A stretch of 64,000 bases of DNA, from contig NZ_CP050699.1 of NCBI RefSeq assembly GCF_005116675.2, positions 1,325,001 to 1,389,000 of the forward strand, given 5' to 3'. Positions 1-64,000 of this stretch are shown here, piece after piece (positions within the stretch are counted from its first letter, which is position 1; each line of letters begins with the position of its first letter). Source of the stretch: Desulfosediminicola ganghwensis. GTDB taxonomy: Bacteria > Desulfobacterota > Desulfobulbia > Desulfobulbales > Desulfocapsaceae. The translations under genes were made by a program, and so were the position numbers. The notes below the pieces were generated by a model. The model was not told the DNA's origin, did not search any database, and was given only the letters and a program-made list of their open reading frames with translations.

Positions 1-324
1 GTCGTAATATGGCTGGGCAAAGGAGACCGACTCCAACCGTTTGGCGGTGATAGTGATCGAGGAAACTGCAATGTCGATACGACCGGACTGCACTGCAGAA
101 AACAAGCCGTTGAATGGGATGTTCTCCACCACGACGTCTCTGCCCAACCGCTTGCCGACTTCCTCTGCAAGGTCAATTTCAAAACCTGCATTCTGGTTGT
201 CTTTGTTTACAAATTCCCAAGGTACATTTCCGAGATTGGCGCCAACAACAAGATCTTTTGCAACTGCAGTCTGTGCCATTGTTGCGACCAGGATACTTCC
301 AAGCAGAATACTTCCGAGTTTCAT
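1..324 (-). CDS. Amino-acid-type ABC transporter periplasmic binding protein (3' end outside window)
   Basis: Reads as the N-terminal 108 residues of a family 3 solute-binding protein, which would capture a polar amino acid or similar solute in the periplasm for an ABC importer. A signal peptide of about 22 residues (hydrophobic stretch ending TAVA) is followed by KDLVVGANLGNVPWEF, an acidic EIDLAEEVGKRLG segment and the RIDIAVSSITITAKR strand, all in the order typical of this family. The start at 324 is set by GGAGGAGAAC directly upstream. The gene runs off the left edge, so the ligand-binding C-terminal lobe and any permease genes cannot be seen. An inverted repeat lies about 80 bases upstream. 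The exact substrate is unknown. Confidence 0.85.
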   Translation of the reverse strand, partial: MKLGSILLGSILVATMAQTAVAKDLVVGANLGNVPWEFVNKDNQNAGFEIDLAEEVGKRLGRDVVVENIPFNGLFSAVQSGRIDIAVSSITITAKRLESVSFAQPYYD

Positions 325-403
325 GTTCTCCTCCAAATCGTTCGTGTGATGTGTACCACCTGTAATAGATGATGCAAAGTAGCAGGAATTTCGCCGTCAA
401 TGT

Positions 404-427
404 TGAGTGAAAAAAATATTTCACTCA
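404..427. promoter_or_regulatory. Perfect inverted repeat upstream of binding-protein gene
   Basis: TGAGTGAAA, a six-base A/T centre, then TTTCACTCA form nine-base perfect arms about 80 bases upstream of the binding-protein start at 324. The inner 16 bases (TGAAAAAAATATTTCA, 408-423) recur exactly at 540-555. An operator for a dimeric regulator is the simplest reading; the regulator is unknown. Confidence 0.5.
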
Positions 428-539
428 GGGGGCAATTAAATGATCGGTAAATACCCTTGAGCTAATAGATACATCTATGCAAGTGCTGCGATGATGTATG
501 AGATAAGCATTGCAAATATTCGTCCAAAATAAAACATTT

Positions 540-555
540 TGAAAAAAATATTTCA
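540..555. repeat. Second copy of 16-base dyad TGAAAAAAATATTTCA
   Basis: Exact copy of the 16-base core found at 408-423, 132 bases away. The two copies could be paired operator sites for the gene starting at 324. A/T-rich composition makes chance similarity possible, though an exact 16-mer with internal symmetry is unlikely. Confidence 0.4.
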
Positions 556-836
556 GCAGGATTGGGGAATGACAGAAAAATAGTGAGATGGCGTCCTGGG
601 TGGAGCGGTGTCCTCTCAAAGGAGGGGGGGGCGCTTGGGATTAATCCCGGCTGAATTTACATAATTGTTGTTAAGTGTGCAGGTAAAACACAAAAATGTC
701 CCGTATCTACACCTGCCAGTTGCGGAAGAGAGTAGCACCGGGTTGGAAAATCAAAAGTGTCTGGGGGAGAGAGTGTGGAAAATTGGATATGAGGTCGCCG
801 TGAGTGGCTGGAAGACAACCCACGGCGACAACTGGA

Positions 837-1715
837 TCAGATCATTGAACGAACGTGAACCCGGTCCAGATCACCTGCATTGCCGCTATCAAGCGCCTGC
901 TGCAGAGTGCCAATGAAATGCTCGCGATCAGCAGGGATATTGCCCGAAATCGAGACGGTGTTGGTGGGGTGATTGCCTAAAAAGACCACGTCGTCCAGTT
1001 CAATAAGCGATATCACCTCTACCTCTTCTTCGAGTATCTCGCGGGCGGTTGCCTCCTGGAAATTGCCGTTTTCCCGTTCATGCCAGAGATCAGTGTCTTT
1101 AGTAATTGTAAGGCTGCCGAACCAGATCATCTGAGGTTTGGTTCTATTGATAAACGCAGCATTCTTTCGAGCGTTCTCAATCCCGTTGCCGGTACCGGCA
1201 CCGCCCAGAATATACATGTCACGGTGGTTGATGCCAAACCTGTTCAACCTCTCCATCTGGCTGTATGCCTCTTCAGCAGTGTGACCTTTGTTCATCAGGT
1301 TAAGCACTTTATCCCAGCCACTTTCTACGCCAACATAGAGATCATTGATGCCCGCAGCCCGAAGTTGAATCAATTCATCGTCACTCTTGCTCATGATATT
1401 ACTGATCGATGCATACATGCTGACCGTCTCACATTCTGGCGCATGCTTTTTGATCAGCTCGACTACTTCCAGGAGCCTCTCAGCCCGCAGCACAAAAGGA
1501 TCACCATTGACCAGATAGATCCTGGGCATTCTGAAATGCATGAGTTTCAGTTCGATGATGTCCCGTTCTATCTGTTCGAGAGTCTCAACAGCAAACTGTA
1601 CATCCCGGTACATATCACAAAACGAACAGCGGTTATGCGCACAACCGGCTGTTACCTGCAACAGCGGGGTAAAGGCTTCCGGTGGTGGGCGGTATGTTGT
1701 TCCTGTATATTTCAT
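837..1715 (-). CDS. Radical SAM protein of the GC(x4)C(x2)CxMY type
   Basis: A 292-residue radical SAM protein. Cysteines 25, 30 and 33 (GCAHNRCSFCDMY) form the iron-sulfur binding motif of a widespread family of stand-alone radical SAM enzymes whose substrates are mostly unknown. A strand with VNGDPFVL and the later DLYVGVESGWDKVLNLMNKG segment fit the partial TIM barrel of this superfamily, and MYILGGAG fits a glycine-rich SAM-contact strand. No extra C-terminal cluster motif is visible, so it probably holds only the SAM cluster. It stands alone, separated from both neighbours by several hundred bases. The product it makes cannot be inferred from context. Confidence 0.82.
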   Translation of the reverse strand: MKYTGTTYRPPPEAFTPLLQVTAGCAHNRCSFCDMYRDVQFAVETLEQIERDIIELKLMHFRMPRIYLVNGDPFVLRAERLLEVVELIKKHAPECETVSMYASISNIMSKSDDELIQLRAAGINDLYVGVESGWDKVLNLMNKGHTAEEAYSQMERLNRFGINHRDMYILGGAGTGNGIENARKNAAFINRTKPQMIWFGSLTITKDTDLWHERENGNFQEATAREILEEEVEVISLIELDDVVFLGNHPTNTVSISGNIPADREHFIGTLQQALDSGNAGDLDRVHVRSMI

Positions 1716-2098
1716 GGCTCAGTTACCCTTGATGTGGATAGAATATCTGTGATGCGAAAATATGGTTAGAGCAATAGGTTACACAATAAACAGAACCAAC
1801 AACCACGAAAGAGGGGGATGAGCTTTTTTCAAAGAGAAAGTCGTGCATGGGGTTTCCGAGGATTCCCGGTCAGGTCGGGAAGTTTGAACCGCTCAGCCAG
1901 CGCTACTCCCCTATTTCACTGCTTATCTCTGGTAAGCGTAACAGCGAGCTTTGCGAAGAAAAAAAGGACTGTCTCTATCAAGACAGCCCTCCTCTTATTT
2001 GATGGCCACTATGCCATGTACCCTGGAACTCTCTCAGGCTAAGTAGTTTTTCAACTCGTAGTTATCAGAAAAAAAATAGCGCGAAAGGATCTCAGGCT
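1716..2098. other. Intergenic region containing a terminator
   Basis: 383 bases between the radical SAM gene and the cytochrome gene. Only the minus-strand terminator at 1966-1989 was recognised. Confidence 0.5.
1966..1989 (-). terminator. Rho-independent terminator of the cytochrome/flavoprotein operon
   Basis: On the minus strand GGGCTGTC, a loop, GACAGTCC and then seven T residues. It lies about 110 bases beyond the end of the cytochrome gene (2099) and is oriented to end that transcript. Confidence 0.7.
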
Positions 2099-2485
2099 TT
2101 ACTTCTTGAAATTCGGATAGTCGAAAAAATGACAACCGGCGCAGAGTACCTTTCTTTCCGAGTGTTCTCCATGACATTCCATACAGGGAACGTCTTTGGC
2201 GTAATGCATGTTGTTGTGGGGATTTTGCCATTTGTCTTCTTCAGGTCTGGCTGTGGCCTGAACAAGTTCATCGGAGTCGTGGCAGTCAAGACAGACAAAA
2301 TCAGGAGGATAGGCTTCCGGCTCGGCATTGACGTGGCAGGAATCACATGCATTATCGGCATATAAGTCGGCGTGAAAACTTCTTCCCTGGACGCTGTCGA
2401 ATTGCTGCAAAGTCTCTGCAACTAAAGATCCTGCCATAAGCACCACTGCTGCGGCAATGATCAGTACTTTTACTTGCGGTTTCAT
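2099..2485 (-). CDS. Periplasmic tetraheme cytochrome c
   Basis: A 128-residue exported protein with a signal peptide (about residues 1-23) and four CxxCH heme sites at C47-H51, C65-H69, C101-H105 and C115-H119. Spacing and size match the tetraheme domain that forms the N-terminal half of flavocytochrome c3 fumarate reductases. The flavin half is encoded just upstream as a separate protein. It would carry electrons from the membrane quinol pool or other cytochromes to that flavoprotein. GGAGGGAG sits five bases ahead of the start codon. The 22-base gap to the upstream gene argues for one transcript, ending at the hairpin near 1966. Confidence 0.92.
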   Translation of the reverse strand: MKPQVKVLIIAAAVVLMAGSLVAETLQQFDSVQGRSFHADLYADNACDSCHVNAEPEAYPPDFVCLDCHDSDELVQATARPEEDKWQNPHNNMHYAKDVPCMECHGEHSERKVLCAGCHFFDYPNFKK

Positions 2486-2507
2486 AAATACTCCCTCCGG
2501 GCAGAGA

Positions 2508-4034
2508 TCATGATTTCATTATTGTTCGTGCGGCAGTCATCCCCATAACCATGCAGTCAGGAATCGAGCAGCTTCCAAGTCTGCTCACTCCGTGTACTCC
2601 GCCTGTGACTTCCCCTGCTGCATACAGCCCGGGAATCGGCTTCCAATCTGCGGAATTGATCACGCGTGCCTGGACGTCTATCTTTACTCCGCCCTGGCAA
2701 TAGTGGACCTTGGGCCAGTTACGTACAACCACAAAGGGTGCTTCGATAAACTTACCCTTCGCTTTTTCCATGGGCTTACCGAACTGCTCATCGACACCGG
2801 ATTTCACATAACCGTTATATTCTTTGATTTGTGCTTTGAGCGGCTCAAGCGGCACATTGAAACGGGCGGCAACCTCTTCAATGGTCTCGAATTTCCAACC
2901 TACACCATATTTGAGAACTTTCTTCATGGTGGGGTGTTCTTTGGCATGTATATAGCTCGTAATGGTGATCGGCGGTAGCGGGTCACCATTATCATCACGG
3001 CAAGAAAGCTGTGCGTCTGCACGGGTTTTGCGGTCGGCGATTTCATTCATGAACCGCTTACCGGTTTTGATGTAAATGGAAATGGAGTGGGCGAAGTTGT
3101 AGATGGAGTAGTTTGAGACATAGCCAAAGCCATCTTCGTCAGGGGATGCCCAGGGACCGGTCTGGATATAGGCCATGTGGACAGGGATGGCGCCGATCTT
3201 GAACATCTCCAACAACGCTTCACCGGTGGCGCTGGGTGGGTTGGTCGAGGTGACCTCTTCAGTTAATGTAGGATCCTGGGCCTGGCGCAAGTTGATGTTT
3301 CTGGCAAAGCCTCCTGTTGCCACCAAAATACCGCGTTTAGTCTTGATATTCATCGGGGTTCCTTCCTGGTCCCTGCCGAAATAGTGACCCATGAGCATTT
3401 TGGCGCCAATGACTTTGCCATCGTCGTCAAAAATGAGAGTGTCGAATTTGGCACGGGTGACGAGCTTGACCCCAATTTTTCTGCACTGCTCAACCAGGGG
3501 CCGAATGATACCGCCACCGCTGGCCACGGTGGTCTGATAGGTCCTCGGGACCGAATGGCCCCCAAGTTGCTGCAGATACGGGAAATATTCGCTTCCGGCA
3601 TCAAGCGACATCTGCAGGGCTTCGCCGGCGTGTTCTGCTACATGGAGTAAGAGCTCCTTGTCCGCTACTCCACGACCGGCTTTAAGTTGGTCCGCCGCCA
3701 TTATTTCAGGTGAATCCTTGATTCCCTTCTCTTTTTGCAACGGGGAATTTGGTACGGCAAACAGGCCTCCGTTGTAGGTCGAATTACCGCCGAAATATGG
3801 CATCTTGTCATAGACAACAACGTCTTTTGCGCCGAGTTTCTTTGCTTCGATGGCGGCTGCTAACCCGGAGAATCCGGAGCCGATAATAACGATTTCGTGT
3901 TCTTCAGCCCAAACAGTCGAACTGTCTGCAGCCATGGTTTTCAGCGCCGGTGCAGCTATGGTTGCCGCTCCGGCCAAACCCATGCTGACCAGAAACTTCC
4001 TGCGATCAGCTTGATACTCTTTGTCATTTCCCAT
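2508..4034 (-). CDS. Tat-exported flavocytochrome c-type FAD reductase (fumarate/urocanate reductase family)
   Basis: A 508-residue flavoprotein. A twin-arginine signal (RRKFLVSMG, residues 11-19) exports it folded with FAD. The Rossmann motif GSGFSGLAAA starts near residue 52, and the C-terminal GLYAAGEVTGGVHGVSRLG segment is the usual FAD and substrate region of the fumarate reductase/succinate dehydrogenase flavoprotein family. The start at 4034 has GAGGTG five bases upstream; the frame continues 225 bases further but without support. Together with the tetraheme cytochrome 22 bases downstream it would form a two-subunit version of flavocytochrome c. Fumarate, urocanate, acrylate-type or other enoate substrates are all possible. 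Confidence 0.88.
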   Translation of the reverse strand: MGNDKEYQADRRKFLVSMGLAGAATIAAPALKTMAADSSTVWAEEHEIVIIGSGFSGLAAAIEAKKLGAKDVVVYDKMPYFGGNSTYNGGLFAVPNSPLQKEKGIKDSPEIMAADQLKAGRGVADKELLLHVAEHAGEALQMSLDAGSEYFPYLQQLGGHSVPRTYQTTVASGGGIIRPLVEQCRKIGVKLVTRAKFDTLIFDDDGKVIGAKMLMGHYFGRDQEGTPMNIKTKRGILVATGGFARNINLRQAQDPTLTEEVTSTNPPSATGEALLEMFKIGAIPVHMAYIQTGPWASPDEDGFGYVSNYSIYNFAHSISIYIKTGKRFMNEIADRKTRADAQLSCRDDNGDPLPPITITSYIHAKEHPTMKKVLKYGVGWKFETIEEVAARFNVPLEPLKAQIKEYNGYVKSGVDEQFGKPMEKAKGKFIEAPFVVVRNWPKVHYCQGGVKIDVQARVINSADWKPIPGLYAAGEVTGGVHGVSRLGSCSIPDCMVMGMTAARTIMKS

Positions 4035-4369
4035 TATGTCACCTCGCATGTTGTGGCAATTTTTTCTGACCTGTAGTGTTTGTTCAGATTGCACCAGGCT
4101 GGAATAGATGTATGCCGATATATACATTTGGAGCATATCCTGACACCTAAGAAGATTGTAGGGGAGGTTTCGGGGGCATATCGGGTAGTGCTGCATCCCC
4201 TGTATCTGTTCATGGAATGCTGAACGTTCTGGAATAACATAGAGAAAAAGGGTAGGCACGGGGTCTGCTATTTCTGTCCCTTAAAGATGTTTTGGCAACC
4301 GTTATAGGAAAAAAAAGACACTCTATATTGGCCTTTCCAGCGGTTGTTCTGAAGCTATGCGAGCGCAAG
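4035..4369. other. Intergenic region, probable promoter region of the flavocytochrome operon
   Basis: 335 bases between the PAS-LuxR regulator gene and the flavoprotein gene, both on the minus strand. No clear hairpin or -24/-12 element was found. A promoter controlled by the upstream regulator would be expected here. Confidence 0.35.
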
Positions 4370-5668
4370 CTACCACGTCCTGTTCGCAAGAAAGGTTTGC
4401 AGGTTAATCCCCTTACCCTGCAAATGAAGTTTTTTCCGAATGTTTTTCCGGTGGGTCTGTATCGTTTCAAACGATACATTCATTTCATGACAAATTTCCT
4501 TTCCGGTCAGGCCGGATTTTATAAATCGGCAGATCCGCAGTTCGGTCTTGCTGAGTTTCAGAAGATCGTCATCCATTCCTCTAGCAGCACCCTTAGTCAT
4601 CACATCGGTTGTCAGAGATTGAATCCGCTCCTGGAGAAGGGACGAGTAGTGCGCGTGGTTTTCTTCATCCGCTTCCCTACAGATCCGGGTAATGGTTGGC
4701 TGCAGCGATGAACTGATACGTGATACGAGGTTTGCCTGAAATTCTCGTTTCTCGTTTTCAATGGATTTCAAAACATTTCTGAGTGTCAGGTTCAGTTCTT
4801 CCGCATGTCGTGCTTGTGCAACAGCTTTTGCTTCCTGTTCCTTTTGGTTGGTGATGTCCCGGATGATGACCAGCCAGAAAGGTTGAGTATCGATGTGTAT
4901 GGAGCTTATGGTCACCTGGGAAGGGAATTTTCTGCCATCTGCATGGGTACTTGTGCAGTCGATGGTATGTATCTCGCCTTTTGCAGGATTCCCGCAGACG
5001 CAGGAGAGAGCATGCACTCCCTGGCCATCGATCAGTACATGGCGGAAACCGCCTGTGAGGATTTCCTGGGCAATCCCATAGAATTCAGAGGTCTTAAGGT
5101 TTGCCTGGATGATGGTAAGTTCAGGGTCGAGTAGGAGAATAGCTTCCCCGACGGATTGAAAAATGGCATCGAGAATCTTTTCCGATTTTTTAAGGGACCG
5201 GGTACAATCAAAAAGTCTTTGTTCAAGTTCCCTGAGTCTATTTTCCGCGCGGTGTTCAGTGGAGATCGCAGTTTCAATGCAATCCGTTACCCGGTGCATG
5301 GTCTGTATTGCCGAGAGCTTATGTTTGTCTTTGGCTAGGCACTTCTTGATGAAATATTCAAGGGTGGACCGCAGAGTTGCAATGCTGTGAAGAATAGGTC
5401 CCAGGTCATGCCCATTGTCGCGCATATTCGCCGTAAGGTCATGAAAAAAAGAGATTTCCTCAGAGAGAATGTTGGCAATGGTTTCTCGATCTGTCTTTTT
5501 CTCAGTATATTTCCTGCTCCCTGTAAGTAATCGAAGAAAGGCACTGTTTGCACTATTGCCTGAAATGACAGGAGTATTAGTAGAGGCAGAAGTTTGATGC
5601 TTCTGAACCCAGAAGCCCACTATTTTCGGTAGATTGTCTTCAAGTTGTTTTTCGATATCTTTGAGCAT
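4370..5668 (-). CDS. PAS-domain LuxR-type transcription regulator
   Basis: About 432 residues. The N-terminal 170 residues are helical without a recognised domain, a PAS domain follows (SVGEAILLLDPELTIIQAN through FWLVIIRDIT, about 180-300), then a coiled-coil-like stretch, and a LuxR/FixJ-type helix-turn-helix ends the protein (LSKTELRICRFIKSGLTGKE onward). PAS-LuxR proteins of this layout sense a small ligand or redox state and activate nearby genes. Its position immediately upstream of the flavocytochrome operon, same strand, suggests it controls that operon. The frame is open to 5848, but the start at 5668 was preferred because the upstream 60 residues look unlike protein; the ribosome site is weak, so the start is uncertain. 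Confidence 0.8.
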   Translation of the reverse strand: MLKDIEKQLEDNLPKIVGFWVQKHQTSASTNTPVISGNSANSAFLRLLTGSRKYTEKKTDRETIANILSEEISFFHDLTANMRDNGHDLGPILHSIATLRSTLEYFIKKCLAKDKHKLSAIQTMHRVTDCIETAISTEHRAENRLRELEQRLFDCTRSLKKSEKILDAIFQSVGEAILLLDPELTIIQANLKTSEFYGIAQEILTGGFRHVLIDGQGVHALSCVCGNPAKGEIHTIDCTSTHADGRKFPSQVTISSIHIDTQPFWLVIIRDITNQKEQEAKAVAQARHAEELNLTLRNVLKSIENEKREFQANLVSRISSSLQPTITRICREADEENHAHYSSLLQERIQSLTTDVMTKGAARGMDDDLLKLSKTELRICRFIKSGLTGKEICHEMNVSFETIQTHRKNIRKKLHLQGKGINLQTFLANRTW

Positions 5669-6520
5669 GCTGGATATAACCAATTTCCTGTATGCCTGTA
5701 TGGCATCTGTATGACCTCTGTGTGGCAATGCATACGACCAATTGGACCCGAGAGGCAGAGGAGCCTTCACGGTGCTCACCCAACAAGGACTATATATATT
5801 TTTGTCGATACACGACCGAGAAACAAGGTCGGAATATATGGCTGCCAAGGAAATCAGGGGGGGATGAAAATGCTATTAGGTTTATCTGTTCGGTGTTAGT
5901 GAGAAAAATATTATATCCAGCTCCGCTGAACGGTTGTGCACGATTTTTCACCAATACCGTAAATTTTATTCAGCATCGACGGGGTTATGATGGGATACTT
6001 ATTAGGCTGCACAGATAGAATATTGTGGCAAAAGGTCACGCATTACGTAAAAAAACTGTGGGCCTGGATGGCGTCGTGGGAAAAGTTCCAGTCGGAGGTG
6101 AGAAAATTCTTTTTATAACTATGCACTTTCAGATCAAAGTTTGTGCCAATGGCTTGCTCTTTCCATGCCCCTCTATTCCTCTGGTACTGTACGAAAGTTC
6201 TGCTCCCCAAAACTGAAATCACCTTTACGATTTGCAGGAACTCAATTTTCATGTCGCTTATGGCCATCCTTGTTCAGGCTTATACAGGGACAGATCTGTG
6301 ATGAGCTTCATGTCGACCGGGGCAATCGCGTCAACCAGCAGGAGTAGATCGCCAGCCCGAAACCTTTTCAAGATTTTATATATTTGCAGGGTGGAGAGGA
6401 CACCTGCAGAGTGCCTTTCAAGAGTCTTGTACAACAAAACGGTCACTGGCACCCCCTTTCTGATTGTGAGCTGCCAGCAACCGATTGCAAAAATAGGTGG
6501 AGTAGTCTGTATGGTAGCAG
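5669..6520. other. Long intergenic region with one possible small gene
   Basis: 852 bases between the end of the MTHFR gene and the PAS-LuxR gene. Apart from the small open frame at 6258-6446 nothing could be supported. Confidence 0.4.
6258..6446 (-). CDS. Possible small protein downstream of MTHFR
   Basis: A 62-residue open frame beginning at a GTG preceded by AAAGGGGG at good spacing, 75 bases after the MTHFR stop and on the same strand. The sequence contains a leucine-rich segment (FRAGDLLLLVDAIAPVDMKL) but no domain that I recognise. It may be a real accessory protein or a chance frame. Confidence 0.25.
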   Translation of the reverse strand: MTVLLYKTLERHSAGVLSTLQIYKILKRFRAGDLLLLVDAIAPVDMKLITDLSLYKPEQGWP

Positions 6521-8023
6521 CTATGCTGCTTTTTCCTCTTTCTGGTGATCCCGGTCAAGGTGGAAATTAATCCAGGACGAGGTACCTTTCAACTCCCATA
6601 GCCTGGGGGGAACGAATTCGGCGGCCAACTGATCTGTTTCGTTGTAGCGTTTCATGCGTTGATAGGCTCGAACCCAGACACATTTTTTCTCAGTGTTGAC
6701 CTCGCAGAAGCCGTCACGGCTGCCGCCGCAGGCGCCATTGCGGGAATGTTTCGGGCAACCGGATTCCGGGCAGATAAAGCCCACATGCTGGATGCCGCAA
6801 TCACCACACTCCTGACAGGAGAGCACCAGCTTTTTAAAGGGGTCTTCAAGAAAAGATTTCAACATCCATGAGGCGTTGTTCGCATCCAGGGTGCCGGAGA
6901 TTTTTCTATACATCGGGGCAAAGGATGCAGATTTGTCAAAAAACAGGTCGTGGGCGGTGCGCATGAAAAGATAGAGTGCACTTTCCCCCATTCCAGAACT
7001 CGTGTCGTCTTCAGCTTTGACTGTCGTGTTGCCGTTGGCGGCAGGGTAAAGGTAATACCTACCAGCAGGCTGCTCCCTGAATTCTTCCAGACAATCCTGC
7101 CAGTTATGTTCCAGTTCCTTCATTCTGTCCAGGATGGCTGCGACAGTATCGAAACTTTTATGGATTCCTCCTATGTGGATGCCTTTGTAGCCAATTCCTT
7201 TAAGGGCAGCGCCGAGTCTGGCAGTGCGCTCAATAGCCATTTTGGCGCCTCTGCCTTTAACCTCGTATTCGGACTCAATCTGTCGCAGCAGCTTGTCTGA
7301 GACATACACGCCAGGCACTCGCTTATTGAACATGGCCTTGGCAGGGCCTTTGCCGAGCAGGTAGAGAGATGCGAGCACCGGCTTATTGATTGCATTTTTC
7401 TGGTTGAAGAGCAAAAGCTCCTGGTATTTGTCAATGTCATAGCCGAGCTGGGTGATGACAAAGGAGGCACCAGCTTCGAATTTGCGTTGCAGCTTTCGGT
7501 ATTGCATCCAGCTTTCCGCCTCGGTGTATTTGAACGGCGAGACGGCACAGCCTGTAAAAAAGATTGGAGAAACTCCACGCTCAACCAGCCTCTGATTGAG
7601 GTCGTTGAGCATCGCGGTCAAAACAACGGAATCGAAATCAAATACCGGCGTGCCGCGACCACGATAACCGTTTCCGGAATAGTCGCCGGTGAGAGCCAAT
7701 ACGTTTTTCATACCGAGCCTGGCGAGCTGCAGGGCGCGGCTTTCCATACCTACCCTGTTGGTGTCCCGACAGGTGAAATGGACAATTACATCAAGGCCAT
7801 AATCGAGGATCTCCCGTCCAAGTGCATCGGGGCTGAGGGCCGGGTTGCCTCCGGGATTATCAGTGATGGAAACTGCGGTGATTCGGCCGTCGTCGTAGGC
7901 GTCTTTTGAGATTTTTTTGATGGTGTCTGTGGCTGCGCCGCTGAATTCACGTCCGGGAACCAGCTCGAGTGTAACTACAAACTTGTCGGGGGTAGAAAGA
8001 TCTTCAATGAAACTGTGTACCAT
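6521..8023 (-). CDS. metF: Methylenetetrahydrofolate reductase with MetV-type zinc-binding C-terminal domain
   Basis: A 500-residue fusion. Residues 1-310 form a MetF-type flavin barrel (VTLELVPGREF, VSITDNPGG, VIVHFTCRDTN, NVLALTGDY). The C-terminal part carries a dense cysteine domain (CQECGDCGIQHVGFICPESG and the following CGG, C and C residues), as in the MetV/MTHFR_C family of acetogens and acetate-oxidising sulfate reducers. The reaction interconverts methylene- and methyl-tetrahydrofolate in the methyl branch of the Wood-Ljungdahl pathway and feeds methionine synthesis. In acetogens MetF and MetV are separate, so the fusion is worth noting. AAGGAG lies upstream of the start. It is not next to other pathway genes here. 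Confidence 0.9.
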   Translation of the reverse strand: MVHSFIEDLSTPDKFVVTLELVPGREFSGAATDTIKKISKDAYDDGRITAVSITDNPGGNPALSPDALGREILDYGLDVIVHFTCRDTNRVGMESRALQLARLGMKNVLALTGDYSGNGYRGRGTPVFDFDSVVLTAMLNDLNQRLVERGVSPIFFTGCAVSPFKYTEAESWMQYRKLQRKFEAGASFVITQLGYDIDKYQELLLFNQKNAINKPVLASLYLLGKGPAKAMFNKRVPGVYVSDKLLRQIESEYEVKGRGAKMAIERTARLGAALKGIGYKGIHIGGIHKSFDTVAAILDRMKELEHNWQDCLEEFREQPAGRYYLYPAANGNTTVKAEDDTSSGMGESALYLFMRTAHDLFFDKSASFAPMYRKISGTLDANNASWMLKSFLEDPFKKLVLSCQECGDCGIQHVGFICPESGCPKHSRNGACGGSRDGFCEVNTEKKCVWVRAYQRMKRYNETDQLAAEFVPPRLWELKGTSSWINFHLDRDHQKEEKAA

Positions 8024-8366
8024 TAACTGCTCTCCTTACTCGTACTGGCAGATCCAAGAAGTCTATGGCCTCCTGATCTGCCTACATCGAAAGTCGTACA
8101 GCACGTAATTCTTTTCCAAATACACATCCATACATCGTGATACCTACCACCCAGTAGTACATAATTCTGTCATTCTGTCGAGGGAAAAAGAATAATAAGT
8201 TAAAGCTTTTCAGTATTTACTTAAATTATGGGAGGGTCTAGCAAAGCAAGGGGATAACCAACAGGGATCAGATCACGTTTACTAGTATTTTCGAGCTAGT
8301 AAATGTGGTCTGTTCCCTGTTGGTTTCTTATTCGTGCAGTTGAACTTCAGGAGCATCAGGGGAGGA
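8024..8366. other. Intergenic region with long imperfect palindrome
   Basis: 343 bases between the MTHFR start and the acyltransferase end. Contains the 70-base hairpin at 8256-8325; nothing else recognised. Confidence 0.5.
8256..8325. repeat. Long palindromic repeat, copy 1
   Basis: Two 30-base arms (beginning AACCAACAGGGATCAG and ending CCCTGTTGGTT) around a ten-base loop; one true mismatch and two G-T wobbles. Its inner part (CACGTTTACTAGTATTTT) recurs in the hairpin at 9973-10020. It lacks a T-run, so it is not a standard terminator even though it follows the acyltransferase gene. Confidence 0.75.
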
Positions 8367-8948
8367 TCAGATATCACATTGGCTGGAATACTTTCCTGAA
8401 ATTCCGGAATACAAGGTACGTATTTGCGCAATGTCTGTTTCGGCATCCCCGGTAGGTTCGAAGGTTGACAGGAACCCACCTGTTTTATTGGCGTAATCAA
8501 GAAACGCGAGAGCTATAGGGATTTTTGCGCCAAGAGCGATATAGTAGAATCCGGTCTTCCACTTATCGACTTTAGACCGTGTGCCTTCTGGTGGTACAGC
8601 TATGACTAATTGCTCACTTTCATTAAATTTTTCTATGGTCTGCTCTACGACATTGTTTGATGATGACCTGATAATGGGAATTCCCCCCATCCACCTCATA
8701 ATAGGGCCACGCCAACCTTTGAATAGCGAGTCTTTCCCCATCCAGTGCATATCAAACCCATAAACAAAAGCCATTGCTAATGATATCGGAAAATCCCAGT
8801 TACTCGTGTGGGGGACTGCGATTAAGACATATTTGGCTGCTGATGGGGGTTGGCCTTGCAGTTTCCAGCCAGCAATTTTGAGAGAAAATTTACATAGCGG
8901 CGTAACAATGGAGCGAATTATCGGAGTGTTGTACATCGTCAACTTCAC
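8367..8948 (-). CDS. PlsC-like 1-acylglycerol-3-phosphate acyltransferase family protein
   Basis: A 193-residue protein with the two signatures of the lysophospholipid acyltransferase fold: PHTSNWD (the H-x4-D catalytic block, near residue 46) and PPEGTRSK (the glycerophosphate-binding block). It would transfer an acyl chain at the inner membrane. The protein is short compared with PlsC of about 240 residues and closer to the small acyltransferases found beside unrelated genes. It is isolated: the next gene upstream is more than 450 bases away and on the other strand. Whether it makes phosphatidic acid or acylates another lipid is open. Confidence 0.85.
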   Translation of the reverse strand: MKLTMYNTPIIRSIVTPLCKFSLKIAGWKLQGQPPSAAKYVLIAVPHTSNWDFPISLAMAFVYGFDMHWMGKDSLFKGWRGPIMRWMGGIPIIRSSSNNVVEQTIEKFNESEQLVIAVPPEGTRSKVDKWKTGFYYIALGAKIPIALAFLDYANKTGGFLSTFEPTGDAETDIAQIRTLYSGISGKYSSQCDI

Positions 8949-9415
8949 AAAATCATACCTGTGTATAAGGATAAATTGGCTCTGTAAAAATAGGTTACCT
9001 TGGAGGATTGCCTTGCCCTACAAGCGCCAAGATATCGTTTACCTGACAGCGGTTGAGAATATCATCTTGATAAGAAGGTAGAAACTATTAAATTAATTAA
9101 ATTTTCCGGTTTGTTGTCCGCGGTGAAATCTGAGAGAGGTGGATTCTCCACTGCCACTTCACAGGATGGCTGGTTATGGTCTACTAATCCGGCGGCAAGA
9201 AAGATATGAGCCTGACAAAAATGTTAATTAAGCATGATGTTATTGCGCTATTTGTTCCTTCAGCCAAAAATGAGGATCGCACTCTGCACTCTTCTACAAT
9301 CCCACCCGTGGGTCTATTGTTACCATTTTCAGGGTTGTTTCAACCTCTGCCAGTCCCTGCTTAGCGGTTACCTTCCTCCTCAGTTTTTTACCCCCAAACA
9401 TTCCTGGAGGGGAAA
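8949..9415. other. Divergent intergenic region, nothing recognised
   Basis: 467 bases between the minus-strand acyltransferase and the plus-strand SnoaL-like gene. Promoters for both must lie here; no operator, hairpin or RNA gene could be supported. Confidence 0.4.
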
Positions 9416-9871
9416 ATGAAAAAAATCGTAACTATAGCTGCTATACTGTTTCTGACCAGTGCGTGCATGGCAGTCAAACACAAGGGACCTGGTAAAGTTG
9501 AATTGACCAACAAGGGAAAAGCTGCTGCAGTCATTGAGAGTATTGAGATCGGTAATCCGGAACCTATCGGTTACATTGACCCCCATAAGTACATCCAGCA
9601 TGACCTGGCCGTGGGCGACGGCTTAGCTGGTCTTGGAGAGGCCCTTGAAGCAATGGCCGTGGCGGGTACCCCGATGCTGTATACGAAAACCCATATGATT
9701 TTTGGTGAAGGGAATTTCGTGCTCGCTGTATCCGAAGGCAAGTTTCTCGGAAAACACGCTGATTTTTACGACCTGTTCCGTATCGAATCCGGAAAAATTG
9801 TTGAACAATTTGATACCATAGAGGAAATTCCTGCTAAAGAGCTGTGGAAAAACAGCAACGGAACGTGCTGA
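9416..9871 (+). CDS. Secreted SnoaL/NTF2-like protein
   Basis: A 151-residue protein with an N-terminal signal (KKIVTIAAILFLTSACMA); the cysteine in TSAC could be a lipoprotein site. The body matches small SnoaL-like proteins of the NTF2 cone fold: YIDPHKYIQHDLAVGDGLAG, then MIFGEGNFVLAVSEG, HADFYDLFRIESGKIVEQFD and IEEIP. Such proteins often bind hydrophobic ligands; many have no known reaction. GGAGGGG sits just ahead of the ATG. It stands alone and ends before the palindromic repeat at 9973. Confidence 0.8.
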   Translation: MKKIVTIAAILFLTSACMAVKHKGPGKVELTNKGKAAAVIESIEIGNPEPIGYIDPHKYIQHDLAVGDGLAGLGEALEAMAVAGTPMLYTKTHMIFGEGNFVLAVSEGKFLGKHADFYDLFRIESGKIVEQFDTIEEIPAKELWKNSNGTC

Positions 9872-9972
9872 ACTTAACGCTCTTTTTAGTGATAGCGAAT
9901 AAAAGACAGTGGCTCAATCCGGTTTCGATGCTGCAAATGATCGAGGCCTGATTGTTATGGGAATAACTATTG

Positions 9973-10020
9973 GGCAGACCACGTTTACTTGTATTTTATC
10001 GCCAGTAAACGTGGTCTGCC
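9973..10020. repeat. Palindromic repeat, copy 2, between convergent genes
   Basis: GGCAGACCACGTTTACT and AGTAAACGTGGTCTGCC are perfect 17-base arms around a 14-base loop. Arms and loop resemble copy 1 at 8256-8325. It lies between the ends of two convergent genes and might act as a two-way terminator, although no T-run follows on either side. Confidence 0.75.
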
Positions 10021-10022
10021 GC

Positions 10023-10688
10023 TCAATGCCGGTCGGGTTTTTTCTGCTGAACCTTTCCCAGGTTACGTAGCTGGGAGAGGAGACCATCTACGGTAAGGGT
10101 CGGGTTTACCGGGCATCCTGCTGCCTGCAGGACCACCGCAGTCCAGGAGTTACATGTCATAAGCAGGTGGTATTTCTCTTCTGAAGCGAAAAATCGGCTG
10201 AAACCATAGAGGCCTGGCCCCAAGGAAATGACCGAACCGTTCTCATCGCGCGAGAAGCTCTGGGCGATTCGCCTGATCATTTGCGCCAAACCGACAGCTG
10301 AGAGCTCTATCCTGATAATCTCGCTATTTGGAAAGGTAGCCTCTGGCGGCCTGTTCATACCGACGATGTGCAGAACACTTGTTGTAGGAAATACCAGGGC
10401 CTGGGCACCAAGAAACAGTCCCGGCTCCGGGGACCTGTAATATGCTCGATCTCCCCAACCGATTTCCAGGTAGTCCATATGAGCGAATTCAGCCAGTTTC
10501 GGCCAATCTGCCTGGTGAATGTCGGACTGCTGAACGACGATACCCGCATGCCAGTCGTGACTGACAACGTGGATTATCCTGGTCGGCTCACCTGGCAGAG
10601 GCGGGAAAAGAGTGTTGGAGCCGGTGGCGGAACAGGCAGGCAAGACTGCTATAAGGCAGAACGTTACCCGGACCAACAACCACCACAT
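10023..10688 (-). CDS. DUF2459 (TIGR02117-type) lipoprotein
   Basis: A 221-residue protein with a signal peptide ending in LPACS, a probable lipoprotein cleavage site. The sequence IIHVVSHDWHAGIVV, then EIGWGDRAYYRSPEPG and the later LMTCNSWTAVVLQAAGCPV match the DUF2459 family, whose conserved His and Cys-Asn residues suggest a papain-like or transferase fold, though no reaction is established. GGAGG lies six bases before the ATG. It follows the CocE-type hydrolase gene by 68 bases on the same strand, so it may be the last gene of a three-gene operon. Confidence 0.8.
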   Translation of the reverse strand: MWWLLVRVTFCLIAVLPACSATGSNTLFPPLPGEPTRIIHVVSHDWHAGIVVQQSDIHQADWPKLAEFAHMDYLEIGWGDRAYYRSPEPGLFLGAQALVFPTTSVLHIVGMNRPPEATFPNSEIIRIELSAVGLAQMIRRIAQSFSRDENGSVISLGPGLYGFSRFFASEEKYHLLMTCNSWTAVVLQAAGCPVNPTLTVDGLLSQLRNLGKVQQKKPDRH

Positions 10689-10756
10689 AGGCCACCTCCA
10701 GGATGAGTGATACGTCGCGAAAATCTCAAAGCGCGGCCTGATGGTCTCTTACACAA

Positions 10757-12784
10757 TCAGACAAGATCACGGGGTATCACATAATCCCAATTTTGTGAGT
10801 AGACACGCTTATCTCCTTCATAGGCATCAAGCTCCGCCCTGAGATAGAAATATTGCGATGAAGAACTCAGTACGGTGCGGCCTTTGGTACGAATGGACCA
10901 GTTGTTCCTGATAAATGATCTCTCCCAGGTGGTTTCACCCTGAACGGAATCGAAATCGTCGCCTTGATACGTGTACCATTCTTTCGCTGTGCGACTGATT
11001 GTCAGGTCAATTCTCTTGATATACTGTGATCCGTTGTCGTTGATCACCTTCAGCTGAGATACATCCGTAGCAAGATCCCGGATCACGGTCCAGTTGTGAT
11101 ATTCCGGTCTGATCACCTCCATCCTTTCAGGGGGAGCTGCTTCCGGTAGATCCAATTGACGAAGTCGTTTGTCTTCAGGCTGTGGTTTTCGAGTGGGTAG
11201 CAGCAACCTGCTGTTACTTGTATACAACTTGATTCCGGCTGACTCCGGTGCAGGCCACGCCATCGGCCAATACGAAGTGGAAACAGCCACACGTATTCTA
11301 TGACCGGCTGGAATCGCCTGGCCAATATAATTCAAATCCACCTTGACGGTATAGTGTTTGCCTGGCTCTAATGGTTCGGGGAATTCGCTGCTGTTTCTGT
11401 GTGTTAAATTGAGGAGGCCGTAGGAAATCCGGGTTGCTTTATCGTCCGGTGCTATATCGGACAGTCTGACAGCGATCATTGCAACGGGTTTGTCTGCTTC
11501 AAGTTCGAGCTCTACCCGAGGAGCCCCCAGTATCTCGATCGATTCCTTCAGTGGAGCACTGTCATAAACACGGGCGCCCCCGTCTTCCTGGCGCTGATCA
11601 TGCGGCAGATCCGGGGCGGCTGCGTAAGAACACCATTTCCCTGCAAACAGCCCCAGTCCAAGTGGAGACTGGAGTCGACAGCATTCATTCTCGCCGCTTG
11701 GTATGGCCGTGGGATCAAGCAACCGTGCCGGTGCCATGGAATAGATTGTTGTATTGATATTTGACGAAGGCCAGGATGTTTCCCCAACCCATCTTCCCCG
11801 TCGACACTCATAACTGGTGGTGGGCGGAACACTCTCCTGCATCCAGACACGGAGCATGGGTTCAGCCATTACTCCTGTATCGATGCCCTTCAGCCATGTG
11901 TCCCACCAGCGGAGCGCTTCCTGCAGAAATCCGATTGCCGGCCCGGGTATACCGACGTGGGGATATTTATGTCCCCAGGGACCTATAAGCCCTTTCCGTG
12001 GACCGGTCAGCCCGGTGAGTAGGCGAAAAACGGCGTTGGAATAGCCATCCGCCCATCCACTGACAGCCATCACCGGACACTCGATGGCTGCGAAGTTTTC
12101 GCACACCGAGCCGTGTTTCCAGTATTCATCCCGTCTCTGGTGTCGGAGCCACTTTTCCAGCCATAATCCACTTCCACGCAAACGCTCAAACCACATCTCG
12201 CGCCATTTTTCACCGGCAATTTCCGGGTCAGGCGGGCAGGAGTTGTAAGCAAACATGGTCGATGCCCAGGAGAGATTGTCACCCAGAAGACATCCCCCCA
12301 TATGGTGCACATCATCTGCAAAGCGATCGTCTGTCGAGGAGGCTGTAATAATTGCCGCAAGCTGAGGTGGTCGCATCGCCGCAATCTGAAGTCCGTTAAA
12401 ACCGCCCCAGGAGATCCCCATGATGCCAACTTTTCCGTTGCACCAGTCTTGTCGTTCCAGCCATTCAAGGATGGTTATACCGTCATCAAGCTCCTGCTGC
12501 AGATACTCATCCGCCAGAACTCCTTCCGAGTCGCCGCTGCCACGAAGATCAACCCTCACACCGGCGTAGCCATTTCCCGCGAAATAGCTGTAAATCTGAT
12601 TGTCACGGCTGCGCATGGAGTCCCGTTTGCGATAGGGGATATACTCAAGAATAGCGGGGACAGGATTTTCTTCGGCACTTTCCGGCAGCCAGAGCCTCGC
12701 TGCCAGCCTGACTCCGTCCTTCATCGGGATCCAGACATTCTCATACTGAACGACTTTGTGTGCAAATTCTCTAACGATCTTCAT
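10757..12784 (-). CDS. CocE/NonD family serine hydrolase (X-Pro dipeptidyl-peptidase-like)
   Basis: A 675-residue alpha/beta hydrolase of the CocE/NonD family. The nucleophile serine is in GIMGISWGGFNGLQIAA (near residue 125), preceded by VRVDLRGSGDSEG; the acid and histidine probably lie in SGWADGYSNAV and GPWGHKYPH. The C-terminal 250 residues form the jelly-roll domain of the family. Members cleave peptide, ester or amide bonds such as cocaine esters or X-Pro peptides. No signal peptide is seen, so it is cytoplasmic. Its start overlaps the end of the ATP-grasp gene by 14 bases, which indicates coupled translation and a shared substrate. Confidence 0.9.
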   Translation of the reverse strand: MKIVREFAHKVVQYENVWIPMKDGVRLAARLWLPESAEENPVPAILEYIPYRKRDSMRSRDNQIYSYFAGNGYAGVRVDLRGSGDSEGVLADEYLQQELDDGITILEWLERQDWCNGKVGIMGISWGGFNGLQIAAMRPPQLAAIITASSTDDRFADDVHHMGGCLLGDNLSWASTMFAYNSCPPDPEIAGEKWREMWFERLRGSGLWLEKWLRHQRRDEYWKHGSVCENFAAIECPVMAVSGWADGYSNAVFRLLTGLTGPRKGLIGPWGHKYPHVGIPGPAIGFLQEALRWWDTWLKGIDTGVMAEPMLRVWMQESVPPTTSYECRRGRWVGETSWPSSNINTTIYSMAPARLLDPTAIPSGENECCRLQSPLGLGLFAGKWCSYAAAPDLPHDQRQEDGGARVYDSAPLKESIEILGAPRVELELEADKPVAMIAVRLSDIAPDDKATRISYGLLNLTHRNSSEFPEPLEPGKHYTVKVDLNYIGQAIPAGHRIRVAVSTSYWPMAWPAPESAGIKLYTSNSRLLLPTRKPQPEDKRLRQLDLPEAAPPERMEVIRPEYHNWTVIRDLATDVSQLKVINDNGSQYIKRIDLTISRTAKEWYTYQGDDFDSVQGETTWERSFIRNNWSIRTKGRTVLSSSSQYFYLRAELDAYEGDKRVYSQNWDYVIPRDLV

Positions 12785-14066
12785 GGGATTCTATTTTGAA
12801 AGGCAACATCGCCAGGGCCGTCTGATAGTTCGCCGATAACTGCTCGTGACTGTCCGCCCCCATATAAAGAGCGGCAATCTCAAAGCTGTAACTATCCTGA
12901 TCAAACAATTCGGAAAGGCGCATGCCTTCCTGAATGTGGACAAGCACCTCCGTACCCGGAAATTTCTGCTCGACCTGTCTGATGTCTTTTTTACCTGGTA
13001 CCGCAACAACCCGACCATCCTGAAAAGCTCGAACCATAAACTTTGCAGCCACCTTCATCGGCCCTTGACGATATGGGAAATCAGGACGCTGCCCCAGGGC
13101 AAGATCAATCAGCACCTTGTGATGGTATTCGCCGTCAACCAGCTTGAAGAGCGGACAGTGAGATTTCGAAATTCGGGTATTGATCTCAAGGAGGTGGATG
13201 GTGTTTTTGTCTTCATTCCAATAAAACTCTATGTTGAATGGTGCATTATCGTATCCGATATGAACCATGACTTTTTGGGTTGCCTCTATCATGCGGTGTT
13301 GCACATCGGCAGGGAGGTTTGATGGGTACTGGTAACGTGTAAATGTCGAACTGTGGATGCTGTCACGAAGAGAATCTATAACTCCGTATATATGAACGCT
13401 CCCCTTATACACATACCCCTCAAGTGTGCACTGCTGACCGTGGGAGATAAGACCTTCGGCAATGCAGTGGTACCCGTCAACAGCTCTGATCCCTTCGGGC
13501 AGCTCAGCTTTGCTCAGGATTAAATTAAAAGGCTCTGCGTATCTGGCAATATTTTTACGAATAATATCAAGGCTGGTTTCGAACTCTCTGGTATCGCGTA
13601 TCAGAAAACCGAGATGGGACAGTACTGACTTGACAGGTTTGAGCCAGAAAGGAAAGTCCAGCGTGCATTGTGCAACAGCATCTTCCCGAAATGGATAAAT
13701 TTTCTGAAATGGTGGAACCAATTCCGGAATAACTTCTTTTTGAAGGAGGCGGCTCCAGTATTTATGCTCGCATTTAAGCACAGAGATAAGGCTTGGCCCC
13801 TCCAGGCCTATCTCATCTCGAATGAGAGGTAATGTCGTGCTGACAGGAAAATCCCAAAACCCGATAACAGCGTCAACAGTACCGTCAAATTCCAGCAATA
13901 CTCTTTGTGCATGCTCAAGAAGTTCTTGAACAGGAAAGCGTTTCACACGTTTTATCTCCTGGTAAGATAAAAGAGTATGAAAGCGGTATTGATCTGAAGA
14001 CTGCACTTCCTGCAGCTGGGCAAGGTGAAAATCGTCGAGACCTACCACAAAGATAATCTTAACCAT
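12771..14066 (-). CDS. ATP-grasp ligase
   Basis: A 431-residue protein with the ATP-grasp carboxylate-amine ligase layout: an N-terminal region with VKIIFVVGLDD, a lid segment with PFWLKPVKSVLSHLGFLI and a catalytic segment FNIEFYWNEDKNTIHLLEIN followed by TRISKSH, where the E and N residues bind magnesium-ATP. Such enzymes join a carboxylate to an amine or thiol by way of an acyl phosphate. It overlaps the CocE-type hydrolase by 14 bases. A ligase that makes an amide and a hydrolase that can cut one suggests a pathway for a small peptide or modified amino acid; the product is unknown. The ribosome site is weak. Confidence 0.85.
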   Translation of the reverse strand: MVKIIFVVGLDDFHLAQLQEVQSSDQYRFHTLLSYQEIKRVKRFPVQELLEHAQRVLLEFDGTVDAVIGFWDFPVSTTLPLIRDEIGLEGPSLISVLKCEHKYWSRLLQKEVIPELVPPFQKIYPFREDAVAQCTLDFPFWLKPVKSVLSHLGFLIRDTREFETSLDIIRKNIARYAEPFNLILSKAELPEGIRAVDGYHCIAEGLISHGQQCTLEGYVYKGSVHIYGVIDSLRDSIHSSTFTRYQYPSNLPADVQHRMIEATQKVMVHIGYDNAPFNIEFYWNEDKNTIHLLEINTRISKSHCPLFKLVDGEYHHKVLIDLALGQRPDFPYRQGPMKVAAKFMVRAFQDGRVVAVPGKKDIRQVEQKFPGTEVLVHIQEGMRLSELFDQDSYSFEIAALYMGADSHEQLSANYQTALAMLPFKIESHEDR

Positions 14067-14395
14067 TATTATTGGTACGTTGTGATTAATGGGTATTCAG
14101 GAAGTCTGCATATTTCCATCACCTTTATAAAAAAAACCGTGCCACCTGAGTTTCAAGGCAACCCGGCTATCTAAACTAAACCCGCAGTTTTCCGTCCCTG
14201 TCTTGCGGCAGGTTTGGCTTTATCGTATATCGAATACACTTACATAATTAATTTTAGGTAAGAAGGTCACCACATGTCAATGCACTGAAAAAAACAACAG
14301 CGAGTCCACACTGACATGTGTGGACTCGCTGCTATTTGAGAAAAGTGAGACTGAATTCTTATGTCGCAGGAGATGCTTTTTTGTTCTTGTCCCTT
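14067..14395. other. Intergenic region with terminator of DUF1499 gene A
   Basis: 329 bases. Holds the strong hairpin at 14298-14331 and the unmarked promoter of the ATP-grasp operon; nothing else recognised. Confidence 0.45.
14298..14331 (-). terminator. Terminator after DUF1499 gene A
   Basis: Perfect 14-base arms CAGCGAGTCCACAC and GTGTGGACTCGCTG with a six-base loop. On the minus strand the stem is followed by TTGTTTTTTTC, so it ends transcripts coming from the DUF1499/nhaD side. Confidence 0.85.
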
Positions 14396-14836
14396 CTAAT
14401 ACAGGGCAACAATCTGCTCATACCGATCCCGGCTGGCATCGTGGTTAAAGGTGTAGAGCCTTGGCGCGGAACGGAAGTGAACCACACCTTCGTTGGCATC
14501 CAGGTAAAATTCAATATCGTCACTCGTACCGAACAGACCGCTTTTGCTGAGTGCGTGAATATAAGGGCCTTCCACCTTACGCAGTTCGATCCGTTCAAAC
14601 CTTTCCAAAGCCTTCAGGATAGCTTTTTGGGTTTCTTCGAGGTTGCTTTTGAAAGGCATTGGTTCGACTTTATGCCGGGCTTGTTCTGTCTGGCTGGAAA
14701 CAGCGTTCAAATAACCCGGAATAGGTGCCAGCTTACCGTCTTTCACTCCAATACAGGAGGGCACAATTGCGTTTCTCATGAGAACCAGACTTGCAACCAC
14801 AACTACCACGGCAGAAACACCTAATATTGATCGCAT
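14396..14836 (-). CDS. DUF1499 membrane-anchored protein, copy A
   Basis: 146 residues with an N-terminal transmembrane or signal segment (SILGVSAVVVVVASLVLM) and a DUF1499 domain: LNAVSSQTE, YIHALSKSGLFGTSDDIEFYL, VVHFRSAPRLY and the closing RDRYEQIVALY. DUF1499 proteins are small envelope proteins of unknown role. The start at 14836 has GGAGAA in front, in line with the paralogue at 17204; a GTG twelve bases earlier is less likely. It follows nhaD copy A on the same strand. Its paralogue beside nhaD copy B has clearly diverged, unlike the antiporters. Confidence 0.82.
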   Translation of the reverse strand: MRSILGVSAVVVVVASLVLMRNAIVPSCIGVKDGKLAPIPGYLNAVSSQTEQARHKVEPMPFKSNLEETQKAILKALERFERIELRKVEGPYIHALSKSGLFGTSDDIEFYLDANEGVVHFRSAPRLYTFNHDASRDRYEQIVALY

Positions 14837-14933
14837 ACTCTTCTCCACTTTGAAAGTATTTCAGATTTGCTGTTGTACTTGTTGTATTTCGCTTTTCAGC
14901 TATATCTTTAATTTTTCAATAACATTATCTGTG

Positions 14934-14967
14934 GTCGGAGACCGGTTACATTGATCCGGCCTCCGAC
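14934..14967 (-). terminator. Hairpin after nhaD copy A
   Basis: GTCGGAGACCGG and CCGGCCTCCGAC pair with one mismatch around a ten-base loop directly after the nhaD stop codon. The T-run is poor, so it may slow rather than end transcription and limit expression of the following DUF1499 gene. Confidence 0.6.
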
Positions 14968-14976
14968 AGCAATCTG

Positions 14977-16410
14977 TTACATCAGCGAGCCATTGACCAG
15001 GAAATGGGCATAGATGCTGGCGATGTAGCCAAGGGCAATTACCGGGGTCCACTTGAGGTGGCCCAGGAAGGTGTACTTGCCGCGGGCAGCACCCATCAGG
15101 GCCACGCCTGCCGCGGAACCGATGGAGAGCATTGAGCCACCGACACCTGCAGTCAGGGTCACCAGCAGCCACTGGCCATGGGACATTTCAGGCATCATGG
15201 TGAGTACGGCAAACATTACCGGGATGTTGTCGACAATGGCGGAGAGGATGCCGACCAAAATGTTGGCGGTGGTTGGTCCGAGATCGAGGTACATGAACTT
15301 GGAGACCATCGCCAGGTAGCCCATGAAGCCGAGGCCGCCCACACAGAGAATGATGCCGTAGAAGAAGAGCAGGGTATCCCACTCGGCGCGGGCAACTTTG
15401 GTGAATACATCGAATGGAACCAGATCGCCGATGCGCTCGGCATCTTTTTCGGAACTGAAGGTGGCCTTGTTCTTTTTGTGGGTTTTATGCAGGTAGTAAC
15501 CAAAGATCTGCAACAGGGCCAAACCAGCCATCATACCGACCATTGGCGGCAGGCCGAGGAAGTTGTGGAAGCTCACCGCGGTGGCGATGGTCCAGAGGAA
15601 GAGGCCCATGATGACGAAGGCTCCACGCTTAAGCTGGATGTTGCCGACATTGGAGTCAGGCTGGGCCTTGGGCACGGCAAAGTGCATGATCGCCGCAGGA
15701 ACAAGCCAGTTAACCAGGGCTGGGACAAAGAGTACCAGGAACTCCTGGAACTGGATGATACCTTTCTGCCATACCATCAGGGTGGTGATGTCGCCGAACG
15801 GGCTGAAGGCGCCGCCGGCATTGGCAGCTACAACGATATTGATACAGGCGAGTCCGACAAACTTCTTGTCTTCTTTGCCGATGGCCATGACCACGGCACA
15901 CATCAGCAGCGCGGTGGTGAGATTGTCGGCAACGGGGGAGATAACGAACGAAAGGGCACCGGTTACCCAGAACAGTTTCCGGAAAGAATAGCCGGCGTTG
16001 ACCAGCTTCACCCGGAGCACTTCAAAGACTTTACGCTCTTCCATGGAGTTGATGAAGGTCATGGCCACCAGCAGGAACAGGAACAACTCGGCAAACTCGA
16101 GAATGTTGTGCCTGATGGCGACCTCGGCGGTGTGATCAACGCCCTTGATCGCGTAAATGAGTCCAATAAGGCCCCAGATGACGCCTGCAGCCAGCAACGC
16201 CGGTTTCGATTTTCTCATATGCGTTTTTTCTTCAAGCATGACGAAGGCATACGCAATGACAAAGGTTAATATTCCGACATAGCCAACCCAGTGCATGGTC
16301 AGGTCGAGCTGGATACCTGTATCCCCGCCTGAAGCCGCCATGGCCATCGAGCTGCAACCCAGAACGGTGCCGAGGGTAACAAATAACTTAATAAGACTCA
16401 TCTTCTGCAT
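14977..16410 (-). CDS. nhaD: NhaD-type sodium/proton antiporter, copy A
   Basis: 477 residues with a signal-like N-terminus and about eleven to twelve membrane segments. It belongs to the NhaD branch of the ion-transporter superfamily: VISPVADNLTTALLMCAVVM, ANAGGAFSPFGDITTLMVWQ and the second-half repeat LSAIVDNIPVMFAVLTMMP carry the conserved polar residues inside membrane helices. It exports sodium (or lithium) in exchange for protons and supports growth under high salt or alkaline stress. The coding sequence is practically identical to copy B at 17853-19286; only one residue near the start differs (L6 versus F6). A sigma-54 promoter lies about 225 bases upstream (16634-16649). A DUF1499 gene follows. 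Confidence 0.93.
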   Translation of the reverse strand: MQKMSLIKLFVTLGTVLGCSSMAMAASGGDTGIQLDLTMHWVGYVGILTFVIAYAFVMLEEKTHMRKSKPALLAAGVIWGLIGLIYAIKGVDHTAEVAIRHNILEFAELFLFLLVAMTFINSMEERKVFEVLRVKLVNAGYSFRKLFWVTGALSFVISPVADNLTTALLMCAVVMAIGKEDKKFVGLACINIVVAANAGGAFSPFGDITTLMVWQKGIIQFQEFLVLFVPALVNWLVPAAIMHFAVPKAQPDSNVGNIQLKRGAFVIMGLFLWTIATAVSFHNFLGLPPMVGMMAGLALLQIFGYYLHKTHKKNKATFSSEKDAERIGDLVPFDVFTKVARAEWDTLLFFYGIILCVGGLGFMGYLAMVSKFMYLDLGPTTANILVGILSAIVDNIPVMFAVLTMMPEMSHGQWLLVTLTAGVGGSMLSIGSAAGVALMGAARGKYTFLGHLKWTPVIALGYIASIYAHFLVNGSLM

Positions 16411-16633
16411 TAAATCTCTCCTGTGGTGATGCTTGTAAAAACGTTCCTCGTTGGCAAGATGGCGAACGGGGGGAGCGCATGTGTTGTAGAACGCTGTATT
16501 GTCATTTGCTGCTACACGCCCTTGCGTTTCAATCCGTTACATCGGTATGTCTCAGTTCGACGTGTTGATGCATGTGATCTGATCCCATACTGTTCCAGGA
16601 TGTTGAAGCCACAAAGTGTAACACTGTAGGTAT

Positions 16634-16649
16634 AGCAACTGACATGCCA
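16634..16649 (-). promoter_or_regulatory. Sigma-54 promoter of nhaD copy A
   Basis: Minus strand reads TGGCATGTCAGTTGCT, which matches the TGGCAC-N5-TTGCW consensus at every key position except C6. GG and GC have the required ten-base spacing. Transcription would begin near 16622, about 210 bases before the start codon. Confidence 0.8.
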
Positions 16650-16940
16650 GGGCGTGATGAATCGTAACTAAGAGGGATTGTGCAAGGAGGGTTCGACCGG
16701 CGTGATTCGAATGTCACGATCGAAGAAGGGAGGTTCCGGCATTAGAGTGTGCAGTTTTAAGAGGCTGTCCGTGCGTGCTAATTGTCGTGTATGTTATGCT
16801 CTCGCATTTTGAAAAAGAGGTGTTGGGGAGGTGTAACAGCACGGAGTGTAAAGCGTGAAATTTTTCGGTTCCGGCCAGCATTCGCTGTAAAGGTATTGGG
16901 ATTTGCTAACCATCGGCAGGAGAATGGAGGGTAAAAACCT

Positions 16941-16969
16941 TTTACAGGTTGCAAAGATTTCAGACAGGT
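16941..16969. promoter_or_regulatory. Conserved upstream element, copy A
   Basis: TTTACAGGTTGCAAAG, five bases, then CAGACAGGT; nearly the same block is at 21312-21340. Position about 300 bases above a sigma-54 promoter suggests an enhancer for an activator of the NtrC type, perhaps the one encoded at 23494. Confidence 0.45.
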
Positions 16970-17160
16970 GGAACTTTCGATCACTCCCCGGCTAACAGGA
17001 TATTGGTTGTGATATTGCTTGAAGCAGAGGGGGAGGACAGCTCAATGGAGAATGTGGATATACGGAGTGACGCGGGAGGGGCGTTTTCTGGTGTATCTTG
17101 TTGAGGCGGGTGGTGAGGCTGCCTGAAAGGTGGCGGGATACATGCGATGGAAAGCAAATA

Positions 17161-17190
17161 TAACGAGTTCACACTGATGTGAACTCGTTA
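17161..17190 (-). terminator. Terminator after DUF1499 gene B
   Basis: Perfect 13-base arms TAACGAGTTCACA and TGTGAACTCGTTA with a four-base loop, just past the DUF1499 B stop. The minus strand continues TATTTGCTTTCC, a weak T-run. The stem resembles the terminator of copy A. Confidence 0.75.
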
Positions 17191-17203
17191 AGTTTGTTTG
17201 CCA

Positions 17204-17644
17204 TCAGTACAGCGCAACGATCTGTTCGTAACGATCCCGGCAGGTTTGTTTACTGAAGGTATAGAGTCTGGGCGCGGAACGGTAATGAACCACCCCTGCG
17301 TTCTCATCAATGTAAAACTCGATATCGGTGGATGAACCGAATACGCCATTTTTACTCAAAGCATGTATGTATGGGCCTTCGACTTTCTGCAGTTCAATGC
17401 AATCGACTTTATCAAGTGCTTGTAATATAGAGCCCTTCGTCTCTTCGAGATTGCTTTTGAATCGGAGCGGCTCGACCCTGTTCCGGGCAACCTCGGTCTG
17501 GCTGGACACTGCATTCAGAAAGCCGGGAGGTGGGGCGAGTTTGCCGTCAATAGCTCCAATGCCAGAGGGTATAATCGTGTTTCGCAGTAAAATGAAACCG
17601 GCGAAAACTGCTGCAGCTGCAGAAATACCTATCAATGCTCTCAT
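17204..17644 (-). CDS. DUF1499 membrane-anchored protein, copy B
   Basis: 146 residues, same length and layout as the copy at 14396: an N-terminal hydrophobic segment (ALIGISAAAAVFAGFILL), then LNAVSSQTE, YIHALSKNGVFGSSTDIEFYI, VVHYRSAPRLY and RDRYEQIVALY. The two proteins agree in roughly two thirds of positions by eye. It follows nhaD copy B by 208 bases, with a hairpin between. Being kept next to each antiporter copy suggests a functional tie to ion transport or the envelope, but no function is known for the family. Confidence 0.82.
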   Translation of the reverse strand: MRALIGISAAAAVFAGFILLRNTIIPSGIGAIDGKLAPPPGFLNAVSSQTEVARNRVEPLRFKSNLEETKGSILQALDKVDCIELQKVEGPYIHALSKNGVFGSSTDIEFYIDENAGVVHYRSAPRLYTFSKQTCRDRYEQIVALY

Positions 17645-17810
17645 AATACCTCCTGTTCTCGGTACGTTCAGATTTTAGCTCAAATGTACCATGATCATTT
17701 CGTCTAAATAAAGAAAAACATATGATGTTAAGCTGTTATCGTTTTTCTGAATGATCGTTTTTTCGAGAGATACTCAATGAAGGTATCTGTAAGTATAGAT
17801 TTTTGCTCAT

Positions 17811-17842
17811 TCGGAGGCCGGCTGTATTGATCCGGCCTCCGA
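17811..17842 (-). terminator. Hairpin after nhaD copy B
   Basis: Perfect 11-base arms TCGGAGGCCGG and CCGGCCTCCGA around ten bases, next to the nhaD stop codon. Like the copy A hairpin it has no strong T-run and may partly attenuate read-through into DUF1499 B. Confidence 0.6.
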
Positions 17843-17852
17843 CAGCAATCTG

Positions 17853-19286
17853 TTACATCAGCGAGCCATTGACCAGGAAATGGGCATAGATGCTGGCGAT
17901 GTAGCCAAGGGCAATTACCGGGGTCCACTTGAGGTGGCCCAGGAAGGTGTACTTGCCGCGGGCAGCACCCATCAGGGCCACGCCTGCCGCGGAACCGATG
18001 GAGAGCATTGAGCCACCGACACCTGCAGTCAGGGTCACCAGCAGCCACTGGCCATGGGACATTTCAGGCATCATGGTGAGTACGGCAAACATTACCGGGA
18101 TGTTGTCGACAATGGCGGAGAGGATGCCGACCAAAATGTTGGCGGTGGTTGGTCCGAGATCGAGGTACATGAACTTGGAGACCATCGCCAGGTAGCCCAT
18201 GAAGCCGAGGCCGCCCACACAGAGAATGATGCCGTAGAAGAAGAGCAGGGTATCCCACTCGGCGCGGGCAACTTTGGTGAATACATCGAATGGAACCAGA
18301 TCGCCGATGCGCTCGGCATCTTTTTCGGAACTGAAGGTGGCCTTGTTCTTTTTGTGGGTTTTATGCAGGTAGTAACCAAAGATCTGCAACAGGGCCAAAC
18401 CAGCCATCATACCGACCATTGGCGGCAGGCCGAGGAAGTTGTGGAAGCTCACCGCGGTGGCGATGGTCCAGAGGAAGAGGCCCATGATGACGAAGGCTCC
18501 ACGCTTAAGCTGGATGTTGCCGACATTGGAGTCAGGCTGGGCCTTGGGCACGGCAAAGTGCATGATCGCCGCAGGAACAAGCCAGTTAACCAGGGCTGGG
18601 ACAAAGAGTACCAGGAACTCCTGGAACTGGATGATACCTTTCTGCCATACCATCAGGGTGGTGATGTCGCCGAACGGGCTGAAGGCGCCGCCGGCATTGG
18701 CAGCTACAACGATATTGATACAGGCGAGTCCGACAAACTTCTTGTCTTCTTTGCCGATGGCCATGACCACGGCACACATCAGCAGCGCGGTGGTGAGATT
18801 GTCGGCAACGGGGGAGATAACGAACGAAAGGGCACCGGTTACCCAGAACAGTTTCCGGAAAGAATAGCCGGCGTTGACCAGCTTCACCCGGAGCACTTCA
18901 AAGACTTTACGCTCTTCCATGGAGTTGATGAAGGTCATGGCCACCAGCAGGAACAGGAACAACTCGGCAAACTCGAGAATGTTGTGCCTGATGGCGACCT
19001 CGGCGGTGTGATCAACGCCCTTGATCGCGTAAATGAGTCCAATAAGGCCCCAGATGACGCCTGCAGCCAGCAACGCCGGTTTCGATTTTCTCATATGCGT
19101 TTTTTCTTCAAGCATGACGAAGGCATACGCAATGACAAAGGTTAATATTCCGACATAGCCAACCCAGTGCATGGTCAGGTCGAGCTGGATACCTGTATCC
19201 CCGCCTGAAGCCGCCATGGCCATCGAGCTGCAACCCAGAACGGTGCCGAGGGTAACAAATAACTTAATAAAACTCATTTTCTGCAT
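17853..19286 (-). CDS. nhaD: NhaD-type sodium/proton antiporter, copy B
   Basis: 477 residues, identical to copy A except F6 in place of L6. The DNA also appears identical from just past the stop codon to within about 25 bases of the start, where a handful of changes appear (AATAAAACTCATTTTC here against AATAAGACTCATCTTC). It exchanges sodium for protons at the inner membrane. The start has GGAGAGGTTAA ahead of ATG. It lies 69 bases after the SLC13 gene on the same strand with no promoter visible in between, so it is probably expressed from the sigma-54 promoter at 21001. Near identity next to diverged DUF1499 genes points to recent gene conversion. Confidence 0.93.
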   Translation of the reverse strand: MQKMSFIKLFVTLGTVLGCSSMAMAASGGDTGIQLDLTMHWVGYVGILTFVIAYAFVMLEEKTHMRKSKPALLAAGVIWGLIGLIYAIKGVDHTAEVAIRHNILEFAELFLFLLVAMTFINSMEERKVFEVLRVKLVNAGYSFRKLFWVTGALSFVISPVADNLTTALLMCAVVMAIGKEDKKFVGLACINIVVAANAGGAFSPFGDITTLMVWQKGIIQFQEFLVLFVPALVNWLVPAAIMHFAVPKAQPDSNVGNIQLKRGAFVIMGLFLWTIATAVSFHNFLGLPPMVGMMAGLALLQIFGYYLHKTHKKNKATFSSEKDAERIGDLVPFDVFTKVARAEWDTLLFFYGIILCVGGLGFMGYLAMVSKFMYLDLGPTTANILVGILSAIVDNIPVMFAVLTMMPEMSHGQWLLVTLTAGVGGSMLSIGSAAGVALMGAARGKYTFLGHLKWTPVIALGYIASIYAHFLVNGSLM

Positions 19287-19355
19287 TTAACCTCTCCTGT
19301 GGTGATGCTTTAAAACGTGTCCCGCAAGCAATCTCACCTGCGGGACGGATTTAAT

Positions 19356-20843
19356 CTAACTAGTTGGAATTATGGTGGTCATTCCCATTAGTGGCCAGAT
19401 TATGGTGACAGCCAGCCAGGTTACTGCCATGAGCAGAATTGACGCTGGTATGCCATATTTTACGAATTCTCCTGTGGTGAACTGCCTGGAGTTGTAGGCA
19501 ATGGCGTTCGGTGCCGCCCCGACCAGGAGCAGAAACGGCATGCCGGCAACAACCAGGGAGGAGAAGAGTATGACTTCTCCGCTTACGCCGAGATATGGTG
19601 CAATAACAAGTGCAACAGGCAGGGAAATGGCGATTGCCGCGACGTTCATGATGAAGTTGGTCATCATCATGACGAAGAAGGCCATGCCCATAATGAATAC
19701 GATTGCCGGAGCATTTTTGAACAGCTGCAACCAGTTGACGGCGAGCCATTTAGCGGCACCGGTCTCCCAGAGGCAGAAGCCGATGGACATTGCACCGGCA
19801 AAGAGCAGGATTATGTTCCAGGGCACCATTTCAAGATCATCGAGATCAAGAATATTCAGAGCAAAAAAGGCGATTGTGGATAAGAGCATAACCCCGGTTT
19901 TATCAAGTGACGCAAAGGCCGGGACAAAACTCTTGAGGGCAATAACAAGAATGGTCGCTACCACAATGAGTACGGTCGCTATTTCATTACGGCTCCAGGA
20001 GCCGAGCTCGACATACATCCGCGCCGCCCGCTCTTTGAGGCCGGGAATGCGATCTTTCTCCGGGCGGAAGAAGACCATGACAAATCCCCAGAGCAAAAAC
20101 ACCATCAACCAACCGATGGGGAACATGTACATGGACAGCTCGAAAAAGCTGATGTTCACACCCATAATGTCCCTGTAGAATCCTAGTGCTACAGCACCAC
20201 GGGCAGCGCCGAGCAGGGTCACGATACTTCCCGCTCCTGCGACATACGCCATACCTATAAAGAGCCCCTTGCCGAATTTGGTCGGGTTGTCGTCGTCCGA
20301 GTAGAGCGCATGGATGGTCATCAGCAGCGGGAACATGGTGGCAGCCACCGCGGTGTGAGCCATCAGGTGGGTCAATGCTGCGGTCATGACAAAACATCCC
20401 AGGTAAATCATGCTGGTTCGTTCACCAATGATGGACAACATCTTGTAAGCCAGTCTCTTGGTGAGGCCTGTCTTGGTGAAGACCATGCCAATGACTATGG
20501 AGCCAAAGATGAACAGTACTGATGGGTCCATGAAGTCGCGAAATGCCGTGGCCGGGTTACGGATCAGAAAAATAGCCTGCAGTGCGCCTATGGTAAGGCT
20601 GGTGATACCGATCGGAACAACTTCGAATACCCACCAGGTAGCAGCCAGGACAAAGATTGCCAATGCGCCTTTGGCCTCTTTACTGAGGACAAAGTGTTCT
20701 CCAAGTGGATCGATAGCATCCGGCCAGGGCGGACACCAGTAGACAAATGCAAAAAGACCAATGCCAAGCAGCATGAAGAAGAGCCGCTTAAGATCGAATG
20801 TGGAACCTCTGGCCTGCTGCTGTACCGCTGTTGCTTCACTCAT
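19356..20843 (-). CDS. SLC13/DASS-family sodium-coupled anion carrier
   Basis: 495 residues with about eleven to twelve membrane helices and the features of the divalent anion:sodium symporter family: FEVVPIGITSLTIGALQAIF near the N-terminus, the hairpin-type MTAALTHLMAHTAVAATMF segment, the matching second-half MTNFIMNVAAIAISLPVAL segment, and GAAPNAIAYNSRQFTTGEF near the end. Family members take up dicarboxylates, sulfate or related anions with sodium. GAAGGAAAAG precedes the ATG. It is the first gene of a run with nhaD copy B and DUF1499 B and has a near-consensus sigma-54 promoter. Sodium-driven uptake and NhaD sodium export would be natural partners. The anion is unknown. Confidence 0.85.
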   Translation of the reverse strand: MSEATAVQQQARGSTFDLKRLFFMLLGIGLFAFVYWCPPWPDAIDPLGEHFVLSKEAKGALAIFVLAATWWVFEVVPIGITSLTIGALQAIFLIRNPATAFRDFMDPSVLFIFGSIVIGMVFTKTGLTKRLAYKMLSIIGERTSMIYLGCFVMTAALTHLMAHTAVAATMFPLLMTIHALYSDDDNPTKFGKGLFIGMAYVAGAGSIVTLLGAARGAVALGFYRDIMGVNISFFELSMYMFPIGWLMVFLLWGFVMVFFRPEKDRIPGLKERAARMYVELGSWSRNEIATVLIVVATILVIALKSFVPAFASLDKTGVMLLSTIAFFALNILDLDDLEMVPWNIILLFAGAMSIGFCLWETGAAKWLAVNWLQLFKNAPAIVFIMGMAFFVMMMTNFIMNVAAIAISLPVALVIAPYLGVSGEVILFSSLVVAGMPFLLLVGAAPNAIAYNSRQFTTGEFVKYGIPASILLMAVTWLAVTIIWPLMGMTTIIPTS

Positions 20844-21000
20844 AATCTTTTCCTTCAGTCCTTAAATATTGTGAGCGCCGAGGTTCGGGATGCTGGTTTC
20901 ATTTACTGCACGTCTTTTAGCGAGGCGTATCCCGGCAGCGCTGTGTTTACTTTTCCCGGTTACTCATTGGTCTGTTGCAATGTGTAACGGAACACCTCAA

Positions 21001-21016
21001 AGCAACCGATGTGCCA
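21001..21016 (-). promoter_or_regulatory. Sigma-54 promoter of the SLC13-nhaD B operon
   Basis: Minus strand reads TGGCACATCGGTTGCT, a complete match to TGGCAC-N5-TTGCW. Transcription would begin near 20989, about 145 bases ahead of the SLC13 start. Confidence 0.87.
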
Positions 21017-21311
21017 GTATTGTGATAAATCGTATCGAAAGGAAATGGCGGTGGGGCTGGATCTGTTACTAACCTGTCTGGTGTGAACTCCCGGATTCGA
21101 ACAGCCAGAGAGTGACAGTTGTTGAATTAAGTGAGCGATTTTATGTGTATGTGATTGTGGCGTGGAGGGCTTTCAGAGCTTGTGAAAAGAGTGCCGGGAG
21201 CTGCACAAAAGAGGGTGAGGGAACCGGGAAAAATCACGTAATCGCGTGTACCGGTGACAAGCGTTCAGGGTTAGGTGAACCTGTCAGAAAGGTATGCAGG
21301 CGTCAAATCTC

Positions 21312-21340
21312 TTTACAGTTTGCAAAGTAATCGGACAGGT
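21312..21340. promoter_or_regulatory. Conserved upstream element, copy B
   Basis: TTTACAGTTTGCAAAG, five bases, then CGGACAGGT. Same spacing to the promoter as copy A (about 310 versus 307 bases). A GACAGGT at its end faces an ACCTGTC at 21279-21285. Likely activator binding region. Confidence 0.45.
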
Positions 21341-21447
21341 AGTAACGCCTTTTTTGCTAAATCTCTGGAGTTGTGAGGTTGGGCTACCATGTTTATTCGG
21401 CTGATTTACGGCCGTTAGGAGGCCATAAAGGGGTCGGTGATACAAAA

Positions 21448-21463
21448 TGGTATGAAACATGCA
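21448..21463 (+). promoter_or_regulatory. Possible sigma-54 promoter of the signalling operon
   Basis: TGGTATGAAACATGCA keeps the GG-N10-GC core and most flanking consensus bases. Transcription would start about 60 bases before the ATG at 21536. Weaker than the two promoters on the other strand. Confidence 0.5.
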
Positions 21464-21535
21464 CAAGAAACCACAGCGAGGCTTTGATTTGTGTAACGCA
21501 GGTAAAAAAACAACATTTTCATAACGAGGAACACC

Positions 21536-22753
21536 ATGTCATCAATAGCGATCTTTCCATGCATATTTACACCGGCATCCGAGGTGGCTGAAGCCCTTGC
21601 CCGCACACATGACCTGAGAGTGTATCGTGATCAGCAATTACTCGAAGATACATCTAAATTATATGGAACAAGCCTTGATAGACTGAACGGGGCTCTTTAT
21701 GGCAGGACCTCTGTTTTCAATAAATTTACATTAGAGAGAGAAAAGCACCTCAATCAGCTCAAGAGCGTCCTGGTTGAAAAGATCGTCCAGCCCCAAGGGT
21801 ATATGTTCTTTGGTTACATGACCTCCCTGATCTCTCCTCAAATCTCGCATATTTTTAAAGCGCTGATTGCAGATAACAGGAAATCACGCATCGAGGCAGC
21901 ACTTGCTGCAGGGCTTTCTGAGCGCTCAGCGAAAAAACAGATCCATGACGAAGATCTGAAAGCTTTTAACTTAACCGACTTTTTGTATAAAAAAGAGGCG
22001 TTTGACAGCTCACTTTTCGATCTGGTTGTGCCGGTGGAAGGTCGCTCTGCCGATACTCTTACCGGGGTAATCTCAAGCTATTTTCAAAGAACATCCCTTC
22101 TCAGAACCGAGCAATCCGAGCAGGCTGCAGTTGATATGGCGGTGCAGGCTGAAGTAGAGCGAAAGCTTCTGGCGGCCGGCCATAAAATGAATGTCTCTGT
22201 CTCTGGTTCCAAGGCGACTCTGGGAGTGGAGAAAAGTGTTTTGAACTTTGACAGGCTGGTCAACGAATTGAACAACCTGGTTCTTGACGGGGTAGCAGCC
22301 ATTACGGAAGTGCAGGTTGAAAAAAGCATTCACTACAATGATTCGATTTACCGGAGGCAGCGTTTCGATCTGCCATCAAAAGTTCTTTTCGTCGATGACG
22401 AGCGTGAGTTTGTTGAGACCATTTCTGAACGTCTGATAAGTAGGGATGTCGGCACTTACGGCGTGTTCAATGGTGACGAAGCTTTGAGTCTTCTCGAAGA
22501 GGATTGCCCGGATGTGATGGTGCTCGATTTGAAAATGCCGGGCATGAGCGGGGTTCAGGTACTTCGGGAAGCCAAGAAGGTGGCACCGGATGTCGAGGTT
22601 ATCATTCTCACCGGCCATGGTTCCCAGCAGGATATGCTTGATTGCATGGAGCTTGGTGCTTTTTCGTATATGAATAAACCAGTTGATATCGCAGAGCTTT
22701 CAGCAACCATTAAGGAAGCTCACAAGAAGGCGGCATCCCATCAGCAGGACTGA
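21536..22753 (+). CDS. Cytidylate-kinase-like domain fused to a response-regulator receiver
   Basis: 405 residues. The first 200 or so follow the cytidylate-kinase-like family of anaerobic bacteria (RDQQLLEDTSKLYG, then HIFKALIADNRKSRIEAAL, SERSAKKQIHDED and SLFDLVVPVEGRSADT). However, the P-loop expected at the N-terminus is replaced by FPCIFTPASEVAEAL, lacking GxxGxGK, so nucleotide phosphorylation is doubtful. A BON-like stretch follows (about 210-265). Residues 283-400 are a complete receiver: VLFVDDE, phospho-acceptor in VMVLDLKMPG, threonine in ILTGHG and lysine in MNKPVD. First gene of the signalling operon, divergent from the antiporter genes. Probably a phosphorylation-controlled output or binding protein. 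Confidence 0.82.
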   Translation: MSSIAIFPCIFTPASEVAEALARTHDLRVYRDQQLLEDTSKLYGTSLDRLNGALYGRTSVFNKFTLEREKHLNQLKSVLVEKIVQPQGYMFFGYMTSLISPQISHIFKALIADNRKSRIEAALAAGLSERSAKKQIHDEDLKAFNLTDFLYKKEAFDSSLFDLVVPVEGRSADTLTGVISSYFQRTSLLRTEQSEQAAVDMAVQAEVERKLLAAGHKMNVSVSGSKATLGVEKSVLNFDRLVNELNNLVLDGVAAITEVQVEKSIHYNDSIYRRQRFDLPSKVLFVDDEREFVETISERLISRDVGTYGVFNGDEALSLLEEDCPDVMVLDLKMPGMSGVQVLREAKKVAPDVEVIILTGHGSQQDMLDCMELGAFSYMNKPVDIAELSATIKEAHKKAASHQQD

Positions 22754-22823
22754 TCTGCCGGCTGACAGATTCCTGGACAAGAGATATTCAGAAGAACAGA
22801 AAATTAAACAGAACGAGGTTCGC

Positions 22824-23264
22824 ATGGTTGAGATTCAGAATACGAGAGTTCTGCTAGTTGATGACGAAGATGACTTCTTAACGACGTTGGCAAGCCGATT
22901 GGAATTACGGGATTTGAAGGTGAGTACCGCTACCAGAGGTGAAGACGCACTCGAGGTTATGAGTGGGTCAGATGTGGATGTGGTGGTGCTTGATCTATCG
23001 ATGCCCGGCATGGATGGCCTGGAAACCTTGAAGCGTATCAAGAGCCAGGTTCCTGAGGCGGAGGTACTCATCCTCACCGGGCACGGTTCAATCCGTGCCG
23101 GAGTGGAGGCAATGAAGCTGGGAGCCGAGGACTTTATCGAAAAGCCTGTGGATATCAACGAACTATTGGAAAAAATAGAAGATGCAAAACAGAAGAGGGT
23201 ACTGGTGCTGCAAAGCAAGTCCCGGGAGCAGATAGATAAAATCCTGAAGGCGAGACCCTGGTAG
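22824..23264 (+). CDS. Single-domain response regulator
   Basis: 146 residues: a receiver with LLVDDEDDF, phospho-acceptor aspartate in VVVLDLSMPGMDG, ILTGHGS and IEKPVD, followed by a short helical tail (QKRVLVLQSKSREQIDKILK) without a DNA-binding domain. The start at 22824 has GAGG six bases ahead; the open frame to 22683 overlaps the previous gene and is unlikely. It is closely similar to the receiver at the end of the preceding fusion protein, suggesting duplication. It would relay phosphate from the kinase at 25252 to another partner. Confidence 0.85.
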   Translation: MVEIQNTRVLLVDDEDDFLTTLASRLELRDLKVSTATRGEDALEVMSGSDVDVVVLDLSMPGMDGLETLKRIKSQVPEAEVLILTGHGSIRAGVEAMKLGAEDFIEKPVDINELLEKIEDAKQKRVLVLQSKSREQIDKILKARPW

Positions 23265-23269
23265 GCATG

Positions 23270-23300
23270 CCATGAACTGTGAACTTTTCATGGTTCATGG
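23270..23300. other. Small hairpin between regulator genes
   Basis: CCATGAAC and GTTCATGG pair around 15 bases in the 229-base gap between the receiver gene and the sigma-54 activator gene. No T-run, so its role is uncertain. Confidence 0.3.
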
Positions 23301-23493
23301 TCTGGACCCATTCTGGGTGCAGGTCGCAAGAAGGTCTCGATTATATGCAGTTTTGGCTGATCCGGATTTCTCATGAGCGTTGTGTTGCCGGGAAAGAACA
23401 ACTGAAAATTTCAAAATGTTTGAAAATGCCAGGAAGTTGGATGGATTGGAAGGTGATTCATGGTAAATTCGGATTAAAGGAGCCACTGTAACC

Positions 23494-24885
23494 ATGAAGG
23501 ACGCATCGGTAAATTTTGAAATGCAGACAATCCTGGAGGGTATTCCGTATCCTGCCATGATTCTGGACAGGGGATTTCGCATCGTCGACATGAACCGGCG
23601 ACTCGAAGCCCTGACCGGCTATGAGGTCGACAGCGTGCAGGGTATTTTCGGTGAGTTGGTTGTGCGAAGCAACACCGGCAACTCCAGGGGGCAGCTCTAC
23701 ATCCGGGCTGTGGAGACCGGTAAATCGTTCGCAGTGGCAGGTGATATCCTGAGCCGTTTCCGGACAAAAATCCCGGTTCTCTATAATATTGCACCTCTGA
23801 AAAAAGATCAGGAATGTCAGGGATTGCTGGTGATTGCCGAAGATATTTCAGCACGGAGCGGTGGGGGGGAGAGCACTGCCGCAGCAATTGATACCAGTGA
23901 CCTCATCGCACAAAGTTCGAAGATGCAGAAGGTGCTCGATATGATACCGCTTCTGGCTCATACTGACGCTTCTGTGTTGATTACCGGTGAGACCGGTACC
24001 GGCAAGGACAAGATTGCCGAGGTTATTCATCGTGAGTCCGAGCGGGCAGGCCAGCCTTTTATCAAGGTGAACTGTGGCGCACTGCCGACAGAATTGCTGG
24101 AGTCTGAACTGTTCGGACATGTCAAAGGTGCCTTTACCGGGGCTACAAGAAATAAGCAGGGCATGTTTAAGCTGGCAGACAGAGGAACTCTCTTTCTCAC
24201 AGAGATCGGTGACATGCCTCTGTCGCTGCAGGTGAAATTATTGTCAGTACTTGATGACAGGAAGTTCATTCCGGTTGGGGGAGAGCAGAGTGTTGAGGTG
24301 AATGTCAGAATTATTGCCGCAACTCATCGCCCTTTACGGCAGCAGGTGGCCAGGGGCGAGTTTCGGGAGGATCTCTTCTACCGTCTTAATGTCCTCCATG
24401 TACACCTGCCTCCAGTAAGGGAGCGGCAACGGGATGTGGAGTTACTGCTCCATCATTTTCTGCATACGTACAACCAACGATTAAATAAAAGTATAACCGG
24501 CTTTTCCGCAGGGGTCAGCAAGCTGCTTCATAACTATAAATATCCCGGTAATATCAGGGAACTTCGCAATATTGTTGAATACTGCGTCAATGTTTGCCCG
24601 GAAGAGACGATCCGTCGGCAGCATATTCCTGTCTTTCTGTTCAATGCAGTTGAGGAGAAGCGTGAAGTTGTTACCGACGAAAATACTCTGTCCCGGGTAG
24701 AGACCTGTGCTCCGCAATCCCGGAATGACGAGATAAAGGCGGGGGAGAGTTGGGGAGCTATCGAGCGGCAGATGATTGTCGAAATGCTGACGAGGCATGG
24801 CGGCAGCAGAAAACTTGCGGCGGAGGAACTGGGGTGGGGACGCATGAAGCTCTGGCGACGGATGAAAAAGTACGAGCTGTTGTGA
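23494..24885 (+). CDS. Sigma-54-dependent activator with PAS sensor (PAS-AAA-Fis)
   Basis: 463 residues. An N-terminal PAS domain (ILEGIPYPAMILDRGFRIVD to about 115) replaces a receiver. The AAA+ domain has Walker A GETGTGKDKI, the sigma-54 contact loop GAFTGA and the arginine-finger region FREDLFYRLNVLHVHLPP. A Fis-type helix-turn-helix closes the protein (HGGSRKLAAEELGWGRMKLW). Unusually, Walker B reads RGTLFLTEIGDMP with threonine where the catalytic aspartate (LFLDEIG) is expected, so ATP hydrolysis may be weak or need a partner subunit. It is the obvious candidate to drive the three nearby -24/-12 promoters. The next gene begins ten bases after its stop. Confidence 0.88.
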   Translation: MKDASVNFEMQTILEGIPYPAMILDRGFRIVDMNRRLEALTGYEVDSVQGIFGELVVRSNTGNSRGQLYIRAVETGKSFAVAGDILSRFRTKIPVLYNIAPLKKDQECQGLLVIAEDISARSGGGESTAAAIDTSDLIAQSSKMQKVLDMIPLLAHTDASVLITGETGTGKDKIAEVIHRESERAGQPFIKVNCGALPTELLESELFGHVKGAFTGATRNKQGMFKLADRGTLFLTEIGDMPLSLQVKLLSVLDDRKFIPVGGEQSVEVNVRIIAATHRPLRQQVARGEFREDLFYRLNVLHVHLPPVRERQRDVELLLHHFLHTYNQRLNKSITGFSAGVSKLLHNYKYPGNIRELRNIVEYCVNVCPEETIRRQHIPVFLFNAVEEKREVVTDENTLSRVETCAPQSRNDEIKAGESWGAIERQMIVEMLTRHGGSRKLAAEELGWGRMKLWRRMKKYELL

Positions 24886-24895
24886 GAGGTGTTTG

Positions 24896-25255
24896 ATGAA
24901 ACGGAAACTTTTGATGACCATCCAGGGAAAATATGTTGCGCCGCGATTCGATCTCGCTACAGAACTGCTGGTCGCGAGCATTAGTGACGGCAAACTGGCT
25001 GGCGAGCCGAAGACCATCATCATGGATAAACCGTCCGATGAGAAGCTGTGTAAAATGATCCTCGAGGAAAAAATCACCGACGTGGTCTGCGGAGGCATCG
25101 ATGAAATGCACTTTAACTTCCTGCGCTGGAAACAGATCAGTGTTGTGGATGGAGTCATCGCCGACTGGCGCAATGCCTTGAATATGCACCAGGCAGGCTT
25201 ACTCAGGCAGGGGCAGATACTGTTTGATGGTACCGGTCAAGGTGACGAATCATGA
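24896..25255 (+). CDS. NifX/NafY-type dinitrogenase cofactor-family protein
   Basis: A 119-residue single-domain protein of the NifB/NifX cluster-binding family: MTIQGKYVAPRFDLATELLV at the start, then TDVVCGGIDEMHFNFLRWKQ and a helical end with VDGVIADWRNAL. Family members bind iron-sulfur or iron-molybdenum clusters, but many lie outside nitrogen fixation. No nif genes are present here. The ATG at 24896 has GAGAGG upstream and the stop overlaps the kinase start by four bases (ATGA). Its place between an activator and a kinase suggests it senses or modulates the signalling proteins, perhaps by a metal cluster; that is inference. Confidence 0.72.
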   Translation: MKRKLLMTIQGKYVAPRFDLATELLVASISDGKLAGEPKTIIMDKPSDEKLCKMILEEKITDVVCGGIDEMHFNFLRWKQISVVDGVIADWRNALNMHQAGLLRQGQILFDGTGQGDES

Positions 25256-26982
25256 GAGGAATCAATACATCGCTTGATTTTGAACGGGTGATTCCCGATT
25301 CTCTGAAACCCGGTCGATTTGTCGCTTCCAAGCGTAATTATCAAAAGCTGCGTTATGCACTTTTGGGCGCAATGGTCGTTATAGCCTTGGTGCCGGTGAG
25401 CATGGTATCGGGGCTGAGCTACTATTATTACCACAACCTGCTGGTCAAGGCAGAGTCTGAACAGTTGAACTGGCAGCTCGATGGTTCGGTCAGCGCTATG
25501 CAGCACATGGTCGACAGTCTCAGCTCAGTGGTTGAATTCGTAGCCAGGGAAGATCGCTACCAGGAACTGGTGAGCGGCCATAACCTGATGGAGGTACTCA
25601 AGAGAAAACGAGAACATTACGGATTCTTTGCCGACCTCGGGGTAATTGACAGCGTTGGCATCAAACAGGCCTATTATGGTCCCTATGACCTTGTGGGCAA
25701 GGATTATTCCAAGGAGAGCTGGTACCGGGAGGTCATGGCCAGCGGGCTCCATATCAGTACTGTCTATATGGGATATCGCCAGACTCCCCATTTTGCCATC
25801 GCCGTCAGCAAGATCGACCCGAAGACGAGAAAACCATGGGTGCTCAGGGCAACCATTGATGCGCTGACTCTGCAAAAGTTTGTCAATACCATCAAGACCA
25901 ACGCCGCAGCAGACTTGTTCATTGTCGATGAGTCGGGGGTACTACAGACTCCATCGGTCTACTATGGAGATACCTTTCAGAGCTATCCAATGGCGATTGC
26001 GGCCGGTACCCATCATACCGTGGCGGAAAATGGCGAGGCGATTTTTGAGGCGATAGGCAAAATACCGAATACGCCCTGGTCGGTGGTTCTGGTGAAGAAG
26101 CATTTTATTCACCAGGCGGATTGGGTGGCTTTTAAAAAGCAGCTTCTGTACATCATACTCGGCAGTATCATTCTGGGTGTTTTTATTATTCAGTACCTGG
26201 TCAGCTATCTGATCAACCTTATCCGCAGCGCGGATGAAATGCAGATGTCGATGCTGAAGGAGGCGGAGCATAACGACAAGTTGGTTTCAATCGGCCGACT
26301 TGCTGCGGGCGTAGGTCATGAAATTAATAACCCACTGGCGATAATCAATGAGAAAACAGGGCTTATAGAGGATCTGCTCACCATAACGTCTGACTTCGAA
26401 TATAAGGCTACCATCGAGAAAAACCTGAAAGGGATAAATACCAGTGTGAAGCGGTGTAAGGCTATCACCCACCGGCTTCTCGGTTTTGCCCGGCACGGCG
26501 AAGTGAGGGCTGAGAAATTTGAGATTAATGACCTTATTTGCGAAGTGCTCACTTTTCTGGAAAGCGCTATGCGATATAGCCGTATCAATACAAGTCTGCA
26601 TTTTGGTGATGATTTACCGACGATTGAAAGCGACAGGATGCAGCTTCAACAGATATTTCTGAATATCATCAACAATGCCATAGACGCCATCGGCAAGGAT
26701 GGTGGAATCACCATTACCACCAGTCAACTTGTGGGGGATATCCAGGTAACAGTGCAGGATAACGGGCCAGGCATGGAGCAGGAGGTGGTGTACCGGATTT
26801 TTGAACCCTTCTACACCACTAAGGAGCAGGGTAAGGGCACAGGGCTGGGGCTTTCCATAACCTATGGCCTGATCAAGAAATTGGGCGGTGATATTACAGT
26901 GCACTCAAATCCCGGCAAAGGTACCGCATTTACAATCACTATTCCGATAGAGGGGGAACAGCATGATAGCGAAGAACGGTAA
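25252..26982 (+). CDS. Membrane sensor histidine kinase with periplasmic Cache-type domain
   Basis: 576 residues. A membrane helix near 35-58 and another near 298-320 enclose a periplasmic region of about 240 residues with Cache features (DLVGKDYSKESWYREVMASG, FAIAVSKIDPKTRKPWVL). The cytoplasmic part has the phospho-acceptor block GVGHEINNPLAIINEK and an ATPase domain with NIINNAIDAI, VQDNGPGM, FEPFYTTKEQGKGTGLGLS. No HAMP domain is apparent. It overlaps the NifX-like gene by four bases and the following receiver by twenty, so all are made together. It would phosphorylate the three receivers in this operon; the ligand is unknown, sodium or a small organic anion being plausible from context. 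Confidence 0.92.
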   Translation: MRGINTSLDFERVIPDSLKPGRFVASKRNYQKLRYALLGAMVVIALVPVSMVSGLSYYYYHNLLVKAESEQLNWQLDGSVSAMQHMVDSLSSVVEFVAREDRYQELVSGHNLMEVLKRKREHYGFFADLGVIDSVGIKQAYYGPYDLVGKDYSKESWYREVMASGLHISTVYMGYRQTPHFAIAVSKIDPKTRKPWVLRATIDALTLQKFVNTIKTNAAADLFIVDESGVLQTPSVYYGDTFQSYPMAIAAGTHHTVAENGEAIFEAIGKIPNTPWSVVLVKKHFIHQADWVAFKKQLLYIILGSIILGVFIIQYLVSYLINLIRSADEMQMSMLKEAEHNDKLVSIGRLAAGVGHEINNPLAIINEKTGLIEDLLTITSDFEYKATIEKNLKGINTSVKRCKAITHRLLGFARHGEVRAEKFEINDLICEVLTFLESAMRYSRINTSLHFGDDLPTIESDRMQLQQIFLNIINNAIDAIGKDGGITITTSQLVGDIQVTVQDNGPGMEQEVVYRIFEPFYTTKEQGKGTGLGLSITYGLIKKLGGDITVHSNPGKGTAFTITIPIEGEQHDSEER

Positions 26983-27349
26983 GGTCTTGCGGATATTGAT
27001 TGTAGATGATGAGGTGGAGTTTGCTCAAACCCTTGCCATGCGGCTGGAGTTGAGAAAATTTCAGATCGGGATCGCACACAGTGGGCGCGCCGCACTGGAT
27101 ATCATGGCTCAGGAATCATATGACCTGATGCTGCTCGATTTAAAGATACCGGATATTGGCGGGCTTGAAGTAGTAGGGATTTTAAGGGATAGAGGCACTT
27201 CCGCCAGGATTATTGTTGTTTCCGGTGACGGCCCGGCAGGAGAGGATCAGGTCAAGCTGGAGGCGCCTGTGGCCTCTTACATGGCCAAGCCGGTGGAGTT
27301 GAACGCGTTGCTGAAGAATATCAGCCTACTCTTTCCTGATGACGTATGA
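26963..27349 (+). CDS. Single-domain response regulator
   Basis: 128 residues, receiver only: LIVDDEVEFAQTL, phospho-acceptor in LMLLDLKIPDIGG, VVSGDG in place of the usual TGHG, and MAKPVEL. It overlaps the end of the kinase gene by 20 bases. A lone receiver after a hybrid-free kinase is typical of a phosphorelay or of a phosphate sink. Third receiver in the operon. Confidence 0.85.
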   Translation: MIAKNGKVLRILIVDDEVEFAQTLAMRLELRKFQIGIAHSGRAALDIMAQESYDLMLLDLKIPDIGGLEVVGILRDRGTSARIIVVSGDGPAGEDQVKLEAPVASYMAKPVELNALLKNISLLFPDDV

Positions 27350-27849
27350 GTGGCGCTCTCCCCGCTTTTTGCAGTGATTTTATGTCGCGATGTCAGGTGA
27401 CCAGCTGGGTTGCCATGCCGACTCAACCCCGCGACATGGTTTCGACTCTGTCGATCGATTTCCGGCAACAGTTTTACTGATCTTTTCCCGCAAGCAACCC
27501 TGGTTGTGTGCCGGGCTGTCGTTGAATGATTTGAAGCATTTTACCCGATTTCGGTATTGACCGGCTAACTCCCCGTATACTTTCCTTTAGTCGTTTACTT
27601 CTCCTGTCTCCATGGTATAGTCCCTGACTTTTTGTTTTTTGGGCAAAACGATATACCCGAAACAGTCTTAATCTACTGTTTTTATTGCTACATTGTTGTT
27701 TGGCTCAAAAGGAGAGTAAGGGCGGGTTCGAAGCTCGCCAGTGGAGAGAGATATTAATTACTCGTTCTTGCGTCCAATAGTTCAGGTATGAAGCGGGACG
27801 CTCATGTCAGGGTTGATGAGAGAGCGGAAGTCGGTAAAGGGAGTTCCTA
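27350..27849. other. Intergenic region upstream of the porin gene
   Basis: 500 bases following the signalling operon. No strong terminator, promoter or RNA gene could be supported by eye. Confidence 0.4.
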
Positions 27850-29055
27850 ATGATAAAGAATACACATCTGTTGAAACAGTCAGTGATCGTGGTGACAATA
27901 AGTCTGGCTTCGGGCCATGCCATGGCCGCAGGCTTTCAAATTAATGCTCAGTCAGCAACCGGCATTGGTCGCGCCTTCGCAGGTGATGCTGTAATCGCAG
28001 ATAACGCCTCTGTAGTGGCCCGCAACTCTGCAGCCATGGCACTTTTTGATGAAACGTCAATGTCGCTTGGTTTTGAAACGATCACCTCCCTGATTGAAGT
28101 CAAAGATGCCAGCTATAATGGCGGTGCCATTGGAACTGTTGATGATGTCGGTGGCACCTCCATTGCCCCCAATTTTCATCTCATCGTGCCAATCGATGAT
28201 AAATTTGCCGTGGGCGTTACCGCCTATTCAAACTTCGGCACCAAGACAGAATTTCCCGATTCATATCCGGCAGGCGAGTTTGCCGGCTTGACCGACGTGA
28301 AGAGCTATAATCTTGGATTAGCAGGTTCCTACCGCATTAACGAGCAATGGAGTGTCGGGGCGGGTCTGGACCTTATCTACGGTCAGGGCTCAATGAGACG
28401 TGCCGTTACCGGAGGTCCAACTGTTCTTGATGTGGATAAAGCAGATGGCTGGGCTGTGGGCTTTAATCTTGGCACCACATATGAGCTGAATGAAAACAAC
28501 CGCTTCGGCCTGTCATATCGCTATAGCCCCACCATGGATACTGAAGATGACAAGGGCCAGAAAATCAGCTTACCTCTGCCGGATATAGCGGAATTTTCCG
28601 GTTATCATAGAATCGAAGATACCAAGTTCGCGGTGCATTACAGTATCCAGTGGATTGGCTGGAGTGCTTTCGATAAGATTGAATTTCGTGATTTAGATGG
28701 CGGTATGGTTGGCCCAAGTTATGATAAGGACTATGCCTGGCAGGATGGCTGGCATTTTGCCCTCGGCGGTACTTATTACCTGAACGATACCTGGACGCTT
28801 CGTGCCGGCTATATGTATGACACCGCCGCCCAGGATGAGGTTACCTCTATTTCCGTACCCGATTCAGATCGCCAATGGTTTTCCGCCGGCTTCACCTATG
28901 CCCTCAATGAAAAATCTGATATTGATTTCGGCTTTACCTACCTGTTGGGTAAGGATGTGGCCGTAACAGAAACGACAGAGCTGGGCACTTCTGTCAACGC
29001 AACCACCCATGCGGATGCGATTTTAATGGGTTTGCAGTATAACCGTTCATTCTAA
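27850..29055 (+). CDS. FadL/OmpP1-type outer membrane channel
   Basis: 401 residues with a signal peptide ending GHAMA, then AGFQINAQSATGIGRAFAG and DNASVVARNSAAMALF, the N-terminal hatch region of the FadL family. Alternating hydrophobic strands and a final aromatic residue (LQYNRSF) fit a 14-strand outer membrane barrel. Members let hydrophobic compounds such as long-chain fatty acids or aromatics cross the outer membrane. GGAG lies upstream of the ATG. It is a single-gene unit ending in a clear terminator. Confidence 0.9.
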   Translation: MIKNTHLLKQSVIVVTISLASGHAMAAGFQINAQSATGIGRAFAGDAVIADNASVVARNSAAMALFDETSMSLGFETITSLIEVKDASYNGGAIGTVDDVGGTSIAPNFHLIVPIDDKFAVGVTAYSNFGTKTEFPDSYPAGEFAGLTDVKSYNLGLAGSYRINEQWSVGAGLDLIYGQGSMRRAVTGGPTVLDVDKADGWAVGFNLGTTYELNENNRFGLSYRYSPTMDTEDDKGQKISLPLPDIAEFSGYHRIEDTKFAVHYSIQWIGWSAFDKIEFRDLDGGMVGPSYDKDYAWQDGWHFALGGTYYLNDTWTLRAGYMYDTAAQDEVTSISVPDSDRQWFSAGFTYALNEKSDIDFGFTYLLGKDVAVTETTELGTSVNATTHADAILMGLQYNRSF

Positions 29056-29062
29056 ATACTTC

Positions 29063-29091
29063 GGTTTTACGGTTTTACGGTTTTACGGTTA
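29063..29091. repeat. Short tandem repeat GGTTTTAC
   Basis: Three full copies of an eight-base unit and a partial fourth just after the porin stop codon. A slippage-prone sequence between the gene and its terminator. Confidence 0.85.
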
Positions 29092-29094
29092 GGT

Positions 29095-29120
29095 GGCAAG
29101 GGGGCATGCACTCCCTTGCC
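29095..29120 (+). terminator. Terminator of the FadL-type gene
   Basis: GGCAAGGG and CCCTTGCC with a ten-base loop, followed by ATTATTTTT. Confidence 0.85.
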
Positions 29121-29144
29121 ATTATTTTTGGGAGCGGTAACCCG

Positions 29145-29756
29145 CTAAGAAGTAAATCTGCTGTTTACCCAACCGAAAGAGCCGTTTGGCAGCCGTACAT
29201 AATACCAGCCATTATTCTTGGCTCTCACTGTGAGCTTAGCCCCCCGATACACCCTGTCAGTGACGGAAGAACCCATTGCCGGTGCTGTTCGCACGTTGAG
29301 AACAGGTGAATCGACTTTGACCATAAAGGTCTTTTTCAGGTTCTGTTTGGGAGAGGTGATCTTAATTCCCCTTGGTCTCTCAATGACCACATAGCCATTC
29401 CTGGATTTCTTATAATACACGCCGTAGTAATTATAATAGACGTCCGTGCCGATTTTTACCGATTGAGCGCCGGACGGCAGTTTTTTGATGGTAATGCCAA
29501 CGGGTGCGGTTACAACATTAAAACCGTTTCTGTTTTTCTGGTAGTAATAGCCATTGTGGAAGTAGTAATTCTTGCCGCTATGCTTCACCACCATGTGACC
29601 TTTAGGCAGCATCTTTACATGATGCCCGGGAGCGTAACCGCTCTGGGAAGGGCCTGCTAATGCAGTTTGTGCTACGGCCACAGTGAAAACCATCAGCAAT
29701 ACAGCAAATGCCGTAAATTTTCTGTAATCTATATATGCTACGTGCTCTCTGTTCAT
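29145..29756 (-). CDS. Exported SH3-domain protein with aromatic repeats
   Basis: 203 residues. The signal peptide (FTAFAVLLMVFTVAVAQTALA) leads into two similar blocks, GKNYYFHNGYYYQKNRNGFN and GTDVYYNYYGVYYKKSRNGY, each followed by a hydrophobic GI strand, as in DUF6515-type proteins. A bacterial SH3 domain ends the protein (VLNVRTAPAMGSSVTDRVYRG to WVNSRFTS). SH3 domains of this type bind peptidoglycan or the envelope. ATG at 29756 was preferred because AAGAG is well placed; starts further up lack a ribosome site. Function unknown. Confidence 0.8.
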   Translation of the reverse strand: MNREHVAYIDYRKFTAFAVLLMVFTVAVAQTALAGPSQSGYAPGHHVKMLPKGHMVVKHSGKNYYFHNGYYYQKNRNGFNVVTAPVGITIKKLPSGAQSVKIGTDVYYNYYGVYYKKSRNGYVVIERPRGIKITSPKQNLKKTFMVKVDSPVLNVRTAPAMGSSVTDRVYRGAKLTVRAKNNGWYYVRLPNGSFGWVNSRFTS

Positions 29757-30322
29757 CTCACATCTCTTCATGTTAACTTTTATCACTAATGTCCCGGAGT
29801 GTATCTGATAACGTTTTCGGGCTGACTTGCAGAAAACACCAATCAATTCATGTGCCAGAATGGGCATTGATCTGGCTGAAACGGTTATCGCCCTGAACTA
29901 TCGAATCGAACTGGCGGGGGAAAAAATCTTGCAGTAAGGGCAGGCAAAAGAGTGGTGAACAGTTTTTACTCACTCATCTCTGCGATGGGTAATTTTTACA
30001 CCTTATGCTGCGGCCCGACGTTTTGGAAAATTAACGATAGCGAGCCAGCAGAATTGCCCGAATGCCGATCGGTGTTTCTTCATCATCCCAATGCACCCGG
30101 TGCCCGGGAGTCCGGGCATCATCATTTGGGGAATGCCTGTATCAATGGGCTGTTCGGCCGTAATTCCCGGTCGACTACGTTCATTTGCTCAGCCATGATA
30201 TAATTATTCTCAATAGATGGCAGGAAATATGAGAGGCATAGTTAAAGTATTGCTGTTTTTATATGCCTCTTGCGGTTTTCAGATTTTGTGGAAGCTCTAA
30301 GATTATTTCACTGTAAAGAGAG
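29757..30322. other. Divergent intergenic region
   Basis: 566 bases between the SH3 gene and the stress-protein gene. Contains a perfect short hairpin TGCCCGG-GAGT-CCGGGCA at 30101-30118 with no T-run. No gene recognised. Confidence 0.4.
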
Positions 30323-30781
30323 ATGAATATGGAGATCCTGAAAAAGATTGTTGTACCCGTAGATTTCGAGGATAACACAGAGTATCTGGTTGATTATGCC
30401 TCTGAGTTGGCGAGAAAATTTGATGCGGAAATGTATCTTATCCACGTCATTCCCATGGGGTACAGCCTTGGCGGGGAGATGGTCGTAAGGTACTCAGCCA
30501 TTAAGGAGGATGAGTACAAAAGTTCTGTTGAAAAAATGATGGAACGGCTGGTTGCCGTAACAGGCAAGGATGGCATCCGGTGTAATGGGAAAGTGTTTGT
30601 CGGTGATCCTGCTGAAGAAATTGTGCAGTATGTCGATGATGTTGGGGCAGATATGGTGATAATCAGTACCCACGGTACCAAAGGTCTCGAAAAGATTCTG
30701 CTGGGTAGTGTCACCTCCCGGGTGGTTAAACGTTCTAACTGTCCGGTATTGAGCATGAATCCATATAAGATGAAGAAGTAA
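30323..30781 (+). CDS. Universal stress protein UspA family
   Basis: 152 residues, one Usp domain. The start (ILKKIVVPVDFEDNTEYLVD) and the nucleotide-binding segment near the end, GTKGLEKILLGSVTSRVVKR followed by SNCPVL, match the ATP-binding Usp subgroup (G-x2-G-x9-G-S/T). Such proteins are induced by stress or growth arrest. It is a single gene with its own upstream region; the IS110 element lies downstream. Confidence 0.92.
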   Translation: MNMEILKKIVVPVDFEDNTEYLVDYASELARKFDAEMYLIHVIPMGYSLGGEMVVRYSAIKEDEYKSSVEKMMERLVAVTGKDGIRCNGKVFVGDPAEEIVQYVDDVGADMVIISTHGTKGLEKILLGSVTSRVVKRSNCPVLSMNPYKMKK

Positions 30782-31231
30782 ATACTGCTCGTATCGGTCC
30801 GATCCGGCTGGCTTGTACCGATAATGGAGTGACGAGGGGGCTGAACTGGTTTTGCCGGCAGTCCAGTCGATTCAACATGCGGTTGTCCTGCGGAGAGGTG
30901 TGTGGTGGTGCCTTGGGAATGTGTCCGTTCAGCGAGGTGCTGGTTCAGGCTGGTTATCAGTTCATGGTCAGAACAGGCTATTACTTCTGATGTTGTGCGA
31001 AGGCGAAGCACCAGCCGTTACTCCTTGTATGTTGCGCCCATACTCCTACATAGTTTACTAAGTAACATATTTCGCTACATGACCGTAACAGATCGACCAC
31101 TCCTTGGGACAATTAAACTACGAGCCCGTGTGTGAGCGCTGGTCGTTATGGTCCTTTCTGCTTAACCCGAACAGTTGCCGGGGCCTTACTAAGAGCCCGC
31201 ATTTCACAAGGCTGGGAAACGGAAATCTAAC
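30782..31231. other. Region upstream of the IS110 transposase
   Basis: 450 bases. The stretch of about 190 bases before the transposase start probably contains the left end of the element and, by analogy with IS110 elements, a non-coding bridge RNA. Element boundaries could not be fixed by eye. Confidence 0.35.
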
Positions 31232-32179
31232 ATGGATCAACAGATATTTATTGGAATTGATGTATCAAAAACTAAGCTGGACATCGCCGTTCGGCCAACC
31301 AAGGAAAAATGGAGTACAGCCAATGCTCCAACGGAAATTTCCGCTCTGGTAAAACGCTTTGAGGAATTACAGCCTACATTGATTGTTCTTGAATCAACGG
31401 GCGGCCTTGAGATTCCCCTCGTAAGTGAACTTGCCAAGAAATTCCTACCCATTGTCGTAGTAAACCCCAGACAGGTGAGGGACTTTGCTAAAGCTACTGG
31501 CAAGTTGGCAAAAACAGATTCTATCGATTCTGAAATAATCGCTCGATTTGGTGAAGCTATTCGACCAGAACCTCGACCGATCAAAGACGAGCAAGCTCGA
31601 GAATTGGATGCTGTTCTAGTGCGCCGCAGGCAAATTGTGGACATGTTAACTATGGAAAAAAATCGCCTTAGATGCTCTACAAAACATGTTCGCAAAGATC
31701 TTGAAGCACATATCAAATGGCTGGAAAAACGTTTGCAAAACGTTGATGGGGATCTCCAAAAGCTCATCCAGCAATCAGATGTCTGGCGAGTAAACGATAA
31801 AATATTACAAAGCGTGCCAGGTGTAGGACCAGTATTGTCGCTTGCACTCCTAGCAGGCTTGCCTGAGTTGGGCCAACTCAACAGAAAAGAGGTGGCAGCA
31901 CTGGCCGGAGTAGCTCCACTCAATCGAGATAGCGGCTTTTTTCGCGGTTCCCGAAGAATATGGGGAGGGAGAGCCCAGATAAGATCTGTCTTGTACATGG
32001 GGGCTTTGACAGCCGCACGCTGCAACCCTGTCATCAGGACTTTCCACGAGCAATTAATTGCTCGTGGAAAAAAGCCTAAGGTTGCTCTGACGGCATGCAT
32101 GCGGAAACTCTTAACCATCCTAAATGTCATGGTGAGAAATCAAACCACTTGGTCGCCTACTTATGCTGAACAAAGATGA
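31232..32179 (+). mobile_element. IS110-family insertion sequence, intact transposase
   Basis: 315-residue DEDD recombinase of the IS110 family. Acidic residues D10 (FIGIDVSK), E54 (IVLESTGG), D96 and D99 (KTDSIDSEIIARF) form the RuvC-like site. The C-terminal half contains QSVPGVGPVLSLALLAGLP and the NRDSGF-GSRRIWGGR region with the conserved serine. IS110 elements move through a circular intermediate, without terminal inverted repeats, guided by a non-coding RNA from the element end. The frame is complete, so the element may be active. It separates the stress-protein gene from the two-component pair and interrupts neither. Confidence 0.92.
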
Positions 32180-32287
32180 TGAAATTTAAAACCCTTACCT
32201 CTGAGTCAGTTGCAGATTTCATCTGTACGATTAGGTTTGACTTTGAACACAGTTGCTCTCACCTCTCTTCTAGCTTCTAACCCCTGA

Positions 32288-33703
32288 CTAATTGTCTTCC
32301 TGACCACCCAACTGATACTTATCCATCTTCACATGGAGGGTTGGGCGGGATATTCCGAGCATTCTTGCGGCCTGGGAGCGGTTGCCGCCGGTGAGGTCGA
32401 GTGCTTCCCTGATGAGAGTAGAAGTGATGTGGTCGATGCAGAAGTCATGGGCCTTGGGGTGCTGACCGGAGATGAGGATCGAGCGTGCCCAGGTCTGGAT
32501 GGATTCCTCATGACTCATTGCGAAGGTATCATGCTGGAGTTCGCCCTGAAAGTTGATTTCTTCAGGCTGAACCGCTGCTCCTCTATTGAAAATCAGAGTT
32601 TTCTTGAGGGTATTTGACAGCTCCCGGATATTACCCGGCCAGTCATAATGGGTAAGCTTTTTCAGAGCATCCTGGGAGATACCGGGATTGGTAATATCCA
32701 TGTTTTGGGAAAGCTTTGAGAGCAGATAATGCACCAGGGATGGGATATCATCCTTCCGCTTCCGGAGCGGCGGCAGGGTGATGGTCACCACTCCCAGACG
32801 ATAATAGAGATCTTCGCGGAAGCTGCCATCACGCACAGCCTGTTCCAGGTCACGGTTGGTGGCGGCGATGATACGAACATCCACGGCAATCTGTTCTTTT
32901 CCGCCGATCCGCTCGATGCTGTTTTCCTGAAGCAGTCTGAGAAGCTTGGCCTGAATAGAGAGCGGCATATCGCCAACCTCATCAAGAAATACTGTGCCAC
33001 CCTTCGCCTGCTCGATTTTACCGATCTTCCTCTGCATGGCTCCGGTGAAGGAACCCTTTTCATAGCCGAACAGTTCGGATTCGAGCAGTGTTTCTGGGAT
33101 GGCCACGCAGTTGATCACGGTAAATGGTTTATCCACCCGGTGCGAATAGTTATAGATGGCACGGGAGGCGAGTTCTTTACCTGTGCCCGATTCACCACGA
33201 ATAAGCACGGTGGCGCTGGTATGGGAGACTCTGCCGATGGATTTATAAACATCGAGCATCTCCTTGCCGCTGCCGATAATTGCTTCATGACCGGTATAGG
33301 TTTCCGACTCGGGGTTGACCGCAATTGGCGAAGACATGGCGCGGCCTGTATTGAGCCCTTTTTCAATCAGCTCAAGCATTTCCGGGATATCGAAAGGCTT
33401 GTAGATAAAATCGTAAGCGCCTTTCTGGATGGCACCGATGGCGGTTTCGGTGTTTTCGTGGGCGGTGATAATGATAATCGGGATTTTAGGGCGTTCGGCG
33501 TGGATTTGTTCGAATACCTCGATTCCACTCATATCGGGCAGCCGTACGTCGAGCACGATCAGCTCCGGATTGGTCGCCAATGCCTGTTCTATACCTTCCT
33601 GACCATTGAAGGCAGAGTCGGTCTGATACCCTTCCTGCCTGAGGATTTTGGAGAAGCTGGCGTTGAGCTGGTGGTCGTCGTCGATGATAAGGATTTCTGA
33701 CAT
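32288..33703 (-). CDS. NtrC-family sigma-54-dependent response regulator
   Basis: 471 residues in the classic order: receiver (LIIDDDHQLN, phospho-acceptor in LIVLDVRLPDMSG, KPFD), AAA+ domain and Fis-type helix-turn-helix (TGGNRSQAARMLGISRPTLH). Walker A is GESGTGKE, Walker B GGTVFLDEVGDMP, and the sigma-54 loop reads GSFTGA instead of GAFTGA, a mild variant. It begins nine bases after the kinase gene on the same strand, so the two form a two-component system resembling ZraSR or AtoSC. Targets are unknown; no convincing -24/-12 promoter was found beside it. Confidence 0.93.
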   Translation of the reverse strand: MSEILIIDDDHQLNASFSKILRQEGYQTDSAFNGQEGIEQALATNPELIVLDVRLPDMSGIEVFEQIHAERPKIPIIIITAHENTETAIGAIQKGAYDFIYKPFDIPEMLELIEKGLNTGRAMSSPIAVNPESETYTGHEAIIGSGKEMLDVYKSIGRVSHTSATVLIRGESGTGKELASRAIYNYSHRVDKPFTVINCVAIPETLLESELFGYEKGSFTGAMQRKIGKIEQAKGGTVFLDEVGDMPLSIQAKLLRLLQENSIERIGGKEQIAVDVRIIAATNRDLEQAVRDGSFREDLYYRLGVVTITLPPLRKRKDDIPSLVHYLLSKLSQNMDITNPGISQDALKKLTHYDWPGNIRELSNTLKKTLIFNRGAAVQPEEINFQGELQHDTFAMSHEESIQTWARSILISGQHPKAHDFCIDHITSTLIREALDLTGGNRSQAARMLGISRPTLHVKMDKYQLGGQEDN

Positions 33704-33712
33704 GGGTCCATC

Positions 33713-35167
33713 CTACATGGGGAGTCTGATTCGTATCTTGGTGCCGGTGTTTGTGGGAATAATTGACAACTTACCGCCATGTTCACGGGCGATGCGGTCG
33801 ACAATACTCAAGCCAAGACCGGAACCTTCATCCTTGGTGGTGAAAAAAGGAGAGGTGACTTTGTCTCTAATAGATTCCGGGATGCCTGGGCCGTCGTCCC
33901 GCACTGTTATCTCAACAACGTTACCGTCGTTCGGATCATAGCCGCTTGCGGTCCGAATAACAATCCTGCCGCTGCCGACAAAGGCTTCGCAGCTGTTGGT
34001 CAAAAGTCCCAGCAGTGCTTCGCGCATTCGGTCATAATCTATCAGCACCTCGGGAAGGTCCGGCTGAAAGTCATAGGTTAGCTCGGCATTTTTGCCTTGG
34101 AGCTTAAACTCCATAAGCTTGCCAACAGATTGAATTACTTCTTTTAAATCATGCTTTTCCAATTTTATCTTCGGAGGGCGGGAAAACTCAAGAAAGCTGG
34201 TCACCACATTGTCTATCCTGTCGATTTCCTCAGAAATTACCTTCAGATCTTCTGTCTGGTCGTTGGACAGTTGTGATGAACGTGACAGTGTAAACATTCT
34301 CATTTTGATGGAGGTAAACGGGTTACGGATGGTATGGGCAACGCCTGCTGCCAGTTCTCCAACCATGGCCATTTTTTCCGCTTCGACAAGGTTTTTTCGG
34401 CTTCGGGTCAATTCATCATTGGCTTGGTCATACCCCTTTTTCATGTTGCCCAGTGATTGCTCCAACGAAGCTATTTCGTTTTGAGAGCTTGCCTGGAACG
34501 TGCTGCCGGTTTGAAGGGCCATATCGCGGATGGGGCCGAGAATTTTTTTGTAGAGCAGGAAGAAAAAGAGTGGGCAGAGAATCGTGAAAGAGATGATTGC
34601 CAGATATCCTGCTTGTTTAAACACTTCCGAACGTTCAATTTCACGAATCTCCTCTTCGATAATATCGTCCCATTGTTCCGTTCCCAGTTTGGCGCATAGG
34701 TAGAGCAGGTTAAAGTGGTGATCTCTTTGCCGCGCATGGGCTTCGGATATATTTATCGTGGCCGGATTTTCAAGATACTCTTCAACTGCGTGCAGGGTCT
34801 CTGTTTTGTAAATGATGTATTTTTCGGAAATCTCCTGCAGAATTTGTCGTTGCCAGCTACTCAGGTTCATGTTCAGAACCTGGTTGAGTTCCCGTTCAAA
34901 ATCGGTCTGGAATGTTTCCAGCGAGTCGAGCCATTCCTGGTTGCCATCAACGAAGAAGAAGGTCAGGAGCCCTTTCTGGTTTGCCAGTGAAACTTCCAGT
35001 TTCTGAGAAATTTTATAAATAACCAGCTCTTTCTGGACCATTCTCTTAATGAGATTGTTGATTTCGGTGGCATGCCAGAGCATGGCGATACTGCAAATAA
35101 ACATCAGCAGGCTCATGGTGCCGAATATGGCAAAGAGCCGGACCCGTAAACTGACGGAACTCAACAT
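33713..35167 (-). CDS. Membrane sensor histidine kinase, partner of the NtrC-type regulator
   Basis: 484 residues. Membrane helices near 10-32 and 188-208 flank a helical periplasmic sensor region of about 150 residues (four-helix type). The kinase core has the H-box GVAHTIRNPFTSIKMR and ATPase motifs LTNSCEAF, VRDDGPGIPE, SPFFTTKDEGSGLGLS. AGGAG lies upstream of the ATG. It is the first gene of the pair with 32288-33703. The layout resembles ZraS-type or NtrB-like kinases that sense envelope or metal stress; the signal here is not identifiable. Confidence 0.92.
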   Translation of the reverse strand: MLSSVSLRVRLFAIFGTMSLLMFICSIAMLWHATEINNLIKRMVQKELVIYKISQKLEVSLANQKGLLTFFFVDGNQEWLDSLETFQTDFERELNQVLNMNLSSWQRQILQEISEKYIIYKTETLHAVEEYLENPATINISEAHARQRDHHFNLLYLCAKLGTEQWDDIIEEEIREIERSEVFKQAGYLAIISFTILCPLFFFLLYKKILGPIRDMALQTGSTFQASSQNEIASLEQSLGNMKKGYDQANDELTRSRKNLVEAEKMAMVGELAAGVAHTIRNPFTSIKMRMFTLSRSSQLSNDQTEDLKVISEEIDRIDNVVTSFLEFSRPPKIKLEKHDLKEVIQSVGKLMEFKLQGKNAELTYDFQPDLPEVLIDYDRMREALLGLLTNSCEAFVGSGRIVIRTASGYDPNDGNVVEITVRDDGPGIPESIRDKVTSPFFTTKDEGSGLGLSIVDRIAREHGGKLSIIPTNTGTKIRIRLPM

Positions 35168-35598
35168 TGCTGTACTTCTCCTTTGTTAATCAGGTTATTG
35201 CTGACCAGGATCAGCGACCAGTGTTCACAAATACAGTGCTAAGCACAATTTGACAATAACAGAATGGCACATTGTGGCGGGTGGTTAGCGTGTGTTCCCC
35301 AAAAAGGATATTGTGCTGTTTACAGGCAGGTGGCGATTAGATGGCGAAGGGGAGCTCGGAGTGCTGACCTGAAAAATGTATATGGAAAGTGGTGAATAGC
35401 CGTCTGAAAAGAAAATATTCTGCAGGATTGCTTGGGGATTGAAAGCCCAGGCCAGGCAGCCCAGGTTCAACTATACGCTTGAGGGGGCTGGGAGGGAATT
35501 TAGGTGAATCCCGTGTGGGTTGCAAAAAAAGAATGAGATCGTTCAGGGATTCGATGGCAAATACCTACAGAATGTCCTGTCAGGCATGGCAAGAAACA

Positions 35599-35630
35599 GC
35601 GCCCGAAAATGTGCCAAACATTCCGGGCGC
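35599..35630 (-). terminator. Terminator after the Hsp20 genes
   Basis: GCGCCCGAAAATGT and ACATTCCGGGCGC pair with one mismatch. The minus strand continues TGTTTCTTG. It lies just past the second Hsp20 gene and ends that transcript. Confidence 0.7.
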
Positions 35631-35645
35631 CGGTATCCATAACTG

Positions 35646-36032
35646 TCAGGCGGAACGGATTTCTATAACCTTGGGCTTTGCTGCTTCAGCCTTAGGCAGG
35701 TAGAGTTTGAGTACACCATCCTTCAGCTCCGCATTGACTTTGGGTACGTCAATTGACTGCGGGACGGAAAATACCCTTTTGTACTCGACGCTATCGAACT
35801 CTTTCCAGATCTCTGATCCGGAGGTGTCCAGTTTCCGGACTCCGCTGATCTCAAGCCTGCCATTATCAACATGCACGCTAATCTGTTCTTTGGCTACACC
35901 AGGCATATCGGCATGTAATAGGATCTGATCGTCATTTTCAAAGATATCAACCAGCGGGGCTATTACCGGCAGCTCTTTGGTGCGTTCCGGCATGCTTTCC
36001 TCTTTCAGAATCATTTCTTTTCTATCGCTCAT
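35646..36032 (-). CDS. Hsp20 small heat-shock protein (second of two)
   Basis: 128 residues with an alpha-crystallin domain: LVDIFENDDQILLHADMPGV at the start, then SVHVDNGRLEISGVR, the FSVPQSIDVPKVNAEL strand and KDGVLKLYLPKAE. The final IEI-type tail (KVIEIRSA) carries the I-x-I motif that drives assembly into large oligomers. It holds unfolded proteins without ATP. GGAGGG precedes the ATG. It lies 45 bases after another Hsp20 gene; pairs of this kind often form mixed oligomers. Confidence 0.93.
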   Translation of the reverse strand: MSDRKEMILKEESMPERTKELPVIAPLVDIFENDDQILLHADMPGVAKEQISVHVDNGRLEISGVRKLDTSGSEIWKEFDSVEYKRVFSVPQSIDVPKVNAELKDGVLKLYLPKAEAAKPKVIEIRSA

Positions 36033-36077
36033 GACTGTCCCTCCATTGAAGTTGTAAATGCACTTATGGAAGATCTA

Positions 36078-36524
36078 TCATTTAATGGTGATTTGCTTGA
36101 GTTTGGCAGCTTCAGCCTTTGGCAGACTCAGGGTCAGGATGCCTTCTTTCAGCACCGCTTCAACCCGCTCCGCATCAACCTCCATTGGGAGAGTGAAACT
36201 GCGGGTAAACGAGGATGTCCCACGCTCCAGTCGATGCGCTTTGTATCCTTTCGGTAATTCGGCCTTTTTTTCGCCACTGATCTCGACATAGTTTCCCTGG
36301 ATGCGAAGGGTGATATCCTCCTTTAAAATGCCGGGAAGTTCAACAGCGAGCTTCAGGTGCCCACCCGTGTCAGAGAGGTTTGTGAGCGGACCGCCCTCAA
36401 ACGGCCTCCAGTCAAAATCCTTGTCATACGATCTGTCAAAATCCGAAAAGAGCCGGTTCATACGATTGCGGAACAGATCCATGGCGCCAAGCATACGGTC
36501 AAAGTCACTCGCTCGAGTCCACAT
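36078..36524 (-). CDS. Hsp20 small heat-shock protein (first of two)
   Basis: 148 residues. A longer N-terminal arm (FDRMLGAMDLFRNRMNRLFS) typical of bacterial class A Hsp20 is followed by the crystallin domain with GHLKLAVELPGILKEDITLR, YVEISGEK, TSSFTRSFTLPMEVDAERVE and EGILTLSLPKAEAAK. The C-terminal ITIK gives the I-x-I assembly motif. AGGAGG precedes the ATG. A short inverted repeat TTTCTGAAGTCAGAAA sits just upstream. Confidence 0.93.
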   Translation of the reverse strand: MWTRASDFDRMLGAMDLFRNRMNRLFSDFDRSYDKDFDWRPFEGGPLTNLSDTGGHLKLAVELPGILKEDITLRIQGNYVEISGEKKAELPKGYKAHRLERGTSSFTRSFTLPMEVDAERVEAVLKEGILTLSLPKAEAAKLKQITIK

Positions 36525-37018
36525 AACATTCCTCCTTTTCTGAAGTCAGAAATATGTCGTATGTGCACAAAAATGCGGAGAAAAGTTGTTGTTTTATGTG
36601 CTCTCTCCTGTGTTTCTCAGAAATTATGAACGATTGTAATGTCTGTCAATATAGCTACCGGCGTCACGGATGTATTTTCAATTTTCATCCCGATCATTAT
36701 AAATATTGGCAGAGTAATATTCGGCTCATACCGAGGCTTGGCAGAGTATTCTTGATGCATAAAATATTAAAAAGGCAGGAGAGGGACGAGTTGATATTCG
36801 CTGATTATGCCGGCATGCTCTCCGCTTGTTAAACATTCATGTTTTCAGAGGGGGGGGATCGAGCTGCCGGGCTGAAGCAGAATATTTTGAAGATTACTGA
36901 TACCATGAAAAAAGGAAATGTCGTGGAGGATTGGTAATCCTTCCCCAAGAGGCTCAGCAAGCCAGGAGGAAAACAGGCCGTAAACAGCTTATGAGAAGTA
37001 ACAGCAGGAGGATCTGAA
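36525..37018. other. Divergent intergenic region between Hsp20 and DnaJ-like genes
   Basis: 494 bases. Heat-shock promoters for both sides are expected but no clear heat-shock sigma-factor motif could be fixed. An open frame at 36554-36832 has no protein-like features. Confidence 0.4.
36537..36552. promoter_or_regulatory. Inverted repeat upstream of the Hsp20 pair
   Basis: TTTCTGA-AG-TCAGAAA, seven-base arms, directly in front of the ribosome site of the first Hsp20 gene. It could be an operator or a thermosensitive stem in the mRNA leader. No CIRCE element was seen. Confidence 0.4.
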
Positions 37019-37711
37019 ATGCCTAAAAATTATTATATTATTCTTGGCGTCCCAGAGGATTCAACTCAAGCAGATATCAAAAATGCCTATCGCAAACTCG
37101 CAAAAGAATTTCATCCTGATCACCACGGGAACAACCAGTCCCGATTCCAGATAATACATGAGGCGTACAGGGTCCTGAGTGACCCCACCTTGCGCCGTAA
37201 TTATGATAAGATACTTAAGGGCAGGATTCAGGTTGAACAGCATCGGCGCGCTGGATCTTCGTCACTGGGCAAAGATGATATGGTTGAGCCCCTGATTCCG
37301 GAAGAGCGGACTGCCGAGAGTACGATAAGAGCCGTGGACAGATCTATACACCACTATGGCTTTCTCTTTGACAGCCTGTTTGACAGGATGCTGACAGATT
37401 TCACCGAATCGACCATGGCAGAGGGTGTTCGCCTGAAGAGTATGACCGTCGAAGTCCTTCTCACCAGAGAACAGGCTGCCAAAGGTGGTAATGTTCATAT
37501 CAGGGTTCCTGTCCGTTTGCGCTGCCCAAGTTGCCGGAGTCAAACCGGGACCGGTTTTCACAACTGCTGGCGCTGCAGTGGAGCGGGATATCTGACGGGG
37601 GAGAAAACTGTTCTGGTCAATTACCCGGCAGGATTGCAGTCTCAGCATACCATGTACATCTCAATTGGCCCTGATGGGCGCAGGCTGGAGGTGATTTTTT
37701 CCATCCAGTAA
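37019..37711 (+). CDS. DnaJ-like co-chaperone with shortened zinc region
   Basis: 230 residues. An N-terminal J domain (YYIILGVPEDSTQADIKNAY, HPD motif in FHPDHHG, then HEAYRVLSDPTLRRNYD) is intact and should stimulate a DnaK-type ATPase. After a central linker, only two CxxC pairs (CPSCRSQTG, CWRCSGAG) and one C-terminal beta region remain, where full DnaJ has four CxxC pairs. GGAGG lies seven bases before the ATG. Divergent from the Hsp20 pair, it probably works with them in stress response. Confidence 0.88.
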   Translation: MPKNYYIILGVPEDSTQADIKNAYRKLAKEFHPDHHGNNQSRFQIIHEAYRVLSDPTLRRNYDKILKGRIQVEQHRRAGSSSLGKDDMVEPLIPEERTAESTIRAVDRSIHHYGFLFDSLFDRMLTDFTESTMAEGVRLKSMTVEVLLTREQAAKGGNVHIRVPVRLRCPSCRSQTGTGFHNCWRCSGAGYLTGEKTVLVNYPAGLQSQHTMYISIGPDGRRLEVIFSIQ

Positions 37712-37994
37712 TATCCTGCTCTCAGGTAAACCGTGTACGTTTGATAGTTTTTGCAGTTTCTCCGGGCTCTGGCAATTCCAAAACTGCATTTCCGGCTTAC
37801 TCCGCTCTTTCGCTTCTTTTCAGAATAACTATCGAGAATTCAATTGATTGCATCGATATCTATTTGAATTTCCTATTTGACAAATCGCCCAGTCTAATGC
37901 AGTTTGCTGGCTGGCGAAGTTCTGTATGAATACTCCATCATTTTGGGGCAGACGGCGTTATCATGCCGGTAAGGCGAGAGGAGAGAAGCTGTAA

Positions 37995-38765
37995 ATGGGT
38001 CAACATTTTGCAGGAATAGATATTGGTTCACGGACCATCGAACTGGTGATAGTCGATAAGGCCGGCACCATAATTGAGAACTTCCAGCGGGACACCGGTT
38101 ACAACCCCATGAGTGAAGTGGATAGCCTGTTGTCGCAGGTGTCCTATGATGCGATCATGGCCACCGGGTATGGGCGAAATTTGTTTGAACTATCAATCGA
38201 AGCCCGGACAGTAACCGAAATCAAGGCGCATGCACGAGGCGCAATGGCCACTTTCCCTGGAGTCCGGACGGTGCTGGATATTGGCGGTCAGGACAGTAAA
38301 GTCATCTCTCTGTCTGAGACAGGACGAGTGAGCAGGTTTGAGATGAATGACAGATGTGCGGCGGGAACCGGGAAATTTTTGGAGATCATGGCCAAATCTC
38401 TGGGATACCGCATAGAGGATTTCGGAAACGAGGCCCTGGCTGCAAAAAAAGATATCACAATCTCTTCCATGTGTACGGTGTTTGCCGAAAGTGAAGTAAC
38501 CAGCCTCATAGGCCGGGGCGAAGATTGCAGGGAGATAGCCTTGGGCTTGCACGACAGCGTGGTGCGGCGAGTCAGTGGCATGATTCGAAGAGTCTCGGCA
38601 ACAGATGCGGGAGAGCTGGTCTTTACCGGCGGTGTGGCCAGGAACCCGTGCATCAGGATGTTGCTTGAGAGAACCCTTGACAGGGAAATACAGGTAGCTG
38701 AAGACCCGCAATTAATTGGCGCCTACGGCGCGGCTTTGCTGGCGCTGGAGAGTGCGCTCCAGTAA
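37995..38765 (+). CDS. ATP-dependent activator of a double-cubane/2-hydroxyacyl-CoA dehydratase-type enzyme (YjiL-like)
   Basis: 256 residues of the BadF/HgdC ASKHA ATPase family: GIDIGSRTIELVIVD, VLDIGGQDSK and GGVARNP surround the nucleotide, and C121 (RCAAGTGKFLE) and C160 (SSMCTVFAESEV) would hold the shared iron-sulfur cluster of the homodimer. These activators use ATP to push an electron to very low potential into a partner. The length almost equals E. coli YjiL. The partner follows 42 bases downstream as a single subunit, which points to the double-cubane cluster protein type rather than a two-subunit dehydratase. Confidence 0.88.
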   Translation: MGQHFAGIDIGSRTIELVIVDKAGTIIENFQRDTGYNPMSEVDSLLSQVSYDAIMATGYGRNLFELSIEARTVTEIKAHARGAMATFPGVRTVLDIGGQDSKVISLSETGRVSRFEMNDRCAAGTGKFLEIMAKSLGYRIEDFGNEALAAKKDITISSMCTVFAESEVTSLIGRGEDCREIALGLHDSVVRRVSGMIRRVSATDAGELVFTGGVARNPCIRMLLERTLDREIQVAEDPQLIGAYGAALLALESALQ

Positions 38766-38807
38766 CAGGTTCAGGGAATTGAATATATATTATTAAGGAG
38801 AACGTAG

Positions 38808-39968
38808 ATGGAAGAGATGATTCCGCTGTTTGAGGATGAATATGCAGGTCAACCGGCTCCAAAGAGAGTGTTGGCATATATGCAGAAAAAGCAGGAGAAC
38901 GACCAACCCATCGTCGGCACCTACTGTGCGTACGCTCCGATCGAGATAATGCAGGCCATGGGGCTTACGCCGGCTATTCTCTGCGCCTTTGCCAAAGCAA
39001 CAATTGCCAGCGCAGAGACTGTTTTGCCGGCGAATCTCTGTCCTTTGATCAAGTCGAGCTATGGCTTCATTCAGGAAGGAAGTTGCCCATTTTTCTCTAT
39101 GGCCGGTGCGGTTGTCGCTGAAACCACATGTGATGGCAAAAAGAAAATGTTTGAGCTGGCGGCAGAAGTTAAGCCGCTCCATGTGATGGATTTACCGCAG
39201 TTGCCGGACGAGGTTGAAGCCAAAGAGAATTGGACCAGAATGATTCGAAAACTGCAGGGTTTTCTGGAGGAGACGTTTAACCGCACGGCTACCGATCTGC
39301 AGATCGAAGAGAGCATTAAAAAGAGTAACAAACGAAATCAGCTGATGCGGAAAATCTTTGACTACGCAGCGATCCATCCGCCAGTTATCAATTGGCAGGA
39401 GATGTTTGATATCAGTTTTATGGCCCTGCCGTATGATGTTGATGATGCCGTTCCGGTACTGGAGGGGATTATCGAGCGGTTGGAACGGCGTGTAGCCGAA
39501 GGGGTTCACTACGGCAGCCAAAACTCACCAAGGGTACTGGTGACAGGCAGCCCGGTTGGTGGAGATGCTTTGAAAATCTACAAGATTATCGAGCAGTGTG
39601 GCGGCGTGGTTGTCACTCCGGATTGCTGTACCGGCCTCAAACTTTTTGCGAAGGACTTCGAAGAAGATATGGCGGACCCCGCCGAGGCGCTTGCGAAAAG
39701 GTATTTGCAGATTCCATGTTCCTGTATGACACCCAATGAGGGACGTCTGGAGGCGCTCAGTGAAATGATCGAACATTTCAAGCCTGACGCAGTGATCGAC
39801 TTTGTGCTCACCGCCTGTCATTCTTACAACGTCGAGTCCTATAAGGTCGGCCAGTATATCAGCGAGAAGCACGACATGCCGTTTTTGAAAATTGAGACAG
39901 ACTACTCCGATAATGATGAGGGCCAGATCCGTACCAAGGTCCAGGCTTTATTTGAGATAATCGACTGA
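38808..39968 (+). CDS. Double-cubane cluster protein / HgdB-like enzyme (YjiM-like)
   Basis: 386 residues of the 2-hydroxyacyl-CoA dehydratase HgdB family. Cysteines at 40 (GTYCAYAPIEI), 59, 78, 93 and 108, and later in TPDCCTGLK, QIPCSCMTP and LTACHSYN, are the candidates for cluster ligands. Dehydratases need two different subunits; here only one is encoded beside the activator, as in double-cubane proteins and E. coli YjiM (similar length). Such proteins carry an Fe8S9 cluster and can reduce small molecules such as acetylene when driven by the activator. The physiological substrate is unknown. A bidirectional terminator follows. Confidence 0.85.
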   Translation: MEEMIPLFEDEYAGQPAPKRVLAYMQKKQENDQPIVGTYCAYAPIEIMQAMGLTPAILCAFAKATIASAETVLPANLCPLIKSSYGFIQEGSCPFFSMAGAVVAETTCDGKKKMFELAAEVKPLHVMDLPQLPDEVEAKENWTRMIRKLQGFLEETFNRTATDLQIEESIKKSNKRNQLMRKIFDYAAIHPPVINWQEMFDISFMALPYDVDDAVPVLEGIIERLERRVAEGVHYGSQNSPRVLVTGSPVGGDALKIYKIIEQCGGVVVTPDCCTGLKLFAKDFEEDMADPAEALAKRYLQIPCSCMTPNEGRLEALSEMIEHFKPDAVIDFVLTACHSYNVESYKVGQYISEKHDMPFLKIETDYSDNDEGQIRTKVQALFEIID

Positions 39969-40017
39969 TCCCAATCGAGCTGAAAGGTGTTTTTTTGCCA
40001 GGAGCCTGTCGGACCCC

Positions 40018-40050
40018 AGCCCGCAATCGATGATTCGATTGCGGGCTTTT
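40018..40050. terminator. Bidirectional terminator after the double-cubane protein gene
   Basis: AGCCCGCAATCGA and TCGATTGCGGGCT form a perfect stem followed by TTTT on the plus strand. It lies between the convergent ends of 39968 (plus) and 40050 (minus) and can serve both. Confidence 0.85.
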
Positions 40051-40973
40051 CAATTTGTGAGCGCATCAAGATCAAGCGGGGTTCCCCGTGACGGGTCCAG
40101 CTCCAGCCAACGGGCGTTTTCCTTACACTTGCTGACACAGACCCCGCATCCCAGGCAGCGTTCTTCATCAATCACGATACGGCCATCTTCGAGTGAAAGT
40201 GCGCCGAACTGGCAAAATCTGACACAGACTCCACAACCGGTGCAGAGACTCTGGTCGGCCTTGCAAACGTAACCGGAGGAGGCCAGCATGGGAGTACCTC
40301 TCTGCCAGGCTTGCAAGGCGCCGCAACAACAACCGCAGCAGTTACAGATTGCATAGAAACGGCCAAACAGGTCAGACTTGAAAAATGCATGGTGAACATG
40401 ACCGCGCCTGTGTTCAGCCTCTGAAATTTCCACTGCTTCTTCAACACTGATTTTTCTGCTCTTGTCAGGATGGTGCTCAAGTACAAAGCTGGTGAAGACT
40501 TCTCCGGCAATGATACAGACATCAACAGGTTTACAGTGCTTTTGACGGACCAGGCGGCAAGGGCAGTCGAGCACTGCCAGGTGCAACGGGTTTTCGAGAA
40601 TTATTGAGCGGGCAAGTTTGTAGGGGATGACCTGTTCCAGATCCTGGATGTCGATTTTTTTGTTTAAAGTGACGATTTTTTTTGCCTCGTCAAGGCAGAT
40701 GACTTTGCCGTGGTAGGTGTCGGCAAAAGTGACGGGTTCATTGTCTGCAGTGGATTTGTTGGAAGGGTTGAATATTTTGAAGAGAAAGCTGGTCAGCGTC
40801 GGAAACCTGCGGGTAAAGCTATGTTCCCGGGTGCCAAAGCCTATGTAATGGTAGATCCAGCGCCCGTAAATATAACCATTTAACAGGTTCTTTAAGGAAA
40901 AATTCATGGTGCGACGTCCCACCCGGAAAAACCTTCTGGTGGAAGGTAAGAGAAAAAAAACGGATTTTTTCAT
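40050..40973 (-). CDS. Cysteine-rich 4Fe-4S ferredoxin-type protein
   Basis: 307 residues. The C-terminal 60 residues hold two classic cluster motifs, CTGCGVCVRFCQFGAL and CLGCGVCVSKCKENA. Ahead of them is an unusual run of cysteines (CNCCGCCCG) and further upstream DCPCRLVRQKHC and DVCIIAG, which may bind another cluster. It looks like an electron carrier domain attached to a cluster- or metal-binding domain. No clear signal peptide is seen; the actual start may be M23 (MNFSLKN). It is convergent with the double-cubane gene, so a link with low-potential electron supply is possible but unproven. Confidence 0.8.
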   Translation of the reverse strand: MKKSVFFLLPSTRRFFRVGRRTMNFSLKNLLNGYIYGRWIYHYIGFGTREHSFTRRFPTLTSFLFKIFNPSNKSTADNEPVTFADTYHGKVICLDEAKKIVTLNKKIDIQDLEQVIPYKLARSIILENPLHLAVLDCPCRLVRQKHCKPVDVCIIAGEVFTSFVLEHHPDKSRKISVEEAVEISEAEHRRGHVHHAFFKSDLFGRFYAICNCCGCCCGALQAWQRGTPMLASSGYVCKADQSLCTGCGVCVRFCQFGALSLEDGRIVIDEERCLGCGVCVSKCKENARWLELDPSRGTPLDLDALTN

Positions 40974-41393
40974 GGTCAGCCCGCAGGTAATAGTGATCTT
41001 TTTTTTAGTATACCTTGGTAATTGCGCGATATCAAAATGTCGGATGGCTGGTTAAGTCCCCGATAATCTCCTTGAGGTGAGCGAGAAAGAAACGTACTGC
41101 TTTTGTTGATCATTGCTGTGTTTACCGACCCCTGGGAAGTGTGTTCTGTGGCCATAATGACCAGGGCTGAGAATCTGATGCTGAATGTTGTGGTTTTTAT
41201 CTGAAATATCGGTAGAAAAAATTGTGCAATGAAGTGCGAATTCGTCTATCTTTGGTTTGACGCCTAACTATTATAGAGATCGTGTTTGTGACCATCTCTT
41301 TGAATCTCACTGGAAGTCATAGTACAGTTGTGTAAGCGCAATATGCCCGTACTTTGGAGTCGTGTAAGGTTCAATTTTATCTGAGTTGAAGCC
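40974..41393. other. Intergenic region, nothing recognised
   Basis: 420 bases between the divergent ferredoxin-type and exported-protein genes. No supported feature. Confidence 0.4.
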
Positions 41394-41876
41394 ATGAAAA
41401 GAACACAATCGCTATGGTGGTTGCCGGTACATCTTCTGCTTGATTTTTCTCTTGTCGGACAGGCTGTCTCGGCAGAGCCTGCCCAAAAGGATCTGAGCGC
41501 ATCAGTTAAGGTGAACCAGGCAGGGTATCTGGTTGACGGCAAAGGTTACGATATCGTCTATCCCGCCCAGGCTGGTTTGCTTGAGATAGAAGATCTGGGA
41601 CGGGGAAGAATTGTTGCCCAGCTCAAAGCAGTACAGCCGAATGAACCGCTTCGTCTGCCCGAACTGGACACCGGGTGGTTTTGCCTGATGGGCGAGGATC
41701 AGGTCTCGGTTCCGATCAGGGCGACTGATGACGTTCTTACATCTCCTTTGCAATTGACTACAGCGGAGCAGCAATTGGCCTGGCTGCGACCCTGGAACAC
41801 GCCACCTTTGGTGCCCATTCAGCCAAGAAGAGCAGTAAGGCCCGGGATGATAACAAGGGTTGACTCCGGCAAATGA
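41394..41876 (+). CDS. Exported protein of unknown function
   Basis: 160 residues with a signal peptide ending AVSA. The mature part begins with VKVNQAGYLVDGKGYDIVYP, which faintly recalls the immunoglobulin-like N-terminal strand of some glycosidases, and ends in a proline-rich, basic stretch (TPPLVPIQPRRAVRPGM). No catalytic motif is visible and the ribosome site is weak. I do not recognise the family. Confidence 0.6.
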   Translation: MKRTQSLWWLPVHLLLDFSLVGQAVSAEPAQKDLSASVKVNQAGYLVDGKGYDIVYPAQAGLLEIEDLGRGRIVAQLKAVQPNEPLRLPELDTGWFCLMGEDQVSVPIRATDDVLTSPLQLTTAEQQLAWLRPWNTPPLVPIQPRRAVRPGMITRVDSGK

Positions 41877-42181
41877 TGCCAGTTGAAGATGTGCTGCCTT
41901 TTCGGTTTGATTTATACTCTGTACTTCGTTTTTTACAGTCGCTTTGACCAGGGCAAGATAGGTGTTGTAAATAAAATTAGGACATGCTAACAGTGTTTGA
42001 TATTCCATAGGTGAGGCTGGTCAACCCCTGATGATCTCCGCTCTTTGAGGCCGATTTGAACGGTGGGGGCGGCGATGGTACAGAGTGATGCAAATATTGA
42101 TAATGATTGAGTTGGTATAGAATTATGAGGCAACAACAGCAGTGAGGGGATTGGGGGCCGGAGACAGAGGCCGGAGGAACA
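41877..42181. other. Intergenic region, nothing recognised
   Basis: 305 bases between two plus-strand unknown genes; no hairpin or promoter could be supported. Confidence 0.4.
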
Positions 42182-42508
42182 ATGAATATCCGTGTGCGGG
42201 GTAGATTCAGTTCAGTTATGGCGATGGACTTGAGCGCGTTTATGAAGAACACCTATCCGGGACAAGGCTATATCATCATCGATACCGAGGAGATCGAGGC
42301 TATTGAGATAAAGGCGGCCCAACTCTTTGTAAAATGCCAGGATGTGCTTGGGCTGCCTGTGGAGAAGATATTTTATACCGGGCGAAGCGCTTTGCAGATA
42401 AGCGGTCGTGAGGAAGCGGTAATGCATAAGCCACTTCCAGGAGGAGATGGAAAGATTGTCTCCGGTAACTATGAGAAATTCCTCGATGTCAGGGGCATGA
42501 TTCACTGA
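42182..42508 (+). CDS. Small cytoplasmic protein of unknown function
   Basis: 108 residues, no signal or membrane segment. GGAGGAAC sits right ahead of the ATG, so translation is likely. Features: an acidic middle (IIDTEEIEAIEIKAAQLFVK) and VEKIFYTGRSALQISGREE. Not recognised. It lies about 120 bases upstream of the DsrD-like gene on the same strand and may belong to the same transcript. Confidence 0.6.
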   Translation: MNIRVRGRFSSVMAMDLSAFMKNTYPGQGYIIIDTEEIEAIEIKAAQLFVKCQDVLGLPVEKIFYTGRSALQISGREEAVMHKPLPGGDGKIVSGNYEKFLDVRGMIH

Positions 42509-42626
42509 TGAGTGGGGCGGGGGTGTGATTTGATCTGCTGAACAGAGCGGAAACGAGAATCCGCTGGTAGCATTTAATTTCAATTGGTTATCAGCTTACT
42601 GGGAACCCTAAAAAATGGAGAAACAA

Positions 42627-42857
42627 ATGGCACTATCCGTGGAAGAGTTGAAAGATGCGATTGAGAAAAAAGCAACGACTTCTCCCAAACCGCAACTGTA
42701 CATCAAGGATTTTTATAAATGTGACCCGGACGCCAAGCCACGAGTCATAAAGAACGTGGCAAATGAAATGGTGCGTGAGGGTCGACTGGTGTTCTGGTCA
42801 TCAGGCTCGACCACCATGTACGGTATCCCATCGAGAATCCAAAGAGAAGAGGGTTAG
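42627..42857 (+). CDS. dsrD: DsrD-like protein, encoded away from dsrAB
   Basis: 76 residues with a winged-helix fold signature. The ending REGRLVFWSSGSTTMYGIP closely matches the conserved WSSGSTTMYG block of DsrD, and YIKDFYKCDPDAKPRVIKNV fits the preceding helices. DsrD binds dissimilatory sulfite reductase and stimulates it in sulfate reducers, and is normally encoded just after dsrAB. No dsrA or dsrB is nearby, so this is an orphan or second copy. The ATG at 42627 has GGAG seven bases upstream; one four codons earlier lacks a ribosome site. It might act on sulfite reductase or have a different partner. Confidence 0.85.
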   Translation: MALSVEELKDAIEKKATTSPKPQLYIKDFYKCDPDAKPRVIKNVANEMVREGRLVFWSSGSTTMYGIPSRIQREEG

Positions 42858-43038
42858 GCAGTGAGTGAGGCAACTAGCGCCGGAGCAGTTGAGAGGTTCG
42901 ACGCTTGTTGCCGCGCATTTTTTGCCAACTGATAAAACCTGCGGAGTAAGGGCCAGGCAGCCTGATGTTCGCTCAATGTAGTCCGATAGATACTAAACAG
43001 GGTAGTAACAAGACCAACACATTCACGGAGGCGACTCT

Positions 43039-45057
43039 ATGTTGACAAAAGAGGAATTGGAAGAGCGGGTAGACGATTGTCAGATGACGGAAGACTATGT
43101 CGCGGTCGTAGCCGATATTGTTGAGAATATCGGAGATAAAGAGTGGGCTCTGGAAGTGCTGGAAGATGGTGCGGATTGGGCAGGTTCGGCCATGGAGTTC
43201 CTGCAGTTTGCCGAAAGCGCCAGCAAGGTGTTGGAAAATAATGAAAAGGCAGGAGAATATATAGAAAAAGCCAAGGAGCTTTGTCGCTCTGCAGAGGAAC
43301 TCATCAAACTGGCGGATGCCGTGCATGGGGCAGGTGATGCTGAGACGGCAAAGGCCACCTACACTGAAGCTGCCGGAAAATGCAGCAAAGGCATAGAACT
43401 TCTGGAATTAAGTAAGCATGTCCTTGACACCACGGGAGAAAAGGAGCTGGCTGAAGAGATTTCCTCCCAGGCAACAGCAAAATGTACCAACGCCTCAGAT
43501 TTTGCGGCCCTGGCCCAGGGCATTGCTGATAAGATTGGCGACAAGGCATGGGCTCGTAAGGTGTTTGACGAAGGACGTGCACTGTGCAAGAGCAGTAAAG
43601 ACTTTCAGGACATGGCGGTTGCAGCAAGTCAGAACCTTCAGGATGCGGGACTGGTGCAGGAGGTTGTCCGGGAAGCGGCTGAAAAGTTGGAAAAGGGTTC
43701 AGAATTGCAAGGGCTGGGACTGGTCTGCGCCAAGGAATTGAATGACAGGGATAACGCAGTCTCTCTGTTGAGGGCGGCCAGCGAAAAGTTTGAAGGAGGT
43801 GCCGAGCTGGTTAAGCTGGCAGAAAAGACCCTGGAGGAGCTTGAAGATCTGTCACTGGCTAAAGAGTTTTATAGAAAGGCGGGTGACATCTCCACCAAAC
43901 ATTCTGAACTGCTGCAGTTGGCGGAGTCGGTACGGGTCAAGGCCGATGATAGTGAGTTGGCTGCAGAGTTCTATGTTCGTGCTGGAGAAGCAGCCGACGA
44001 CTCATCTCAGATGCTTGCCACGTCTAAGGCTCTTGCCGAAAATGCGGGCAATCTTGATGGTGCCTTACGACTGCTGCGCTCTGCAGAGAAAAAGGCTGCT
44101 ACACCAGCAGCTTTCGAGCAGGTGGCGCAGGCTGTACTTGAATATGCCACAGACGATGAGTGGAAAAGTTCCATCAGTCAGCAGCTTGAAAAACGGCAGG
44201 CAAACCCTGATAAGTATAAGAACTTCATGCAGCAGGAGATGGAGTGCGTGACCAGCGGAGCCTTTCGTAACCTGGCGGTTGCCGTGAACAGTGAACTCGC
44301 AGATGAACCGTATTGCAGGAGGCTATTGGAAAAAGGCGAAAAAGTGAGCAGCACCTTCGACGAGTATCTGAGTCTGGCCGGTGAGATCGGCAATCAGTTG
44401 TGTGATGCGGAATGGGCAAGGAGCATATTCGATTACATGCTTTCCCGCTGGCAGGATCTGCCCAGCGTTAACAAGGTAGTGGCAAGCGGCATCAGGCAAT
44501 TGTCTGATGGTGAGGCGTTTGCTCGCACGGTCTATAGTGAGCAGGAAGAGGGGTTGGTGAAAGGTGGTGACTTTGTGCGCCTTGGCAGATCGATTCTGGC
44601 AAATCTCAAGGATAAAGAGTGGGCCACAAAACTCTACCGTCAGGCCGAAGAGCATTATGAATTGCGTGATCAGTTTGCCATGTTGGCCGGCGCGGTTCAA
44701 AAGGATCTTGGAGATCAGGCCTGGGCCCAGCAACTCTATCGTAAAGCTTTTGAACTTTGCGGTAATTCAGCGGAATTCAGCCAACTCACTCAGCTCCTCA
44801 GTAAGGATGAAGGTGCGGGTAAAGCTGTAGTGAGGGACCTGCACGCAGAGGCTGAAAGCAAATTCACCAGTGCCGAGGATCTCTATCGGCTTGCCGAGTC
44901 CACCTATTGTTTCTTTCAGGACAAATCCTGGGCTACCCGTCTTTATACCGCGGCCACTGAAGCCGGCGATGCCAGGGAGTTGCGGTTCACTATCGCATCA
45001 TCTATTGAGAGTGTGCTCGGAGACAGAGGGTGGGCCGGTCGGGTAAGAACGATGTGA
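43039..45057 (+). CDS. Large acidic alpha-helical repeat protein (about 19 repeats of 35 residues)
   Basis: 672 residues made almost wholly of TPR-like helical pairs. A recurring core reads GDKEWALEVLEDG, GDKAWARKVFDEG, LKDKEWATKLYRQAEEHY, LGDQAWAQQLYRKAFELC, FQDKSWATRLYTAATEAG, with LA and a helix of about 15 residues between each. About nineteen units of some 35 residues cover the chain from end to end. No signal peptide or enzymatic motif is visible; it would be a cytoplasmic scaffold for protein contacts. CGGAGG precedes the ATG. It follows the DsrD-like gene by 181 bases, so a link to sulfur metabolism is conceivable. Not a family I can name. Confidence 0.85.
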   Translation: MLTKEELEERVDDCQMTEDYVAVVADIVENIGDKEWALEVLEDGADWAGSAMEFLQFAESASKVLENNEKAGEYIEKAKELCRSAEELIKLADAVHGAGDAETAKATYTEAAGKCSKGIELLELSKHVLDTTGEKELAEEISSQATAKCTNASDFAALAQGIADKIGDKAWARKVFDEGRALCKSSKDFQDMAVAASQNLQDAGLVQEVVREAAEKLEKGSELQGLGLVCAKELNDRDNAVSLLRAASEKFEGGAELVKLAEKTLEELEDLSLAKEFYRKAGDISTKHSELLQLAESVRVKADDSELAAEFYVRAGEAADDSSQMLATSKALAENAGNLDGALRLLRSAEKKAATPAAFEQVAQAVLEYATDDEWKSSISQQLEKRQANPDKYKNFMQQEMECVTSGAFRNLAVAVNSELADEPYCRRLLEKGEKVSSTFDEYLSLAGEIGNQLCDAEWARSIFDYMLSRWQDLPSVNKVVASGIRQLSDGEAFARTVYSEQEEGLVKGGDFVRLGRSILANLKDKEWATKLYRQAEEHYELRDQFAMLAGAVQKDLGDQAWAQQLYRKAFELCGNSAEFSQLTQLLSKDEGAGKAVVRDLHAEAESKFTSAEDLYRLAESTYCFFQDKSWATRLYTAATEAGDARELRFTIASSIESVLGDRGWAGRVRTM

Positions 45058-45142
45058 TGATGATGGATCGTAATTAACACGAACAGCTCATTTAACAGCG
45101 AACGGACCAGAGCATGGTCCGGTATGAAGACGCGATACCTTC

Positions 45143-45181
45143 GGATAAACCCTGCTTCAGCCCATGGAGCGGGGTTTATCC
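45143..45181. terminator. Bidirectional terminator between repeat-protein gene and TunR-like gene
   Basis: GGATAAACCC and GGGTTTATCC are perfect ten-base arms around a 19-base loop, at the meeting point of convergent genes; one arm overlaps the TunR-like stop codon. Confidence 0.65.
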
Positions 45182-46210
45182 GTCCAGATGCAGGATGACA
45201 CCATAGCAGTTGAACAGTGCCCACACCTCATCACCCGCTTTCAGGCGGAGAGCCCGGCCGCTCTCGCTTGAGATGACGGCGCAGAGTGTCGTGCCGTCGG
45301 CAAGTTTCACCACATATTCACTGCTCACTTTACCACTGTTGATGGTTTGAATTACGCCATTCAGCACATTGTCAGCGCTGCTGCCAGGCCGCTCGGATGA
45401 ATTTTGCAGAATAACCCAGGGTGCCTTGACTTCCGCCGTTATGAGTTGCCCTTCGCTCAGACCAAGATTTTCCAGACTGTTAGTGGTGATCATGGTAGTG
45501 ATGGTGTTGCCACTGAGGGTTGCAAGGGTAATGGTTGCCTGAATTTCACCTTTGCGGATGGCTTGTATTTTGCCGAAAAAGGAATTTCTGGCACTTGTCT
45601 TCCTGTTTGCTTCACGCTCAATGTATACCCGTGTTAACCGATCGATCTCGTCAGGTGTGAATGTGACATAGGCCGAGGTGAGATTTGGTGTTGACTGACC
45701 GAGCATCTCCTGTACTGCCGGCATTGGCAGGTTGCCGCGCATCAACTCTGCTGCACGGGCTCCACGTATCATCTCCGGTCCGGCAAGCTGCTTGTCGAAG
45801 CCGCATTCATGGGCCCGCTCGTAAAATTTTCTGCGGATAAAGGCGGGGTCTACATCCAGGGAATTCAGTAGAGGAGCAAACTCCGGGAGGTCGAGCACCT
45901 CCTGCAGCTCAATGGCAAATTGTTCAGAGATATGGACCTTTCTGCTGGAAAGCGAACCATCTGCCCTGTCTCCCTTGAAGCTGATCTGATGATTGGCAAA
46001 ATCGATATCATTTGCCGGAGTGAGTGACAGTACCTCGCTCAGCTTTGCACCGGTATAACGGATAAGCAGGAAGATAATGAGAATGCGCTGGCGGGAGAGA
46101 CGAACATCGTCTCGCTTTGGCGCTTTGGCCCACTCGCGAAAGCGTGTTTCCAGGGTGTGCAGCTGTTCTGCATCCAGATAACTGCGCTGATCTTTAATTG
46201 CAACTTTCAC
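45176..46210 (-). CDS. tunR: TunR-like tungstate/molybdate regulator: integrase-like domain plus two TOBE/Mop domains
   Basis: 344 residues. Residues 1-195 follow the tyrosine-recombinase catalytic fold (LLIRYTGAKLSEVLSLTP, MIRGARAAELM, VQEMLGQSTPNLTSAYVTF), but key residues are changed: K56 for the first arginine, E146 for the first histidine and Q172 for the second, so it should bind DNA without cutting. Residues 213-275 and 285-344 are two Mop domains (GKIQAIRKGEIQATITLATL, GVIQTINSGKVSSEYVVKLA) that bind molybdate or tungstate. This layout is that of TunR, the tungstate-responsive regulator of sulfate reducers. It follows the TSUP carrier gene by 56 bases. Confidence 0.87.
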   Translation of the reverse strand: MKVAIKDQRSYLDAEQLHTLETRFREWAKAPKRDDVRLSRQRILIIFLLIRYTGAKLSEVLSLTPANDIDFANHQISFKGDRADGSLSSRKVHISEQFAIELQEVLDLPEFAPLLNSLDVDPAFIRRKFYERAHECGFDKQLAGPEMIRGARAAELMRGNLPMPAVQEMLGQSTPNLTSAYVTFTPDEIDRLTRVYIEREANRKTSARNSFFGKIQAIRKGEIQATITLATLSGNTITTMITTNSLENLGLSEGQLITAEVKAPWVILQNSSERPGSSADNVLNGVIQTINSGKVSSEYVVKLADGTTLCAVISSESGRALRLKAGDEVWALFNCYGVILHLDG

Positions 46211-46266
46211 GTGAGAACTATTGATGATTTTTTATGAAAAATACCTTTCACATCTCTTTATGATTA

Positions 46267-47187
46267 TCACGATAATATGAAGTCAGCGATATATTTTACG
46301 GCTGTAAATATGATTACCACAGCGAGCATAAGCTTGATGTGTGTGGCGGAGACATACTTCTGACAGCGGGCCCCGAAGTAAATGCCCAACATTCCGCCCA
46401 GGCCGAAGAGCAGCCCTAAGGCCCAATCCGGAGAAACAGCAGTTTCAGGGAAAAATGGAGCAATGGCCTGGTAAAAAATGACTCCGGCCACTGAGGTGAC
46501 GAACGTTCCCATGAGAGCGGCACCTGCCACGGTATGGACCGGGAGCCCAAAGAACGTGACCAGAAATGGGGTAATAATTGAGCCGCCACCTATACCATAG
46601 ATGCCGCCAACCACCCCGACCACGAGACTGAGCATGAAAAGTGATATGATTGAGACCTCAAACCCGGTCTCATTGAAGGAATAGCACATGCGAGTCCAGC
46701 TCAGGTGCGTAACCCGAACCTGGGAGCCGATGATCTCGGTATCTTTGGCAACATTCTCCCGGGCCGCAACTTTTGAGGCCCGTTCCCGTCGCATTTGCAT
46801 CAGGCTTTTTACCATCCTGATACCTATGTAGATCAGCACGCAGGCGGCAAAAAGTTTGAAATATCTGGGGTCCGGCAGATAGAGAACCCTGACTACAGCG
46901 CCAATGAATACGCCAGGTAAGGTACCGAGGATGATGATCCAGGTCAGCGGCCAGACCATTCGGCCCTCCTTGCAATAACGGTAGACGCCGCTGGGGATGG
47001 CTACAATGTTAAACAATTGGTTGGTGGCGCTCACGGAAGGAGCTGTATATCCAAGAAATGTCATTTGGTATGGCAAGAGCAGAAACGCTCCGGAGATACC
47101 TCCCATCGAAGTGAAAAAGGAGATAACAAAGGCCACCAGTGGGGGAACCCATAAAGAAACCTCAACTCCGGAAATGGGGAAAAACAT
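46267..47187 (-). CDS. TauE/SafE (TSUP) family membrane carrier
   Basis: 306 residues, about eight membrane helices, with the duplicated TSUP layout: FTSMGGISGAFLLLPYQ in the first half and GVVGGIYGIGGGSIITPFLV in the second, both glycine-rich. Family members move sulfite, sulfonates or related oxyanions. A 55-residue cytoplasmic loop between halves (KSLMQMRRERASKVAAREN) is longer than usual. It heads the transcript that continues into the TunR-like gene and is divergent from the radical SAM gene. Transport of tungstate or molybdate, or of a sulfur oxyanion, would fit; sequence alone does not decide. Confidence 0.85.
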   Translation of the reverse strand: MFFPISGVEVSLWVPPLVAFVISFFTSMGGISGAFLLLPYQMTFLGYTAPSVSATNQLFNIVAIPSGVYRYCKEGRMVWPLTWIIILGTLPGVFIGAVVRVLYLPDPRYFKLFAACVLIYIGIRMVKSLMQMRRERASKVAARENVAKDTEIIGSQVRVTHLSWTRMCYSFNETGFEVSIISLFMLSLVVGVVGGIYGIGGGSIITPFLVTFFGLPVHTVAGAALMGTFVTSVAGVIFYQAIAPFFPETAVSPDWALGLLFGLGGMLGIYFGARCQKYVSATHIKLMLAVVIIFTAVKYIADFILS

Positions 47188-47201
47188 GGATAACCTCGCA
47201 A

Positions 47202-47257
47202 ATGATAATTGGTAGTGACACGGTAGTTATAGTTTTCGTGTCATGGAAAATTATCAT
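47202..47257. promoter_or_regulatory. Nested palindromic operator between TSUP-tunR and the radical SAM gene
   Basis: Two perfect inverted repeats share one centre: outer arms ATGATAATT / AATTATCAT and inner arms TGACACG / CGTGTCA, with equal five-base spacers on each side and a 14-base centre. The outer left edge is 15 bases from the TSUP start codon. Two-fold symmetry over 56 bases suggests the binding site of the TunR-like regulator, which would control both directions. Confidence 0.72.
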
Positions 47258-47362
47258 GCCTGAATGATGGAAGTCAAGGGAAGTTAGTGGTGGAATGCGT
47301 GGAATTGTGGAACTATAGAGTGCTGTTTGGTTGAGGCGGTGACAAAAACGGAAAAGGAAAAA

Positions 47363-48691
47363 GTGTTTGGTTTGATGGAAAATAGATTGAGTTGCAATCC
47401 AGAGAAGGTTTACGCAGAGCTTACCACGCGCTGCAATCTGCAATGTGAGATGTGTGTTAAATATATGGAGGGCAGCAGCATCGTTGAAGATGATATGTCT
47501 CTTGCTACCTTCAGCAGGCTGCTTCCGGCTCTCGCTCACGCAGACGCTCTTGTCCTGAATGGCATAGGGGAGCCGTTGTTGCATCCTGCCCTTCCTGAAA
47601 TTGTTGAAATGGCGGCGAAAGCGATGAAAGCAGACTCTTCCATCGGCTTCCAGAGTAATGGTCTGCTTCTCGATGAGTCACGTGGCCGGGAACTTGTTTC
47701 GGCCGGGTTGGGAACTATATGTCTTTCTGTGGATAATTTTTCTGAACCTGGAGATGGTATCGGTAATGCGTGCGGGACCAACGGGGGTAAGGAACACTCG
47801 TTTATCTCTGTTCAGCGTGGCTTGAAAAATCTGGAGGCTGTACGAAAATACGCGAAAACAGGCTTTCGCATCGGGCTTGAAATCGTATTGACCAGGGGAA
47901 ACTACCGGCAGCTGCCAAAGTTCATTCGTTGGGGGGCAGAGAACGGGGTGGATTATATTATTACCACCAACCTTATTCTCTACGATGGCCAAAGTGAGCA
48001 GGCAAGTCTGTTCAATCCCAGTTTCCAAGGGGCCATTGCGCTTTTTGAGCGTTATAAAACCAGGGCGAAAGAGCAGGGTGTAGAGTTGGAAAAGGCCTTT
48101 GCCAATTACCGCAGGTTCGCGGGAACACGGTCCACTGCAACAGAGATGAAAATCCTTACACAACTGCAAAAGGAAGCCAGGGAACACGATGTCCGGCTGA
48201 ACCTGGAAGGATTGTTTCACTATTCCGGCATATCGCTCAAGGAGGTTGAGCAATACTGTAAAGAGGCTTTCAGTATCGCTCAACAACATGGGATAGAACT
48301 TGTGTTGCCTCCATTGCAGGCCCAGGATCAGCGCAGCTGTCCCTTTATTGAAGAGAAAACTGCCTGTATAAATGTCAGAGGCGATGTGATGCCTTGCCAC
48401 TTTCTCTGGCATAATTATTCGTGCCGGGTTTCGCAGGAAGAGATTCAGGTCCGGGAGCGAATCATGGGCAACATAAACAACATGAATCTGACGGAGATCT
48501 GGCAGCGGGGTGAATTTCGGCAATTTCGGCAAGAGGCTGGAGAATATGAGTACACCCCGTGCTGGAGCTGTTCCATGGCACCATGTGTGAATCTCATAAA
48601 CGAAAATGCCAGCGGGGCCAATGACTGTTTCGGTAGCCAGGTTCCCTGTGGTCATTGTCAATGGAGCCTGGGAGGGATACGTTGTCTGTAG
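47363..48691 (+). CDS. Radical SAM/SPASM protein, probable tungsten-enzyme maturase
   Basis: About 442 residues. The SAM cluster motif is TTRCNLQCEMC, followed by LNGIGEPLLHP and IGFQSNGLLLD. The C-terminal SPASM region is rich in cysteine: CPFIEEKTACINVRGDVMPC, then YTPCWSCSMAPC, and the end NDCFGSQVPCGHCQWSLGG. That ending recalls the radical SAM maturases encoded beside tungsten-cofactor oxidoreductases. The neighbourhood (TunR-like regulator, shared operator) supports a tungsten link; no aldehyde oxidoreductase gene is in view. The start is uncertain: GTG at 47363 has AAGGAAAAA close ahead, ATG at 47375 lacks a good site. Confidence 0.82.
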   Translation: MFGLMENRLSCNPEKVYAELTTRCNLQCEMCVKYMEGSSIVEDDMSLATFSRLLPALAHADALVLNGIGEPLLHPALPEIVEMAAKAMKADSSIGFQSNGLLLDESRGRELVSAGLGTICLSVDNFSEPGDGIGNACGTNGGKEHSFISVQRGLKNLEAVRKYAKTGFRIGLEIVLTRGNYRQLPKFIRWGAENGVDYIITTNLILYDGQSEQASLFNPSFQGAIALFERYKTRAKEQGVELEKAFANYRRFAGTRSTATEMKILTQLQKEAREHDVRLNLEGLFHYSGISLKEVEQYCKEAFSIAQQHGIELVLPPLQAQDQRSCPFIEEKTACINVRGDVMPCHFLWHNYSCRVSQEEIQVRERIMGNINNMNLTEIWQRGEFRQFRQEAGEYEYTPCWSCSMAPCVNLINENASGANDCFGSQVPCGHCQWSLGGIRCL

Positions 48692-48775
48692 CAAAGGATG
48701 TGAGAGTTACGCTTTTTCTATCGATGTTGAGCAATTGTTTGCCGGCCATTGGTATGCCCGGCAGGGGAGGAGGAG

Positions 48776-49153
48776 ATGACAGCTTTTTTTGATCTTGCCA
48801 ACATCGCGGCGGGAGTGATTCTGGCTATTGAGGTATTGAGGGATATTCAGGGCGTTGGTTGGCGATTACAAAAGCTCGAGTGCTGGCTGAGAGAGTATCA
48901 GCAGTATATTGGCTGGGCTTGTCTGGGCTTCGGGGCATTCTTTCTGCTGCTCAAGCCGGGGTATGTGGTCCACGACCTGGTTGGAGTCTGTGCCGGCTTA
49001 TTATTGCTGAAAAGTAAGGTGCTGGTTATTCCGGGAATAGGCGGTTATCTGGAAAAAGCTGCCGAAAAACTGAATTCCCTGGAAGTAGCGGTAGGAATTG
49101 CAGCTATTGTGGTTGGATTGTTTGGACTACTGAAGATCCCGATATTTGCCTGA
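48776..49153 (+). CDS. Small membrane protein of unknown function
   Basis: 125 residues with three to four hydrophobic helices (ANIAAGVILAIEVL, YIGWACLGFGAFFLLLKPGY, LVGVCAGLLLLKSKVLVIPG, VAVGIAAIVVGLFGLLKIP). A strong GGGGAGGAGGAG sits directly before the ATG. No family recognised. It follows the radical SAM gene on the same strand by 84 bases. Confidence 0.7.
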   Translation: MTAFFDLANIAAGVILAIEVLRDIQGVGWRLQKLECWLREYQQYIGWACLGFGAFFLLLKPGYVVHDLVGVCAGLLLLKSKVLVIPGIGGYLEKAAEKLNSLEVAVGIAAIVVGLFGLLKIPIFA

Positions 49154-49198
49154 TGATTTTGGCGGGCAGGGATCATGCAATTCGTTTTGAAGGTTCTC

Positions 49199-49663
49199 TC
49201 AGAAAAGTTTCTGCCATTGCTCACCTTCCATCTCGATAAAATCGTCGCCGAGTCGCCAGAAATGGACTTTGTTGAGATCGGAGATTGAGTAATACGCACC
49301 TGCAGGAATTCTTTTGTGGGATTTTTTCGAGAGGAAGAGCCCACCGAAAAGGAACCTGCGATCCGGTTCGTTGTCTTCTCTCAATGTTCTGTATTCGATA
49401 TAGTCAGGCGCTGCGAAATAGAGATAATTTCCAGACTCTGCCTCAAGTTGATAAATTCCCTGGGGCAGAATAATGCCTGATTCCGCATCTCTGCTGTCAA
49501 GCCATATCATCGGTTCCATAAGAACTATTTTTTTGGTGCTGTAGTCAATGCTTTGCACTTTCTGCTCAAGATCTTCAATGGGGCTCAGTCTGGTGACGCC
49601 ACATCCCCCCAATGTCAGCAGAGGGATGAGTATGGCCACAAGGCCCCAGATTTTTTTGAGCAT
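49199..49663 (-). CDS. Lipoprotein of unknown function
   Basis: 154 residues. A signal peptide with a lipobox (LLTLGGCGVTRL) anchors it in the envelope. The mature part alternates strands (KKIVLMEPMIWLDS, IILPQGIYQLEAESGNYLYF, YRTLREDNEPDRRFLFGGLF) and has no known motif. The ATG at 49663 has GGAGACACC upstream. It follows the GDSL esterase gene by 109 bases on the same strand. Confidence 0.75.
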   Translation of the reverse strand: MLKKIWGLVAILIPLLTLGGCGVTRLSPIEDLEQKVQSIDYSTKKIVLMEPMIWLDSRDAESGIILPQGIYQLEAESGNYLYFAAPDYIEYRTLREDNEPDRRFLFGGLFLSKKSHKRIPAGAYYSISDLNKVHFWRLGDDFIEMEGEQWQKLF

Positions 49664-49772
49664 GGTGTCTCCGCGATGAAAACGAGGATTCCGGTAAGAG
49701 AGGACACCTAAAGTATACCGATGGCAGAGCAACTGTACAACCTGCCATCGGCATGAGAGCATGAAGTTGAGT

Positions 49773-50591
49773 TCAACCGGCACTATTTTTCTTTCTGCGA
49801 CCTGCAATGCCAGCGATTGCAAGGCCTGTGGAGAATAGCAGGCAAGTGGCAGGTTCCGGAACCGGGTTTAAAACCTGAAGGGCGCTCTTTGCGATAAGTT
49901 CATGTCCGGTTGCGGATGGGTGGAAGCCATCTATCCAGAAGAGTCCTGATCTCTGCTCTTCCGGTATAGCTGCGAAAATAGAAAATGCATCAAGGAAATA
50001 GAGTGTTGTGTCAGAATGAATGTTTACAAATTCCTGCAATTTCGTCTCGAGTTCGCTATTGAACCATAGAGTCCATGCTGTCGCATTGGCTGCTGTATCG
50101 GTACCTTGACTCATAAATGCTGGTGTTGCACCAATGTCGGGTAGATTCGGGACCAGGATTTCCCGGGCCCCTAATGTGTACAGCTTTTCTAGTGCACTGT
50201 AGATATTTACAGGGCCGTCATAACGGGGTCCAATGAGCAGGTCGTTGGCACCGGCCCAGAGTGTAACGAGGGTGTCAGTCGGGGCAACTCCGGAAAAGGT
50301 CCAGGCATCGATCTGTGCCTGCAGGCCGGAGTTTGGGATTCCAACATAATTGTCATAAGCGGTGGTACCTCCTCCCACTGAATAATTGATGAGAGTTGCG
50401 GCATCAGAATGTGCCATTGTTTCAACCCAAACGAGTCCGTCGGTGAAACGTCCGGCGTTGCCGGTATCGGAGAGACTGTCACCGAATGAAAAGATTGTGG
50501 AGTAGGCATGTGAAGTTGTCGCTGTTGCGGCCGAGAGAATAAGAAAAACACCGAAAATAACGGACGGTACTGACGAATGTTTTCTTTTCAT
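49773..50591 (-). CDS. Secreted SGNH/GDSL esterase with PEP-CTERM sorting signal
   Basis: 272 residues. After a signal peptide ending SHA comes FSFGDSLSDTGNAG with the nucleophile serine; LWAGANDLL holds the oxyanion asparagine and DGFHPSATGHELIAK the acid-base pair. The protein ends NPVPEPATCLLFSTGLAIAG followed by GRRKK, a clear PEP-CTERM tag: a VPEP motif, a membrane helix and basic residues. Such tags are processed by an exosortase, which must be encoded elsewhere in this genome. It probably hydrolyses lipid or carbohydrate esters at the cell surface or matrix. Confidence 0.9.
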   Translation of the reverse strand: MKRKHSSVPSVIFGVFLILSAATATTSHAYSTIFSFGDSLSDTGNAGRFTDGLVWVETMAHSDAATLINYSVGGGTTAYDNYVGIPNSGLQAQIDAWTFSGVAPTDTLVTLWAGANDLLIGPRYDGPVNIYSALEKLYTLGAREILVPNLPDIGATPAFMSQGTDTAANATAWTLWFNSELETKLQEFVNIHSDTTLYFLDAFSIFAAIPEEQRSGLFWIDGFHPSATGHELIAKSALQVLNPVPEPATCLLFSTGLAIAGIAGRRKKNSAG

Positions 50592-51185
50592 TGAGTCACC
50601 CTTGGGAAAAATGATGGTTAACGGTGAATGCAGATGTGAAAATAAAACCTATCAAACAAAAGGTGCATTGCGCAAGCGATATTATCAGTAGTTTTGAATT
50701 AAAAAAGCCATGATTTCAGCGGAGTCTTTTATAATCAATGCTGGGTGAGCGGAACCTGTCGATTGGCTTGAGGTGGAAAAGAAGGCTGGGTGTGCCAGCC
50801 TTCCTGAACAGAACCCCTGGGGGCGGTTGGAGGATTGTTTTCGCTTGATTTGTGCTGGACTGACGGTATTGTGTGGTACATAGCAGAATTTTCGTTATCC
50901 CAGCGAGCATGAGTTACTGATTCTGCAGATGTTAAACATCATATCCAGTCTCAATTTCAGGTGAAGCAATGCTTGAGAAGATGGCAACTGCTTCCGCTTT
51001 GAAACGGATTGGACACCAATCTGCCAAAATGAAGGTGTCGTAGTTCATTGTCTGGTTTTTAATGACTTTTAATCGAAAATTAGCCGCAATGGTCATGATT
51101 GGTGAGAAAAGACACTATGAAAAATGTGTAGCTGAAATTTTCTGAATGCTAAAGAGAATAGCACGAGATATGGACAAATAATATA
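50592..51185. other. Intergenic region with a small hairpin
   Basis: 594 bases between divergent genes. A hairpin AAGGCTGG / CCAGCCTT around 50784-50804 has no gene that it would clearly end. Nothing else recognised. Confidence 0.4.
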
Positions 51186-51557
51186 ATGGAAACATTGAAA
51201 ATAATTATGTACGTGGCAAGGCAGCTTGTTATCCCCTTTTTGTTGGCAGCGTTCTTTATTGCAGCCGGTTATGTCAAGTTGGATGGGGACCCGGGGATGG
51301 TTGCGAATTTTGAGCGTTGGGGCTATCCGGCATGGTCGATGTATCTGGTCGGGCTCATCGAAATCCTTGGTGCGGCACTGCTTGTGTTTGCCAGGGCACG
51401 CTTTTATGGAGCGCTGGTTATTGTTGTTACTATGACTGGTGCGTTATTGACGCATTGGCAGGCAGGTGAAATGGAAACAGCCAGCCCGGCAATGATACTC
51501 TGGGGTCTGGCAGCGATAGAATTGTGGCGTAATCAGAAGAAACGATTGAAAAGATAA
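51186..51557 (+). CDS. DoxX family membrane protein
   Basis: 123 residues with four membrane helices in DoxX order: VIPFLLAAFFIAAGYVKLDG, FERWGYPAWSMYLVGLIEIL, ALLVFARARFYGALVIVVTM and a last helix MILWGLAAIELW. The sequence FIAAGYVKL and the glutamate in GLIEILGA are family hallmarks. DoxX-like proteins are linked to redox or membrane stress in some bacteria, but the role of these small members is mostly unknown. The ribosome site is weak. Ends at a shared terminator. Confidence 0.85.
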   Translation: METLKIIMYVARQLVIPFLLAAFFIAAGYVKLDGDPGMVANFERWGYPAWSMYLVGLIEILGAALLVFARARFYGALVIVVTMTGALLTHWQAGEMETASPAMILWGLAAIELWRNQKKRLKR

Positions 51558-51672
51558 GTCATACAGGCAGGCAATAGCAGGTCTGAAAAAGAATTGAAGG
51601 CATGGCATTTCAATTCAGGTTTTCACCATTTACGATACAGGGCAAATCGCTTGGTATTGAGAACCCGCTTGT

Positions 51673-51709
51673 ACCGCCCTTCTATAAAATGCTTATGAGA
51701 AGGGCGGTA
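51673..51709. terminator. Bidirectional terminator after the DoxX gene
   Basis: ACCGCCCTTCT and AGAAGGGCGGT, perfect 11-base arms around 15 bases, between the convergent DoxX gene and the small minus-strand gene ending at 51714. Confidence 0.75.
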
Positions 51710-51713
51710 TTGA

Positions 51714-51899
51714 TCAGCTCAACTGTTCATACTCGTCCTTCGAGAAAGCTTTGCGAAGTAGATGAGTTACTTTGGCAGCAATGACTTCATCATGCAGATG
51801 ATGAAATTTGCGATTCTGAAGATCGAGCTCCTCCAACGTGATGACATTGTTTGTGGTCCGGATCTCAAGGTGGTCTGATGCAGGCTGTGGGTAGCTCAT
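51714..51899 (-). CDS. Small acidic protein of unknown function
   Basis: 61 residues starting MSYPQPASDHLEIRTTNNVI, with a helical, histidine-rich middle (NRKFHHLHDEVIAAKVTHLL) and an acidic end. GGAG lies seven bases ahead of the ATG, and a terminator follows the stop, both of which support a real gene. Not recognised. Confidence 0.55.
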   Translation of the reverse strand: MSYPQPASDHLEIRTTNNVITLEELDLQNRKFHHLHDEVIAAKVTHLLRKAFSKDEYEQLS

Positions 51900-52207
51900 C
51901 CGAGTCTCCTTTTTACACTCCATTTTTATGGAATTGCACACGCACTGAGTGATGTGCAACAAAAAGATACAGGGTGCGGCTATACCTTGAATAAGATGCT
52001 CGAATAATTGATAGCAGAGATGATGTCGCCTGTCAAATTGACAGAGTCCTTATGTTGCGACAGAAGTGGTTGCCGGGATTGACCTCTTGATCAATTGCAA
52101 CCACCCCTGTTTTTGGGCCGGGAAGGCGAAGGATTACACCGAAGTCTGCATGATTGCCGATTGTAATTGTGCCATGCAGCTCCGTGTGATTTTATGAAAT
52201 TTTCAGG
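51900..52207. other. Intergenic region, nothing recognised
   Basis: 308 bases between the small minus-strand gene and the alcohol dehydrogenase remnant; no supported feature. Confidence 0.4.
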
Positions 52208-52540
52208 TTAAAGTGCGGTCCGCAGTATCTCACGGCAAGTATCCAGACTCAGGTCCTGGGTCTCAGAGAGTAGTGCTGTCATGCCATGATTTTCAAGGGA
52301 AGTGACAATCCGCTCTATTCCATCTTCTCCGATATCGTAATCAGAAAGCAGTGTTTTAACGCTTAGTTGCTGGAAGAACTCTTCAGGCATGGTAATGGCG
52401 CTTTCAATGCGGGTGTCCTCATCGCCTTTGGTGATGCCCCGGATCCTCTTTCCATATTGGAGCAGTTTGCCGCGTTTACGGTCTTTCCGCACACGCCACA
52501 CGGCAGGTTGAATGATAGCAAGTGATTTGGCGTGATCCAG
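52208..52540 (-). pseudogene. 3' remnant of a YqhD/BDH-type iron alcohol dehydrogenase
   Basis: About 110 codons on the minus strand match the C-terminal third of YqhD-type NAD(P)H-dependent alcohol dehydrogenases: LDHAKSLAIIQPAVWRVRKD, GKLLQYGKRIRGITKGDEDT, FFQQLSVKTLLSDYDIG and LENHGMTALLSETQDLSLDT. Everything ahead of the DHAKSLA segment, including the nucleotide-binding half and other metal ligands, is missing; upstream codons in the same frame instead belong to an AraC-type gene read backwards. The remnant cannot be an active enzyme. The clean break near 52540 suggests a single deletion. Confidence 0.82.
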
Positions 52541-52675
52541 TGCGGGACTCGGGTGAATGAGGTGGCCAGTGTGGTGGGCTATGAGAGTGCGGCGCAATTC
52601 AGCCGGGAGTTTAATCGTTATTTTGGCAACAGCCCCAGAGAATTTGCCAGGAGGGAGCTTGCCGGGATTGTTTAA
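52541..52675 (+). pseudogene. 3' remnant of an AraC-family regulator
   Basis: On the plus strand about 44 codons read VNEVASVVGYESAAQFSREF, then NRYFGNSPREFARRELAGIV and a stop. This is the last helix-turn-helix of an AraC/XylS regulator. All upstream parts are missing; the sequence changes abruptly into the reversed end of the alcohol dehydrogenase at about 52540. The original arrangement would have been two divergent genes, as yqhC and yqhD are in E. coli, with the shared promoter and both 5' halves now deleted. Confidence 0.8.
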
Positions 52676-52797
52676 CGAGGGACTCTTATGAAACAGTTGG
52701 GTGTATAACCGAAGTTGAGAGTGGTTTTCTCGCTGAGAATGGATGGTGACCAGCTTGTTTTGCTTTGTTATCACTCAGCGTGCACGCAGGGGGCTGG

Positions 52798-54264
52798 TTA
52801 AAGAGCAGCCTGGGTAAGTTTCAGGTACACCGCTTGGGCTTGAGATACATTCTCAGGCTCTATGTCATAATCATGAGCGTAGCTTCGGGCAGGGAGTATT
52901 GACTTGGCAAATCTACCGAGTTTATCCGGGTCCAGATCAAGGAGTGCTGCAAGCTTGGTAAGCTGAGTATCCGGGGAGTTGCAAAGCGTGTCGTAGTTGA
53001 AAAATACTAGCTGGTGGGAGTGATCATCAAGAAGTTTTCTGTATGAAACGGTCCAGTAATGAAGCCAGAATTCGATGGAGTGAGCAGGCCTCTGAGCAGC
53101 CGCCGGGAATGTGCTGTCGATTTCAAATGGTTTGATGTTCTCCCCAAACTCATGGTGGCCTAACCAGGTCATGTACTTACGTGCAAAAGGAGTCTCCTTA
53201 TGAATTTGACAAAAGTGCTGATGTTGTTTGAGTAGGGAACTGGCGTGATCGATTGGCTTCCGAAACGGTACCAGAATAACGCCATCGGGAAATGCTGCTG
53301 TGATTAATTCGATTCTTAGTAAATTATTATTGTTTTTGGCGAGATACCTCGTCCCTGTTTTTGTGCTTGAGGACGCGGCGAGAATGTTGTTTACATATTT
53401 TCTATATTTTTCTTCAAGCTCTTTGTCTCGACTCTGAAATGCTAACGAGTTTTTCTGAACATACTGTTCTTTGCTGAACGTAAGCCAGAATATCTCTTCA
53501 AACGCTTCAGGGCTATCAAAGTTTACCTCTAATCGATCGCCGTGGGCACGTTCTTTTTTCTCTCCGGTTTGATAATAGTTCTGAGAGATTTTTGGCCAGA
53601 GATAAGGCGCTGTAACGAATGGCATATTACGGTATGTGAGGGTCGAAAAGACTCCTGTACTGTACAACGCCTCAAGCAATATGGTGGTGCCACCTCTGGC
53701 CAGTCCGGAGACAAATACAGGGGGAGGAGATGGCTGATCTCTCTTGGGAATTACGGCACAATCCAGATCGAATGCCAGTTCCCGGACCACCTTATAATTC
53801 AAGCTAAGATGATGCAGAAAAGATGATGATCTTGAGTAGGCATCAAGCTTACTGTGCTTGGAGTCGGTGAATTTCGTTCTCAATATGGCGTAGAGGGTGC
53901 CTACCAGTAACGCCGAAATTTGAGTGTCGACTCTGAGGAAAGAGTTGAAGGATTGTGTGAGATCGGTTTTCAGAAGATATCCTGTGGCAAGATATGTGAG
54001 AGTAAAGACTGAGCAGCAGAGTAGCAGGAAAAAGCCAAGCAAGCAGGTTGATTGAAGTATCAGCCTGGCATAATGGGGAATGACCATCCCTTTCCTGTGA
54101 TCACTTATTCTGCTGGAACGGATAACGGAAACAGATTTCGTAGAATGTTTACGCAGCTTGATCAGTTCAGCATTAAAGGGCAATGCCCTGAACGATTCGA
54201 TGAAAACAATACAGGGGGCGATTACGACTGCTAGTAGTGTCGGCAGAGTCTCAAACGATATCAT
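52798..54264 (-). CDS. Membrane-anchored sulfotransferase family protein
   Basis: 488 residues. The first 150 contain three hydrophobic helices (TLLAVVIAPCIVFIESF, LGFFLLLCCSVFTLTYLATG, ISALLVGTLYAILR). The cytoplasmic rest is a sulfotransferase fold: VFVSGLARGGTTILLEALYS is the 5'-phosphosulfate loop that binds PAPS, and ILVPFRKPIDHASSLLKQHQ matches the 3'-phosphate segment. It would transfer sulfuryl groups from PAPS to an acceptor made at the membrane, such as a lipid or glycan. Its start overlaps the small membrane protein gene by four bases. In a sulfate reducer, PAPS use outside respiration is notable. Confidence 0.82.
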   Translation of the reverse strand: MISFETLPTLLAVVIAPCIVFIESFRALPFNAELIKLRKHSTKSVSVIRSSRISDHRKGMVIPHYARLILQSTCLLGFFLLLCCSVFTLTYLATGYLLKTDLTQSFNSFLRVDTQISALLVGTLYAILRTKFTDSKHSKLDAYSRSSSFLHHLSLNYKVVRELAFDLDCAVIPKRDQPSPPPVFVSGLARGGTTILLEALYSTGVFSTLTYRNMPFVTAPYLWPKISQNYYQTGEKKERAHGDRLEVNFDSPEAFEEIFWLTFSKEQYVQKNSLAFQSRDKELEEKYRKYVNNILAASSSTKTGTRYLAKNNNNLLRIELITAAFPDGVILVPFRKPIDHASSLLKQHQHFCQIHKETPFARKYMTWLGHHEFGENIKPFEIDSTFPAAAQRPAHSIEFWLHYWTVSYRKLLDDHSHQLVFFNYDTLCNSPDTQLTKLAALLDLDPDKLGRFAKSILPARSYAHDYDIEPENVSQAQAVYLKLTQAAL

Positions 54265-54467
54265 GATGCCGGTTTATCATTGGTCCGGATTTTTTTGTAG
54301 ACCCTCTTGAGCGGGTACCAGAAGATGCCGAATATCGCCAGAACGATAGAGAAGATGACTCCTAAAATGACTCCGACTACACCCATGCCAAGCCCCGGGC
54401 CAATATAGGCGTGGGCGGTTTGGGGTAACATGATGAGAAGTAATGATAAAAGTAGAATTATCTGCAT
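54261..54467 (-). CDS. Small exported/membrane protein between sulfuryl-transfer genes
   Basis: 68 residues: a signal-like helix ending AHA, the sequence YIGPGLGMGVVGVILGVIF, one membrane helix and a basic tail (WYPLKRVYKKIRTND). It overlaps the arylsulfotransferase-like gene by ten bases at its start and the sulfotransferase gene by four at its end, so it is translated with both. No known family by eye; perhaps a membrane adaptor. Confidence 0.72.
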   Translation of the reverse strand: MQIILLLSLLLIMLPQTAHAYIGPGLGMGVVGVILGVIFSIVLAIFGIFWYPLKRVYKKIRTNDKPAS

Positions 54468-55801
54468 ACGGGGAGCTCCTCGAAAAAGTTGGTGGGGAGA
54501 AACCTGGCTTCGGATACTTTAATAAACTGCTTTTTGCCTCCGTAATAATTCAGGAATTCAAAGACAATTTCTCCGTGCTCATCTACTTCAAACACCCAGC
54601 CCTGCTGTGGAGAGGTGACAAGGATGCCATTATTTTCCAGAAACTGGTGTTTGCCCTGGTGCCAGGTGTAAAAATTATACTTTTCACCGTCAACCAGGGT
54701 TTTATGTTTGTAGCTGACCGGGTCGATCTCCATGATGCTCGAAAAACCACGGTGCATATTGTTGTTGAAAATGGAGATAGTGCCTTTACTGTTCCAGTCG
54801 GGATCATGTTGTCGGCGTGCCAACCCCTGTCGCCACCATTTCACCTCAAGTGTGTCAGGGTTTATGATGAAGATGAGGTCCGGAGAGCGCAAACTGACCA
54901 ACAGGTCACCTGGTTCGAACCCTGGGTATTGTTCTATCCATTTTTCAGGCAGGGGTTCGATATCATTGGGATGCCAGCGATCAGGCACCCACTTGGAACC
55001 ATCTCTACTGTCTTGCTGTAAGATACTAAAAATATCGATGCTTGGATTGGCCTCCATTATTTCCTGTAAAGGAAAGGTTCTGATAACTTCGCCAGAATCG
55101 TAGTCGACCTTAGTCAGGTTCATCCCATAACCTTTATCTATTCCAGGGATTCCCCACGCCCAGACGGAGTTATCGTTATCCAGGGCGACGGAGTGGTGAA
55201 AGTTTCCTTTCAACCGCCAGACTTCGTTGCTGCAGTAGTCATAACGGGTAAGCGAAGTTCCAGAGTCGTATGCAACCACGATGGAGCCGTCGCGGCCAAT
55301 CTCTATGCCGTGCGGGAACACGTTATTATCGGGTCTGTGCTTCCATGAGACATTTTCCTGACTGATATTCCACATATGGCTGACTTTACCTTGATTGTTC
55401 AGCAATATGGCACCATGAAATGATTTTTCCATGTCAAAAGCACCATATATCAGGCGGTATCCTTCGGGTGCCTGTGGGGAGAGGTATATGAGGGGTTTTG
55501 ATCTACGGGATTTTGTCGGAATATCAGTCAGCGAAGTGTATTTTCCTGAAAATAGATCACCCCTGTCTGAGTTTATGATGTGGCGTTCCGGTTTGAAGTT
55601 CAGGTCGTTTTTCACCTTTTCCACCAAGGTTTTTGTTTCCTCCTTGTCGCCGGTGATGAACTTTTCAATCTCTGCTATGAGTGGATAAGGCCATTTTTTT
55701 GTCGCGTAAACATAAACACCAATGGAGAAGGCTGATAGTATAGCCAACCAACTGCAAGAAATGATGAAGATCAATTTACCTGGACCGGATTTGGATTTCA
55801 T
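54458..55801 (-). CDS. Arylsulfotransferase (ASST)-like protein with N-terminal membrane anchor
   Basis: 447 residues. One N-terminal membrane helix (LIFIISCSWLAILSAFSIGV) places the rest in the periplasm. The body is a beta-propeller of the arylsulfotransferase type, with GYRLIYGAFDMEKSFHGAIL, FPHGIEIGRDGSIVVAYDSG, WHPNDIEPLPE, ARRQHDPDWNSKGTISIFNN and WHQGKHQFLENNGILVTSPQ. Histidines in these blocks are the likely catalytic residues. ASST moves sulfate between phenolic compounds without PAPS. The overlap with two further genes, one a PAPS-type sulfotransferase, suggests a joint pathway that sulfates or desulfates a surface component. Confidence 0.8.
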   Translation of the reverse strand: MKSKSGPGKLIFIISCSWLAILSAFSIGVYVYATKKWPYPLIAEIEKFITGDKEETKTLVEKVKNDLNFKPERHIINSDRGDLFSGKYTSLTDIPTKSRRSKPLIYLSPQAPEGYRLIYGAFDMEKSFHGAILLNNQGKVSHMWNISQENVSWKHRPDNNVFPHGIEIGRDGSIVVAYDSGTSLTRYDYCSNEVWRLKGNFHHSVALDNDNSVWAWGIPGIDKGYGMNLTKVDYDSGEVIRTFPLQEIMEANPSIDIFSILQQDSRDGSKWVPDRWHPNDIEPLPEKWIEQYPGFEPGDLLVSLRSPDLIFIINPDTLEVKWWRQGLARRQHDPDWNSKGTISIFNNNMHRGFSSIMEIDPVSYKHKTLVDGEKYNFYTWHQGKHQFLENNGILVTSPQQGWVFEVDEHGEIVFEFLNYYGGKKQFIKVSEARFLPTNFFEELPVCR

Positions 55802-56179
55802 GGCTGTATGTGACTAGGGTTATGGGAAATGCTTGTACTCGACTTGGCAAAAAATGATTTCAGGGTGGTGCAATTGGATTAAATCCTAACTCATAAAAGG
55901 ACCTAAAACAAGAAGTTCCGGATATGGGTGTTGAATAGTTAATGGCTATGTGACCAATTCGAATTATTTAAAATATCTGTATTAGAGGGGCTTTTGTAGA
56001 ATTGGCAGGAAATTTTCAAAAACTCAGACGAAGTCAGATACGAAATTTTGACTGCAATGTATGGTTAGCGATTTTTACAGACAAAACACTTGAGAAGATT
56101 CCACTGCATTGAAGAGGCTTGGTATGCGAACTTGAGGAGGTTGGGTTTTGAGAGTTGAACGATTTGCCGGGAAAAGAGA
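55802..56179. other. Intergenic region, nothing recognised
   Basis: 378 bases upstream of the sulfuryl-transfer operon and downstream of the SYLF gene; no clear promoter or hairpin beyond the terminator at 56180. Confidence 0.4.
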
Positions 56180-56207
56180 ACCGGAGCAGCCATATGGCTG
56201 CTCCGGT
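56180..56207 (-). terminator. Terminator of the SYLF-domain gene
   Basis: ACCGGAGCAGCCAT and ATGGCTGCTCCGGT form a perfect 28-base palindrome. The minus strand continues TCTCTTTTC. Confidence 0.8.
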
Positions 56208-56223
56208 TTGTAAGACTGATTTT

Positions 56224-56793
56224 TTAACGGCGGATTTTGCTGAACTTGGAGCCTTCCACAGTAAGGTTGTACATCAATCCCTTGTTGTTGAATACAAAAC
56301 CTATGATCGGGTCCTGAACTTTGGTAGTGCTGAGGTTCTTTGCCGCACCCCATTCCACCAGGGCGACAGAACCATCAACTCCCGCTTCCCAACCGTCGCT
56401 GGCACGAAACTTATGTAGTGCGTAATCATCCATAAACACCATAATGATGGTTTTAGCCTGGGCACCAAGCTGGAAGCCTATCGAGGCGCTGGCTGTGTTG
56501 TAATAATCGACGGTTTTGCCACCAACAAGCAGTGCTCCTTCACCATACTCGCCACCAACGACAAAGCCGCCCTTGAGCACGCTCGGGAACACGAGTACTC
56601 CCCTGGCGCTGTTCAGGAATTGCTGTCCTCCGCTGACGTTCAGGGTAAAACTTTTGAGAGCCGCATCAACCTCAATATCGATTTGACGGGCTGATTTAGC
56701 CTGGGCAAAAGTTGAAAACGAAAGAAATGTCAGCGCGATGAGAGCCAGGAGCGCAAAACGTGATTTGGGTTCGACTGCTTTTATACTCTTCAT
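56224..56793 (-). CDS. Exported SYLF (Ysc84-like) lipid-binding domain protein
   Basis: 189 residues. A signal peptide (LLALIALTFLSFSTFAQA) precedes a SYLF domain: SARGVLVFPSVLKGGFVVGG, YGEGALLVGGKTVDYYNTAS, ASIGFQLGAQAKTIIMVFMD and the late DPIIGFVFNNKGLMYNLTVE. SYLF proteins bind phospholipids; bacterial forms are small envelope proteins with unclear function. The ATG at 56793 has AGAG upstream; another at 56820 is possible. Single gene with a strong terminator. Confidence 0.88.
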   Translation of the reverse strand: MKSIKAVEPKSRFALLALIALTFLSFSTFAQAKSARQIDIEVDAALKSFTLNVSGGQQFLNSARGVLVFPSVLKGGFVVGGEYGEGALLVGGKTVDYYNTASASIGFQLGAQAKTIIMVFMDDYALHKFRASDGWEAGVDGSVALVEWGAAKNLSTTKVQDPIIGFVFNNKGLMYNLTVEGSKFSKIRR

Positions 56794-57296
56794 GTTCAAA
56801 TCTCTATTGAGTTGGTCCATTACGACATCTCATATGGTCACGGAGATGGTATGTAATATACGAAAATCTAAAACATTTCAAACTGCATTAATATAGTAGG
56901 CAAGGCCGCTATGGCAATGTTTTAGGCTAAAAAAAAATCAAATTCTCGTGATAACATATTGTTAGAAGTCTGTTGCGGGGAGGGGTATCTGCAATTTGCC
57001 ATTGGGGATAAACGTGTCAAAATGTTTCCATCTGGGCAACACCTCGTTGGTGGGAAAATCCGAAAGTGAATAACTGGCAATTTGACTGCAGGCAAAACTT
57101 ATAAAATTAGTTTATCGGGTGCTGATGGTGAATTAATTTCTGATTGTTGCTTGAAATCAAGTTGACAAAGAGAGAACTCAAGGTAAGATCGGCCTGAAAG
57201 AGATGTGGCTGGAGTGGAATTTTCCCTGACAGGAAGATGCTCTTCAGACTGAATTATGGCAACAAGTCGGAAACGCAAATTATCAGGGGATCTGCA
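56794..57296. promoter_or_regulatory. Divergent regulatory region upstream of the TRAP operon
   Basis: 503 bases. Contains a candidate -24/-12 element at 57075-57090. No gene recognised. Confidence 0.4.
57075..57090 (+). promoter_or_regulatory. Candidate sigma-54 promoter of the TRAP-GlcDF operon
   Basis: TGGCAATTTGACTGCA keeps TGGCA and TGCA with correct ten-base GG-GC spacing. Transcription would start about 195 bases before the dctP ATG. C4-dicarboxylate and related carriers are often sigma-54 controlled, which supports it mildly. Confidence 0.5.
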
Positions 57297-58334
57297 ATGA
57301 AGAATAGAGTGATGACAAACGTCAGAAAACTGGCGTGTGGAGTAATTGGCCTGGCACTGGTGTCCGGTGTTGCGGTATCTGCCCAGGCGAGTGTGAAGTT
57401 TGGACATGTGGCACCACCATTCCATGGTATGTCCAAAGGTATCGATGATTTTGCTGCCTATGTGAAGGAAAAAACTGAAGGCCGTATCGATATTCAGACA
57501 TTTCCGGCCGGACAGCTTGGTGGCGAGCGATCAATGGCTGAACAGGTGCAGAGCGGTACATTGCAGATCGCCTCAATAACCACCGCAGTTCTTCAGAATT
57601 TTGTGCCCCAGGCTGCTATCATGGACATGCCGTTTATCTTCCCGAACAGGGCAACGGCTTACGCCACCCTGGATGACCAGGAAGTGCAGGAAAAAATCTT
57701 TTCCTATTTCCCCAAGAAAGGTTTTGTCGGCATCGGTTGGACCGAAAACGAGATTCGTGATTTTGGCAACAGCAAGCGACCTGTCCGAACCCCGGAAGAT
57801 GTAAAAGGTCTGAAAGTCAGGGTGATGAATTCACCTGTTTTCCTCGACACCTTCAAGGCACTCGGTGCTTCTCCGGTTGGAATTCCTTTTCCTGAGACCT
57901 ATAACGCTCTTCAGGCAGGTGTGATCGATGCCCAGGAAAACCCCGTTCTGACAATGGTCCTGGTTAAATTCACTGAGGTTACCAAATATGTGACCATGAC
58001 CCAGCACAGTGTTACCGAGTGTGCCATCATTGTTGGTATCGACTACTGGGAATCTTTAAGTGATGCTGACAGACAGATCTTCAGGGAAGCTGCGAAAATT
58101 GCCACCGATACCAATCGCAAGGTCAATGCCGAGTTGCATAACAAACTGCCGAAGTCCGAGATCTCCATTGAGGAATATGCCAAAGCCAACGGGGTTGAGA
58201 TTGTTCACCTGACCGATGCCGAACGCGAAAGTTTCAGGGAGGCTGTTCAGCCTGTGTGGGATAAATACCGCAAAAAATTTGGTGATGATCTGTTCGATTT
58301 CATGCTCGACAAAATCAATGAGCATAAGCAGTAA
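57297..58334 (+). CDS. dctP: TRAP transporter solute-binding protein DctP
   Basis: 345 residues. Signal peptide ending VSAQA, then VKFGHVAPPFHGMSKGIDDF and IDIQTFPAGQLGGERSMAEQ, the usual DctP start. The arginine that grips the ligand carboxylate lies in GLKVRVMNSPVF. It binds an organic acid in the periplasm and delivers it to DctQM. The ATG at 57297 was chosen because a typical signal peptide begins there; the frame continues 60 bases upstream. The downstream oxidase genes suggest a 2-hydroxy acid such as lactate or glycolate as the ligand. Confidence 0.93.
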   Translation: MKNRVMTNVRKLACGVIGLALVSGVAVSAQASVKFGHVAPPFHGMSKGIDDFAAYVKEKTEGRIDIQTFPAGQLGGERSMAEQVQSGTLQIASITTAVLQNFVPQAAIMDMPFIFPNRATAYATLDDQEVQEKIFSYFPKKGFVGIGWTENEIRDFGNSKRPVRTPEDVKGLKVRVMNSPVFLDTFKALGASPVGIPFPETYNALQAGVIDAQENPVLTMVLVKFTEVTKYVTMTQHSVTECAIIVGIDYWESLSDADRQIFREAAKIATDTNRKVNAELHNKLPKSEISIEEYAKANGVEIVHLTDAERESFREAVQPVWDKYRKKFGDDLFDFMLDKINEHKQ

Positions 58335-58366
58335 TTACGAAACCGCAGTAAGTGTGAAAGATATCC

Positions 58367-58405
58367 AAAGCTGGCCGGTTGCTGTGAAAGTGACCGGCCA
58401 GCTTT
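58367..58405 (+). terminator. Stem-loop between dctP and dctQ
   Basis: AAAGCTGGCCGGT and ACCGGCCAGCTTT, perfect 13-base arms around 13 bases, then ATCTGTTTTC. Probably a partial terminator or mRNA-stabilising stem that keeps binding protein in excess over the membrane subunits. Confidence 0.75.
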
Positions 58406-58444
58406 ATCTGTTTTCAGCATGAATCAAATCAGGTGGTATGTGTG

Positions 58445-58951
58445 ATGATTGAGCGAGCAGTGCAATTGGTCGACAGGGTGGAGAAATTTACCCTGGTCTG
58501 GACCATTCTTGGCCTTGCCTTGGTCGGCTTTGTGGAAGTTTTTACCCGATACCTGTTGAACTATTCCTTCACCTGGTATGAAGAGGTCGGCCGTTATCTC
58601 GGCGTGTTTATAGCTTTTCTGGGTGGCTCAATTGGTGTGAAGAGCGGCAGTCATTTTGTGATGGATCTTTTTGTGACCAGAATCGCTTCTCCCTGGCAGC
58701 AATTTTTGCGAACCATTACCTCGTTGTTGTCCGGAACGTTTTTCTTTCTGGTGGCGTGGTACGCATGGAAGATGGTGACCAGACTGTACGGTTTTGAGAC
58801 CACTTCTCCAACCTTGGAAATGCCGATGTATATAGCGTATCTGCCAATCCCTTTTTTCTCTGTGGTAATGGGGTTGCGTTTCTGCGGCCAGGGGTTTGGG
58901 CATCTGCGTAATGGCCTGAGAGTTGTGAGGGACGGAGGGGTGAAATGCTGA
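58445..58951 (+). CDS. dctQ: TRAP transporter small membrane subunit DctQ
   Basis: 168 residues with four membrane helices (LVWTILGLALVGFVEVFTRY, SFTWYEEVGRYLGVFIAFLG, a third with SLLSGTFFFLVAWYAWKMV, a last with YLPIPFFSVVMGLRFCG). The second helix pattern W-EE-RY-G and the later amphipathic LEMPMYIAYLPIP are DctQ hallmarks. ATG at 58445 has AGGTGG eight bases ahead. Its end overlaps dctM by seven bases. Confidence 0.9.
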   Translation: MIERAVQLVDRVEKFTLVWTILGLALVGFVEVFTRYLLNYSFTWYEEVGRYLGVFIAFLGGSIGVKSGSHFVMDLFVTRIASPWQQFLRTITSLLSGTFFFLVAWYAWKMVTRLYGFETTSPTLEMPMYIAYLPIPFFSVVMGLRFCGQGFGHLRNGLRVVRDGGVKC

Positions 58952-60225
58952 TTGCTGCGGTTTGTATTATCTTTTTTGTATTGCTCTTCATGGGGGTTCC
59001 CATTGCGGTTATCCTCGGCGTCAGCACAGCCGTATGTCTGATGCTTTTTACCTGCACGCCTCTGCACATTGTTGCCCAGCAGCTTTTTAATGCGCTTGAT
59101 AACTTTGTATTGCTAGCCATTCCGTTCTTTATCCTGGCGGGCTCGATAATGACTCGCGGCGGAATTGCCCGCCGACTGATTGAATTTGTCAATGCGCTGG
59201 TGGGCTGGTTTCCGGGTGGGCTTGGTATGGCAGGTATTCTGGCCTGTATCTTCTTTGCGGCCATCTCCGGTTCATCACCAGCCACAGTTGTTGCCATTGG
59301 CTCCATCATGATTCCGGCCCTCATTAAAGCTGGCTATGGTGAAAAATTCTCGCTTGGTCTGATTACCGTCTCCGGTTCGCTTGGTATCGTCATTCCGCCA
59401 TCCATCCCGATGATCCTCTACTGCCTGGTGATGAACGTTTCCGTGGCAGAGATGTTTATGGCTGGCATATTACCCGGCCTTATGATCGGTGCGGCCCTCA
59501 TGGCCTACACCTATGTTGTGGCCCGCCGCAATAACTGGCGTATTGAGAAAAAATGTTCTGTTGAAGAAATCATAACCACAGCCCGCCGGGGGGCCTGGGC
59601 CTTGATTCTGCCGGTGCTGGTGCTTGGTGGTATCTACTCAGGGCTTTTCACCCCCACCGAAGCTGCGGCGGTGAGCGTGGTTTATGCGCTCTTTGTCGAG
59701 ATCTTTATCTATAAAGAGTTCAAAATCAGGGATATTACCAATGTCTGCCAGGAGGCTGCTGTGCTTTCAGCCTGTCTGCTGTTTATTCTTGCCTGCGCCA
59801 TGACCTTTCTCTGGTTACTGACCGCAGAGCAGATACCCCAGCAGCTGGCTGATATTATCGTGCAGCATATCAACAGTCCCTGGATGTTCCTGCTCTGTGT
59901 GAACCTGCTTTTCCTTATTCTCGGCTGCTTCATGGATGATGTCAGCGCCATGCTCATTCTGGCACCGCTCTTTTATGAGACGCTGAACCGCTATGGTATC
60001 GATCTGGTGCATTTTGGTGTGGTGATGGTACTCAATATCCAGATGGGCATGTTGACGCCTCCGTTCGGGCTCAATCTTTTTGTTGCCTCAGGAATAACGG
60101 AACGACCGCTGATGACTGTTGCCAGAGGGGTCATGCCGTTTCTGGGCATTATGTTGTTTTGCCTGCTGCTGGTCACCTATATTCCATCGATCTCACTGCT
60201 GCTGCCGGAACTCCTTCTGCGCTGA
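58945..60225 (+). CDS. dctM: TRAP transporter large membrane subunit DctM
   Basis: 426 residues with about twelve membrane helices. Family blocks include VPIAVILGVSTAVCLM, LLAIPFFILAGSIMTRGGIA, FAAISGSSPATVVAIGSIMI, GSLGIVIPPSIPMILYCLVM and FTPTEAAAVSVVYALF, the two hairpin-type substrate regions among them. Uptake is driven by the sodium gradient. Overlap with dctQ by seven bases shows coupled translation. The use of sodium ties in with the NhaD antiporters of this genome. Confidence 0.94.
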   Translation: MLIAAVCIIFFVLLFMGVPIAVILGVSTAVCLMLFTCTPLHIVAQQLFNALDNFVLLAIPFFILAGSIMTRGGIARRLIEFVNALVGWFPGGLGMAGILACIFFAAISGSSPATVVAIGSIMIPALIKAGYGEKFSLGLITVSGSLGIVIPPSIPMILYCLVMNVSVAEMFMAGILPGLMIGAALMAYTYVVARRNNWRIEKKCSVEEIITTARRGAWALILPVLVLGGIYSGLFTPTEAAAVSVVYALFVEIFIYKEFKIRDITNVCQEAAVLSACLLFILACAMTFLWLLTAEQIPQQLADIIVQHINSPWMFLLCVNLLFLILGCFMDDVSAMLILAPLFYETLNRYGIDLVHFGVVMVLNIQMGMLTPPFGLNLFVASGITERPLMTVARGVMPFLGIMLFCLLLVTYIPSISLLLPELLLR

Positions 60226-60258
60226 TGCTTTATTATCTGTTAACAGGACGAAGTTATT

Positions 60259-61629
60259 ATGCTTGAACACGCCGTTAAATCAGAACTCATTGCTCTTTTA
60301 GGAGACAGGTTCAGCGATGAGCCTGAGATACTCACCTGCTATGCGTACGATTCCTTTTTAGAAGAGTCGATGCCGGATGCGGTGATTTTTCCAAAAACCA
60401 CCGACGAAGTTGCAAAAATCATGGCGCTGGCGAACCGGGCCAAAGTGCCGGTTACCGCAAGAGGGGCCGGGACCAGCGTTTGCGGGGCACCCATTGCCGC
60501 TGAGCATGGCATTGTGCTCTGTTTTTCCAAGATGGATAAAATTATGGAGGTGAACACCGCTGACCGTTATGTGGTGGTTCAGCCGGGGGTGATCAATGGT
60601 GACCTGCAGAAGGTGCTGGCTCCTTCCGGTTTTTTCTTTCCACCCGACCCCGGCAGCATGAACTTCTCGACCATCGGCGGCAATGTGGCCTTGAATGCCG
60701 GTGGCCCACGCTGTCTGAAATACGGGGTTACCAAGGATTATGTGCTGGGCATGCAGGTGGTGCTCGCTTCCGGCAAAGTGGTACGTTTCGGCTCAAAGAA
60801 TATCAAGGATGTAACCGGTTATAACTTCACTTCACTGTTCTGTGGCTCTGAAGGCACCCTGGGGATGGTGACCGAGGTGACCTTGAAAGTCATCGCCAGG
60901 CCTGAGACAACCCAGACCCTGCTGGTTACGTTCGCAGATCTCGACTCAACCGCGAGAGCGGTGTCAGACATCATTGGTTCCGGTATCCTGCCGGTATCCA
61001 TGGAGTTACTGGACAAGATGACCATTAATGCCATTGAGGATGCGGTTCAGATGGGGCTGCCGAGAGAAGCTGGCGGAACACTCCTGATTGAAGTCGATGG
61101 TAGTCGTGAAGCATGTGATCGCGAGCGGAGCCAGATCGTCCACAAAGTGAAAGAGCACAATGTCATGGCGGTGGAGGAGGCTGAGGATGAAGCGGATCGC
61201 AACAGGCTGTGGGCAGCCAGAAGAGCAGCCTATGGAGTATTTGCCAAGATCGCTCCTGATATTCTCTCAGAAGATGTTACCGTGCCGGTGAGCAAGGTCC
61301 CGGAGATGATTCGCCGCATTTATCAGATAACTGAAAAGTATAACCTCAAAGCGGGCGTTTTGGCCCATGCCGGTGACGGCAACATGCATCCGCTTATTTG
61401 CGCCGATCGCAAGAATAAGGAGGAGTGGAAGTTGGTGAAAAAGGCTTTTCGAGAGATCTTTGTGGCCGGAGCCGAGCTCGAGGGCACTCTCTCAGGTGAG
61501 CATGGTATCGGTCTTGCCAAGGCGGAGTTCCTGCCCCTGGTGATGGACCAGGAGTCCAGGGACTTCATGGCATGTATCAAAAAGGCCGTAGATCCCAATA
61601 ATATTTTGAATCCCGGGAAGTTTGTCTAA
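60259..61629 (+). CDS. glcD: FAD-linked 2-hydroxy acid dehydrogenase (GlcD/D-lactate dehydrogenase type)
   Basis: 456 residues. The FAD_binding_4 domain shows VTARGAGTSVCGAPIAAEHG, PPDPGSMNFSTIGGNVALNA and GSEGTLGMVTEVTLKVIARP; the C-terminal half has AGVLAHAGDGNMHPLI and TLSGEHGIGLAKAEFLPLVM with the histidines typical of the family. It oxidises glycolate or D-lactate. It is followed with a one-base overlap by an iron-sulfur subunit that would pass electrons to the quinone pool. The TRAP carrier just upstream probably imports its substrate. Confidence 0.92.
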   Translation: MLEHAVKSELIALLGDRFSDEPEILTCYAYDSFLEESMPDAVIFPKTTDEVAKIMALANRAKVPVTARGAGTSVCGAPIAAEHGIVLCFSKMDKIMEVNTADRYVVVQPGVINGDLQKVLAPSGFFFPPDPGSMNFSTIGGNVALNAGGPRCLKYGVTKDYVLGMQVVLASGKVVRFGSKNIKDVTGYNFTSLFCGSEGTLGMVTEVTLKVIARPETTQTLLVTFADLDSTARAVSDIIGSGILPVSMELLDKMTINAIEDAVQMGLPREAGGTLLIEVDGSREACDRERSQIVHKVKEHNVMAVEEAEDEADRNRLWAARRAAYGVFAKIAPDILSEDVTVPVSKVPEMIRRIYQITEKYNLKAGVLAHAGDGNMHPLICADRKNKEEWKLVKKAFREIFVAGAELEGTLSGEHGIGLAKAEFLPLVMDQESRDFMACIKKAVDPNNILNPGKFV

Positions 61630-62921
61630 TGCGTGAGTCGTCTGGAAATTGTGGTAAATGCGGTATCTGTCTTTCTGTATGTCCTGTTTACAAGGTCCTC
61701 AAGGAGGAGCAGGCCTCACCCCGAGCCAGGGTTCAGCTGATCAGGGCTTATGGGGAAAAACGACTGGCTTCAACACCTCTATTGAAGGAGTTGATAGCAA
61801 AATGTCTGATGTGCGGCAGCTGTGCTGCCAACTGTCCTTCAGGGGTTGATCATTACAGCTCATTCATGGAGATGCGGTCTCGCCTGATTGACGATCATGG
61901 AGATCGGCTGGAGATCCGCGGCCTGGTCTACCTGCTCGCGAGGGAGCGCCGCCTGCGAATGGCAATGGGGATGGCGCGAATGGGGCAGGGAGTGCTGCCT
62001 GATCGGGTTGCAGCCCGATTCAAGTTGGGCAATATTGCAGTTGACCGCTTTCCCAGGCTGAACAGCAGACAGTTCAGGAAGACTGTGCCCGAAGAAATCG
62101 CTCCGGCGAAGGAGGCGGGACAGGAACGGGGTACAGTGCTCTACTTTACAGGCTGCGCCTCCAATTACATTTATGGCGAGACCGGTGAGGCTGTAGTTGG
62201 GCTTCTTACCCGTTTGGGGTACAGGGTAATTATTCCCAGGGAGCAGAGCTGCTGTTCGGTACCTATGCTTTATCACGGGGGTGTTGATGAGGCGCTGACC
62301 AATATTGAACAGAATATTAAGTCGTTTCATCGACCCGATATTAAGGCGATAATTGTGGATTGCCCCACCTGTGGCTCGGCGTTAAAGCATGAATTTGCAG
62401 CGATGATGGAGCGTTTTGACCGGGGAGAGTTGATGCGGCAAAAGGCATTGGACATAGCCGAAAAAACGCTCGATATTATGTCGTTTGTGTACAGCCATCT
62501 GTCAGAGATGCGATTCTCCCGTGATTCATCCACCCCTATTCCTGAAGGTCCGGTGAGTTATCATCTCCCCTGTCACCTGAAAAATTCCTTTGTCTCAGCT
62601 GAGCGGGTGTTAAACAATATTGCCGAGGTGGATTATGTGGCTGCAGAAGATACGAGCGAGTGTTGCGGTGGAGGTGGTACCTTCTTCTATGAGTACCCTG
62701 AAGTCGCGGGAAAAATAGCCGGCAGCAAGATCGACAACATCCGCCGGACAGGGGCGAAAACCTGGCTCACGGATTGTCCGGTATGTCGTATCAATCTCTC
62801 GGCGAGGCTCGATTCGGCAGATGATATCACCATGATGCATCCTGCTAAATATCTGCAGCAAAAGCTGGTGGATGTAATCCGTGAAGAAGATGGAGACTGT
62901 GACAGCTGCAACGGGCTTTAA
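61629..62921 (+). CDS. glcF: Iron-sulfur subunit of the 2-hydroxy acid dehydrogenase (GlcF/LldF type, CCG domains)
   Basis: 430 residues. Two 4Fe-4S motifs at the N-terminus (CGKCGICLSVCPVYK, CLMCGSCAANCPSG) are followed by two CCG domains: YFTGCASN, SCCSVPMLYHG and DCPTCGSALK in the first; YHLPCHLKNS, ECCGGGGTFFYEYPE and DCPVCRINLS in the second. This matches GlcF-like proteins that take electrons from the flavin subunit to the membrane. It shares one base with the end of glcD. Confidence 0.92.
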   Translation: MRESSGNCGKCGICLSVCPVYKVLKEEQASPRARVQLIRAYGEKRLASTPLLKELIAKCLMCGSCAANCPSGVDHYSSFMEMRSRLIDDHGDRLEIRGLVYLLARERRLRMAMGMARMGQGVLPDRVAARFKLGNIAVDRFPRLNSRQFRKTVPEEIAPAKEAGQERGTVLYFTGCASNYIYGETGEAVVGLLTRLGYRVIIPREQSCCSVPMLYHGGVDEALTNIEQNIKSFHRPDIKAIIVDCPTCGSALKHEFAAMMERFDRGELMRQKALDIAEKTLDIMSFVYSHLSEMRFSRDSSTPIPEGPVSYHLPCHLKNSFVSAERVLNNIAEVDYVAAEDTSECCGGGGTFFYEYPEVAGKIAGSKIDNIRRTGAKTWLTDCPVCRINLSARLDSADDITMMHPAKYLQQKLVDVIREEDGDCDSCNGL

Positions 62922-62979
62922 CCTGATTTTGTTAAATGCAAAAATATAGGGGAAACCGGGATCCGGGGCTTTAGAAATC

Positions 62980-63552
62980 ATGGATGAACGAATAATAGCG
63001 ACCAATATAAAAAGGATCAGGACAGCCAGGAATATAACCCTGCAGGAGCTTGCAGACCGGACCGGTCTCACCAAAGGCTACCTGTCCAAGGTTGAACGAT
63101 CGGAGAAGGCACCCCCCTACTCGACACTCAGCAAGATTGCCGGCGCGCTTGGCTTTGAGACCACCGATATCTTAAAAGAAGAGATTGGATTACCGCAGGA
63201 TCAACCTCTTTTCTTTGCGAAGAAAGCTGACGGTAAAATTATCCGAGAGAGTCGTCATTACGTAGGCTACGATTATGAAATTCTTGCTTCGGGAAAGCCG
63301 GGTAAGAATATGGAACCATTTATAATATATGCGCCTGATGAGTTCACCTCGATGTTTCAGCACGAGGGGGAGGAATTCATTTATGTGCTGGAGGGGCGTA
63401 TGGAGTTCCGGTATGGTGAGGAGACCATTTTTATGGAAGCCGGAGATCATGTCTATTTTGATTCCTGTACCCCCCATGCCGGTCGAAGTGTCGGTGAGCA
63501 GAGGGCAAAACTTATGGTAGTTATTTACTTTTATAAGCGCAACAGGCAGTAG
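62980..63552 (+). CDS. XRE-cupin transcription regulator
   Basis: 190 residues. The N-terminal helix-turn-helix (IKRIRTARNITLQELADRTG, LTKGYLSKVERSEKAPPYST) is of the Xre type and a cupin barrel follows (EGEEFIYVLEGRMEFRYGEE, EAGDHVYFDSCTPHAGRSVG) with metal-binding histidine and glutamate. Such regulators usually control the catabolic operon they sit beside. It follows the iron-sulfur subunit by 58 bases on the same strand and may sense the acid imported by DctPQM. Confidence 0.9.
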   Translation: MDERIIATNIKRIRTARNITLQELADRTGLTKGYLSKVERSEKAPPYSTLSKIAGALGFETTDILKEEIGLPQDQPLFFAKKADGKIIRESRHYVGYDYEILASGKPGKNMEPFIIYAPDEFTSMFQHEGEEFIYVLEGRMEFRYGEETIFMEAGDHVYFDSCTPHAGRSVGEQRAKLMVVIYFYKRNRQ

Positions 63553-63847
63553 GATTTCATGCATTGGCTCTATTGGCGGGAGCAATCACAGTAGGGCTCA
63601 AGACCATCAGCGGCAATGTCCGGAAAAAATATCAGCAGGTAACTGTTGGATAATTTTTCTTAAATGGTATAAAGGTTGAGTGGCTGACCAGATGTGATGT
63701 TTTTCTCTTGTACAAAAGCAGACAATTGCCTATATTCAGTCATTGCAGAAAAAAGTAGTACCATTTTCTACGTTGCAGTCAAACTTACACATTTTCATAA
63801 GGTGTGTTGCTGAGAATTGTAACAAGGAAAAGCTTTACCAAAAAACT
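63553..63847. other. Intergenic region, nothing recognised
   Basis: 295 bases at the end of the TRAP operon; no convincing terminator was seen. Confidence 0.35.
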
Positions 63848-64000
63848 TTACAGGGTATCAGGATATTGCACCATTTCCCGGTTGTACAGATTTTCCCAAG
63901 CCGACTTGAACAGAAATTTTACGCTCATTTCAGTCGTGTTCTCATCTTGTGGCAGGCGATACCAGCCGGCCAATCTCTTAATGCAGTCATAGCGGATAGT
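63848..64000 (-). CDS. C-terminal end of an unidentified gene (5' part outside window)
   Basis: The last 50 codons of a frame that enters from the right edge and stops at 63848. The peptide (LAGWYRLPQDENTTEMSVKF, then WENLYNREMVQYPDTL) looks protein-like, with good aromatic and charged balance, but no motif identifies it. The true length is unknown. Confidence 0.4.
   Translation of the reverse strand, partial: TIRYDCIKRLAGWYRLPQDENTTEMSVKFLFKSAWENLYNREMVQYPDTL

Follow-up and report, generated by a model that had tools for sequence, protein, structure and literature searches.

What is controlled by the sigma-54 promoters which lie among the carrier, antiporter and signaling genes of this stretch of the Desulfosediminicola ganghwensis genome (the window, 64,000 nucleotides in length)? 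A sequence-only reading had proposed a self-contained sigma-54 circuit for ion homeostasis, dedicated to NhaD antiporters. The analysis reported here points instead to an anion-uptake module in sulfate-reducing Desulfobacterota that is under sigma-54 control and switched by its own activator, with sulfate as the most likely anion; this reading is considered likely. A large share of carbon turnover in marine sediment is driven by a process that begins with the uptake of sulfate, and little is known of how this uptake is controlled at the level of transcription. If the reading is right, sigma factor, activator, DNA site and promoter positions are all named, and the question can be put to the test with cultured strains.

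The transporter genes of the window are encoded on the minus strand. An SLC13/DASS carrier of 495 aa (19356..20843) was identified by PF00939 at 149.6 bits (cut-off 27), while TIGR00785 was just missed (192.3, cut-off 198.6). The genes nhaD B (17853..19286) and nhaD A (14977..16410) encode Na+/H+ antiporters of 477 aa, each scoring 631.5 bits against NF038006 (cut-off 80), and are 99.3% identical over 1514 nt; the NhaD score against the older model TIGR00775 (446.9) falls below its cut-off of 577.1. Carriers of the SLC13/DASS type have two SNT motifs. In the window's carrier AHT and MNV are aligned with the SNT pair of a VcINDY-type chain, and these residues (A162 H163 T164 and M399 N400 V401) are invariant in 21 aligned homologs. 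The solved structures nearest to the carrier by sequence are those of a dicarboxylate cotransporter and of transporters of the NadC/VcINDY type, with SLC13A1 chains lower in the list.

The signaling operon is encoded on the plus strand. Its first gene, R1 (21536..22753), encodes a protein of 405 aa with a cytidylate-kinase-like domain (PF13189, 40.5 bits) and a receiver (PF00072, 86 bits). It is followed by R2, a single-domain receiver (22824..23264; PF00072, 109.5 bits), a sigma-54 activator (23494..24885) with PAS (PAS_4, 28.7 bits), AAA (PF00158, 236.2 bits) and Fis-type HTH (PF02954, HTH_8, 47 bits) domains, a NifX-like protein with the FeMo-cofactor-binding fold of NifX, NafY and the orange protein (24896..25255; PF02579, E 0.0014), a membrane histidine kinase with a dCache sensor (25252..26982; PF02743, PF00512, PF02518) and R3, a single-domain receiver (26963..27349; PF00072, 73 bits). 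The activator, the membrane kinase and the three receivers had all been recognized in the sequence-only reading, one receiver protein now being seen to have an extra domain; the NifX-like protein had not been named. The activator is an enhancer-binding protein (EBP), having an AAA domain with GAFTGA at residue 212 and a DNA-binding domain, and GAFTGA is present in 76 of 79 aligned EBP sequences (the window's own and repeats counted in). A profile search gave no PF00072 match in the EBP, which has a PAS domain in place of the receiver of the NtrC/DctD type. The window's NifX-like protein scores 19.3 bits against PF02579, below the curated cut-off of 26.3. All 25 of the 25 NifX-like family members match this profile at E<=0.1, and the predicted fold (pLDDT 92) matches 2yx6, 2qtd, NafY 1p90 and NifX 9ian. 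Wherever the available sequence extends far enough (75 of 75 places), the gene was found immediately 3' of the EBP gene.

Two strict -24/-12 matches, both with GG and GC 10 bp apart, were found on the minus strand, namely TGGCACATCGGTTGCT (21001..21016; 17.1 bits), located 173 nt 5' of the SLC13 start and preceding SLC13-nhaD B, and TGGCATGTCAGTTGCT (16634..16649; 16.1 bits), located 239 nt 5' of the nhaD A start (bit scores are from an unfitted -24/-12 weight matrix). Both had been placed correctly before, and they are the sole matches to TGGCAY-N5-TTGCW on either strand of the 64 kb. The genome of 5.65 Mb has 39 such sites compared with 2 for a reversed control pattern, so that the motif is real in Desulfosediminicola ganghwensis; at this density approximately 0.4 would be expected per 64 kb. 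A weaker site, TGGTATGAAACATGCA (21448..21463, plus strand; 10.9 bits), lies 88 nt 5' of R1 at the head of the signaling operon and retains GG and GC, with two specified positions off the strict pattern.

This weaker site is probably real, as relatives have a -24/-12 site at the equivalent place before R1. Of 48 loci with EBP and NifX-like genes nearby, 41 have a site of at least 9 bits between -125 and -60 relative to R1, compared with 1.0% of their shuffled upstream regions; the other seven have no R1 promoter at this threshold. The earlier suggestion of a weaker site facing the signaling operon thus holds, and the GG-N10-GC elements, the loss of which in relatives had been named beforehand as grounds for refutation, are conserved. 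The count started from 140 loci (L061-L200), of which 77 (48, 19, and 10 by class) were left after removal of repeats and of loci with less than 130 bp upstream. Among R1 paralogs without NifX-like or SLC13 genes, the site was present in 3 of 19; two of these three class B matches come from loci with hardly any further module genes or none (L071 and L089, the latter where a contig ends), and may belong to class A. Before other genes a site in the same interval is found less often (R2 9/178, EBP 2/113, kinase 1/131, NifX-like 0/55, repeats kept in). It is present even at 32–34% R1 identity, in loci of Desulfobacula, Desulfoluna, and Desulfamplus (L164, L176, L188, L192, and L197), and was not found before R1 of L178 (34% identical).

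SLC13 shares the strand of R1 in 36 of 45 loci and is on the opposite strand in nine. In the typical relative the signaling genes and SLC13 are co-oriented, with R1 first and the promoter before R1, and from this layout we infer that they form one transcript. A separate divergent signaling operon, as earlier described from the window, is therefore not the usual arrangement. Promoters immediately before SLC13 or nhaD are mostly absent in relatives. Non-conservation of the promoters was considered on this basis, and was dropped once the sites emerged in front of R1, with which the shared row of genes begins. Where the module is split, as it is in the window, SLC13 or NhaD has a promoter to itself: of 7 divergent relatives, 6 have a -24/-12 site of at least 12.7 bits directed at the SLC13 unit, these loci having been chosen by eye from maps and the other two opposite-strand loci (L075 and L155, rearranged) left out. 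A duplication of the promoter-nhaD-DUF1499 part seems to have taken place in this genome, resulting in an nhaD with its own sigma-54 promoter; alignment of the promoter regions of nhaD A and SLC13 gives a score of 89 (shuffled maximum 45). The sigma-54 promoters predicted for SLC13, nhaD A, and the R1 operon are supported at the sequence level.

With regard to substrate, the carrier family was found, at phylum level, to be confined to genomes bearing dsrA. Within the order, dsrA was detected in 187 of 193 genomes at E<=0.001, the cut-off being exceeded in 174, and because nearly all genomes have it, the comparison is uninformative there; it was carried out again across the phylum, on genomes that are at least 90% complete. 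The SLC13 family is present in 38 of these 217 genomes, and all 38 are among the 112 with dsrA. In the order-level sample no convincing dsrA match was obtained for the SLC13-positive G044, G174, G143, G057, and G159, possibly owing to gaps. Gene clusters that combine DASS carriers with two-component and CBS genes have been published and assigned to sulfate (PMC11887813, 2025), among them Dvar_38230-38430 of Desulfosarcina variabilis and its relatives, which resemble the present module in the DASS carrier, two-component genes, Cache kinases, CBS genes and occurrence in sulfate reducers. They differ, as compared by their description, in having WalR-type response regulators with a PhoRB-like model where the window module has a sigma-54 EBP, and that control model is itself a proposal from gene neighborhoods and proteomes. 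A CBS gene was found beside SLC13 in 3 of 3 loci tested (L066, L129, and L176). In the Desulfobacula locus L176, the SLC13 is 70% identical to that of the window; five genes, one of them CBS, separate it from a second DASS with which it shares 28% identity. By this layout the Group Ci DASS (TOL2_19470, HRM2_40290; PMC5840216) are probably the same kind of carrier, the link of L176 to TOL2_19470 being by context only, with locus tags taken to rise by ten per gene. That paper lists TOL2_19470 and TOL2_19410, 27% identical and a pair which the L176 arrangement fits, as putative sulfate transporters, and contradicts itself on HRM2_40290.

On the strength of the dsrA confinement and the published DASS cluster, sulfate uptake is favored over ion homeostasis, and the carrier of the window probably transports sulfate. 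It is unlikely, though conceivable, that the same sigma-54 and EBP circuit serves carbon or intermediate sulfur uptake, with the carrier moving another dianion such as a dicarboxylate, sulfite, or thiosulfate. The replacement of the SNT pair of VcINDY by AHT and MNV counts against assigning sulfate, the best solved relatives are a dicarboxylate cotransporter and NadC/VcINDY-type transporters, and the DASS family spans dicarboxylates as well as sulfate, according to PMC5840216. Against this stand the assignment to sulfate in print and the restriction to dsrA-bearing genomes, which would also fit sulfite or thiosulfate.

Turning to the activator, a candidate DNA site was identified in relatives as two TGTWWC half-sites 10 bp apart, present in 40 of 48 loci compared with 1.8 expected, the motif having been discovered and counted on largely the same loci. 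Among the spacings, 10 bp is conspicuous with 22 pairs, and the pairs lie mostly some 90–145 bp upstream of the R1 promoter. Where the EBP has the recognition helix dipeptide TT, the half-site is TGTTTC in 27 of 29 loci, the remaining 2 being ties; where it has MK, the half-site is TGTWAC/TGTATC in 11 of 11. This co-variation ties the EBP to these promoters, and it may rest on one evolutionary switch. The MK-type half-sites in the scan of divergent relatives numbered 11, with two palindromic places counted twice.

That the promoters are served by another activator, with the neighboring EBP regulating something else, is improbable given the helix and site co-variation over the 40 relatives' loci and the linkage of the genes. 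The genome does contain 58 PF00158 matches, and a second copy of the signaling operon lies near 4.95 Mb (R1 61%, EBP 63%, SLC13 81% identity) with the same EBP recognition-helix dipeptide; cross-talk is thus likely, and the earlier view of the regulon as self-contained is not supported. The paired sites of the window are also imperfect and misplaced. TGTTGCAATGTGTAAC (20973..20988, plus strand) has one mismatch to TGTWWC-N4-TGTWWC (0.06 expected from dinucleotide shuffles of the region) and lies just 3' of the SLC13 promoter, an unusual position for an enhancer, and TGTAACGGATTGAAAC (16526..16541, minus strand; one mismatch, 0.02 expected) lies in the nhaD A leader; the location of these best pairs downstream of the promoters counts against control by the proposed EBP. 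Perfect pairs number 8 in the genome, none of them in the window, compared with 9 for the reversed control, and are therefore uninformative here; we make no claim of regulon members elsewhere in the genome.

A circuit in which Na+ or pH is the signal, NhaD the main output and SLC13 a passenger, as in the sequence-only reading, is very unlikely. The genome has two nhaD copies, one with its own sigma-54 promoter, and nhaD was found in 27 of 96 distinct SLC13 loci (many of them incomplete), directly downstream in 25, and was missing from 69. However, among the 34 module loci with EBP and NifX-like genes which were fetched through R1, SLC13 (at least 60% identity) is present in 31 and NhaD (at least 55%) in 17, so that dedication of the circuit to NhaD is not supported; this count was added because L121-L200 were fetched through SLC13 and contain it by construction. 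Likewise, loci of at least 15 kb with SLC13 of at least 76% identity have the EBP and NifX-like genes nearby in 33 of 34 cases and nhaD in 18 of 34. No SLC13 was within reach in the three remaining R1-fetched loci (L093, L094, and L098) or found anywhere in their genomes (G105, G104, and G120, which are absent from the 68 SLC13-positive genomes), which indicates that the signaling set can exist without the carrier. Of the earlier proposal, sigma-54 control, promoter conservation and the link to the neighboring EBP stand, and ion homeostasis becomes the weaker functional reading. Lastly, that the -24/-12 matches are due to chance and the genes use other promoters is scarcely credible, for all the distance of the two strong sites from their start codons, given the positional conservation before R1 and facing the divergent SLC13 units.

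In the sulfate-uptake module as proposed, sigma-54 RNA polymerase would be recruited to the -24/-12 promoter before R1, and also to those of SLC13 and nhaD A where the module is split. The EBP (PAS-AAA-Fis, without receiver) would recognize the TGTWWC pairs. News of the anion supply would come from the kinase, whose dCache sensor presumably faces outward, from the three receivers and from the NifX-like protein, and in response the EBP would open the promoters. SLC13 would then import the anion with Na+, which NhaD would expel in exchange for protons, so that sulfate entry would finally be paid for by the proton gradient. Such a Na+-coupled uptake with return of Na+ by NhaD would, if right, represent a concrete Na+ cycle for sulfate entry. 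The lack of a receiver in the EBP, through which kinase and receivers could have acted on it, counts against the main reading.

Systems of the DctB/DctD-dctA type switch a carrier gene by means of a membrane sensor kinase and a sigma-54 activator. The window module likewise combines membrane kinase, sigma-54 activator and carrier gene, and differs in that its EBP has a PAS domain without receiver, the receivers being separate proteins. In the main text of PMC11887813, "antiporter" and "cytidylate" are absent, "NhaD" has no occurrences and sigma-54 is named once, in the section on catabolism. A sigma-54 circuit or NhaD coupling for such DASS modules was not found in the literature searched; within it the sigma-54 route for sulfate-uptake control is undescribed, the DASS, two-component and CBS clusters being already known. 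The orp operons of Desulfovibrio vulgaris (PMC3897727 and PMC4641369) are reported likewise to place a locus with a protein of the NifX/NafY/orange fold under sigma-54 control. Between the NifX-like protein and the orange protein 2wfb the fold similarity is weak (E 8.7e-3). To our knowledge, no DASS carrier is present at these orp operons.

A doubtful but specific role can be suggested for the NifX-like protein. It could be an intracellular sensor with conserved cysteines which holds or releases the receiver-less PAS activator and whose ligand is a sulfur-metal unit, be it sulfide, thiomolybdate or an Fe-S/Mo-S cluster, with sulfate entry set by this inside readout together with an outside sulfate readout by the Cache kinase and free receivers. 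If true, this would constitute a dedicated sigma-54 feedback loop on the entry step of dissimilatory sulfate reduction, common to much of Desulfobacterota.

A further element, CTTTGCAANCTGTAAA, is shared by the two strong promoter regions on the minus strand, at 21312..21327 and 16941..16956, some 296 and 292 bp upstream of the SLC13 and nhaD A promoters, respectively. The genome has three exact copies, the third inside an ORF elsewhere, and one more with a mismatch. It was rejected as an activator site owing to the copy inside an ORF and to the pattern having been derived from the two promoters, for which reason it may only mark the duplicated promoter region. A sequence resembling CTTTGCAANCTGTAAA was noticed by eye in L083 and L084, outside the counts.

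The genes described here had been read from the sequence as a sigma-54 regulon for NhaD antiporters and an SLC13 carrier. The observation was confirmed and the interpretation held up in part: comparison with relatives indicates a conserved circuit in which sigma-54 and its activator (EBP) serve a DASS carrier module of sulfate reducers, often joined by NhaD. On the minus strand, nhaD A (14977–16410), a DUF1499 gene (17204–17644), nhaD B (17853–19286) and the SLC13/DASS carrier occupy 14977–20843, and a second DUF1499 gene is found behind nhaD A (14396–14848). The plus-strand signalling operon (21536–27349) encodes R1 (21536–22753; cytidylate-kinase-like domain plus receiver), the receiver R2, EBP (a PAS-AAA-Fis sigma-54 activator), a NifX-like protein of small size, a histidine kinase with dCache domain and the receiver R3, in that order, matching the sigma-54 activator, membrane kinase and three receiver proteins first described. 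A FadL/TodX-type outer membrane protein is encoded directly 3' of this operon (27850–29055; PF03349, 415 bits), and a further sigma-54 activator domain lies at 32780–33280 on the minus strand (G000:C1:1357780-1358280 in the genome), within the ORF 32288–33703. Across the order, 128 of the 193 genomes had an R1 match (E ≤ 1e-20), with receiver-only matches counted. No evident P-loop was seen in the alignment rows inspected for its cytidylate-kinase-like domain, and R1 may join a pseudo-enzyme to a receiver.

The two strong −24/−12 sites, before the SLC13 unit (21001–21016) and nhaD A (16634–16649), were recovered at exactly the coordinates first reported and are the sole strict matches in the 64 kb. 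The strict pattern occurs 39 times in the 5.65 Mb genome, compared with two occurrences of the reversed pattern, and the sigma-54 activator domain has 58 matches, 53 of them above 150 bits. The site before R1, originally called weaker, lies at −88 with 10.9 bits; its position inside the interval conserved in relatives makes it probably a true promoter.

Promoters were counted at −125 to −60 in the upstream regions of R1 genes that have EBP and NifX-like genes nearby, 48 of them after repeats were dropped. Sites of at least 9, 12 and 14 bits were found in 41, 35 and 24 of the 48, respectively, compared with 1.0, 0.33 and 0.04% of shuffled regions, and the interval −400 to −335 of the same regions had none. 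The seven regions without a site were L075, L081, L073, L137, L143, L155 and L185. R1 paralogues without NifX-like or SLC13 genes had a site in 3/19 cases and a mixed class in 6/10. The expected conservation holds before R1 but rarely directly before SLC13 or nhaD; few sites were found in the 600 bp upstream of these genes, because the usual gene row (R1, R2, (CBS), SLC13, (NhaD), EBP, NifX-like, kinase, receiver, often with an extra small kinase-like ORF) mostly starts with R1, and in single-row loci a whole-locus scan placed the site before R1. R1 shares its strand with EBP in 46 of 48 loci and with SLC13 in 36 of 45, the other nine having SLC13 on the opposite strand. Among divergent R1/SLC13 loci, a second site (12.7–17.1 bits) faces the SLC13 unit in L061 (the paralogue in the same genome), L081, L082, L122 (Desulfosediminicola flagellatus), L123 (Desulforhopalus singaporensis) and L129 (Desulfogranum marinum), and the best such site in the divergent L062 reaches only 11.9 bits; separate promoters therefore appear once the row is split. 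L061 (G000:C1:4938000-4957999) is a second, divergent module copy with a sigma-54 site on either side (identities of 61% for R1, 63% for EBP and 81% for SLC13). The R1 paralogues of L107–L120 stand mostly in R1-kinase-receiver rows without EBP or NifX-like genes, and sigma-54 sites at the head are mostly absent, with one at −152 in L112. In L142 (Desulfofustis) the full row is followed by a second R1/R2/NifX/EBP set on the opposite strand.

A candidate activator site, TGTTTC-N4-TGTTTC, was obtained from a motif search upstream of R1 promoters. TGTWWC-N4-TGTWWC (at most one mismatch) was present in 40 of 48 loci against 1.8 expected from dinucleotide shuffles, and in 3 of 19 controls against 0.2. 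Half-sites repeat at a distance of 10 bp in 22 pairs, and 52 of 93 hits begin at −225 to −176 from R1. The recognition helix of EBP occurs chiefly as GRTTLWRK or GRMKLWRK. TGTTTC predominates in 27 of 29 TT-helix loci (two ties) and TGTWAC/TGTATC in 11 of 11 MK-helix loci; five distant ST-helix loci have TGTTTC only and one MT-helix locus has MK-type sites. This association, in which two loci had no readable helix, gave a Fisher's P of 8e-10 with relatedness ignored, and the MK-helix set may be one lineage. The EBP of the window is of the MK form. MK-type half-sites number 11 in the two promoter regions of the window, against 2.1 in shuffled sequence and with two palindromic places each entered twice: seven before nhaD A (1.04 in shuffles) and four before SLC13/R1 (1.15; P 0.038). 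The best half-site pairs (20973–20988 and 16526–16541) both lie downstream of the promoters, and here the argument for the window is at its weakest.

In the window proteins, EBP has no receiver domain and the receivers have no DNA-binding part. Wherever the sequence extends far enough to show it, the NifX-like gene directly follows EBP (75 of 75 places, counting repeats), also in the Desulfovibrio-labelled loci L186, L194 and L195. The structure predicted for its product (pLDDT 92) shares the fold of FeMo-cofactor-binding proteins, NafY and NifX among them. Of its cysteines, C65 never varies and C52 hardly ever does. Position, fold and cysteines together support a role, still speculative, as sensor for the circuit.

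In a phylum sample of 217 genomes (at least 90% completeness requested), the SLC13 family (E ≤ 1e-150) was found in 38, all within the 112 with dsrA (E ≤ 1e-60; hypergeometric 3e-13, relatedness not corrected for). At the order level (E ≤ 1e-100) it was found in 68 of 193 genomes, five of which (G044, G174, G143, G057 and G159) had no convincing dsrA match. Of at least 545 relatives, 80 records were kept; most carry Desulfobulbaceae, Desulfobacter-type or related labels, one is labelled as a cable bacterium and one as Paludibacter, and the cultured ones are known as sulfate reducers. In the Desulfobacula locus L176, an SLC13 70% identical to that of the window adjoins a CBS gene, and a second DASS, 28% identical to the first, follows with five genes between. 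In Desulfobacula toluolica, according to PMC5840216, two proteins 27% identical to each other, TOL2_19470 and TOL2_19410, were each found in the membrane fraction and are listed as putative sulfate transporters. On the D. autotrophicum carrier HRM2_40290, which belongs to the same group, that paper is inconsistent: one passage gives high expression at 15 mM sulfate, another a preference for concentrations below 100 μM. The window-type module fits in kind the DASS sulfate transporter cluster that PMC11887813 describes from 26 species; that cluster has two-component, Cache-kinase and CBS genes, and external sulfate is proposed there as the signal. No CBS gene adjoining SLC13 was seen in the window; in L122 (9712–10000) a remnant like a CBS gene end was noted by eye between R2 and SLC13.

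That the carrier is the only purpose of the module is opposed by three of the 34 R1-fetched module loci (L093, L094 and L098), which have no SLC13 in reach and whose genomes fall outside the 68 positives. These three have EBP-NifX-kinase sets with R1 and keep the head-of-R1 site (16.1 bits in L094 and L098, 9.6 in L093). NhaD is present in 17 of the 34 R1-fetched loci and in 27 of 96 SLC13 loci (23/65 among those of at least 15 kb), and this partial occurrence marks it as an accessory; it would expel Na+ that came in with the anion. L176 has a NhaD-like ORF of 659 aa (1198–3177, minus strand) with CitMHS and PAS domains, divergent from EBP; it is explained by fusion of a transporter with a sensor or else by an artefact of assembly.

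No description of the circuit was found in literature searches on sigma-54 with NhaD, NhaD with sulfate transport, cytidylate-kinase-like response regulators, or sigma-54 with sulfate uptake or DASS. The sigma-54 regulome of D. vulgaris (PMC4641369) mentions TSUP and PSE family transporters, with antiporter, DASS and sulfate permease absent from its main text; neither sulfate nor antiporter occurs in the available text of PMC12316311, and the portions of PMC3543383 and PMC4215793 have no bearing on the circuit.

Upstream of SLC13 and of nhaD A, the sequences can be aligned for about 380–390 bp (score 89, shuffled maximum 45), and two blocks are well conserved: the promoter with TACGATTYATCAC immediately preceding, and ACCTGTCYGANNNCTTTGCAANCTGTAAA ~295 bp upstream. 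The two nhaD genes are 99.3% identical over 1514 nt, and the DUF1499 genes behind them share only two alignable pieces, of 123 nt (78%) and 86 nt (74%). We infer that promoter, (SLC13,) nhaD and DUF1499 were duplicated in tandem, after which one SLC13 would have been lost and nhaD homogenised. The near-identical nhaD copies beside diverged DUF1499 genes look as if nhaD alone had been homogenised.
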